From NCBI GenBank assembly GCA_019347945.1, contig JAHWKK010000023.1:23632-60827 (forward strand): a stretch of 37,196 nt of DNA, given 5' to 3'. Below the pieces are notes generated by a model. The model saw nothing but the letters and a program-made list of their open reading frames with translations. It had not been told where the DNA came from and made no database searches. The position numbers were made by a program, and so were the translations under genes. The number at the start of each line of letters is the position of its first letter. The stretch's first letter is position 1. Origin of the DNA: Acidobacteriota bacterium (GTDB lineage Bacteria; Acidobacteriota; Thermoanaerobaculia; Gp7-AA8; JAHWKK01). This document shows positions 1 to 37,196 of the stretch, one piece after another.

Positions 1-192
1 ACGATCCCCGAATACTTCGAGGGGCACTGGGTCGAGATCACAGGAGCCGATGGTGTGGTGAAGGGGGTCTGGGAGATCGCAGAGGGATCGATCAGCGACC
101 GAGCGGTGACACTCGAGTCGAATGCGGAGTCGGGGACCGCAAGCGTCGAGCCCGGAGACCAATGGCGGGGCGTCTACCGGTTCGATGCGGTT
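1..192 (+). repeat. Long direct repeat, copy 1 (at window edge)
   Basis: Bases 1-192 recur at 1087-1278 with two mismatches that I can find (GAG/GGG and CGG/CAG codons). The period is 1086 bases, exactly 362 codons, so the repeat keeps the reading frame of the adhesin gene. The copy begins at the first base of the window and probably extends upstream. Confidence 0.9.
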
Positions 193-3100
193 CATGTAGA
201 AGGTAGATCGAGAGTGACCACCGAAGACCCGGTAGTGGTGGCAGATGTTCGCTACGACGATGGAGTCTTACTCGGAGACGTCTCAGCGTCTTCGGTGACA
301 ATTGGTGGAAACATCGAAGCGGAGACGTTGAGAACGACAGATCTGAGGGTGATTACAGGAGGAGCTCTGAGTCATCCGGCAGGACTGGAGAGTGGCTTAC
401 AGCTCGAAGTGAGCGGGACCCTGACGATCGACGCTGGTGGATCGATCGACGTGAGCGGGAAAGGGTACGCGCCGGACCAGACGCACCCGAGCGAGAGTGT
501 GCAGGCTGGCTATGATCGAGGTGGAAGTCACATGGGTCGAGGAGGCGGCCGTTACAGTGATCGCCCGTCGGGACCGACCTATGGGAGCGTGACGAGACCG
601 AGAGAGCTTGGGGGAGGAGGCGACCGGTTCCGGGGAGGCGGACGGGTCGAGATCGACGCAGGATCGTTGGTGATCCACGGATCGATCCTCGCGGATGGAG
701 GGGGCGATAGAGCGAGTGGAGCAGGAGGCTCGGTGTGGATCCGGGCGGAGGAGATCCACGGCGACGGTGTGATTGGTGCGAGCGGGCCTCTGACGATCGA
801 CTATGGAGCTGGTGGAGGTGGTGCGGTCGCGATCGAATACACGACAGCGGCATCGGGCACCTGGCGAGAGAACCTCGCGTCTGAGGGGGCTGGCAGCAGT
901 AGTACCGCGTACAGGAACTCTGCGGCAGGAACGATCTTTGTTCGAGACGCGAGCGCTGAGTATGGAGATCTGCGGATCGACAACAGCGGGATCAACAGCA
1001 GCAACTCGACGGTGCTGCCGTCGCTTGGAGCTGGAACGGCGCAAACGGGAAGCACGGGATCGGCGCTGGTGACGGATCGTGCGAAGACGATCCCCGAATA
1101 CTTCGAGGGGCACTGGGTCGAGATCACAGGAGCCGATGGTGTGGTGAAGGGGGTCTGGGAGATCGCAGAGGGATCGATCAGCGACCGAGCGGTGACACTC
1201 GAGTCGAATGCGGGGTCGGGGACCGCAAGCGTCGAGCCCGGAGACCAATGGCAGGGCGTCTACCGGTTCGATGCGGTTAAGATCGAGGGGGCTTCGGCGC
1301 TTTCACCTGATCCGGTATTGAGTACGACTCCCGTCCAGTTGACCAACGCGTCCTTCACGAACGGTAATCTGGCTGCTCCCCAGGTCGACGCGTCGCTGAT
1401 CGCGATCGATTCGCAGCCGACCGGCACCACCATCATCGGCTCTGCCGGTGCGGTCTCCGACGACGACCAGCCGCTCACCGTCACCGCAACGAACAGCCGT
1501 ACGGCCGAACAGTTCACCACGACCGCGGCGAGTCACGGCAGCTTCTCGCTCCCGGTATCCGGAATCGCGGGTGACACCTTCACGATCTATGCGACCGACA
1601 CCCACACGTGGCCACTCTCGAGCCCGGCCGTATCCGTCCCGGGATCGATCGTCGAGACCAACTCGCTCTCGAGTCTCACTCTGACCGAGAGCTCGGTTGC
1701 CGGTGGAACCTCGACGACCGCGACGGTCACCCTCCAGTACGCCGCGTTGCACGACATCGGCGTGGCGCTTTCGAGCAGTGATCCCTCGATCGCCTCAACG
1801 CCGTCGAGCATCATCGTGCCGACCGGCTCTTCGAGTGCCCAGTTCACGATCACGACGACCGAGCCGGCTTCTGCCACGGACGTCACGGTCACAGCTCAAT
1901 TCGTGACGATTGCGTCCGCGACACTCACCGTCGAGGCGGCGCCTCAGACCGAGCTCACCTCTGTCCGGTTCGAGCGGACAGAAGCATGGCCCGGCGAGAC
2001 GCTCGCGGGAGTCGTCCAGCTGAACGGGGCCGCACCGGCAGGCGGGGCCGTCGTGACTCTCACGAGCACGAACGACGTGGTAGCCTCCGTTCCCTCTTCA
2101 GTCGCTGTGAACGAAGGGCTCACGTACGAGATCTTCAGTCTCAGCGCCGGTACACCTTCCGTCGATGAGCTCGTGACTCTCTCCGGCAGCTACGGCTCGA
2201 CCGTCACCTCCGACGTCACGGTTCGCGTATGCAGCCCCATGCCGGCGATCACTCCCTCGGCTCTTTCGCCACTGGCCTCGACCTGGTTCGACGACGCGGC
2301 TCCCGCAGGAGCGACGGAGAGCGGAACGGGAGGTGTCTGGACGACGGATCAGGCAGAGAGCGGTACGTCCTCTCTCCACTTTGCAGCAGCGGCAGGCCTG
2401 CGCGAGTACGCGATCGCGGCCGCACCGGAGGGATTGGCAACGGTCGATGGTGACGTAGTCGCCTTCCATGCACTCGTGAATCCATGTAATCCGCCGCGCG
2501 AGATCGTGCTCACCTGGAGCGACGGAACGAACGAGCTCGTGACGAACTGGGGTGAGGATCTGATTACGACGACCGCGGAGAAGCACGTCGTCGGTCCAAT
2601 CCCTCGATCGGGAGCCTGGGAACGACTCGAAATCTCCGCTGCCGAGCTCGGTCTGGCGGGGATCACGGCCTCGGGTCTCTCCATAGAAGTCTACGACGGA
2701 GAAGTGTGGTTCGACCTGATGGGAATCGATACCTGCGTCACCGATCCGGCGGCCCCCTTTGCGCTACCGCACGACGAGATCTGGCTCGACGAGTCTTCCG
2801 GTGTAGAGACGGGGACCGGGCTCTGGTCGACTACGCACGTGGTCAGTGGTCTCACCGCGCTCGAGCTCACTGCGGCGGACGTCACGACCGAGCACGTTTT
2901 CGATTCACTCGATCCGGTCACGCTCCTTTCGGGTGACAGCCTGGTCGTCTGGATTCTGCCCGATGAGTGCGATCCGCCGACGACACTGCTGCTCGACGTC
3001 TACGCTGGTACGTGGGACCACGCGGTCTACTGGGGCGAAGACCTCATCACCACCACGACACCACCATTGTCCCGGGGATCGATTCCGGAGTGGGATGAAT

Positions 3101-3228
3101 GGACACGCGTGACGATACCGGTCGACGACCTGGGAGTTGCGGGCCAGACGCTCAGCGGCCTCGCGATTCGGACGCTCGAAGGACGAGTGACGATCGATCG
3201 CGTAAGCGTCGAACGGGGTGCCCAGTGA
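1..3228 (+). CDS. Giant secreted adhesin-like protein, 5' end outside window
   Basis: The reading frame is open from base 1, so the true start lies upstream and 1075 residues are visible. Codons ~140-290 are very rich in Gly and Ser, with GGS/GGG runs like those of filamentous, beta-helix-type surface proteins. Codons 1-64 and 363-426 are near-identical copies of one module. Codons ~430-740 look like bacterial Ig-like strands rich in Thr, Ser and Val. Codons ~759-909 and ~923-1071 are two homologous jelly-roll-like domains, each with a W-G-E-D-L-I-T-T motif and a Cys-Asp/Asn-Pro-Pro segment. No enzymatic motif was found. The stop is followed 14 bases later by the end of the convergent DUF5615 gene. 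The predicted role is a cell-surface or extracellular adhesin; family assignment is by composition and eye only. Confidence 0.75.
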   Translation, partial: TIPEYFEGHWVEITGADGVVKGVWEIAEGSISDRAVTLESNAESGTASVEPGDQWRGVYRFDAVHVEGRSRVTTEDPVVVADVRYDDGVLLGDVSASSVTIGGNIEAETLRTTDLRVITGGALSHPAGLESGLQLEVSGTLTIDAGGSIDVSGKGYAPDQTHPSESVQAGYDRGGSHMGRGGGRYSDRPSGPTYGSVTRPRELGGGGDRFRGGGRVEIDAGSLVIHGSILADGGGDRASGAGGSVWIRAEEIHGDGVIGASGPLTIDYGAGGGGAVAIEYTTAASGTWRENLASEGAGSSSTAYRNSAAGTIFVRDASAEYGDLRIDNSGINSSNSTVLPSLGAGTAQTGSTGSALVTDRAKTIPEYFEGHWVEITGADGVVKGVWEIAEGSISDRAVTLESNAGSGTASVEPGDQWQGVYRFDAVKIEGASALSPDPVLSTTPVQLTNASFTNGNLAAPQVDASLIAIDSQPTGTTIIGSAGAVSDDDQPLTVTATNSRTAEQFTTTAASHGSFSLPVSGIAGDTFTIYATDTHTWPLSSPAVSVPGSIVETNSLSSLTLTESSVAGGTSTTATVTLQYAALHDIGVALSSSDPSIASTPSSIIVPTGSSSAQFTITTTEPASATDVTVTAQFVTIASATLTVEAAPQTELTSVRFERTEAWPGETLAGVVQLNGAAPAGGAVVTLTSTNDVVASVPSSVAVNEGLTYEIFSLSAGTPSVDELVTLSGSYGSTVTSDVTVRVCSPMPAITPSALSPLASTWFDDAAPAGATESGTGGVWTTDQAESGTSSLHFAAAAGLREYAIAAAPEGLATVDGDVVAFHALVNPCNPPREIVLTWSDGTNELVTNWGEDLITTTAEKHVVGPIPRSGAWERLEISAAELGLAGITASGLSIEVYDGEVWFDLMGIDTCVTDPAAPFALPHDEIWLDESSGVETGTGLWSTTHVVSGLTALELTAADVTTEHVFDSLDPVTLLSGDSLVVWILPDECDPPTTLLLDVYAGTWDHAVYWGEDLITTTTPPLSRGSIPEWDEWTRVTIPVDDLGVAGQTLSGLAIRTLEGRVTIDRVSVERGAQ
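1087..1278 (+). repeat. Long direct repeat, copy 2
   Basis: Second copy of the 192-base module, encoding the segment that begins TIPEYFEGHWVEITG. Similarity stops right after the shared YRFDAV codons. The near-identity points to recent duplication or gene conversion inside the adhesin gene. Confidence 0.9.
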
Positions 3229-3242
3229 GCAGACATCGAGTT

Positions 3243-3608
3243 TCAGAGTATCGGGAGAAATCGAATTCTCGTGCTGCTCTCCTCCATCGTTACGAGGACC
3301 CCTTGGGACAGCGCTTCACCCTCCGCTCTCACGAGGCCGACAAGTCGGACACTCAGGTCTGCAAGAAGGGTGTCCCGAATTCTTACGAGGACTACACTCG
3401 GGGACGTTTGTCGATTGAGCGCAAGGATCTCGCCGAAGTCGAGATCCTTAGTGACGATCGTGAACCCGTTGGCCGACGCAAAGGTGACAATCTCGAGGTC
3501 ACCAGCGCTCTGATCACCGAGCTGGAGCCAGGAGGAGGCTTCGACTCCGGATCTTTGGAGCTCGTCCGCAAGGGAGGCTGGAAGATTGACGTCCAGCAAA
3601 AGCTTCAA
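3243..3608 (-). CDS. DUF5615 PIN-like toxin
   Basis: A 121-residue protein beginning MKLLLDVNLP, the typical N-terminus of DUF5615 (Mut7-C/PIN-like) toxins, with an early acidic residue in LLLDVNL and a TKDLDFGE motif near residue 75. In known modules these proteins are predicted metal-dependent ribonucleases restrained by a DUF433 partner. Its start overlaps the end of the DUF433 gene by 4 bases (ATGA), so the two are translationally coupled. It lies on the strand opposite to the giant genes and ends 14 bases from the adhesin stop. The family call is firm from motif and pairing; RNase activity is inferred. Confidence 0.85.
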   Translation of the reverse strand: MKLLLDVNLPASLADELQRSGVEASSWLQLGDQSAGDLEIVTFASANGFTIVTKDLDFGEILALNRQTSPSVVLVRIRDTLLADLSVRLVGLVRAEGEALSQGVLVTMEESSTRIRFLPIL

Positions 3609-3847
3609 GCGCCTTCAACCCGCCGGGGCAGTTCGACTTCACGGTCGGACACGACCCAGGCCGAATACCGAAGCGCCGCTGGAATGTCCTCAGGCTCGAG
3701 GAACGGGTATGCGTCGAGGATCTCACGATCGCTGTGGCCCGAGGCGAGGAGATCGAGCAGATTGCTGACCGTGAAGCGAATTCCTCTGATGCAGGCCCGC
3801 CCACCCATGACTTTGGGGTCGCGCGTAATGCGCTCGAAAATCTCCAT
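3605..3847 (-). CDS. DUF433 antitoxin
   Basis: An 80-residue protein starting MEIFERITRDPKVMGG. The core, with CIRGIRFTVSNLLDLLASG followed by an EILDAYPFLEPEDIPAALRY-like helix, is the signature of DUF433 winged-helix antitoxins. An upstream in-frame GTG would add 25 residues, but the family normally begins near this ATG, so I chose 3847. No strong Shine-Dalgarno is visible (GGGTAGAC lies about 3-10 bases upstream). It is expected to bind and neutralise the adjoining DUF5615 protein and to repress the operon. The module sits in the gap between the first and second giant genes. Confidence 0.85.
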   Translation of the reverse strand: MEIFERITRDPKVMGGRACIRGIRFTVSNLLDLLASGHSDREILDAYPFLEPEDIPAALRYSAWVVSDREVELPRRVEGA

Positions 3848-3908
3848 GATGTCTACCCATTCTGGAGGAACCGATCGCGAAACGCCAGATAATCCCGAAG
3901 AACGACGA

Positions 3909-6900
3909 GTGTCCAGCGGCACGCGACGATGGCATGGAAGGACTACAGCCGCCCGTGCCGCTGCTCCGCGCGCCCCGCTCCCCTGGCTCCTGAATCCCGG
4001 CTTCTGGCTGCTGCTCCTCTTCGCACTTCCCCTCTCCGCGCAGACCCCGCCGCCGGAAGTCGAGTACGCCGACGATTTCCAGAGCTATCAGCGAAACGAC
4101 AATCCTCCCGGCTGGTTCGATACTCCGGTCGGAAAGCCCAAGCCGCAGGCGGACGGGCTCTACAAAGTCCGAACGGATCCGACCGAAGGGGCCAACGCTT
4201 CGAACCTCGTCTACGGAACCGTCCAGGCGTCCGGGATGCCGGCTGGAGAAACGCCGCGCATCGGAACGTTCTCGACGCTCACCACGCACACCTTCGACGG
4301 GACGGGTCGTTTCGAGTACACCGGAAGGCTCGTACGGACGCGTAAAGACTCCGCCATCGGCATCACATTCTTTTCCTCCTATCCGGAAGTCGATTCCTAC
4401 TACATGATCGGCCTCTGGTCCCGGGCGGAATCGAACGACCTCACGATGCAATGGTTCTCGCCCGACGATCGCCTGCTCGGCGGCTCGATCGACAGCGGCG
4501 TCACCCTCGAGCCGAACACGTGGTACCGCTTCTACATCCAGGCGGATGCACTTCCCACGGTTACGCGCGTGCGCGCCAGATTCTGGGTCGATGGTGATCC
4601 GGAGCCCTCCCAGTGGCAGATCGACGGCTTCGACGACGCTTCTTCGCGCCTGACATCCGGCCGGATCGGAATGTGGGCCGCCGTCAGGGGGGAGTCGTAT
4701 CTGGACGACCTGTGGGCAAAGTCCCCGATCGACGTCACTCCGCCGGAGATCACAGTCACCGAGAACGATCTTTCTCTCGCGAACGGCGCGATGTTCAATC
4801 GCGACGCGACCCCGGCCATCACGGTCGTCGACGACATCGATCCCTCACCGAGCTGGAAGGCGACTCTCGACGGAGACTCGTTCGTCTCCGGCTCGACAGT
4901 CGCAACCGAAGGATTCCACCGACTCGAGGTAGAAGCCTTCGACGCGGTGCTGAATCGTTCCGCGATCGCCATCGATTTCGTCATCGACAAGACCCCGCCT
5001 CAGGTCGCGTTTTACGAGGGCGACAACGCTCTGGATGATGGAGTACATCTGAACAGGACGATCGTGCCTCGTCTTTACGTCCTGGACCTGACAGCGACGA
5101 CCGTTACCGCCACTCTCAACGGCGCGATTTACGAATTCGGCCCCGTGGCAACCGGGACGAATTACCGGGAAGGTTCTCCGGTCGGAGACGAGGGAGCCTG
5201 GGAGCTGCACACGCTCGTCACCGACGCGGTGGGCTGGCAGACCGAGAGCAAAGTCGTTTTCGTCGTCGACAAGACTCCACCGGCGATCACACTCGACTCC
5301 CATGAGGAGGCCGCGGTCGTCGCTACGGCCGATATCGTTCTCGCCGGTGCTGCTGACGATGCGATCGTCGTTACGGTGAACGGATCGGACGCAGCGATCG
5401 ATCCGCTCACCCGTCACTGGAGCCTGCCTGTCTCGCTCGTGGAAGGATCGAACGCTCTGTCGATTCGTGCTGAAGATCGAGCGGGCAACGTGACAACAAT
5501 GCAACGGTCGATCATTCTCGACACGATCGCCCCGACACTGAAGATTCTCTCGCCGTCGAGCGGCCATTGCACGAACGCCGACGTCATCGAGATCGTGGCG
5601 GAAGCGACCGATCCCAATCTGGAATCGGTATCGGTCTCTGCCTCGAGTGACGAAGCAGTCCTCGATTCCGTCGCGGCCATCCGTGCTGCTGACGGGTCGT
5701 GGGCCACATCTCTTCCGATCGCTGCCGAAGGCGAGTGGCGCATTCGGGTCGTCGCCGTCGATCGTGCGGGGCATCAGAGATCGGCTTCGGTATCTCTGGG
5801 CGTCGATCGCACTCCACCGACGATAAAGATCATCGAGAACGGACAGCCCTTCACGAGCACGCTTCTGTCACGATCCGTCACTCCGCAGATACGGATCGAC
5901 GACGCGGACTCCAAAGCGTCCTTCACCGCGACTCTCGACGGCGAGCCATGGGAGTCGGGAACGCAGATCATCGCCGAAGGGGACCATGCCCTTCTCGTCA
6001 GTGCGGCCGATTGCGCCGGTAACGGCTCGGAGAGCTCGATCACTTTCACGATCGATACGACGAGCCCGACCATTACTTCGACTGATCCCGAAAACGGCGC
6101 TCTCCTCGGGTCGCTCCCTTCGACCCTCACCGGCTCCGCCAGCGAGCCGGTCGGCTCCGCGACGCTGACTTCGGGTGACGGCGTGGCTAGGAAGGGTGTC
6201 GTGTCGGGTACGAGCTTCAGTTTCGGCGCGCCCGGCTTCGGCGAAGGACGCAATCGTATGACCCTCGAGGTGAACGACGAGGCCGGGAACGCTTCGCAGA
6301 TCGCACTCGAGGTGACCATCCGCACCACTGAGCCGGCCGTCGACATACTCGACAACGGCACGCCGGTCTCCGATGGGGCGGTCTACCGTCGCCCGGTCAC
6401 ACCCGAGATCCGCTCGACCGATCCCGAGGCGACGATCACGGCAACGCTGAACGGCTCGACATTCACTTCCGGCACGGTGATCACCAGCGACGGTACGTGG
6501 AACCTCTCGGCAACGGCCACCGACACACTCGGGCACACCGGATCCGCCGCGGTGTCGTTCTCGATCGACGCGACTCCCCCCGTCGTCTCGATCACTTCAC
6601 CCGCCGCGGGCGCGAAGGTCGAGGGCTCGGCCGTGACCGTCATGGGAAGTGCCTACGAGGCGGCGAATGTCTCGGTCAACGGCACACCTGCGACGCTCAG
6701 CGGAACGGACTGGACTGCCTCGGTTGCGCTCGATCTGATCGACACCGTGATCGTTGCGACCGCGCTCGACGCGGCAGGCAATCGCGCCTCCGCCTCGATC
6801 GAGATCGAGCGCCCACGCCTCCCCCCGGCAATCGTCGTGACCTCACCGGTAGACGGAACGAAGACCAATCGCCGCGAGACCGTCATCGACGGCTTCGTCC

Positions 6901-9452
6901 CGAGTGCCGGCTCGGTCGCATCGGTCACGGTCGCCGACCACAACGGTGGCGAGCAGAGCGTGGCGGTCGATGCAACGGGAAGGTTCCGCGTTACGGGGTG
7001 GCCACTCACCGCCGGGGCGAACACGATCACGGTCGCCGCGACCGGTGATACGGGAGTGACCACCTCGACCAGTGTCACGGTGGAAGCGGACTTCACCGCG
7101 CCGTCGCTCACGATCCTCGCCGACGGTGTCGAGCTTCGTCAGGACGACCGTTTCGACAGCGCGCCGGCACTCACGACCTCCGTGTCCGACCTCGAGGGAA
7201 CGGTCACGACGACGCTGCGTGTCGACGCCGGGCTCGTCACCGAGCCGTTTACGACCGCGGCGGATGGATGGCACACGGCGATCGCCGTCGCCACGGACGA
7301 AGCGGGTAACCAGAGCCGCATCGAGCGACGCTTCCAGGTCGGAGGCCCGGTCCCGGTTGCGGGATGCTTCATCGAAGGGCTCGATCCCATTGACGGTTCG
7401 GCAATCGCCGCGACCTCGACACGCTTCGGCGGAAGAGTCGGCGGGGCGGCTGGCGCAACCGTCAACGGCTCACCCGTGACGCTCGAAGACGGCACCTTCT
7501 GCACGACCGTCAACTTACCGGCTGAAGGGGCGAACACGATCACCGTCCGCTGCACCGACGAGACCGGAAGCGCGACCGGCGATCCCGCGATGATCACACT
7601 CCACCGCGTTACCGGAGCTCCATCGATAACGATCGGCTCGCCGGTGAATGGCTCGATCTTTACCGCTGCCGGTGGTGAGATCAGTGTGAACGGCACGGCC
7701 GACGGGGCCACGGAAGTACTCGTCAACGGGAAGGTGGCGGCCTGGGATGGCTCCACTTTCTCGGCGAATGTGCTCCTGACCGACGGCGTCAATCAGATCA
7801 GCGCGACCGCGCGTGACGCACTCGGAAATGTGGCGGTCGATACGACGACGATCCGTTACGAAAAAAACCTCCCGAAGATCGTGATCACCTCGCCGAGCGG
7901 AACCTTCCGCACCGGTGCATCCACTGTGCAGGTGAGTGGCACCTGGCGTGATCTCGATCCGGTGACTCTTAAGATCGGGACGATTCCGGCGAGTGTGCGG
8001 TGGTTCTCCGACACCCACGGCGCATTCGTCGTGAACGACGTACCGGCCTCGACGGGTACCTCGACACTGACGGTCACCGGGGAGGACCGAACGGGTCGTG
8101 CCGCGTCCGCGCAGGCTGCGATCGAGCGGACTGACACGCGCCCCTGGATCGTCATCGACTCTCCGCTCGATCAGACGGCACTCGGTGCTTCCGCGACCTC
8201 GATTTTCGTGCGAGGCCGCGCAGCGGGTGCACCCTCCTCGAACATCGACGTGAATGGAACGCTCGCCGCGATCGCCTCGACCGGAGTGGCTCCTGCCGGT
8301 TCGACGCAGTCGACGACCTACGAGTTCGAAGCGACGGTGCCGTTGAGCGACCTCTCCACACTGACGCCGGTCGTCGCGCGGATCACGCAGCCGGACGGCG
8401 CAGGAGCGTCATTCGTCATCTCGCTGCAACGCTTCTCCGACGCTCCCGCCGTCGCCAGCGTCTACCCCGAACCGGGAGCGACGTCGGTCGACACGAGCGT
8501 GCTTCCACTGCTCCTCTTCGGACATGCGATGGATCGCGATTCCATTCGCTCCGCGTTCTCTCTTACGAGCTCTGCCGGCACGGTCCTCTCCGGTGTCGTC
8601 GACCTCGACGGAGAAGTGCTGAGCTTCGCTCCCGCCGCGCCTCTGCAGCGAGGGGAGACCTATACGATCACACTCGGAACCGCGGCAACTGATATTGCGG
8701 GCGTGCCGCTCGGACAGCAGTTCAGCTCGACCTTCACGACGGTGGGCACGGCTCCTTCGAGCGCTCCGACGATCGATCCGGTTGGCGTAACCTGCGCGTC
8801 GAGTCTGACATTGACCGGCACGGCTCCCGCGGGCTCGCGTGTGCGGATCGACCAGGGAACGCTTCAGCTGAATGCGACGACCTCCTCCGCTGGCGTCTGG
8901 AAGGTGGAGCTCGCGCTCGACGGCCGCGACGGTTATCGTCTCCTCCGCGCGCGCGTGGTCGGGATCGACGGATCACTCTCCCCCGCGGCCGAAGCCTGCA
9001 TCCGGATCAGCTGTGATCGCTTCCAGGTCGTCTCGTCGAGCTTCGACCGCGAAACGAACGTACTGACGATCGACTTCTCTTCGAGTCTCGACCCGGCGAG
9101 TGCGACCTCCTCGACGATCACGCTGACCCGCGCGACCGGCGAGACGGTGTCGACATCGATCGCGGTCTCCGGCTCGAGGGTCACGGTGACCCCGTCGCTC
9201 GACCTAACGGCCGACTCGTTCACCCTCGACGTCACGACCGGGTTGCTGCGCGACGACGGCGAGCCGCTGGACGCACCCTACACGCGAACCTTCTCCGGCA
9301 GCGGCGACGAGCCGGTTGCGGGAGACGGCGAAGGACTCCTCTCCGGCGCGGTCCGTACCGGTGAGGAGGGGAGACCGCTGTCGCCCGCCTCCGTCGAGGT
9401 TTCCGAGCCGGTCGGCGCCTACTCGACTACCCCCGCGGAGGACCACCAGTGA
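3909..9452 (+). CDS. Giant secreted Ig-like repeat protein
   Basis: The open frame runs back to 3099, but the part before ~3900 is antisense to the DUF433/DUF5615 module. I chose the GTG at 3909, which gives an Arg-rich n-region, a WLLLLFALPLSA core and cleavage before QTPPP (residue ~45), 1847 residues in all. No good ribosome-binding site is visible. Residues ~45-275 resemble a LamG-like jelly roll. About a dozen Ig-like units follow, with linkers such as DKTPPQV, DTIAPTL and DRTPPTI. Residues ~1515-1610 match the SbsA-type Ig-like domain (Big_5), and another such unit lies near 1705-1790. The last ~38 residues (LLSGAVRTGEEGRPLSPASV) look like the first strands of a carboxypeptidase-regulatory-like domain that then stops. 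The role is structural and extracellular; no catalytic site was seen. Confidence 0.75.
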   Translation: MSSGTRRWHGRTTAARAAAPRAPLPWLLNPGFWLLLLFALPLSAQTPPPEVEYADDFQSYQRNDNPPGWFDTPVGKPKPQADGLYKVRTDPTEGANASNLVYGTVQASGMPAGETPRIGTFSTLTTHTFDGTGRFEYTGRLVRTRKDSAIGITFFSSYPEVDSYYMIGLWSRAESNDLTMQWFSPDDRLLGGSIDSGVTLEPNTWYRFYIQADALPTVTRVRARFWVDGDPEPSQWQIDGFDDASSRLTSGRIGMWAAVRGESYLDDLWAKSPIDVTPPEITVTENDLSLANGAMFNRDATPAITVVDDIDPSPSWKATLDGDSFVSGSTVATEGFHRLEVEAFDAVLNRSAIAIDFVIDKTPPQVAFYEGDNALDDGVHLNRTIVPRLYVLDLTATTVTATLNGAIYEFGPVATGTNYREGSPVGDEGAWELHTLVTDAVGWQTESKVVFVVDKTPPAITLDSHEEAAVVATADIVLAGAADDAIVVTVNGSDAAIDPLTRHWSLPVSLVEGSNALSIRAEDRAGNVTTMQRSIILDTIAPTLKILSPSSGHCTNADVIEIVAEATDPNLESVSVSASSDEAVLDSVAAIRAADGSWATSLPIAAEGEWRIRVVAVDRAGHQRSASVSLGVDRTPPTIKIIENGQPFTSTLLSRSVTPQIRIDDADSKASFTATLDGEPWESGTQIIAEGDHALLVSAADCAGNGSESSITFTIDTTSPTITSTDPENGALLGSLPSTLTGSASEPVGSATLTSGDGVARKGVVSGTSFSFGAPGFGEGRNRMTLEVNDEAGNASQIALEVTIRTTEPAVDILDNGTPVSDGAVYRRPVTPEIRSTDPEATITATLNGSTFTSGTVITSDGTWNLSATATDTLGHTGSAAVSFSIDATPPVVSITSPAAGAKVEGSAVTVMGSAYEAANVSVNGTPATLSGTDWTASVALDLIDTVIVATALDAAGNRASASIEIERPRLPPAIVVTSPVDGTKTNRRETVIDGFVPSAGSVASVTVADHNGGEQSVAVDATGRFRVTGWPLTAGANTITVAATGDTGVTTSTSVTVEADFTAPSLTILADGVELRQDDRFDSAPALTTSVSDLEGTVTTTLRVDAGLVTEPFTTAADGWHTAIAVATDEAGNQSRIERRFQVGGPVPVAGCFIEGLDPIDGSAIAATSTRFGGRVGGAAGATVNGSPVTLEDGTFCTTVNLPAEGANTITVRCTDETGSATGDPAMITLHRVTGAPSITIGSPVNGSIFTAAGGEISVNGTADGATEVLVNGKVAAWDGSTFSANVLLTDGVNQISATARDALGNVAVDTTTIRYEKNLPKIVITSPSGTFRTGASTVQVSGTWRDLDPVTLKIGTIPASVRWFSDTHGAFVVNDVPASTGTSTLTVTGEDRTGRAASAQAAIERTDTRPWIVIDSPLDQTALGASATSIFVRGRAAGAPSSNIDVNGTLAAIASTGVAPAGSTQSTTYEFEATVPLSDLSTLTPVVARITQPDGAGASFVISLQRFSDAPAVASVYPEPGATSVDTSVLPLLLFGHAMDRDSIRSAFSLTSSAGTVLSGVVDLDGEVLSFAPAAPLQRGETYTITLGTAATDIAGVPLGQQFSSTFTTVGTAPSSAPTIDPVGVTCASSLTLTGTAPAGSRVRIDQGTLQLNATTSSAGVWKVELALDGRDGYRLLRARVVGIDGSLSPAAEACIRISCDRFQVVSSSFDRETNVLTIDFSSSLDPASATSSTITLTRATGETVSTSIAVSGSRVTVTPSLDLTADSFTLDVTTGLLRDDGEPLDAPYTRTFSGSGDEPVAGDGEGLLSGAVRTGEEGRPLSPASVEVSEPVGAYSTTPAEDHQ

Positions 9453-9513
9453 TCAGGAGCCACGAGTCAGGAGCCAGGGATCAGGGGCTGGAGACCAGGA
9501 GCTCGAGGCCAGG
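9451..9513 (-). repeat. Degenerate heptamer repeats (GGAGCCA/GGATCAG type)
   Basis: Starting at the stop codon of the Ig-repeat gene, the + strand reads GGAGCC, GAGTCAGGAGCCAGGGATCA and further variants. This is the reverse complement of the CTGGCTC heptamers found inside the RHS gene. It appears noncoding. Confidence 0.6.
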
Positions 9514-9547
9514 GCGAGAGCTTCGAGCGACGAGCGCGCAGCGCAGA

Positions 9548-9599
9548 GTAGCGCCGATTGCCAAATCGGCCGTACCGCAGCTCGCCAGAGCTGCAGGCT
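9548..9599 (+). repeat. Double-hairpin element, copy A
   Basis: After TAGC come two perfect 7-bp stems, each with a GCCA loop: GCCGATT/AATCGGC (9553-9570) and GCAGCTC/GAGCTGC (9577-9594). The spacer CGTACC is 6 bases. It is the best-preserved intergenic member of a five-copy family in this window. Confidence 0.75.
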
Positions 9600-9632
9600 C
9601 ACAGCGACCAGTAGCGCAGCGAGCGCCTAAGC

Positions 9633-9675
9633 GTAGCGCAGGTCCCAACCTGCCGGACCGCAGATTTCAACGTGC
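9633..9675 (+). repeat. Double-hairpin element, copy B (degenerate)
   Basis: TAGC is followed by a 6-bp stem GCAGGT/ACCTGC with loop CCCA (9638-9653), spacer CGGACC and a decayed second stem with two mismatches (9660-9675). A partial piece (GTAGCGCAGCGAGCGC) lies just upstream at 9611. From 9676 to 9741 I see only C-rich sequence without a gene. Confidence 0.6.
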
Positions 9676-9741
9676 ATCCTGGGCGGACCCCCCGTCCCTC
9701 GCCCCTCCGCGCGCCGCTCGCCCCTCGTCTCCGCTCGCCCG

Positions 9742-10149
9742 TCACAGCTTCCACACCGGAACTTCCAGCTTCCGCAGCCTTTTCTTCAGATCTCGGTCGA
9801 AAGTTGCGACCGGCCATCCTCGGCTGATCGCAACCGAGGTCAGAGCGGCGTCCGTCAGGTGTGGGACTACGTCCGGCCAGAGATTCAATACACGTCTCAT
9901 ATCGAGCTCGTGGATGACGTGGAGCGCCGGGAAAGACAAGGTCTGCTCCAGAAGTGCCGCGATGGTGGCCGGCGCCAGACCGTACGCACTCTTCAGTACG
10001 AAGTGCAGCTCGAACAAGACGAACTGGGGGACGTGGAATCGCAGGCGATCACTTTCGGAGAAAAGGTCGAGCGCCGCTTGGTTCTGGTCTGGATCGCGAT
10101 CAGTAAGGTGCGACAGAAGGAGATTGGTATCTATGACGACGGAGTCCAG
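9742..10149 (-). CDS. VapC-like PIN-domain toxin (CTG start)
   Basis: A 135-residue PIN-domain protein if started at the CTG at 10149, giving (M)DSVVIDTNLLLSHLTDRD. The ATG/GTG/TTG-only frame would begin mid-domain and lose the essential first Asp (DTN motif). The acidic PIN residues are visible: D in VVIDTN, E in FVLFELHF, D in LTDAALTSVA and D in ATFDRDLKK. The antitoxin stop TAA lies four bases upstream, and an AGGAG inside the end of the antitoxin gene is 9 bases from the CTG, which supports this start. Known VapC proteins are Mg-dependent ribonucleases that cleave tRNA or rRNA. Its exact RNA target cannot be read from sequence. Confidence 0.8.
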   Translation of the reverse strand: MDSVVIDTNLLLSHLTDRDPDQNQAALDLFSESDRLRFHVPQFVLFELHFVLKSAYGLAPATIAALLEQTLSFPALHVIHELDMRRVLNLWPDVVPHLTDAALTSVAISRGWPVATFDRDLKKRLRKLEVPVWKL

Positions 10150-10152
10150 GAC

Positions 10153-10410
10153 TTACTTCTCCTGTGAGCGACGGTTCCGCTCAGCGCCCCATGCTTCGCG
10201 AGCTTTGCGGATGTCCTCGGCGATATCCCCCGGTCCGGTCTTGATGGATCCCCCGAGCTGGAGAAAGGGGTGGGCCTCCAGGGGAGAGACCTTGACCGTT
10301 CGACCTTCGATCTCCCACACCATGCGGGAGCCGGTCTCGAGCCCAAGCGCGTCACGGACCTCCTTCGGAACGGTCGTCTGGCCCTTGCTGGTTATTTTCG
10401 AGCTCGCCAT
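10153..10410 (-). CDS. VapB-like AbrB/MazE-type antitoxin
   Basis: An 85-residue protein starting MASSKITSKGQTTVPKEVRD, the textbook swapped-hairpin AbrB/SpoVT DNA-binding fold (KGQ-T-PKEVR-LGL). An upstream ATG at 10452 would add 14 residues, but the ATG at 10410 fits the family and follows an AAGGGAA sequence. The C-terminal half should wrap the VapC active site. It lies directly upstream of the PIN toxin, separated only by GTC between its TAA and the toxin CTG. It probably autoregulates through the inverted repeat just upstream. Confidence 0.85.
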   Translation of the reverse strand: MASSKITSKGQTTVPKEVRDALGLETGSRMVWEIEGRTVKVSPLEAHPFLQLGGSIKTGPGDIAEDIRKAREAWGAERNRRSQEK

Positions 10411-10413
10411 TTC

Positions 10414-10439
10414 CCTTACCTCTACTATTAAAAGTAAGG
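10414..10439 (-). promoter_or_regulatory. Candidate vapB operator/promoter
   Basis: A perfect inverted repeat CCTTAC-(14)-GTAAGG starts four bases upstream of the vapB ATG. A second pair, TACT-(6)-AGTA, is nested in it. The centre is AT-rich on a GC-rich background and could supply a -10 box on the minus strand. An operator bound by the VapBC complex is inferred from position. Confidence 0.4.
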
Positions 10440-10489
10440 ATTTGCTCTCCAAATTTCAAGTGGACGCTCGGAACCGGATGGGACGTCGT

Positions 10490-10539
10490 GTAGCGCCGAA
10501 GCCAGTCCGGCCGAACCGCAGCTCGCCAGAGCTGCGGGC
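10490..10539 (+). repeat. Double-hairpin element, copy C
   Basis: TAGC is followed by an imperfect stem (GCCGAA against TCCGGC, one mismatch) around GCCA, spacer CGAACC, then the perfect GCAGCTC-GCCA-GAGCTGC hairpin (10518-10535), which is identical to the second hairpin of copy A. It lies between the vapB upstream region and the RHS gene. Confidence 0.7.
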
Positions 10540-10607
10540 TGTTGCACTGGCAGGGCTTCCCAGATTTTTCGCAAACCTTCAGAGATCACGATAGCGAGAT
10601 CGAGTAG

Positions 10608-13600
10608 ATGAACATGACGAACGAGAGATCCACCACCAGGAAGCCGGAAACCAGGAATCGGCCAGAACGCCTGATTCCAGTGCTTCTTTTCCTCCTGGCG
10701 ATCACCCTCCCTGCACCGGGCCAATCCTCGGACATCCGGGAGGGACACGCTCCTGCCGAGCCACAATTCTCAGCGACCGCTCCATCCCTCGCCTCTCAAT
10801 CGACCGTCTCGGTCGATTCCCGCGGCCGCTACGTGATGCGCCTACAGGAGGGGGCTCACACCCTCGAGATCTCTTCACCCGGCTACACCACCGCGTGGCG
10901 CCAGGTGATCGTTCCCGCCGGCGCGTCGGTCGTACCGATCGACGTCATTCTCGATCCGCTCGGACCGACGGCGACCGCCGTCGACGGAGAGCCGATCTCG
11001 CTCCAGCACGGTGGCGCGACTCCCGTCACTCTCCCGGTCGCCCTCACGGTTCCTGCTGGATCGGCTCCTGCCGGCACTTCCGTCACCCTCACCTCCGTCG
11101 GCCAGCAGTCACTGGCCGGGCTCCTCCCCCTCGGCTGGTCGCCTCTCGCGTCGGCGGAGGTTCGTCTCTCCGGAGAGGTCGTCTCGGCGTCCGTAGCGGT
11201 TGCGCGCGATGGAGACGAGACCAGTGGCGAGGTAGCGAGCGAAAAGGGCCGCGCGTCTCGCGGCGGTATGGGTAGCGCAGGTTTTCAACCTGCCGGGCCG
11301 CAGGCTTCCAGCCTGGCCTCGCCGCTCGCCGCTCAAACTGCGGGCTCAACCAGCGGCTCCACTCTCTCTTTCTCCGTCCCGGCAGACGAGATACTTGTAG
11401 CCAACCAGACTCTGTCGGCGGTTGCCTACGACTCCGCCCGTGACGAATGGATCGTCCTCGACGCCGTTGTGAGCATTTCAGAGTCGGGCCAGGTTAGCGT
11501 GACCATCCCTGACTCCTGGCTCCTGGCTCCCGGCTCCTTCTCGATCGCTCTCGTCTATCCCGACGACGCCGCCGACCTGACATCACCCCCGGTTCCGTCG
11601 AGTGGCTCTCCACTACGTGGCGTCGACCGGCCGGAAGACATTGAAACGGCTCTGAGCCAGGCCGAAGTCTCGATGGACCTGGACCCTCGGCAGATCCTCC
11701 CAACCCAGCGCGCGACTATAACCGTGAGCGTAAACGACTGGCTCCTGGCTCCTGGCTCCTGGCTCCTCCCCTCCGGTACCCCCGTCCAGGCGTGGATCGA
11801 CGAAGAGCTCACGCTCGCCGACGGCTCCACCGTGACCGAGCCACCCTTCAAGACCGATCTCATCCTTTACCGTGACCTCGACGGGTCGCCGCTCGAGGCG
11901 AAGTTCCATCTCGCTCCGAGCGTGCGAGCCCGGGAAGTCTTCCTGAGTGTCGGATACGAGCGGATCCGGCTCCAGCCCTATCCGTACGAGCTCGCGCGCG
12001 GGACGGTCGTCGGTCCTGAAGGCGGAAGGGTTTCCGGCGACGGCGACGTCGTGATCGAGATTCCGGCGGGAGCGACGCTCGAGCCGATCTCGGCCGAGTC
12101 GCGATCATTGACGACCGAGGAGATCACGACGTTCGGTACGCTCGAAGGCTTCCGCATCGCTGGCGGCTTCGAGCTCCAGATGCAGAGACTGGAGTCTGGA
12201 GACTCGGGCCTCGAGGGGGAGCAGACGACTTCCGTCGAGCTGTGGGAAGCCGCGCGCGCGACATTCTCCGTCGCCGACGCAACGGAGACCGACCAGGTCA
12301 TCATCGCAAAGATCGTGGACGATTCCCCTTTCGGCCGCATCTACGAGCTCGCGACGCGAACCGAACAGCTGACGACGAGTGGAGGAGTGACTACCCGGCT
12401 CACGACCCTCGTCGAAGATCCAACGCTGGGCCTCCCGATCTCCGGTATCACGACTGAGGGGCGCTACCTCATTCTCGTAGCCGAGCAACCGGTTGCCTGG
12501 GCCTGGGGCCGTGTCGAGAACGGCGCGGGCCGTCCCGTCACCGACGCTCAGGTCCTCTCGCTCGCCTCCGAGCTTTCAGCCCCGCTCGGAGTGAGCTCGC
12601 TGACGCCGAACGCTCTCTTCGCCCTCCCCGTCGTCGCGGAGCCGGCTGCGCCGTTCGCGCTTCGGCCCCGTTCGCGCGCCTCCGGCGATGGAGCGCTCTA
12701 CACGCACGCGGTCTCTCCGGCGCCTGACGAAATCGTTCCTGTCTACGCGATCACACTCGCCCCGCAACCACCCGTCGTGACCTCGGTTTCTCCCCCCGAT
12801 GGGGCGACCGGCGTTTCGCTCACGACGAATGTCCGCGTCGATTTCTCTCCCGGCATCGACACGACCTCGGTAACCGGGAGTACGCTCGTCCTCACCGATA
12901 CGCTCATTGGAGAGATCGTTGCCGGAACGATCAGCGCTGACCCCTCCGGCATCACCTGGTCGCTGGCGATCACCGCGGATCGGCCCTCGCTAGCCCCTGC
13001 AACCCGCTACGCGATTGCGGTCTCTCCCTCTATCCGCGGCGCGAACGGAGCACCGCTCGGCGCGACCTTCACGTCCTTCTTCACGACCCTCGAGCAGATC
13101 ACCTCGACCGAGATCGATGCGTCGAAGATCCGCATCACGATCCCTGATGATAGTGGCCGGTCGACGGTGAACGGTCTCGCCGGCGCGCTCCCGGCCGGCG
13201 CACAGGCGCTCGTTGTCCGTCGCGGCCGAGACTTCGCCACCCAGTACCAGGCCACTGCTGCGACCGATGGCTCCTTCACGATCGCCCTCGGCGATTGCAG
13301 CTCGCCACTCGACGCTCGTCGCTCGCCCCCACCCTGTGACGTCGTCGCCGTCACGGACCAGCTCCAGCTTTACGTCACGAATGACATCGGCAACCTGATC
13401 GCCATCGTACCGCTGACACCGTTTGCCCTCCCCGACGGCTCCGGTTTCGTCGCTCCCGCGGCCACTCAGACGACCTTCACGACCGATGATGGCATCACTG
13501 TGACCGTTCCTGCCGGCGCCTTCGACCAGCCGACCCTCGTCACGGTGACGCCCGAGACATCCGCTCCCTTCGCGGACGTCCCCTCCTTCAGCGAGGAGCT

Positions 13601-16600
13601 CACCTTCGCGACCGCAATCGATCTCGACCTCGACTGCACGATCAGCGAAGCGAGCTCGCCCTCCGTGGCTCCTGGCTCCCCGCTCCTGGCTCCTTCGTGC
13701 GTCGCCCGCGAGAAGTTACAGATCTCCATTCCTGTTCCGAGCGACGCACCGGCCGACCGCCAGTGGCTCCTCGGGCGTCTCGGCGAATCGACCCGCGGCC
13801 CGCGTGTCATGATCGTCGACACCCTCCGCATCGACGGCAATCAGTTCCGCACGGATCTGGCTGACACCACCTCCGCTCTCGTCTCCGGTTCTGCCGCTTC
13901 GACCGCCGTTCGGAGCGCCGGCGTCTCGCCGGCCGGTTCGCAGGCTTCCAGCCTGCAACCCACCGCTCCCGTCACGACTCAGGCCGCCACCGTCAAAGAC
14001 CTCCTGATGGGTGTCCGCGACAAAGCCCGCTACACCGTCATCGACATCTCGATTCCCGGAACGACGATCGGATGGGCAACGACGAGCATCTCTTCAGATG
14101 CGCTCGAGCTCCATTTCGACCAGTTCCGCTCCCTCTACGTCGACTCTCTCTACGTCGATCAGAACGACGGCGTCGTCGCTTTTCCGATGGTGACCGGACA
14201 GCCCTTCACCGTTATTGGAGTGAACACTCAGACGGCTCTGAAGTCGTTCGAGAAGTTGTATGACCCGCTGACGCCGACCGACCCGGGAACGCCCTTCGTC
14301 CTCGATCCTCCGGATACACCCGGAACCGGCCCCTTCCCGCTCTTCGGCACGCCGTTCTCGATCGATCAGACAGAAATCGAGGCGATCGACCAGGTCACCG
14401 GCTCTCTCGGGAAGTTCGAGCTGCAGATCGACAAAGGCATTGCGTCACTCGCGTTGCCAGCAACCGGGATCGAGGATGATGACCTCACTCTCGTCAACTT
14501 CACGACGGGCAAACGAGACTCGAAAATTGACGGCGGTCTCTCTGTGAAGGTTGGTGTCGGGGATCGTCTCGGTCTGGTCAGCTGGAAACATGGAGTATCT
14601 GACGATGCGCTGATCAGCGTCGTTTTCGATCAGGCGATCGAAGCGGGTGATTCTGCCGATCCGGTTGCGGTGGACGCATTTCTCAGGAACCGGCTGAAGG
14701 TTTACGCGGATGGAGAAGACGTCTCGTCGTCGGTTCGATTCCGGATCGACTCCAGCGGGCGCAGAATCACGGCCGAGCCTCTCGCGAGACTGAGAGCGGG
14801 GACGGGTTACTACCTCGTCCTCCAGCCGAATCTCGTTGGCGCCGTCAGTGGGCTGAAAATCGGCCAGCGAAAGGATGAGGAGGGTAATCTCTCTGCCGGG
14901 CTCACTCAGGACCTCTATCTTCCCTTCAATGTGCGCGAAGTGGGAGGCACTCTCGGAGCCTTCGAGTTGAGCGAGGGCGCGATTCGAGAGTCACTGTTGA
15001 TCGACAACATCCTTCTGATGAGCGCTCGCGACGCGGGGATCCTCGCTTTCGAGACGACCGATCCCGCCACCATTGATGGCTTGAATCCTCGGGGTCGGAT
15101 CGTGGTCTCAGGAGACGCATGGGGTCTGGCCAGGGACGCTCACGGCAGGATCTTCGGAACGGTAATCGGCGATACGTTCGGTTCGCTTCGTTCCTGGGAC
15201 TTCGAGGAGCTGGTCGAAGCTTCCACCGGAACGAATGAAGTTCTCGGGCATCGGTCGAGCACTCTCATCTCCTGGAGTCCTTCCGCTGACTCGCTCTCCG
15301 CTACCTCGGCCACGTTACCTGTGGCCGTGCCGCGAAAGCTGTTCGTGGTGACACAGGATGCCGATCCGCTGATTTTCGACACGGCGACCCTCCCTTCAGG
15401 ATGGTCCGCCTCCCCTCTGGACGATAAGTGGTATGAGCTCTCCGGCTCCGAGATTCTCCAGGGAGCTGGCGGAGACGATCATCCCTATCTCGTTCAGCGC
15501 ATCACCGTCGAGAACGTCACACGTGGAGGGCGCTGGTCGGCGGATGCGTACATCGATTCGCCCGCGGCCTTCACGGGAGTTGTCGCGAAGGAGGGCGACC
15601 AGCTGCGCATCACCAAAAATCTTCGTGCCTGGGCAGTCGTCTCGCTCTTCGGTCACGGCATCGGCGTCTACGACCTCAACGCCATGGAGTCGAATGATGC
15701 GGACGTCACCGCCCCTGCCGACTGGACGCGGCCACGAGAGATTCTTTCGGTATCGACGGGCGAGAATGACCCGCCGATTCAGAACACGGTCAGCGACCTT
15801 CGTTTCAACTCCGATGTGAGCGCGATCCCGCGGGCGGCAGGCGTCGATGGGTACGGCCTGAATGTGCGAGAAGGGATCCTCGATTTCGCTCTTCCGGTAA
15901 CCGAGGAAGCCCTGGCCACCCAGACGACCCTCGAGAGAGGCATCGGGTTTCTCTTGAAGGGAGATTTCACCGAGGAGGCTAAACCTGCGTCGCTTCGCCG
16001 GCTGGATGCGCTTCGAGCCACCTACGAGCTACGGTTCGCGGTGCAGCCACCCGTGCAGCGGCTCTCAGGCAGTGACGTCATCTCGTGGATGATTCCAGCG
16101 ATCGATAACAGACCGGTCGCTCCACCCTCGGAAGGAGCTTCTCCGGGAGTTCGGGGCAGTATTGCAGGATCCGACGCGAGCCGTGACTATCTCCTCGCGG
16201 CCGCGGGCGACCTCGGTCTTCTCGTGATCGAAGCAGGTGGCAGCGGTTACCTGCAGCCCTCGTTCGGAATTCCTGGTTTGCACATCGGCGACAAGCTGGT
16301 CGACGTCATCTGGCTCCCCGCGGGTGTCTTCGCTGTGCGGTCCGTTCCGGAGCGCGATCTCGCGGTAGTCGTCGACGGAGAGGGTTACGTTCATCTCGTC
16401 GATCTCTCGAGGGTCGACGAGCGATGGACCGAGATTGGTCAGTATCGCGATCCTTCGATACTCTTCCCATCCGCCTCCGACGCCATCATGGCCGAGTTTC
16501 CGCGCGCGGATCATCGCGTCATCTGGCGCTCTGAGCAGCCGCTGGCGAACGGAACCCTCGCGCCCGTGCTCGATCCGGAGACCGGGATCCTTTACACGAG

Positions 16601-19600
16601 CAAACTTCAGGGTACCGAAACGGACGTCTCGGCCGTGCTCGATCCGAAGCTCGACGTGCTCATCGACCTCGGGGATGGCCTCGGGACTCTCGGTGCAATC
16701 CTTCCATTGGGAGTTCCGCTCCCTGCGGCTCTCGAGAGCGCCATGACGGGGCCGACCGCCTCGGCTTCGGCTTTCCGTGTCGCGATGACACTTCCCGGAG
16801 ACATCGATGCGACGGGCACGTTCTCGGTCGCGGTCGAGAGTGAGCGTGTGCCGGGCGCCGTGGCTCCCCAGACGGCATCGCCGCTCCCCCCTGCGCATCT
16901 TCGAACGATCGACGGGCAGCCTCTCCCTCTGCATCGTGACATTCCCGCGGGGATGGCCGGATCTCTGCGGCACCAGCGGATGTTCAACCGGTTCGTATCC
17001 GGGTGGGTCGTCCCCTTAGCCGATCCGCGCGCATCAATCGACTGGAGCTGGCCGAGCGGAACGACGTCGGACGACAAAGAAGCCGCGGGTTGCAGCAATT
17101 GCGATCGCCCCGATCATCTGAAGGGTGACGCGACGGCGCCCGAGCTTCTCGTCAGCGGCTGGACGGTCATGATTCGCCCCGATCTCGATCCGACGAGCGC
17201 ATACGGCTGGCTTGCCGACGGCCGCCTCGACCGCCGCTTCCCCTCGACCCCCGTCGACACCGTCCGCCCCACGGATGTCCTGGTTCATCCGAACAATCCT
17301 CCCGTGGCGACGGGGCTGACGGAGGGTACGATCTATCTCCATTCGGGTGAGCTCGAGCTCGGCTCGCTCGACCTCGACGCGGGTGGGTACAACGACTGGA
17401 ACGTCTTGGTCGACCGCACCTACCGATCAGCGACGATCGGTCATTCCCCGCTCGGCAGCGGCTGGGATTCATCGCTCTTCCGGCGACTCCGACCTCTCCC
17501 CGACGGCAATGTCGAGTATCGCGACGGTGCTGGCGGACAGTGGCTGTTCAGGAGAACGGCCAGTGGATGGATCGCTCCTGAGGGTCTCCCTCTCGCGCTT
17601 GCACGAACGGCCGACGGCTGGATGCTCCGCGACGTGAAACGCCGTCTGCTCCGCTTCGATGGCTATGGGCGCCTCATCTCGGAATCGGACGATTCTTACG
17701 AACCTGCTGCACCTGGTTCCGGAAACGTCATCTCCTATCTCTACGATACCAACGGTCGACTTGCCCGCGTGATCGATTCGCTCGGACGTCCCAGCAGTCT
17801 TGCCTGGGCTGATAACTTCGGAGGGCGACTCCTCACGGTTACTGACTGGCGCAACCGGGAGGTCCGATTCGGGTATGACGCGCTGGGGCGTCTCGCCAGT
17901 GTCAACCTGCCCGTCGTGGAGAACATCGACGGTATTCGCCCCGAGCTGCGGTATGGCTATGTGGCGCCGACGAGTGGTCTGGCCGGATATCTGGGATATG
18001 GCTCCAACCTGACCGAGTTCTTCGAGCCCGGGATCGCCCAGCCCCGAGCCCAGTTCTCCTGGGCAGGCGAGAAGATGTGGATGGAGACCTGGGCGACAAA
18101 CGAAAAGGTGAATATCGACTATCAGTCCGACAGTCTGGTGAACGTCACCGATGCACTGGGGCAGACTCGGGCGTACACGATCGCATCAGAGGCCCCTGGA
18201 GCTCGAGCGCACCTGGCCTCGTTGACCGAAAAGGGGATACGAACGGTTACCGGGTCATTCGGTCAGCTACCTCCCTTAGGCCCTGCGTCGTATACGAACG
18301 TTGACCGGATCTACGAGCTCGAGATGGAGGGCGGATATCTGAGCAGGACTCTTCTGCAGGGAGTGGGGGAGACGGAGATCTCGCGAAAGGACGCGGCGTC
18401 GATCAAAGGCGCCCTCGCCTACTCAGTCGCGTCCCGGCCAGTTACGACGAGCGCGAGTGGATCGAGCCTCTCCTCGGAATCGGTCGCAGCGGCCGAGATA
18501 ACCAGACAGATCAACTATCAGGATCAGCTTCCTGACTGCGGTGATTGCTACGCTCACGTTCAATCGGTCTCCTGGAGCGACACGGTGCAGTCGTTCACCG
18601 TAGAGCGCCCGGAGGCCAATCGTGCGAACAAGAGCCCCGTGGCGACCAACAATTCTGTCGTTTCTCAGGCCTCGCTAAACGACAAGGGAGCAGTCACATC
18701 AGTAACGTCGACGGGTGGAACCGTCGAGGGTGGCGCGGGTGCTCAGATAGCTCTCGATCGTCACGGTTTCAACGGGAAGCTGTGGGAGAGGGGTGCAGTC
18801 AGCAAGGTCGACGACGGTGGCCTCGAGACCAAAGTTGAATATCCCGATGCGAACACGGTCGTGGAGACCGATCCGCGGGGCATCGTCACCACGACGCGCT
18901 TCGATCAGTGGGATCGGATCGTGGCGGTCGAGGTCTCCGGCGAACCCGGCACCAGCGAGAAGTGGTACTACGATTCAGCCGGGCGACTCCGCAGGCATGA
19001 GCGGAGACAGGGGACCGACACCGTGTCGACTCACTTCGTTCACGACAAAATGGGCCGCCTGATCGAGCGACGTACTAACCACATCGAAGTGGCTGGAATC
19101 GATAATGAGATCACAACGACGGTTGCATACGACCTCCAGAATCGCACCATCGCGACTACGCTGCCCTCGGGCTCGGTCCGTACCGAGACCCTCGATGGGC
19201 TCGGACGAATGGAGTCGGTCACGACCACTACTGGCGAGCTCAGCATTGGAAACCTCGTCGATGAGATGGGGTACGACATTGCCGGCAATCTGAGCTATTA
19301 CTTCGATGGGCACAAGTATTCATCCAGCGCGTTTGATTTTCACGGTCGCCGGATCAGGCAGCTGAACCCGGACGGTACGCGTGTCGATACCGAGTGGACC
19401 GCCCTCGGAAGTCCGAGGCGAATTCGCACCTTCGGTGCCGATGGCGAGCTGATCTCCGACCAGAGCTTCGATTACACGACGAGCGGTCGACTCGACGGGC
19501 TGTCCGCGGCGGTCGACGAGACTCAGGCCCGCGACCTCTCGCTCGCCTGGGATGGCGCGGGTCGGACGTCGGGTGTCGACGTATCCGGGCGAGCAGCGGC

Positions 19601-22600
19601 CACTCGATTCGATCACGCGGGACGCGTAACCAGCACCAATGCGGGTGCCGGATCCGCATCTACGGGAGTCTCCGAATCATTCGTGTCATCGACGGTCACT
19701 GGTCATCAGGGCTACCTCCCGTCGGTCGTCGAGATCGGAGAGCTCGGTGCCGCCACGTACGACTCCACTCTTGCCTTCGACAGCGCTTCACGACTGACGA
19801 ATCACTCGATCGGTTCTCTGGAATCAGCGTGGAAATATAACGAGGCGGGGCAGCTTGTCCAACAAAGGATGCCGGACCGCGGCGAGTTTCGGTACGAACG
19901 AGACAGTCGCGGATCTTTGACGAGAGAGGTTCTTCCCGATCAGAGCACGATCGATTACTCGTATGATTCCGTGGGCGCTCAGATCGCCTATCGGGATCAG
20001 ACCTCTGAGGTCACCTCCACACAGACCGACCTCATCGGGCGACCGCTGATCCGAACGTACGCCGATGGCACTTCCGAAGCTTTCACCTGGAAGGGACGCC
20101 AGCTCAGCACGTACACCGACAGACAGGGACGACTCCGGTCCTACACTTTCGACGACGCTGGTCGTCTCGTGACGATCTCGGTCGAAGGCCAGGGGGTCGT
20201 GGAAAAGATCGAATACGGGCTCGACGGACGACTGAGCCGCTGGGCGACACCCGGGGCCGCGGTTCTCTTCCTCGACTACGATCTCGACGGCAATCCGACG
20301 CACACTGCCCAGGAGCGTTTTGCGAACGGCTCGGGAACCGGCTCGGCACCCGAGCTCATCGACCGTTACGAACAGACACACCAGTGGAACGTGCATGGGG
20401 AACGCTCTTCCTGGACGATGCCGAGCTACAACGGCTTCGCAGCGGCGGGTACCTGGACGGAATCGTTGACGGCCTCATACGACCCGATGGGTAACCTCGA
20501 AATACTGACACGAGCTCTGAGCGACGGCACCTCATCCACGCTGATGAGCACGAGCTTTCGTAACGCCGGGCGGCCCAACTCGAGAATGATCCAGACCCCT
20601 TCGGGTGCGGTGATAGAGCGAAACTACGACTACGACGAGACCACGGGCCAGATCGATGGCTTCCGGGTCTCGGCCAACGGCGGTCAGCCCTTCGCGGGAA
20701 GTCTGCTCGAATACGACGGTATCCAGGTCGCGGATCAGCTCCTGATCGGGATCTCCGGCGAGACCCGCCACAACCTGTACGACTACGACGACAGGAGTCG
20801 TTTGCAGGCCGTGCTGATGGCGCGGCGAGTCGACAACGTCGTGAGTGATGAGGTTCTCGACCCGGCGGACTTCCGTGAAGCCCTGGCACGACCCCAGGAC
20901 GATCCGCTCGATCCGCCGTCGCTCGATTTTGCCGAGGAGGCGGGTCACAAGATCGACGCTCTGACGAAGGGGAATGAGACTTTCGACTTCAACTGGAACG
21001 GGGCGGAGCGTCAGTCGGACGGCCGGTTCGCCTATACCTTCGACGCGCAGGGGCGCCTGATCGAAGCACGTGAGATCGTGACTCCGCAGTCGATCTCGAT
21101 CCGCCGCGTTCTCTACATCTACGGAGCCGATCGCCTCGTCGGCCGGCGGGCCGGGTACGCGAACCTCCTCTCGGCTGGCACAGAGCCGCTCGACACAGAC
21201 TGGAAGATCGAGGATCGCAACGATGTCCTCGAGTCGGACGGTCTCCCTGCCGAGACGACATTCGTCTGGGATCCGGTCACCGATACGATCGTTGCGATCT
21301 ATCGGGCGGGTGCCTCTGCGAACCCCGCGATCGACGCGAACGGAGGGCTCGTTCGTCAGATCGTCCACGGCGGACTGAGCTACGACGACCCCGTCGAGGT
21401 CTCGATCGCTCGAACGGGAGAACCAACGCTTCGCCTCTATCCCGTCTACGATGAGATCGGTGGCGGTCAGCTCCAGGCGGTGTTGAACGAGTCGGGCGAG
21501 ATCGTTTCGCGCGCTTCGTCGAACGGAGCCTACGGCGAAGAGAGCTTCGGGATCCCCGGACCGGCGATCGACCGGATCTCGATCAGTGCGACGACCGACT
21601 CGACCGGCGCGCTCAGCTCGATGGAGCTCGAGCTTCGTTCGACCGAAATCCTCGACGCCGCGACGATCGCCTCGGGAACCCGGCTCGTCTCGCTCGATGC
21701 CGAGGGAAGTGTACTCACGTCGAGCAGCGTCACACCCCTTCTCGACGATCCCTGGACGGTCCGCTGGTCGCTGACATCCGCGCAGTGGTCGGAGCTCTCA
21801 GTGGATGCGAGCGCAATCTCGGTCGCTGCAACTGATCAGCTTCGTGCTGCCCAGTGGGGCGGCACGAGCGTGCTTCCCGTCCCGGGACCACTTCTCGGGA
21901 AGGCAGGAATGGCGTCCAGCGGCTCTCTCCCCGTGGAGCACCGTGCGACGCTGGCGTCCCTTTCATCGTGGCTCTCGTCTCTCGGGGCGGACGCCGAAGG
22001 CGAGCTCGTTCCGTACGACGTCGAAGGTCTTCACGTCTTCGCCTCGACCGGGACGACCGGCGATCCATCGTCATTGATCGTCGCAGCGCCCTTCCATGCT
22101 CATCCGTGGCAGGAGCCGCTCACCGAGCTGAATTACCTCCGCGCCCGCTGGTACGACCCCGATACCGGCACCTTCCTCTCACCCGACCCCCTCGGCTACC
22201 AGGACTCCTCCAACCTCTACGCCTTCTGCGCTGGCGACCCGATTAACTGCTCCGACCCGACGGGCCTCGCGGGCTACTTCTTCGACGGAACGGGAAACGA
22301 TCGAGCGAAAATGGTCAACCCGACCAACGTAGCGAAGCTAGAGGCCGTTTATCGAGGAGGAAATAGGTGGTACTACGAGGGCGTAGGGTCCGATTGGTAC
22401 ACGCTTGGTAACGGTGGCCTTTACGGTCTCGGTGGGCGCCTCCGTCTCGAGGCGGCTTATGAGGAGCTCGTCAAGCAGTTCAACGAAACGGATGATCGAA
22501 CGATCGACATCTTTGGTTTCAGCAGAGGTGGGGCCCTCGCGGTCGCCTTCGCCAACATGATTGCGGAACGTGGAATACCGATCTACTCCCGGTCTCATGA

Positions 22601-23123
22601 GAAGCAGATTCAATTGGAACGTGGAGAGACCGTTACAGTAACGACCTACAGTAAGGTCTATCCCACGGTGCGTTTCCTCGGCATTTTTGATGTTGTAGGA
22701 TCTTTTGGTCTTCCGGGGAATGCGACCGATATGGGCTACGATCTGAGTCGACCAACCAATGTTCGCGCCATTCGTCACGCGGTATCTCTGGATGAACGAC
22801 GTCGGCTTTTCCCTCTGACATCGATGTTGGATCTACAAGGAACCGGGCCATCTTACGTGATCGAGAAAGGCTTCAGGGGATCACATTCGGATGTCGGTGG
22901 TGGGTATGAGGACAACGATGAGCTCGCTCAGGTGGCTTTGCGATGGATGTGGGACGAGGCGGTCAACGCGGGCATTCGAATGGGCCCGTTGAGTCCCGAC
23001 GATCAGCGAGCCGATCCGTTCATCCAGCACGATGAGTCGTCGTTTCTGACTCGAACCTACAACTTCCTGAGGCAACGCAATGATCGCGTCATTTACTATC
23101 AGGGTCGACGGTACCGTCGATGA
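10608..23123 (+). CDS. Giant secreted RHS polymorphic toxin with Tle1-like phospholipase tip
   Basis: 4171 residues starting at ATG 10608, with weak ribosome-binding signals. Residues 1-39 form a signal peptide with core LIPVLLFLLAITLPAPG. Residues ~66-115 are the later strands of a carboxypeptidase-regulatory-like domain. SbsA-type Ig (~721-828) and ZU5-like segments (near 471 and 960) follow. A propeller-like region starts near 1460. The RHS shell begins near 2264 (VDRTYRSATIGHSPLGSGWD) and YD repeats run to ~3800. The core ends with LRARWYDPDTGTFLSPDP and the DPTGL motif (3883-3887), the usual self-cleavage signature of RHS cores. The tip (3888-4171) matches DUF2235/Tle1 hydrolases: FFDGTGN, YYEGVGS, GFSRGG with nucleophile Ser3972, GIFDVVGSFG and GSHSDVGGGY. 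It probably degrades phospholipids of competing cells. Delivery by Sec and the cell surface rather than by T6SS is inferred from the signal peptide and the lack of a PAAR domain. Confidence 0.9.
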   Translation: MNMTNERSTTRKPETRNRPERLIPVLLFLLAITLPAPGQSSDIREGHAPAEPQFSATAPSLASQSTVSVDSRGRYVMRLQEGAHTLEISSPGYTTAWRQVIVPAGASVVPIDVILDPLGPTATAVDGEPISLQHGGATPVTLPVALTVPAGSAPAGTSVTLTSVGQQSLAGLLPLGWSPLASAEVRLSGEVVSASVAVARDGDETSGEVASEKGRASRGGMGSAGFQPAGPQASSLASPLAAQTAGSTSGSTLSFSVPADEILVANQTLSAVAYDSARDEWIVLDAVVSISESGQVSVTIPDSWLLAPGSFSIALVYPDDAADLTSPPVPSSGSPLRGVDRPEDIETALSQAEVSMDLDPRQILPTQRATITVSVNDWLLAPGSWLLPSGTPVQAWIDEELTLADGSTVTEPPFKTDLILYRDLDGSPLEAKFHLAPSVRAREVFLSVGYERIRLQPYPYELARGTVVGPEGGRVSGDGDVVIEIPAGATLEPISAESRSLTTEEITTFGTLEGFRIAGGFELQMQRLESGDSGLEGEQTTSVELWEAARATFSVADATETDQVIIAKIVDDSPFGRIYELATRTEQLTTSGGVTTRLTTLVEDPTLGLPISGITTEGRYLILVAEQPVAWAWGRVENGAGRPVTDAQVLSLASELSAPLGVSSLTPNALFALPVVAEPAAPFALRPRSRASGDGALYTHAVSPAPDEIVPVYAITLAPQPPVVTSVSPPDGATGVSLTTNVRVDFSPGIDTTSVTGSTLVLTDTLIGEIVAGTISADPSGITWSLAITADRPSLAPATRYAIAVSPSIRGANGAPLGATFTSFFTTLEQITSTEIDASKIRITIPDDSGRSTVNGLAGALPAGAQALVVRRGRDFATQYQATAATDGSFTIALGDCSSPLDARRSPPPCDVVAVTDQLQLYVTNDIGNLIAIVPLTPFALPDGSGFVAPAATQTTFTTDDGITVTVPAGAFDQPTLVTVTPETSAPFADVPSFSEELTFATAIDLDLDCTISEASSPSVAPGSPLLAPSCVAREKLQISIPVPSDAPADRQWLLGRLGESTRGPRVMIVDTLRIDGNQFRTDLADTTSALVSGSAASTAVRSAGVSPAGSQASSLQPTAPVTTQAATVKDLLMGVRDKARYTVIDISIPGTTIGWATTSISSDALELHFDQFRSLYVDSLYVDQNDGVVAFPMVTGQPFTVIGVNTQTALKSFEKLYDPLTPTDPGTPFVLDPPDTPGTGPFPLFGTPFSIDQTEIEAIDQVTGSLGKFELQIDKGIASLALPATGIEDDDLTLVNFTTGKRDSKIDGGLSVKVGVGDRLGLVSWKHGVSDDALISVVFDQAIEAGDSADPVAVDAFLRNRLKVYADGEDVSSSVRFRIDSSGRRITAEPLARLRAGTGYYLVLQPNLVGAVSGLKIGQRKDEEGNLSAGLTQDLYLPFNVREVGGTLGAFELSEGAIRESLLIDNILLMSARDAGILAFETTDPATIDGLNPRGRIVVSGDAWGLARDAHGRIFGTVIGDTFGSLRSWDFEELVEASTGTNEVLGHRSSTLISWSPSADSLSATSATLPVAVPRKLFVVTQDADPLIFDTATLPSGWSASPLDDKWYELSGSEILQGAGGDDHPYLVQRITVENVTRGGRWSADAYIDSPAAFTGVVAKEGDQLRITKNLRAWAVVSLFGHGIGVYDLNAMESNDADVTAPADWTRPREILSVSTGENDPPIQNTVSDLRFNSDVSAIPRAAGVDGYGLNVREGILDFALPVTEEALATQTTLERGIGFLLKGDFTEEAKPASLRRLDALRATYELRFAVQPPVQRLSGSDVISWMIPAIDNRPVAPPSEGASPGVRGSIAGSDASRDYLLAAAGDLGLLVIEAGGSGYLQPSFGIPGLHIGDKLVDVIWLPAGVFAVRSVPERDLAVVVDGEGYVHLVDLSRVDERWTEIGQYRDPSILFPSASDAIMAEFPRADHRVIWRSEQPLANGTLAPVLDPETGILYTSKLQGTETDVSAVLDPKLDVLIDLGDGLGTLGAILPLGVPLPAALESAMTGPTASASAFRVAMTLPGDIDATGTFSVAVESERVPGAVAPQTASPLPPAHLRTIDGQPLPLHRDIPAGMAGSLRHQRMFNRFVSGWVVPLADPRASIDWSWPSGTTSDDKEAAGCSNCDRPDHLKGDATAPELLVSGWTVMIRPDLDPTSAYGWLADGRLDRRFPSTPVDTVRPTDVLVHPNNPPVATGLTEGTIYLHSGELELGSLDLDAGGYNDWNVLVDRTYRSATIGHSPLGSGWDSSLFRRLRPLPDGNVEYRDGAGGQWLFRRTASGWIAPEGLPLALARTADGWMLRDVKRRLLRFDGYGRLISESDDSYEPAAPGSGNVISYLYDTNGRLARVIDSLGRPSSLAWADNFGGRLLTVTDWRNREVRFGYDALGRLASVNLPVVENIDGIRPELRYGYVAPTSGLAGYLGYGSNLTEFFEPGIAQPRAQFSWAGEKMWMETWATNEKVNIDYQSDSLVNVTDALGQTRAYTIASEAPGARAHLASLTEKGIRTVTGSFGQLPPLGPASYTNVDRIYELEMEGGYLSRTLLQGVGETEISRKDAASIKGALAYSVASRPVTTSASGSSLSSESVAAAEITRQINYQDQLPDCGDCYAHVQSVSWSDTVQSFTVERPEANRANKSPVATNNSVVSQASLNDKGAVTSVTSTGGTVEGGAGAQIALDRHGFNGKLWERGAVSKVDDGGLETKVEYPDANTVVETDPRGIVTTTRFDQWDRIVAVEVSGEPGTSEKWYYDSAGRLRRHERRQGTDTVSTHFVHDKMGRLIERRTNHIEVAGIDNEITTTVAYDLQNRTIATTLPSGSVRTETLDGLGRMESVTTTTGELSIGNLVDEMGYDIAGNLSYYFDGHKYSSSAFDFHGRRIRQLNPDGTRVDTEWTALGSPRRIRTFGADGELISDQSFDYTTSGRLDGLSAAVDETQARDLSLAWDGAGRTSGVDVSGRAAATRFDHAGRVTSTNAGAGSASTGVSESFVSSTVTGHQGYLPSVVEIGELGAATYDSTLAFDSASRLTNHSIGSLESAWKYNEAGQLVQQRMPDRGEFRYERDSRGSLTREVLPDQSTIDYSYDSVGAQIAYRDQTSEVTSTQTDLIGRPLIRTYADGTSEAFTWKGRQLSTYTDRQGRLRSYTFDDAGRLVTISVEGQGVVEKIEYGLDGRLSRWATPGAAVLFLDYDLDGNPTHTAQERFANGSGTGSAPELIDRYEQTHQWNVHGERSSWTMPSYNGFAAAGTWTESLTASYDPMGNLEILTRALSDGTSSTLMSTSFRNAGRPNSRMIQTPSGAVIERNYDYDETTGQIDGFRVSANGGQPFAGSLLEYDGIQVADQLLIGISGETRHNLYDYDDRSRLQAVLMARRVDNVVSDEVLDPADFREALARPQDDPLDPPSLDFAEEAGHKIDALTKGNETFDFNWNGAERQSDGRFAYTFDAQGRLIEAREIVTPQSISIRRVLYIYGADRLVGRRAGYANLLSAGTEPLDTDWKIEDRNDVLESDGLPAETTFVWDPVTDTIVAIYRAGASANPAIDANGGLVRQIVHGGLSYDDPVEVSIARTGEPTLRLYPVYDEIGGGQLQAVLNESGEIVSRASSNGAYGEESFGIPGPAIDRISISATTDSTGALSSMELELRSTEILDAATIASGTRLVSLDAEGSVLTSSSVTPLLDDPWTVRWSLTSAQWSELSVDASAISVAATDQLRAAQWGGTSVLPVPGPLLGKAGMASSGSLPVEHRATLASLSSWLSSLGADAEGELVPYDVEGLHVFASTGTTGDPSSLIVAAPFHAHPWQEPLTELNYLRARWYDPDTGTFLSPDPLGYQDSSNLYAFCAGDPINCSDPTGLAGYFFDGTGNDRAKMVNPTNVAKLEAVYRGGNRWYYEGVGSDWYTLGNGGLYGLGGRLRLEAAYEELVKQFNETDDRTIDIFGFSRGGALAVAFANMIAERGIPIYSRSHEKQIQLERGETVTVTTYSKVYPTVRFLGIFDVVGSFGLPGNATDMGYDLSRPTNVRAIRHAVSLDERRRLFPLTSMLDLQGTGPSYVIEKGFRGSHSDVGGGYEDNDELAQVALRWMWDEAVNAGIRMGPLSPDDQRADPFIQHDESSFLTRTYNFLRQRNDRVIYYQGRRYRR
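11272..11316 (+). repeat. Double-hairpin element, copy D, inside the RHS gene
   Basis: TAGC, then GCAGGTT-TTC-AACCTGC (11277-11293, 7 bp perfect), spacer CGGGCC, then GCAGGCT-TCC-AGCCTGG (terminal pair lost). It is read in frame as AGFQPAGPQASSL in a low-complexity linker near residue 224 of the RHS protein. Confidence 0.8.
11511..11540 (+). repeat. Heptamer repeat inside the RHS gene (1)
   Basis: Tandem CTGGCTC-type heptamers read in frame as DSWLLAPGSF at residues 302-311 of the RHS protein. Confidence 0.75.
11736..11772 (+). repeat. Heptamer repeat inside the RHS gene (2)
   Basis: Four perfect CTGGCTC units at 11738-11765 followed by a degenerate tail, read in frame as DWLLAPGSWLLPSG near residue 377. 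Three units equal 21 bases, so frame is kept only for multiples of three units. Confidence 0.85.
13666..13695 (+). repeat. Heptamer repeat inside the RHS gene (3)
   Basis: Imperfect CTGGCTC/CCGCTC heptamers read as VAPGSPLLAPS near residue 1020. It lies in a linker inside a Ser/Pro-rich segment. Confidence 0.65.
13911..13956 (+). repeat. Double-hairpin element, copy E, inside the RHS gene
   Basis: GAGC, then GCCGGCG-TCT-CGCCGGC (13917-13933), spacer CGGTTC, then GCAGGCT-TCC-AGCCTGC (13940-13956). Both 7-bp stems are perfect. It is read in frame as AGVSPAGSQASSLQ, in the same phase and orientation as copy D. Confidence 0.8.
22269..23120 (+). other. RHS tip: Tle1/DUF2235-like toxin domain
   Basis: Codons after the DPTGL motif. 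Base composition drops sharply: the 60-base line at 22141 has 43 G+C, while the line at 22321 has 32. The domain contains the Ser of GFSRGG (3972) and the HSDVGGGY motif (His4093, Asp4095), both hallmarks of Tle1-type serine lipases. The drop continues into the following lipoprotein gene, as expected if tip and immunity gene were exchanged as one cassette. Confidence 0.8.
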
Positions 23124-23482
23124 AACGACTTGAGAAATCCGTGACCGCTGGCCTTGTTTTAATTGGGCTGCTGATGAGCACGGGATGTCGCGACGACTAT
23201 GCTGTATCCATATACAACGCGGGAGAGAGAACGGTCATAGAAGTATCGGTTTGGTATGGCGAGTATCACCGGAAGACCGGCTGGATTGACCCGGGTGTTT
23301 CTTCAAACCACGGCCTGGTATACAAACCAGTTCCGGAGGAGTTGACCGTCGAGTGGAAAAACGAGGGTGGCAAGTCGCGGAAGCAAACGGTCTCGATCGA
23401 GGGCGAGCGCACACGGGAAAGCGATCTGATCATCGAGATCCGTGACCAGAATACTCCCACGGCGCGCTGGGGGATCAGGTGA
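23120..23482 (+). CDS. Lipoprotein, candidate immunity protein for the Tle1-like tip
   Basis: A 120-residue protein with a lipoprotein signal peptide: positive n-region MKRLEK, hydrophobic core LVLIGLLM and STGC with lipid-carrying Cys23. The -3 Ser makes the lipobox slightly non-canonical. The mature part is a short beta-rich domain (VSIYNAGERTVIEVSVWYG) that I do not recognise. Its ATG overlaps the RHS stop by 4 bases (ATGA), so it is translated right after the toxin. Tle1-type phospholipases act from the periplasm, and their known immunity proteins are often periplasmic lipoproteins, so position, topology and toxin class agree. The G+C of its sequence resembles the toxin tip (31 of 60 in the line at 23161). 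Immunity function is inference. Confidence 0.7.
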   Translation: MKRLEKSVTAGLVLIGLLMSTGCRDDYAVSIYNAGERTVIEVSVWYGEYHRKTGWIDPGVSSNHGLVYKPVPEELTVEWKNEGGKSRKQTVSIEGERTRESDLIIEIRDQNTPTARWGIR

Positions 23483-23559
23483 CATGCTGGTACTTCGGCG
23501 CGGAGAGTTCCGACCAGGACCCGAATCGAAATCTTAGCGGAAGGACTGTAATAAAAAGG

Positions 23560-23661
23560 AAGCAGGTTCTTCTTCTCCGAAGCTAACCTTATCCTTCCGA
23601 GGCATTCTCGAAGCAGGTTCTTCTTCTCCGAAGCTAACCTTATCCTTCCGAGGCATTCTCG
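23560..23661 (+). repeat. Perfect 51-bp tandem duplication
   Basis: Bases 23560-23610 are repeated without a mismatch at 23611-23661. Each unit begins AAGCAGGTTCTTCTTCTCCG and contains a weak hairpin (GGTTCTTC against GAAGCTAACC). It lies in the ~255-base gap between the lipoprotein gene and the next gene. The gap otherwise holds only the inverted repeat listed next. Confidence 0.95.
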
Positions 23662-23665
23662 ATGC

Positions 23666-23692
23666 TGTGAGATAATTCGGTCTGATCTCACA
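23666..23692 (+). promoter_or_regulatory. Inverted repeat TGTGAGAT-(11)-ATCTCACA
   Basis: A perfect 8-bp inverted repeat with an 11-base AT-leaning centre, ending 45 bases before the ATG at 23738. There is no T-run, so it is not a typical intrinsic terminator. A repressor or activator operator for the downstream secreted protein is plausible. Confidence 0.4.
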
Positions 23693-23737
23693 ATGTGATT
23701 GCCGCAAAACGCGGCTCTGAAAAGGCACGGAGTAAAT

Positions 23738-24276
23738 ATGCGTCGACCTTCCTTCAGCTGTCTGCTATTTGTGTTTGCGCTGAATGTCGGTGCGGATACC
23801 GAGCTGCCACCCCCCCCGACGGGTTTCGATGGGAACGCGCCGAGGAGGTGAAAGGTGCCTATCTCGTACCGGATGGTTGGCATTTCAAGAGCTCGACGAA
23901 GGGCGACACCCTTGGATACTTTGCGAGTCGCGAGAACATCGACTCCGAGGGTGCGTTCCTGGTGGGAATGACGGTGAATGTAAAGCGTCATCTCAAGGGT
24001 AAATCAGTGAAGAAGGCGATCCAGGAAATCATCAGGGGGTATGCGAGATCGGGAACGATTCTGAAGTTCAGTGACGCGAGTCAGGACCCGTTCGTCGGAT
24101 CGGTGCTGCAGCTCGACGACGGAATCACGACGATGCATATCCTGCTCGTCGGCAATCCCGAAACGAATACGCTGTACATCTTCATGTTCGAAGCGCCAAC
24201 GAGAGAGTGGCCGAAGATGTGGCACGACTTCGGGGAGGTGATGTTCAATCAACTTCTGATCGACGACGGCATCTGA
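23738..24276 (+). pseudogene. Secreted protein of unknown function, frameshifted at a C8 tract
   Basis: ATG 23738 follows GGAG at a 7-base distance and encodes a clear signal peptide (MRRPSFSCLLFVFALNVGA, then DTELPPPP), but this frame stops after 37 codons. The remaining ~150 residues (DGFRWERAEEVKGAY to the C-terminus FNQLLIDDGI) are in the frame one base back. The switch lies at eight consecutive Cs (23810-23817), where a ninth C would restore one ~180-residue protein. The mature part has VPDGWHFK, an alternating-strand layout and a FEAPTREWPKMW segment, faintly like Mog1/PsbP-type small domains. I do not assign a function. It could be a sequencing indel, a true pseudogene or a phase-variable gene. 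The long frame starting at GTG 23695 lacks a signal peptide and is less likely. Confidence 0.6.
23810..23817 (+). repeat. C8 homopolymer at the frameshift point
   Basis: Eight Cs right after the signal-peptide codons of the secreted protein. C tracts of this length are prone to slipped-strand changes and also to base-calling error. Confidence 0.9.
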
Positions 24277-24286
24277 ATCGACACCG

Positions 24287-24490
24287 TTGGATATTCTCCT
24301 TGTAGTCGCGCTCGTCGTCGTTTTGATTCTTGATCTGGCCGTGCTGAACCAGATTATTAAGAGTTGGCACTCTGGAATACGTCACGATCGGCATCTGCAA
24401 CTTCTGATGATTCTGTTCGTGATCTTGCTTCTGGCGGCGATGGAATTGGTCTGGTCACTCTTCATTGTCTATGCGTTTACAGGAGGTTGA
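24287..24490 (+). CDS. Small two-helix membrane protein
   Basis: A 67-residue protein with a TTG start 10 bases after the stop of the preceding gene; no clear ribosome-binding site. It has two hydrophobic stretches, ILLVVALVVVLILDLAVL and MILFVILLLAAMELVWSLFI, separated by a short basic loop (KSWHSGIRHDRHLQ), so it is probably an inner-membrane hairpin. No family was recognised. Its position right after the frameshifted secreted protein suggests co-transcription. From 24491 to 24608 no gene or clear signal is seen. Confidence 0.5.
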   Translation: MDILLVVALVVVLILDLAVLNQIIKSWHSGIRHDRHLQLLMILFVILLLAAMELVWSLFIVYAFTGG

Positions 24491-24608
24491 AGCTTAATAG
24501 TACGGAAGTGGATCGCATCTCGCCTCTGCCACCGCGAGTTTCTGACTCGCTCTGGTCGACCCGGACGTCGAGTCCGTTCCGAACTGTGTTGGGCTATCCT
24601 GAAATCCG

Positions 24609-25514
24609 ATGACCAGATGGGAAGATGGCGAGATCCGTGACCGAGTCTTGACGCCGAGCCGTCGCCCGGCGTGGGTTCGATGGCTGGCTCTGGGGACTGC
24701 GCCTATCCTCCTCATCATCGTGGCGTGGGCGGTCCACGGCCTCATCGTCCACCCGTCCAACGACCGCGACTGGACGATCGATCAGTCCCGACTGGCCACG
24801 GCCGAGATCGATGAGCCGCTCGTGACGATCCGCAATATCCGCAATTTTCGATACCGGAGCGAGACCGACTTCGAGCCCGCCTGGTACGATGCCACCTTCG
24901 ACCTTCGCGAGCTCGAAAACGTCTGGTTCGTCGTCGAACCGTTCGGCTCCTGGCGGGGACTGGCGCACACCTTCGTCAGCTTCGGTTTCGAGGACCAAAA
25001 ATATGTCGCCTTCTCGGTCGAGATACGGAAGGAAAAAGGTGAAGCCTACTCGCCACTCAAAGGACTGTGGCGACAGTACGAGCTGATGTACGTCGTCGGT
25101 GACGAGCGAGACCTGATTGGGCTCCGGGCAAATCACAGAAACAACGACGTGTACCTCTATCCAGTCCGTACGACCAGGAGACGGGCGCAGCGGATGTTTC
25201 TCGAGATGGTTCGTCGGGCGAACCAGCTTGCGGCCAATCCGGAGTTCTACAACACGATCACAAACGCCTGCACCACCAATCTCGTGGATCACGTCAACCT
25301 CGTCGCCCCTGACCGTATCCCTCTCCGGGCCGGCGTTATCTTTCCCGGGTACTCTGACCGGCTCGCACGACAGCTCGGTCTCATCGACACGGAGCTGCCG
25401 CCGGACGAGTTGCGTGCTCGCTTCCGAATCAACGAGCCGGCGGGCGAGCACGCCGGAGCGGAAGACTTTTCCGTGCGGATCCGGGAGCACCTGCCCGCGG
25501 CACGGCTGCGATGA
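24609..25514 (+). CDS. DUF4105 membrane-anchored protein
   Basis: A 301-residue protein. Residues ~26-46 form one transmembrane anchor (LALGTAPILLIIVAWAVHGL); the rest should be periplasmic. The segments IRNIRNFRYRSETDFEPAWYD, HTFVSFGF, SVEIRKEKGEAYSPLKGLWRQYEL and NACTTNLVDH are the conserved blocks of DUF4105, the N-terminal periplasmic domain found in Lnb-type proteins. The conserved Cys-Thr-Thr-Asn and His residues suggest a papain/NlpC-like fold, but activity is not established here. The last ~60 residues are a tail ending in charged sequence. The gene stands alone with no strong Shine-Dalgarno. It is followed by 156 bases carrying the probable promoter of the biosynthetic operon. Confidence 0.8.
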   Translation: MTRWEDGEIRDRVLTPSRRPAWVRWLALGTAPILLIIVAWAVHGLIVHPSNDRDWTIDQSRLATAEIDEPLVTIRNIRNFRYRSETDFEPAWYDATFDLRELENVWFVVEPFGSWRGLAHTFVSFGFEDQKYVAFSVEIRKEKGEAYSPLKGLWRQYELMYVVGDERDLIGLRANHRNNDVYLYPVRTTRRRAQRMFLEMVRRANQLAANPEFYNTITNACTTNLVDHVNLVAPDRIPLRAGVIFPGYSDRLARQLGLIDTELPPDELRARFRINEPAGEHAGAEDFSVRIREHLPAARLR

Positions 25515-25556
25515 AAGATGTGCGCTGTGGCGTCGGTCTGAGAGGCTCAGCCGAGG

Positions 25557-25562
25557 TATACT
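25557..25562 (+). promoter_or_regulatory. Candidate -10 box (TATACT) of the biosynthetic operon
   Basis: GTATACT lies ~110 bases upstream of the first operon gene in the only sizeable gap (25515-25670). No convincing -35 element is visible 17 bases upstream. The ATG at 25671 is preceded by AGGAGG (25655-25660), a strong ribosome-binding site. Confidence 0.3.
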
Positions 25563-25670
25563 CGACACGTTCCAATCGTTCCATTCGTCTGATCTTTGTG
25601 AGCGCGGCTGACCAGCCGGTCGGTTCGACCCGGTCTTCCCGCGCCCCCGGATTCAGGAGGTCGTCACAGT

Positions 25671-27239
25671 ATGAGCTCAGACTCGCTCGTCGGTATTGTC
25701 GAGCACTTCGCCGATATGGTGCCGGACCGCACGGTGTTCTCGATCTGGCGCGACGGTGCGTGGCAGGAGTGGAGCTACGCCAGGTTCTTCGATGAGATTC
25801 GGATCCTCAGCTCACACCTGATCGATCTCGAGGTAAAGCCCGGCGACCGCGTCGGGCTGCTCGCCGAGTCAGGCCCATGGTGGGCGACGGGCTATTTTGC
25901 GGCGCTGCGTGCGGGAGCGACGCCGGTTCCACTGGACCCACGAGCCCCACGGCACGAGCTCGACACGACCCTCGGACATTGCAGGCCATCGGCGATCCTT
26001 TTTACCAAACGGGTGCGGGAGCTTGCAGAGGCACTCCCCTCGCGCTCCGTCCCGATCGACGAGCCGCGAGAATCGGGACCTGCCGCTCTGCACCCGTCGC
26101 GCGAGGATCGCGAGGGTCTCGGAGTCATCGCCTACACATCGGGAACCACTGGACGTCCGAAGGGAGTGATGATCGAGCAGTCGAGCCTTCTCTATGAGGC
26201 GAGATCGCTCACCGAGATCCACAATCTCGATCGCGATGTTTTCGTATCGGTCCTGCCGTTGACGCATCTCCTCGTGCTGACGTGCGGTTTGATCGCCCCT
26301 CTGTACTCGGGAGGCGAGGTGGTGTACGCGGGATCTCTTCTCCCGGCGGAGCTCGCCGACTCGATGCGCGACCGTAGAGTGACGACCATGGTCGGTGTTC
26401 CTGCTCTCTACTCGACTGTTCGAAAGGCGATCGAAGCAGCCTTACCCAACCGTGTCTCCCACGCAGTCGCGAGATTCGTTCCCCTGCGCTCTCTTCGACG
26501 ACTTCTCTTTCCGAGACTGCACAGAATGGCGGGAGGTCAGGTTCGCCGGCTGATCTGTGGTGGTTCCAATCTCGACACGGAGACCATCGAGTTCTACGAG
26601 CGGCTCGGGGTTCCGCTCTATCAGGGCTATGGAATGACGGAGGCGGGCCCGGTAGTCGCGGTCAATGGGCCGCGGCAGAACAGGATCGGAAGCGTGGGAC
26701 CCCCGTTGCCCGGAACGGAGCTGCGAATCGCTGAACAGGACGAAGTGTTGATTCGCGGCCCCCAGGTCATGAGAGGGTATCTGGGAGAGCCGGAACTGAC
26801 CCGGGAAGTGCTCGACAGGGAGGGTTGGCTCCACTCTGGTGATCAGGGCAGAGTCGAGGACGGATTTCTCTTCATTACCGGAAGGATCAAAGACCTGATC
26901 GTTCTTCCGGACGGACAGAAGGTGCACCCCGGCGACGTCGAGGCGGTCCTGGGTGCGTGCGAGGAAGTCGAGGAGATCTGCGTGGTGGGAGTTCCGTTGG
27001 AGCGAGGAGAGGAGATTTGCGCGGTCATCGTTCTTCGTGAGGACTCGGAGCTCTCGCGGGTCGAGCCGTCGGTCCGAGAGCTCGCCCGGCAACTGAGAGG
27101 CTTTCGCAGACCGAAGCACGTACTGCTGCATGATGGTCCTCTGCCTCGCACACGCACAATGAAGGTGAGACGGCATGAGCTGAAGGAGTGGGCCGCCGGA
27201 AAACTGGTGAGCGCTCGCCTGAAGCAGGAGGTCGGGTGA
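25671..27239 (+). CDS. AMP-dependent acyl-CoA/acyl-ACP ligase
   Basis: A 522-residue ANL-superfamily enzyme, normal length. P-loop TSGTTGRPKG is at 156-165, YGMTEAGP at 320-327, the hinge-side GWLHSGDQG with Asp391 binding the ATP ribose, and catalytic Lys498 in RTMKVRR. It activates a carboxylic acid as acyl-AMP and transfers it to CoA or to a carrier protein. The overall look is that of long- or medium-chain fatty acyl ligases, but the substrate cannot be fixed. It is the first gene of the nine-gene operon, has a strong AGGAGG ribosome-binding site, and its TGA shares one base with the next ATG. It may supply the acyl starter used by the KAS III-like enzyme, or load one of the two carrier proteins. 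Confidence 0.9.
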   Translation: MSSDSLVGIVEHFADMVPDRTVFSIWRDGAWQEWSYARFFDEIRILSSHLIDLEVKPGDRVGLLAESGPWWATGYFAALRAGATPVPLDPRAPRHELDTTLGHCRPSAILFTKRVRELAEALPSRSVPIDEPRESGPAALHPSREDREGLGVIAYTSGTTGRPKGVMIEQSSLLYEARSLTEIHNLDRDVFVSVLPLTHLLVLTCGLIAPLYSGGEVVYAGSLLPAELADSMRDRRVTTMVGVPALYSTVRKAIEAALPNRVSHAVARFVPLRSLRRLLFPRLHRMAGGQVRRLICGGSNLDTETIEFYERLGVPLYQGYGMTEAGPVVAVNGPRQNRIGSVGPPLPGTELRIAEQDEVLIRGPQVMRGYLGEPELTREVLDREGWLHSGDQGRVEDGFLFITGRIKDLIVLPDGQKVHPGDVEAVLGACEEVEEICVVGVPLERGEEICAVIVLREDSELSRVEPSVRELARQLRGFRRPKHVLLHDGPLPRTRTMKVRRHELKEWAAGKLVSARLKQEVG

Positions 27240-27805
27240 TGACTGCAGAGACACTTCTTCTTCTATGTCTGAACTTTCTTTTTATCGGGGCATTGCCGCG
27301 GATCTTCTTCAAGAAGGGATCGCTCGCCCCGATGTGGTGGGCAACCGCGCTGCCACTTTTCATCTCCCCGCTGACGGCGGTTCTCATCTTTTTCGATCTG
27401 ATGCCCTTGTTCGTGATCGAGCTCGAGTGGGCGCGCTGGCTCTCCCTCGCGGGAATCATCCTGAATGCCGCTTCGATCGCCTTGATTGCTCTCACGATCG
27501 GGAGCAACCGCATCCCGCTGGCGCTCTGGCACCAGAAGGACGACGCGCCGCAACAGATCGTCACGTTCGGCGCGTACAAATATGTGCGCCATCCTTTCTA
27601 CACGGCGTTCCTGCTCGCGCTGCTGTCGGCGGTTCTGCACGCACCTCACCTTCTGACATTGCTGACACTCGTGTACGGGCTGGTGATTCTGAACGCCACC
27701 GCCGCGAGGGAGGAAAAGCGGCTCGCCGCCTCTGAGCTCGGAGAGGAGTATCGAAGCTACATGCAGCGCACCGGACGATTTCTTCCGAGGATGGGACGGG
27801 AATGA
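27239..27805 (+). CDS. ICMT/PEMT-like integral membrane methyltransferase
   Basis: 188 residues from the ATG overlapping the ligase stop. It has several hydrophobic segments (LLLLCLNFLFIGALP, ATALPLFISPLTAVLIFF, WLSLAGIILNAASIALIALTI, AFLLALLSAVLHAP). The SAM-binding signature of isoprenylcysteine carboxyl methyltransferase relatives is complete: GAYKYVRHPFYTAF, then EEKRLAASELGEEYRSYMQRTGRFLPR. The family methylates carboxylates, amines or phospholipid head groups at the membrane. In this operon it could methylate a lipid-like or carboxylate intermediate, which would place part of the pathway at the membrane. It ends with a 4-base overlap with the KAS III gene. Confidence 0.85.
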   Translation: MTAETLLLLCLNFLFIGALPRIFFKKGSLAPMWWATALPLFISPLTAVLIFFDLMPLFVIELEWARWLSLAGIILNAASIALIALTIGSNRIPLALWHQKDDAPQQIVTFGAYKYVRHPFYTAFLLALLSAVLHAPHLLTLLTLVYGLVILNATAAREEKRLAASELGEEYRSYMQRTGRFLPRMGRE

Positions 27806-28752
27806 CAGAGGCATATCTCAACCGTATCGGCTATGCGCTCGGCAGCGAGTCGTGCGACGTGGAACAGACCGCGGCGACCGGGAAGCTCACCTCGGATGCT
27901 GCAGTGATCCGCAAGGCGGGTTTTGCTCGCCACAGCATATGTGCCGAGAGCGAGACCGCGTACGACCTCGGCTTGAAAGCGGTGCGCGATCTCGACGGAA
28001 CGCTCGAAGGAACCGGCGCGATCATCTACTCCACTTGTCTGCCGAACAACGCCAACCTGGGGGATCCCGACGAGTTCGAACGTAGCGGCGACGTGAAGCA
28101 TCTGATGGATTTTCCCGCGAGCCATCTGCAGGCTGAGCTCGGGCTGCACGATGCCGCAGTCATCGGACTGACACAGCAGGCGTGCACGAGTCTTCTCGGG
28201 TCGGTGAGGCTGGCGCGCGCGTTGATCGTCGCCGAGGAGGAGACGACGAAGGTGCTCTGCGTGACAGCCGACCGCTTTCCCGCCGGCGCGACCTATGAAC
28301 AGGCGTACAACCTGATCTCTGACGGAGCGGCAGCGTGTGTGGTCTCGACCGAGAAGATCGGATTCCGAGTGGTCGCATCTCACGCAGTCACTAACGGCGC
28401 GCTCGCCCAGGCGTCTGACGACGAGACGGTCGGCCTCTACTTCAATCACGTGCACTCGATCATCGGAGAGACGCTCCGCAAGGCTGAGCTCGATGTCGAT
28501 GACCTCGCCTGGATCGTGCCGCAGAATACGAACAGGAGCGCCTGGACGATCCTCGCCAGGCTTCTGAAGATCGACGAGGAGCGGATCTTTCTCGATACCA
28601 TCGGAGATATCGGTCACATCATCAGCTCCGACAACCTGGTGAATCTTGCGGAGCTGGATCGCTCCGGACGGATCGAGAGCGGAGATCGGCTGTTGCTCGT
28701 GATGGCGGGCTTCGGTCTGAACTGGCAAACTCTCCTGCTGGAGAAGGTATGA
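27802..28752 (+). CDS. KAS III (FabH)-like condensing enzyme, unusual active site
   Basis: A 316-residue thiolase-fold protein of FabH size. The nucleophile is Cys128 in QQACTSLLGSVRLARAL, followed by LISDGAAACVV and the C-terminal LLLVMAGFGLNWQTLLLEKV strand. Aligned by eye, the FabH histidine motif (PHQAN) reads PQNTN, so Gln241 replaces His. The FabH Asn motif (GNTSAAS) reads GDIGHIISSDN, with His272 nearby. The enzyme is therefore probably not housekeeping FabH but a divergent member that may do condensation, acyl transfer or ester/amide formation. It overlaps neighbours by 4 bases on both sides. Likely partners are an acyl-CoA from the upstream ligase and an aminoacyl- or acyl-carrier protein from this operon. 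Confidence 0.85.
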   Translation: MTEAYLNRIGYALGSESCDVEQTAATGKLTSDAAVIRKAGFARHSICAESETAYDLGLKAVRDLDGTLEGTGAIIYSTCLPNNANLGDPDEFERSGDVKHLMDFPASHLQAELGLHDAAVIGLTQQACTSLLGSVRLARALIVAEEETTKVLCVTADRFPAGATYEQAYNLISDGAAACVVSTEKIGFRVVASHAVTNGALAQASDDETVGLYFNHVHSIIGETLRKAELDVDDLAWIVPQNTNRSAWTILARLLKIDEERIFLDTIGDIGHIISSDNLVNLAELDRSGRIESGDRLLLVMAGFGLNWQTLLLEKV

Positions 28753-29624
28753 GAGCGAGCGAAAAGCTGAAAGATACTGTCGAGTCTCTCTCGGAAAAAT
28801 CGAGGGCGGCGTTCTACGAACCGCAGGAGTCGATCGACTTCCCCGCGTCCGTTCGCGTTGGTGAGGAGTGGTTCACGAGCCCGGAGCTGATCTCTCTGTA
28901 CGGTACCGAACCGTGGGAGGGTCTCGACGAGAAGCAACGAAAGAGACTCAGCTTCTATGAGGCGGTCAACTTTTACAGCCTGAACATCCATGGTGAGCGG
29001 ATGCTGATGGAAGGCCTCGCGAACAGGCTTTACAACCCGGAGCTGCGCGACGTCGCGGAGTATCTCCACCATTTCCTCGACGAAGAGAACAAACACATGT
29101 GGATCTTCGGGACGTTCTGTGTCAACTATGCCGGCACGATCTACCCCGATCGCAAGGTCAGTTTCCCGCGGAAGTACGCAAAGGGAGAGGAACATGTGCT
29201 TTTCTTCACGCGAGTGATGATCTTCGAGGAGATCGTCGACTACTTCAACAGGAAGATGGCGGTCGATGAGAGGCTGAATGAAACGGCACGCGAGATCAAC
29301 CGGATCCACCATGCCGACGAATCACGACATCTGATATTCGGTCGTCGCGTTCTCGCGGAGCTCGTCGATGCCTTCAGAGACGAGTGGCCGGAAGAGACGC
29401 TCATCGGGATCGACGAATACGTGCGAGGCTACTTCAGGGTGGTCTGGAGGGAGTACTACAACCGCGACATCTACCGTGACGCCGCAATCGTGGAAGCCGA
29501 CGAGTTGCCGAAGAGGCTGCTCGAGGACGACGAGGCGCCGCGCGAGCTGAGGCAGACGATCTCGAAGGGCCCGGTCGACTACCTTCTCAAACTCGAGCTG
29601 ATCCGGGAGCGACCGTCGCTGTGA
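28749..29624 (+). CDS. AurF-like diiron N-oxygenase
   Basis: 291 residues with a full set of AurF-type iron ligands. E83 lies in IHGERM, E113 and H116 in DEENKH, E160 in IFEEIVDYF, and H187, E191 and H194 in RIHHADESRHLIF. The spacings E160-27-H187-4-E191-3-H194 and E113-3-H116 match the ligand spacing of the p-aminobenzoate N-oxygenase AurF. Family members oxidise amines to hydroxylamine, nitroso or nitro groups, and some act on carrier-protein-bound substrates. The neighbouring genes for loading an amino acid on a carrier protein suggest that the amine of that residue is oxidised while tethered. N-oxidation rather than C-hydroxylation is inferred from the family. Confidence 0.85.
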   Translation: MRASEKLKDTVESLSEKSRAAFYEPQESIDFPASVRVGEEWFTSPELISLYGTEPWEGLDEKQRKRLSFYEAVNFYSLNIHGERMLMEGLANRLYNPELRDVAEYLHHFLDEENKHMWIFGTFCVNYAGTIYPDRKVSFPRKYAKGEEHVLFFTRVMIFEEIVDYFNRKMAVDERLNETAREINRIHHADESRHLIFGRRVLAELVDAFRDEWPEETLIGIDEYVRGYFRVVWREYYNRDIYRDAAIVEADELPKRLLEDDEAPRELRQTISKGPVDYLLKLELIRERPSL

Positions 29625-29866
29625 ACGACCCGCGGGCTCAGTTGAGGGAGTGGATGGCGAAGAACGGCCGGGGGTCGGTCGGCAAGGAAAATCTGAGCGA
29701 CTCGACTCCGCTGATCGAAGAGGGGATTCTCACCTCGGTGCAGGTGCCGGACCTGCTGCTCTTCATCGAGGAACTTCGGGGAAGGCCGGTCGAGATCGAC
29801 GAGCTCGGCCCTGGTGCGTTTCAGAGTATCGACGTGATCATGCAGAGGTTTTTCGCCGATGTCTGA
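29621..29866 (+). CDS. Acyl/aminoacyl carrier protein 1
   Basis: An 81-residue carrier protein with a GTG start overlapping the AurF-like stop by 4 bases. The phosphopantetheine site is Ser39 in EEGILTSVQVPDLLLFIEEL. The motif reads LTS rather than the DSL of fatty-acid ACPs, closer to DltC-like and amino acid carrier proteins. An acidic helix and a final helix (AFQSIDVIMQRFF) complete the four-helix fold. It lies directly before the amino acid:[carrier protein] ligase gene, with an 8-base overlap, so it is the most likely acceptor of the amino acid. No phosphopantetheinyl transferase is in the window, so a genomic one must act. Confidence 0.85.
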   Translation: MNDPRAQLREWMAKNGRGSVGKENLSDSTPLIEEGILTSVQVPDLLLFIEELRGRPVEIDELGPGAFQSIDVIMQRFFADV

Positions 29867-30740
29867 GCTTCGGAAACTTCAGCCGAGCGAAGTCCCGGGA
29901 CTCCAGTGGCTGCCGGGCGGGCAGAGTGCACTCTCGGGCGGGCTGCTGCGGCAGCTCGATGTGCTCGACGCGCTGTTCCTGAGATTCGCCGACGAGCTGG
30001 GAGCAGCGCGTGTGAGCTTCCCACCGCTGGTGAGTGTCGAGCAGCTGGACCGGATCGCCTACTTCGAGGCGTTTCCGCAGCTCTTTACCGCAGCGGTCGG
30101 TCTCGAGGCCAGCGAGGAGAACCTGCAGGCGTTCACCGCCGGAGACGTCGTGCACGACGGCGCGCTCAAACTCACGGAGCTGGCGCCGGTCAGGGAGATT
30201 TTGACACCGGCGGCATGCTATCCACTCTATTTCAGCCTGCAGGAGACTGAGCTGAGTGGCAGGGCGATCTACACTGTTCGCGCTCAGTGCCATCGACGCG
30301 AACGCGAGTTCGTCCCCCTCGAGCGGCAATGGTCATTCGCGATGCGCGAGATCGTATGCCTCGGATCGGGTGAGGAGGTCAGAGAATTCATCGCGTTCTG
30401 CACCGAGAGCCTCGACCGGCTCTTCCGGGAGCTCGCGCTCGAGATCGAGTGGAAGACCGCTACCGATCCGTTCTTCGACCCGAAGAATCCGCAGGCTCTC
30501 ATGCAGAAGGTGGATCCGGTGAAGCGCGAAATGGTGTGCGACGGCCTCGCCATCGGATCGACGAACTACCACCGCCATCACTTTGGCGATGCGTTCGACA
30601 TCACCCGCGATGGGAAGTCGGTCGAGTCCGGCTGCGTCGCTTTCGGTCTCGAGCGGTGGCTTCGCGTGCTGATCGAGCAGTACGGCGAGAATTCCGAGGA
30701 GTGGCCTCGCTTCGACGAGATCGGGTGGCCCGGTGAGTGA
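29859..30740 (+). CDS. Amino acid:[carrier protein] ligase (atypical SerRS-like)
   Basis: 293 residues resembling the catalytic core of seryl-tRNA synthetase but without the N-terminal tRNA-binding coiled coil, so it should not charge tRNA. Class II motifs are visible: CHRRE and the loop ending WSFAMREIVCLG (motif 2), and AFGLERW (motif 3). The Cys120, Glu164 and Cys259 pattern (AACYPLY, MREIV, SGCVAFG) matches the Cys-Glu-Cys zinc site of bacterial amino acid:[carrier protein] ligases. Those enzymes adenylate a small amino acid such as glycine or alanine and transfer it to the phosphopantetheine arm of a carrier protein. The adjoining carrier protein gene supports this role. The amino acid used here cannot be read with certainty. 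Confidence 0.88.
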   Translation: MSELRKLQPSEVPGLQWLPGGQSALSGGLLRQLDVLDALFLRFADELGAARVSFPPLVSVEQLDRIAYFEAFPQLFTAAVGLEASEENLQAFTAGDVVHDGALKLTELAPVREILTPAACYPLYFSLQETELSGRAIYTVRAQCHRREREFVPLERQWSFAMREIVCLGSGEEVREFIAFCTESLDRLFRELALEIEWKTATDPFFDPKNPQALMQKVDPVKREMVCDGLAIGSTNYHRHHFGDAFDITRDGKSVESGCVAFGLERWLRVLIEQYGENSEEWPRFDEIGWPGE

Positions 30741-31788
30741 GATGACCCTGATCACCGGTGCGTCGGGGTATCTCGGTCGGCGCCTGGTCGAGAGCCTCCG
30801 GACCCGCAGCGAGGACGAGCTGGTCCTGTGGGGCAGGTCACTCGACGGTTTCGAAGGCGATCGAGCTACACTCGCAAGTGGCGACATGACCGACGATCAG
30901 CCGTTCCGCGAAGTCGATCCGAACGGGATAACCAGGATCATTCATGCCGCAGCGGTTACGCGATTCAACGTCGACCCCGACACGGCCCGGGAGGTCAATG
31001 TCGAAGGTGCGCGAAAGCTCTTCGACTTCGCGCGAAGATGCCCGAATCTCGAGTCGTTCGATCTGCTCAGCACTGTCTACGCCTTCGGTCTCGAGGGAGG
31101 CAGACTGACGGAGAGGCCAGCCGCCGGGGATTCGGGCTTCGCGAATGAGTACGAGCGGTCGAAAAACCAGGCGGAGAATCTTCTGATTCATGAGTACGAC
31201 GACCTGCCGTGGCGGATCGAACGAATCGCGACGGTAATCGCAGACGACCAGGGCGGTGCGGTGGCTCAGGAGAACGCCGTCCACAACACGCTGAAGCTGC
31301 TGTATTACGGACTCCTCTCGCTCGTCCCGGGCAAGCCGGAGGTCCCCCTCTACTTCGTGACGGCGGATTTCGTGACTGACGTTCTCGTCTCAGTGATGGA
31401 AGCAGGAGACCTTCGACAGATCTATCACGTCTGTCATCGGAAGGACGAGTCGCTGACCCTCGACGAGTTTCTCGACATCGTCTTCGAGACTTTCGAGGAG
31501 GATGAGAAGTTTCGAAGCCGGCGGGCTCTCAGACCGCTTTACACCGATGCGGACTCTTTCGACCTGATGGTGGAACAGGTGTCGGGTTTCAGCGGAGGGA
31601 TCCTGGGGCAGGCAGTCGGGAGTGTGGCTCCTTTCGCACGGGAGCTCTTCAGCGTCAAAGAGTTCTCGAATGAGAACGCGCGGCGGGTGGCGGGCGATGG
31701 AGTACCGCACGATGAGCGGGAGCTCGTCGCAAACGTCTGTCGCAGTCTGGTCAGAAGCAGATTCGGAGTTGCCAATGTCGCTGTCTGA
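30733..31788 (+). CDS. Extended SDR, thioester-reductase-like
   Basis: 351 residues from GTG 30733; ATG 30742 is an equal candidate and gives MTLITGASGYLG right at the start. NAD(P)-binding GASGYLG and the YxxxK pair (Tyr137/Lys141 from the ATG, in YERSKNQAE) with LLSTVYAFG before it define an extended short-chain dehydrogenase. The blocks IIHAAAVTRFN, VNVEGARKLFDFA and the WRIERIATVI strand resemble thioester-reductase (NAD_binding_4) domains that release carrier-bound acyl groups as aldehydes or alcohols. A simple epimerase/dehydratase remains possible. It overlaps the ligase gene by 8 bases and the ferritin-like gene by 14. In this operon reductive release of the finished chain is the best inference. 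Confidence 0.78.
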   Translation: MSEMTLITGASGYLGRRLVESLRTRSEDELVLWGRSLDGFEGDRATLASGDMTDDQPFREVDPNGITRIIHAAAVTRFNVDPDTAREVNVEGARKLFDFARRCPNLESFDLLSTVYAFGLEGGRLTERPAAGDSGFANEYERSKNQAENLLIHEYDDLPWRIERIATVIADDQGGAVAQENAVHNTLKLLYYGLLSLVPGKPEVPLYFVTADFVTDVLVSVMEAGDLRQIYHVCHRKDESLTLDEFLDIVFETFEEDEKFRSRRALRPLYTDADSFDLMVEQVSGFSGGILGQAVGSVAPFARELFSVKEFSNENARRVAGDGVPHDERELVANVCRSLVRSRFGVANVAV

Positions 31789-32356
31789 GAACGAACGCTG
31801 GATCCTCAGTTTTTACAGAACCTCGGAGATCAACGGCTCACTCTTTTTCGGAAGGCTCGCCAAATCGCTCCCTCCAGGGCCGGTGCAGCATGACATGACG
31901 AAGCACTTCTCCGACGAAGGGCTTCATGCCTGGTACTGGACCTCCTGTCTCGAGAAGCTCGGTACGGAGCCGTTACGGCTCGACGAGACCTACCAGGAAC
32001 GCTATCTGGTGGCAGCTGGACTCCCTGTGAATCTGATGGAGATTCTCGCGATCACGCTGATCTTCGAGAAACGTGTGATCGGGCAGTACGGGTTGCATCG
32101 CGCTGCACCGAACATCCGCCCGGAGGTTCGCGAGACGTTCGATCTGATCATGGAGGACGAGAAGTGGCACATCGAATGGGTGTCGAAAGCGCTCGGGGCA
32201 TTGAAGCCGGAGTACGGCGAAGAGAGGGTGAAGCAGACGCTCGAACGGTTTCGAGAGGCCGATCGTGACGTGTACGAGAGTGTGCTGAGGGAGCACGAGG
32301 AGCGTCTCGAAGAGCTGATGCAGAACCGGAGGCGAAGGAGGAGTGGCAGTGAGTGA
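31775..32356 (+). CDS. Ferritin-like diiron protein
   Basis: 193 residues from ATG 31775, chosen because GGAG lies just upstream and the following sequence (MSLSENERWILSFYRTSEIN) starts the first helix. The four-helix diiron ligand set is complete: E18 (TSEINGS), E48 and H51 (SDEGLHAW), E98 (IFEKRV), E129 and H132 (EDEKWHIEW). It belongs to the ferritin-like superfamily and is shorter than methane-monooxygenase-type hydroxylases. It could be an oxygenase or desaturase acting on the carrier-bound substrate, or an auxiliary redox protein for the AurF-like enzyme. Overlaps of 14 bases upstream and 8 bases downstream place it firmly in the operon. Confidence 0.75.
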   Translation: MSLSENERWILSFYRTSEINGSLFFGRLAKSLPPGPVQHDMTKHFSDEGLHAWYWTSCLEKLGTEPLRLDETYQERYLVAAGLPVNLMEILAITLIFEKRVIGQYGLHRAAPNIRPEVRETFDLIMEDEKWHIEWVSKALGALKPEYGEERVKQTLERFREADRDVYESVLREHEERLEELMQNRRRRRSGSE

Positions 32357-32576
32357 GTTCAGACAGCGTCTGGCGAAGGCGATCGGCAGGAGCGAGGAGA
32401 TCGAGCGGAAGAGACCGATCGACGAGCTGGGGGTCGACTCGTTCGCGCTCGTCGACATCATCGTACGGCTTCAGGAAGAGCTGGGCGTCCGGATCTTTCA
32501 GGAAGATCTCGCCGAGGTGAAGACGGTCGGAGACCTCGAGGACGTATTCGAATCCCGCGCAAAGGAATCGGGTTGA
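32349..32576 (+). CDS. Acyl carrier protein 2
   Basis: 75 residues from GTG 32349, chosen over GTG 32343 because AAGGAGG (32334-32340) is 8 bases upstream. The phosphopantetheine site is Ser31 in DELGVDSFALVDIIVRLQEE, the DSF/DSL type usual for fatty-acid or polyketide ACPs. It thus differs from carrier protein 1 and may carry the acyl rather than the aminoacyl partner. It is the last gene of the operon. No clear intrinsic terminator follows; 32577-32698 contains no gene that I can support. Confidence 0.88.
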   Translation: MSEFRQRLAKAIGRSEEIERKRPIDELGVDSFALVDIIVRLQEELGVRIFQEDLAEVKTVGDLEDVFESRAKESG

Positions 32577-32698
32577 AGCAGACTCGGCCTACTCTAGGAA
32601 CTACTCCGCTGGGCTGAAGCCTGATGACGTTTGTGCCGCCTATAGCTATGCCTTCGGCGTGTACTTCGGCTGGCATCCATGACCGATAGGGCGGAGAT

Positions 32699-32727
32699 GG
32701 GGTCATGTCTTTGCTTTTCGTTTTCAG
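32699..32727 (+). repeat. REP-like sequence 1
   Basis: Begins GGGGTCATGTCTTTGC and continues TTTTCGTTTTC. It is followed after ~7 bases by an imperfect complementary arm (CTGAGAATCGAAAGC), giving a hairpin. It belongs to the GGGGTCA(N)(N)(N)CTT family listed below. Confidence 0.6.
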
Positions 32728-32751
32728 GACTGAGAATCGAAAGCGGAAGAA

Positions 32752-32780
32752 GGGGCATGTCGTTGCCTTTCGGTTTCAGG
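32752..32780 (+). repeat. REP-like sequence 2
   Basis: GGGGCATGTCGTTGCCTTTC followed by GGTTTCAGG, a degenerate direct copy of the preceding element 53 bases away. It ends just before the ribosome-binding site of the cupin gene. Confidence 0.55.
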
Positions 32781-32795
32781 ACGGGAGGAATCTTC

Positions 32796-33158
32796 ATGGA
32801 AAAGCCAGTACCACCGGATCACGGAGTTACATTCAACCTCGACAGCATCGCTCAGGCGCTCCGGGCAGAGGAGCCGTACGTTCGCGAGGGACAGACTGCC
32901 CGAACCCTCATCCAATCGCCTGACCTGCGTCTCGTGATCGTCGCGCTCGAGGCCGGCAAGACGATCTCTGAACACCACACCCACGTAACCGCGTCGGTCC
33001 AGACCCTGTCCGGGCACATCCGCGTGCAACTCCCCGAGCGGGTTGTGGACGTGCCAGCCGGCCAGCTCCTGGTGCTGGGCGCTGGTCTTTCACACGACGT
33101 GTATGCTGAGACCGACCGCACGTTCGTATTGACACTGGGATGGCCGCCTAACAGATAA
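32796..33158 (+). CDS. Small single-domain cupin
   Basis: 120 residues from ATG 32796, preceded by GGGAGGAA. The cupin barrel is clear: ISEHHTHVTASVQTLSGHIRVQL (metal-binding His cluster HHTH in motif 1) and VPAGQLLVLGAGLSHDVYAETD (motif 2, His in LSHDV). Such small cupins bind a metal and may be sensors, isomerases or quercetinase-like proteins; no substrate can be named. It is flanked by REP-like sequences on both sides, so it is probably a stand-alone gene. A longer frame starting at 32679 is REP-derived and was not used. Confidence 0.8.
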   Translation: MEKPVPPDHGVTFNLDSIAQALRAEEPYVREGQTARTLIQSPDLRLVIVALEAGKTISEHHTHVTASVQTLSGHIRVQLPERVVDVPAGQLLVLGAGLSHDVYAETDRTFVLTLGWPPNR

Positions 33159-33251
33159 GCAGGCGCCGCGAGGCCCCGAGATGCGGCTGGAGATCCACCC
33201 GGTCGCCGGCTATCACCCAACGCTGACGAGCTACTGGTCGCCGTAACGACG

Positions 33252-33266
33252 TCCGGCTTCGCCGGA
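33252..33266 (+). other. Short hairpin downstream of the cupin gene
   Basis: TCCGGC-TTC-GCCGGA, a 6-bp perfect stem with 3-base loop ~94 bases after the cupin stop. There is no T-run, so a terminator role is doubtful. The rest of 33159-33420 holds nothing recognisable. Confidence 0.35.
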
Positions 33267-33420
33267 ACCTCCTGAACAACCGAAACCGGATCGCCGTCAC
33301 CTGGCCGACTGTGTCTTCAGATCGTCGCAAATCATCTCGCCGGTCGGAAAGCAGTGTCGGCGCACACCAGACCCGAACACCTTCAAAACGGTATAATGAA
33401 AGCCATCCAGGTGAGCTCGA

Positions 33421-33446
33421 AAACCGAAAAACGAAGACCTGACCCC
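33421..33446 (-). repeat. REP-like sequence 3
   Basis: On the minus strand it reads GGGGTCAGGTCTTCGTTTTT then CGGTTT, the best match to the element at 36942. It lies just beyond the truncated 3' end of the RAYT remnant. Confidence 0.65.
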
Positions 33447-33465
33447 AGTGCCTTCGCGGTCGTCA

Positions 33466-33555
33466 TCATCGTGGAAGATCAATCTCGCGGTTGTTGCCGC
33501 GGGAGGTGACGTGCCAGAGAGCACCACGATGTTCGAGTCTGAGCGGCCGAGCCAT
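33466..33555 (-). pseudogene. RAYT (REP-associated tyrosine transposase) N-terminal remnant
   Basis: The frame starts MARPLRLEHRGALWHVTSRG and continues NNREI, the characteristic first 25 residues of Y1/HUH transposases of the RAYT group. It breaks off after 29 codons, so the HUH motif and catalytic Tyr are absent. REP-like sequences lie on both sides (33421 and 33697). The piece is a dead remnant; mobilisation of the local REPs would need an intact RAYT elsewhere. Confidence 0.75.
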
Positions 33556-33696
33556 GGAGAAACCATCCCTCGGTGAAAGGAAAAAGTCCAACCGTTGCCC
33601 GAAGTGATTGCTTTTCTCCCTCGGAATGGCAACTTTCGTGACATCTTTCCACGAGGAGTAGAATGCTTTTGAGCCCGAAAATGTGCGAGGAATCGA

Positions 33697-33714
33697 AGAA
33701 CGAAGGTGTGACCC
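33697..33714 (-). repeat. REP-like sequence 4
   Basis: The minus strand reads GGGGTCACACCTTCGTTC, identical over this stretch to the element at 34627. It sits at the point where homology of the quinone oxidoreductase gene begins. Confidence 0.65.
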
Positions 33715-33727
33715 CAAATTTCCGCAT

Positions 33728-34459
33728 GTGGCCTTCATGGGACTCCCCTGCTATGCAGAGAAAGTCGTGATTCCGGCCGTCGCGGCGATTCCGCTTCCAC
33801 CCGAGATCGACTTCGACACGGGCGCATCATTTCTCGTCACCTATCTCACCGCGCACCATCTCCTCCATACGATGGGCCGCGTAAAGAGCGGAGGCGTCGT
33901 CCTGCTCTACGCCGCCGCGGGAGGAGTCGGAACCGCGACGATCCAGCTCGCGAAGATCGCGGGGATCGAGATCATCGGCCTGACCAGCAGCGATGAAAAG
34001 GTACAGCGGCTTCGAGACCTGGGCCTCGAGCATGTGTTTACCTACGATCGTCCCGATCTCGTCGAAGAGGTCCGTAAGGTGACCGGCGGGAGGGGAGTCG
34101 ATGCGATCCTCGACTCGGTGGCGGGGACGCAGTTCCATCGGAATTTCGACATGCTCGCTCCCCTCGGACAGCTGGTCTGGTTCGGCTACTCCGGCGGGAT
34201 GCCTCCCGAAGACCTGCTCGAGCACCTCGGAGCGCATTTCATCAAAGGAATCGGCCTGCACACCTTCCACCTGACCTACAGCGTCGCGGAGCCGTACCCC
34301 GAGCTCGCTGCCCACTCCGTCGGCGTGCTCCTGGAACATCTGGTAGCGGAACGCATCGAGCCGATCATCCACGACCGGTTTCCGCTGACGGAAGCTCATC
34401 GAGCTCATGAGCTCCTGGAGAATCGAGCAACCGTCGGCAAGCTGATCCTCAACCCGTAA
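33728..34459 (+). pseudogene. 5'-truncated NADPH:quinone oxidoreductase (MDR family)
   Basis: From codon 33728 (VAFMGLPCYAEKVVIPA) the sequence follows zinc-free medium-chain quinone oxidoreductases to the end (RATVGKLILNP). It includes the nucleotide-binding AAAGGVGTATIQLAK and the GGRGVDAILDSVAG block. About 80 N-terminal residues of the GroES-like catalytic domain are missing. The open frame simply runs back into REP sequence up to an ATG at 33683. Family members are ~320-330 residues; only ~243 are left. I treat it as a pseudogene cut by the REP/RAYT event, though a shortened protein from ATG 33737 cannot be excluded. Confidence 0.75.
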
Positions 34460-34460
34460 G

Positions 34461-34484
34461 CGCAGGTTCTACGATCTCCGAAAG
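34461..34484 (+). repeat. Diverged copy of the 51-bp repeat motif
   Basis: CGCAGGTTCTACGATCTCCG then AAAG resembles the first half of the 51-bp duplication at 23560. The shared core on the other strand is TTCGGAGA-(3-4)-AGAACCTGC. It starts one base after the pseudogene stop. Confidence 0.4.
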
Positions 34485-34626
34485 TTGACGCAGCTCGAGG
34501 GCCGCGACCCCGCCTCCGCGCCGAGTCGGACCGGGAGATTCTGAGTCAGATCGCAAGGTACGCCTGGTGAGTATAGATGCACATTTCAATCGATCAAACG
34601 TACGGCTCATGAGATACCGTGGCGAG

Positions 34627-34646
34627 GAACGAAGGTGTGACCCCCC
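34627..34646 (-). repeat. REP-like sequence 5
   Basis: The minus strand reads GGGGGGTCACACCTTCGTTC. It lies in the ~320-base gap between the pseudogene and the convergent esterase gene, which holds no gene that I can support. Confidence 0.6.
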
Positions 34647-34779
34647 ATTACGCATCGGCCATCGTGGCCGGGCGACGGGACGAGCTCACGATTATCTTAC
34701 GCCCCTGATGCAGCACATTGATGATTTACGGGATTCTAGTTTGGTCGTAGTTTCCTGTAGAGATGAGATTTGCGTCGGT

Positions 34780-36123
34780 TCAGTTCTCTCCGCTCTCCAT
34801 CGCTTCCTTCGAGATCACGCGAGGCAGCAGCGTCTGCAGCCCCTCGGCCAAACCGATCGCCGTGTGGGTGCTGTCGTGTCCGCCGCTGAACTCAAGGTAG
34901 CGAACTTCGTATCCCTTCGCCACCAGGACGTCACGTAGGTGACGGTTCGCATACAGCAGTGCGTCGATGTCGCGCTCGAAGGTTCCGACATCGAGATAGA
35001 AACGGATCGGCAGCTTCGGCGCCGAAGCGTACTGCCGCATGATCCGGCCGTAGTCGGTGTCGCTCTTCCACGAGACGAACCCGGAAGTGGAAAGGACGTT
35101 GCCGAAGACGTCCGGATGATTCAGCGCAGCGCAGAGAGCGGCGAGTCCGCCCAGGCTGCCGCCGGCGACGACTACACGCGCCGGATCGGACGCCACAGAG
35201 TAACGGCTCCGGAGCCACGGGACGAGTTCGGTCACAAGAAATTCGTTCCAGGCGTCCGAGCAGCTCAGCTCCTCGGTCCGATCTCTCTGCTCGATGGAGA
35301 CGACCACCGGTGACTCGATGACTCGCTTCGCGTGCAGGTACTCGATGATCTGTTTCAGAGAGCCGGGACTTCGGGCGAACGACGTCGGAGTGCCGTCGAA
35401 GACGATGAGCAGGGGGTGATGCGCCGCGTTCTCGTCATACGCGGGAGGACGATAGACCCAGAACCGCCGTTTCGAGTCCAGGACCTCGCTCTCGAGTGTT
35501 TGCTCTTCCACATCTCCTTCTCCGTCCGAGGTGAATGTCTCCCACGGTTTGGGCGGCGCATCGGGAAGCTCGGCGATCGAGACTACCCAGTCGCGATCCG
35601 CGTGGGGACGGACCTCTCGCTTCGGATTGAGAGGATCGGATTGCCAGGTCGACGAGCGCTGCTCCCACTGCTGATAGCTCTCGATCTCGGTCGCGGGGAC
35701 GAGTGAATCGTTCGGCGAGAGGTAATACACGAATCGCGTGTCACTCGGAAACCGGTAGGTCCGGTACCAGACGTCGGTTCCGTCGAGACGCCTCATCTGG
35801 TGCTCGTCGAGATCCGCGGCGGTGAATCCCCACATCATCGTCACGCCGGAGAAGATCGCCACGTTGCGGGTCTGCCCGTCGTCTTTCCAGAGGAAGGTGA
35901 CATAGCGCTCCGAGGACGAGTCCGCGGGCTCGATCAGCGGAGTCCCGCTCCGTCGAAGCTCGGTCCAGAATTTCTCGAGCGCGTGAGGATCGTGCTCGAT
36001 CCCGGCCGCGAGCCGGATGAGGCGAGGACTCGTCAGGCGTGACGATTCTGCCGCGGAGACGGAATGTGTCGCAGACAGGCAGAGGACCGCGACGGCGATG
36101 GTTAACGTGGCGGCGCTGCGCAC
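34780..36123 (-). CDS. Secreted enterochelin-esterase-like alpha/beta hydrolase
   Basis: 447 residues from GTG 36123. The signal peptide is at ~1-24 (LTIAVAVLCLSATHSVSA). Residues ~35-190 match the N-terminal domain of enterochelin esterases (VTFLWKDDGQTRNVAIFSG, TDVWYRTYRFPSDTRFVYYLSPND). Residues ~210-440 are an esterase-D-type hydrolase with VFDGTP, nucleophile Ser323 in AGGSLGG, LDVGTFERD and His416 in SGGHD. Known Fes proteins cleave ferric siderophore esters; a periplasmic Fes/IroE-like role or a general ester hydrolase is possible. Its ribosome-binding site AAGGTGA overlaps the stop codon of the upstream NTF2-like gene, so the two are coupled. No siderophore synthesis or TonB receptor genes are in the window. 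Confidence 0.85.
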   Translation of the reverse strand: MRSAATLTIAVAVLCLSATHSVSAAESSRLTSPRLIRLAAGIEHDPHALEKFWTELRRSGTPLIEPADSSSERYVTFLWKDDGQTRNVAIFSGVTMMWGFTAADLDEHQMRRLDGTDVWYRTYRFPSDTRFVYYLSPNDSLVPATEIESYQQWEQRSSTWQSDPLNPKREVRPHADRDWVVSIAELPDAPPKPWETFTSDGEGDVEEQTLESEVLDSKRRFWVYRPPAYDENAAHHPLLIVFDGTPTSFARSPGSLKQIIEYLHAKRVIESPVVVSIEQRDRTEELSCSDAWNEFLVTELVPWLRSRYSVASDPARVVVAGGSLGGLAALCAALNHPDVFGNVLSTSGFVSWKSDTDYGRIMRQYASAPKLPIRFYLDVGTFERDIDALLYANRHLRDVLVAKGYEVRYLEFSGGHDSTHTAIGLAEGLQTLLPRVISKEAMESGEN

Positions 36124-36126
36124 GAT

Positions 36127-36627
36127 TCACCTTGCCGGCAGACGATCCGTCCGGATGTCCGCCGCCTCGAAATACACAACTTTCCACTCGCCGTCCTGCT
36201 TTCGAAGGACACTCGTATTTCGCACTCTCCGGGGCGGGAGCTCGACCTCGCTCTTCGCGCTACGCTGCCCGTGGATATCCTTGATCAGTACGGCCACGGC
36301 GACGTCCTCGCCGATGAACCGGACCCGCCGCTCGATGATCTCCTGATCGGCCTGCTGAAACATGCGGTAGACGCCGGCGAGCCGCGCTTCGATATTCGCC
36401 CGACCCTCCTCCCGTCCTCCGAATGCATTCTCCCACACCGCGTCCTCCGAGAAATTGCCCGCGTATAGTTTCGCGTCCCGTTTCTCGAACGCCTCTTCGA
36501 AGCGATCGAGAATCTCGAGGATGCTTTCTTCATCGTTTTTTTGATCGGAGGCCAGAACAACGGCCGTAGAAAACAGGAGAAACAGCGATGCAGTGAGCTG
36601 AATCCTCCCGAAGACCCGAATTCCCAT
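36127..36627 (-). CDS. Secreted SnoaL/NTF2-like protein (DUF4440/SgcJ type)
   Basis: 166 residues from ATG 36627, preceded by GGAGG at 7 bases. The signal peptide is ~1-27 (LTASLFLLFSTAVVLAS). The mature domain has the NTF2-like layout: helix EESILEILDRFEEAFEKRDA, then YAGNFSEDAVWENAFGG, GRANIEARLAGVY and strands ending RKQDGEWKVVYFEAADIR. Such proteins have a small cone-shaped cavity and act as isomerases, hydrolases or binding proteins; no specific activity can be read. It is the first gene of a two-gene operon with the esterase, 3 bases apart, suggesting a shared extracytoplasmic task. Confidence 0.82.
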   Translation of the reverse strand: MGIRVFGRIQLTASLFLLFSTAVVLASDQKNDEESILEILDRFEEAFEKRDAKLYAGNFSEDAVWENAFGGREEGRANIEARLAGVYRMFQQADQEIIERRVRFIGEDVAVAVLIKDIHGQRSAKSEVELPPRRVRNTSVLRKQDGEWKVVYFEAADIRTDRLPAR

Positions 36628-36666
36628 ACGCGACCTCCAGTTCCCTTCGCTTGTTCGGATCCCCGG

Positions 36667-36672
36667 AGTATA
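36667..36672 (-). promoter_or_regulatory. Candidate -10 box upstream of the NTF2-like gene
   Basis: The minus strand reads GTATACTC about 40 bases before the ATG, the same heptamer-plus-C seen before the biosynthetic operon. No good -35 element is seen. Confidence 0.3.
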
Positions 36673-36730
36673 CGCTGCTGAGTGGTTTCCACGGATATCT
36701 TTGATCGAGCGGATCCTCGAGCCCGAACTG

Positions 36731-36876
36731 AAGTCAGGGTCAAAGCCAGAATTCTAACTTAACGCTCCACGGATCCGTTCCCATCGATCGGCAAAAACTC
36801 CGTGAGATGGTGCCAGGTCTTTCTTTTGGTTGTGTCTACGACACGTAGACTACTCTGGGCCAGCAGACCCTGACTT
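36731..36876. repeat. REPIN-like inverted pair with internal hairpin
   Basis: AAGTCAGGGTC (36731-36741) and its exact complement GACCCTGACTT (36866-36876) flank ~124 bases. Inside is a perfect hairpin GTCTACG-ACA-CGTAGAC (36834-36850) and a TGCCAGGTCTTTC segment (36811) like the REP family. Confidence 0.6.
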
Positions 36877-36941
36877 TGATCCATTTGCAACGGGCTCACG
36901 AGTCACCCCGTCGACCTGGTGCGGTCTCAGCTCGGCATAGA

Positions 36942-36965
36942 GGGTCAGACCTTCGTCATTCGGTT
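36942..36965 (+). repeat. REP-like sequence 6
   Basis: GGGTCAGACCTTCGTCATTC followed by GGTT, closely matching the minus-strand element at 33421. The remaining sequence to 37196 contains no gene that I can support; a 72-codon minus-strand frame there is Arg/Ser-rich and looks random. Confidence 0.6.
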
Positions 36966-37196
36966 TAGTCGCGCGAATGTGACCGTCGAGGTGCTTCACG
37001 GGAACCGATCCGGGTCCAGAATTGTCGCTTGTTGCTCGTGAGAGCGCCGAAAAGTGGTGTCGAGACGGCCGTGCGACTCAACACGGCGGCGAGGATGTGC
37101 GGGTCAGGCGCACCTCGACCGTGGCGGGGCGATTCAGAACGGCTGTCGGATGAGAACCTCGGGCGGCGGAAGGGGTGGGGCATGCGCGTGGAGGGT

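Follow-up and report, generated by a model that had tools for sequence, protein, structure and literature searches.

Conserved operon of discrete carrier-protein enzymes in an Acidobacteriota genome, a candidate source of N-oxygenated, acylated amino-acid derivatives

The window, a stretch of 37,196 nucleotides from an Acidobacteriota bacterium (contig JAHWKK010000023.1), carries nine consecutive open reading frames on the + strand at positions 25671-32576. Every junction overlaps, by 1, 4, 4, 4, 8, 8, 14 and 14 bases in order, in agreement with a preliminary description of the locus as a nine-gene, fully overlapping operon. The last overlap is 14 bases when gene 9 starts at 32343 and 8 bases with the next in-frame start, 32349; the latter matches the value of 8 given in that description. 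A scan for promoters and terminators gave no signal above chance. Downstream of the operon there is a cupin-like ORF (about 32796-33158), not conserved in homologous loci, and at a distance of 2 kb a predicted secreted enterochelin-esterase-like protein, the gene for which does not adjoin the other operons.

Acidimicrobiales genomes of the Actinomycetota (loci L005, L007 and L008) contain eight of the nine genes in unchanged order, again with overlaps, and another genome from the phylum of the window (L013) has all nine, with the order kept. The homologous genes are about 36-62% identical, even in a phylum whose 16S is only approximately 79% identical to the 16S of a genome from the same order as the window. 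From this recurrence of gene set and order we judge that chance does not account for the operon. Conserved co-occurrence had been named earlier as a check, and the locus is indeed maintained as one unit in two phyla. It is rare: of 396 genomes sampled from the window's phylum, 3 have it, the window's own genome counted. The nine genes listed originally stand, but that set lacked a phosphopantetheinyl transferase (PPTase), and the Actinomycetota loci have no counterpart of its methyltransferase. A PPTase gene lies within the operon in L005, L006, L007, L008 and L013 and is the tenth gene of most homologous operons; the genome containing the window encodes an Sfp-like PPTase elsewhere. In the fragment L012 no carrier protein 1 (CP1) was found in the 464 bases that separate the ligase gene from the contig end upstream of it.

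Profile searches upheld the family assignments made previously, apart from the KAS III subtype. Gene 1 (25671-27239, 522 amino acids) encodes an acyl-AMP/acyl-CoA ligase of the ANL superfamily (PF00501, 8.5e-74), the nearest solved structures being feruloyl- and fatty-acyl-CoA synthetases (4e-48). Its homologue opens the operon in L005, L007, L008 and L013, and the enzyme is presumed to activate an acyl unit. An olefin/beta-lactone (OleABCD) pathway was considered and rejected, as gene 1 best matches acyl-CoA ligases and gene 7 matches OleD at just 7e-4. Gene 2 (27239-27805, 188 amino acids) specifies an integral membrane methyltransferase of the ICMT/PEMT type (PF04140, 5.5e-6; PF04191, 1.7e-5). 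It was found in the window and in L013 only, where the counterpart occupies the same place and is 43% identical. Gene 9 (32343-32576, 77 amino acids) is carrier protein 2 (CP2; PF00550, PP-binding, 4.6e-12), with the attachment motif DSF, in which Asp32 and Ser33 are invariant in five operons.

Genes 4 to 6 form a trio. Gene 4 (28749-29624) is assigned to the AurF-type diiron N-oxygenases (PF11583, 2e-32; 112.9 bits against a gathering score of 29.6). The diiron ligands Glu71, Glu113, His116, Glu160/Glu161, His187, Glu191 and His194 are invariant in 11 proteins, and this seven-ligand set of three histidines and four carboxylates is that of an AurF-type N-oxygenase, matching the 3-His pattern given for such enzymes (PMC12154687, PMC12101540). 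The structure model is poor (pLDDT 56) and a fold search that placed CmlI and AurF first, at an E of 0.04, was not relied on. Gene 5 (29621-29866, 81 amino acids) encodes CP1, which has no Pfam match and a weak match to an NCBIfam carrier-protein model (NF052616, 8.6e-7); Ser39, in the sequence ILTS, is invariant in 11 homologues, all of them beside or near an AurF-type gene. The model NF052616 hints at the ornithine-lipid (OlsH/OlsI) pathway, which we rejected because the operon has neither a GH3-like OlsH nor an alpha/beta hydrolase OlsI, the types to which these enzymes belong (PMC12493201).

Gene 6 (29859-30740), adjoined by CP1 in the full operons, matches the amino acid:[carrier protein] ligase Bll0957 (PDB code 3mey, 2.5e-32) and displays a class II core resembling that of SerRS, without the tRNA-binding arm. 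Cys120, Glu164, Cys259 and Arg146 are invariant in 11 homologues. The first three align with the Cys/Glu/Cys set that we take to be the zinc ligands of Bll0957 and are predicted to bind zinc; the arginine is predicted to lie in the ATP site. Against the amino acid:[ACP] ligase model NF005479 the protein scores 144.5 bits (3.4e-42) where the cut-off is 357 and therefore, by this measure, it is a divergent relative and no equivalog of the modelled group.

The N-oxygenase, carrier protein and ligase genes recur in at least three phyla, and stand without the other operon genes on plasmids of Tistrella (pTM2), Streptomyces (NBC_00335 and NBC_01431) and Agrobacterium (A. vitis F2/5). Because the trio recurs without the remaining genes, the N-oxygenase most likely acts on the aminoacyl-carrier protein, and its isolation on plasmids of other phyla makes N-oxidation of a carrier-bound amino acid the best-supported core of the putative pathway. 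The earlier proposal that CP1 is loaded with an amino acid, which is then oxidised on the carrier, thus gains support from sequence, the catalytic residues being intact.

Gene 3 (27802-28752) encodes an enzyme of the KAS III fold (PF08541, ACP_syn_III_C, 1.4e-16), in which Cys128, Gln241, His272 and Asp277 are invariant in five operons. The triad of a condensing KAS III (FabH) is Cys-His-Asn. In gene 3 a glutamine, Gln241, occupies the histidine position and His272 the asparagine position. A gap-free alignment with CerJ places His272 on CerJ His295 and Asp277 on the aspartate five residues further, so that Cys128, His272 and Asp277 correspond to the Cys-His-Asp triad of CerJ/ChlB3-type acyltransferases (PMC9573744). 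Judged by these residues gene 3 is CerJ/ChlB3-like and not, as first described, a divergent enzyme of the FabH kind; an acyltransferase-type triad is compatible with the suggestion, made at the same time, that the amino acid is joined to an acyl unit. In the plasmid collection all gene 3 matches, among those listed, fall below 30% identity.

Gene 7 (30733-31788) is a stand-alone thioester-reductase-like SDR (PF07993, NAD_binding_4, 3.5e-25; 89.1 bits against a cut-off of 20.1). Tyr140 and Lys144 of the YxxxK motif are invariant. The best solved matches of its profile are the MxaA R domain, which comes first, and PKS and NRPS reductase domains (2e-17), consistent with the reductive release proposed at the outset; the score against TIGR01746, 77 bits, is below the cut-off of 213. 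Gene 8 (31775-32356) encodes a predicted ferritin-like diiron oxygenase. By sequence there is a weak match to Rubrerythrin (3e-4, below cut-off), yet the ferritin-like fold is clear in the AlphaFold model (pLDDT 89). Glu18, Glu48, His51, Glu98, Glu129 and His132, the presumed ligands, are invariant in seven homologues, to which the protein is 57-62% identical; the plasmid collection gave no match. The fold search returned aldehyde-deformylating oxygenases (ADO) at Z of 17-18.5 over 174 residues, with MiaE at 16.9 and bacterioferritin at 16.4, and identities of 16-21%. The original assignment to ferritin-like proteins can therefore be refined, weakly, to a closest resemblance to ADO, with other ferritin-like proteins no more than about 2 Z behind. 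The enzyme may act on a released aldehyde.

What might such an operon make? We hold, with moderate confidence, that these discrete carrier-protein enzymes produce an N-oxygenated, acylated amino-acid derivative. The gene set, its conservation, the catalytic residues and the trio for loading and N-oxidation are established at the level of sequence, and from them we infer the substrates (amino acid and acyl chain), the order of later steps and the product. A PPTase would arm both carriers. The SerRS-like ligase would adenylate a small amino acid and load it onto CP1, where the AurF-type enzyme would oxidise the thioester-bound amine to a hydroxylamine, oxime or nitro/nitronate group. The ANL ligase would activate an acyl group, probably on CP2, from which the CerJ-type enzyme could take it on Cys128 and pass it to the oxidised amino acid. 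Release as an aldehyde or alcohol would fall to the SDR, oxidation or deformylation of the released product to the ferritin-like enzyme, and in some species the membrane methyltransferase would cap the product.

The order could be reversed, with acylation before N-oxidation, because the AurF-like enzyme of lipothrenin biosynthesis is proposed to hydroxylate an amide after acylation (PMC10616846). Under the corresponding alternative the acyl group is amide-linked first and gene 4 then produces an iron-chelating N-hydroxy-N-acyl amino acid (hydroxamate) lipid. A cluster with similar enzymes, lit, makes such a lipid (PMC10616846), and the esterase-like protein 2 kb downstream in the window also speaks for it; that gene is not beside the other operons, lit has no described reductase where the SDR is kept in every copy here, and the trio exists elsewhere without acyl ligase or KAS III partners, which favours oxidation before acylation. 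We regard this alternative as unlikely. Rather less probable is a route of N-oxidation of the amino acid on its carrier followed by reductive release, which would yield a diazeniumdiolate, pyrazine N-oxide or related product, with the acyl chain added later. HamC, which is AurF-like, acts on valine carried by the NRPS-like HamD, which includes a reductase domain, and HamF supplies the acyl chain (PMC11659414); genes 4-7 would be the stand-alone equivalents. Missing from the nine-gene operon are the haem-oxygenase-like, polyketide-cyclase-like, aminotransferase and condensation-domain proteins of ham, and the cupin-like ORF downstream is not a conserved neighbour.

Other alternatives concern single steps. 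CylC and NocO share the fold family of gene 4 and act on fatty acyl chains that a FAAL has activated and an ACP carries (PMC12101540), so a CylC-type dimetal halogenase or C-H oxygenase working on a CP2-held chain can be envisaged. We consider it very improbable: gene 4 adjoins CP1 and the amino acid ligase even where the acyl ligase and CP2 are missing from the gene run, and the halogenase motif QExxH (PMC12101540) is replaced by Glu112-Glu113-x-x-His116 in 11 of 11 proteins, for which reason a halogenase assignment was rejected. With genes 7-9 an alkane-type exit might operate, the SDR making an aldehyde from which the ADO-like enzyme removes formate, as in cyanobacterial AAR/ADO. The structural matches of gene 8 and its position beside a thioester-reductase-like gene point that way, but other ferritin-like proteins score nearly as high, the diiron ligand pattern is generic and the SDR matches R domains. 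We doubt this exit, and a whole AAR/ADO pathway was rejected since AAR was not found among the SDR matches. There is finally an outside chance that glycine becomes a nitroacetyl (nitronate) thioester on CP1, that the KAS III-fold enzyme joins this to the acyl group, carbon to carbon, without loss of CO2, and that the SDR and ADO-like enzyme release the chain reductively with loss of C1. A nitroacetyl thioester is an acidic look-alike of malonyl, and gene 3 is without the malonyl-decarboxylation pair. If true, this would be chain elongation with a nitro extender, and its products would be lipids that bear nitro or oxime groups.

The operon is a compact, conserved enzyme set with no known product. 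It would show how an amino acid on a carrier is oxidised without an NRPS, by a ligase, carrier and diiron enzyme that each stand alone, and the simple trio, in at least three phyla, would offer a handle on many unassigned loci. The acyltransferase-type KAS III and the ADO-like oxygenase suggest chemistry for bond formation and for release, and we know of no description of the two together.

In the literature searched, no pathway with the full set is described, as initially stated, although there are partial parallels, the closest being lipothrenins, fragin/valdiazen and enteromycin/akazaoxime. The lipothrenin cluster of Streptomyces aureus LU18118 likewise has a KAS III (LitB, described as steering the acyl chain), a fatty-acyl-AMP ligase, an ACP and an AurF-like N-oxygenase, and its product, an N-hydroxylated lipo-amino acid, is like that proposed here (PMC10616846). 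It also has an R2-like protein (litE) and two unassigned proteins, the 85-residue litK and the 311-residue litL; neither an amino acid:[CP] ligase nor a thioester reductase is described for it, and the window operon has predicted versions of both (PMC10616846). A ThiF-like epimerase (LitM), a DUF4873 protein (LitO) and a GMC oxidoreductase complete the comparison; equivalents of LitM and LitO were not found among the nine genes. The ham, pvf and mgo systems (fragin, valdiazen, leudiazen) share an amino acid on a carrier, an AurF-like N-oxygenase acting on the loaded carrier, reductase-type release and, in fragin, an added acyl chain (PMC11659414). They use a multidomain NRPS (A-T-R) in place of separate ligase, carrier and SDR genes, and have aminotransferase, cupin and cyclase genes but no CerJ-type KAS III or ferritin-like partner. 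In enteromycin, akazaoxime and althiomycin biosynthesis a diiron oxidation of carrier-bound glycine to oxime or nitronate is proposed, and a methyltransferase can O-methylate the nitronate; these are NRPS/PKS assembly lines, unlike the discrete genes here (PMC9967187). Gene 6 and Bradyrhizobium Bll0957 have in common the SerRS-like core, the Cys/Glu/Cys zinc ligands and an adjacent small carrier protein. That ligase family was reported in PNAS in 2010 according to PMC2922099, and the gene neighbours reported there comprise an uncharacterised ORF and a Rossmann-fold redox enzyme, in contrast to the operon of N-oxygenase, KAS III and reductase described here. The plasmid trio clusters run without a gene-8-type partner or gene-3-type neighbour, and several have a nitronate monooxygenase, but they share with the window operon the N-oxygenase, a CP1-like carrier and the ligase, often together with a PPTase.

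The nine open reading frames of the operon (window 25671-32576, + strand) were found exactly as the preliminary description gave them. In order they specify an acyl ligase, a membrane methyltransferase, a KAS III-like protein, an AurF-type N-oxygenase, carrier protein CP1, an amino acid:[carrier protein] ligase, an SDR, a ferritin-like diiron protein and carrier protein CP2. The overlapping junctions also stand, at 1, 4, 4, 4, 8, 8, 14 and 14 bases with the starts used here; the 8 bases first reported for the last are obtained if the following in-frame start is taken instead. The window is part of contig 23 of a genome of 3.72 Mb that is 99.65% complete, and is present there in single copy.

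With the SerRS-like ligase as query, a single search of public genomes gave four loci, all in Actinomycetota/Acidimicrobiales MAGs. Three of these (L005, L007 and L008) carry genes 1 and 3-9 in unchanged order at 36-60% identity, the fourth (L006) is a truncated end, and junctions again overlap, usually by 4 or 14 bases. A gene 8 profile search of 396 genomes of the window's phylum added two copies: L013 (genome G230), which keeps the complete nine-gene order with some spacers between genes, and L012 (genome G085), a contig-end fragment with genes 6-9, where CP1 was not found in the 464 bases before the contig end. Co-occurrence of the ligase, AurF-like and KAS III-like genes, proposed earlier as a check, is seen in L005, L007, L008 and L013. 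The nine-gene operon is real and conserved. A phosphopantetheinyl transferase forms a tenth gene between genes 7 and 8 in L005-L008 and L013, both of the two tested matching PF01648, and a dedicated arming enzyme fits a carrier-protein pathway. Neither the window's operon nor L012 contains it, but an Sfp-like enzyme slightly under the Pfam cut-off is encoded elsewhere in the window's genome (L027, 1180-1821). Among the operons, gene 2 is limited to the window and L013.

The distribution is rare and patchy. Three of the 396 genomes in the window's phylum, window included, carry the operon. Counting the seed genome each time, the figures are 1 of 15 for the order of G230, 4 of 12 for the L005 genome's family, and 1 of 296 and 1 of 396 for broader samplings of the latter's group. 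Despite 16S identity of approximately 79% between a genome of the window's order and that of L007, the window proteins are about equally near to the Actinomycetota copies and to L013 (gene 3, 53-55% and 56%; gene 4, 49-51% and 51%; gene 6, 50% and 46%), which suggests either horizontal transfer or an ancient vertical inheritance followed by loss.

The core chemistry has good support from sequence. Gene 6 aligns with Bll0957, a Bradyrhizobium ligase of solved structure (2.5e-32), and is without a tRNA-binding arm. Cys120, Glu164 and Cys259, which we take to be zinc ligands as in Bll0957, are invariant with Arg146 in 11 homologues, as is Ser39 of CP1. Gene 4 scores far above the AurF cut-off and does not match the halogenase motif QExxH; its Glu71, Glu113, His116, Glu160/161, His187, Glu191 and His194, invariant in 11 proteins, equal the 3-His/4-carboxylate diiron set of N-oxygenases (PMC12154687, PMC12101540). 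Glu83, three helical turns past Glu71, is invariant in operon-type AurF proteins and Ile in the six plasmid ones, a difference that may mark a changed substrate or reaction.

The N-oxygenase, CP1-like and ligase trio occurs without the remaining operon genes on plasmids of Tistrella mobilis, Streptomyces sp. NBC_01431 and NBC_00335, and Agrobacterium vitis F2/5 (L017, 11959-14165; L018, 11956-13903; L019, 11986-13986; L021, 11708-14711), the genes being interleaved in A. vitis. A nitronate monooxygenase accompanies it in three of the four, and a phosphopantetheinyl transferase in three of the four. This independent occurrence of the trio is the strongest reason to expect the N-oxygenase to act on the CP1-bound amino acid, ahead of acylation. 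The A. vitis cluster also encodes a protein resembling the fluoroacetyl-CoA thioesterase FlK (14689-15072); an electron-poor acyl thioester, nitroacetyl for example, would be a suitable substrate for it. Near the NBC_01431 trio lies a member of the KAS III family with a CerJ-like GHxGAGD motif (L018, 20210-21280), so the trio may have a broader link with acyltransferase-type KAS III proteins.

Gene 3, first described as a divergent KAS III, is KAS III-like, but its triad is of the acyltransferase type. Cys128 occupies the usual nucleophile position, Gln241 replaces the FabH His and His272 the FabH Asn. The profile aligns with CerJ without gaps across the C-terminal half, placing His272 on CerJ His295 and Asp277 on the Asp five residues on; all four residues are invariant in five operons. 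ChlB3 and CerJ are acyl-group transferases with a Cys-His-Asp triad (PMC9573744), and on this basis the most likely role of gene 3 is acyl transfer, with N, O or a carrier as acceptor, and not elongation with malonyl-ACP.

Neither the later steps nor the product has such good support from sequence. The closest matches of gene 7 are thioester reductase domains from MxaA and from PKS and NRPS enzymes (2e-17); it passes PF07993 and has YxxxK, and falls under the TIGR01746 cut-off. Gene 8, whose protein is one of the most conserved in the operon (57-62% identity to that of the window), has six invariant diiron ligands; its predicted structure (pLDDT 89) best matches aldehyde-deformylating oxygenases (Z 18.5), with MiaE (16.9) and bacterioferritin (16.4) near. 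An attractive prediction is that the SDR would supply an aldehyde to this diiron oxygenase. Gene 1 resembles CoA ligases, and its acyl acceptor may be CoA or CP2.

Immediately 5' of the operon is an Lnb_N periplasmic domain protein (24609-25514, +; PF13387, 3e-39), and approximately 220 bases past CP2 a small cupin-like frame (32796-33158, +; Cupin_2 1.1e-4, below cut-off) with no counterpart kept downstream of the other operons. An Enterochelin-esterase-like protein with an apparent signal peptide (34780-36123, -; Enterochelin_N 6e-21, esterase 1.3e-27) lies 2.2 kb downstream; none was seen adjoining homologous operons, and it would be of interest if the operon product chelates iron. The window also holds a Rhs/YD-repeat-like frame of 4171 codons (10608-23123, +), two large repeat-rich frames upstream of it (55-3228 and 3099-9452), a short tandem duplication, ECLGRIRLASEKKNLL (minus-strand reading, approximately 23540-23640), and a REP-associated-transposase-like remnant (33466-33738, -).

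The preliminary description knew of no pathway with this gene set, and we find the operon undescribed within the open-licence papers searched, where no full-set match occurs, a match in subscription papers being possible. Nearest by product logic are the lipothrenins, where a KAS III, a fatty-acyl-AMP ligase, an ACP and an AurF-like N-oxygenase give N-hydroxy-acyl-threonine (PMC10616846), and nearest by N-oxidation/reduction core is fragin/valdiazen (PMC11659414). For enteromycin and akazaoxime, conversion of carrier-bound glycine to an oxime or O-methyl nitronate via a diiron oxygenase and a methyltransferase has been proposed (PMC9967187). The operon has traits of all three systems and the complete set of none, so it is a member of none whilst probably working like them.
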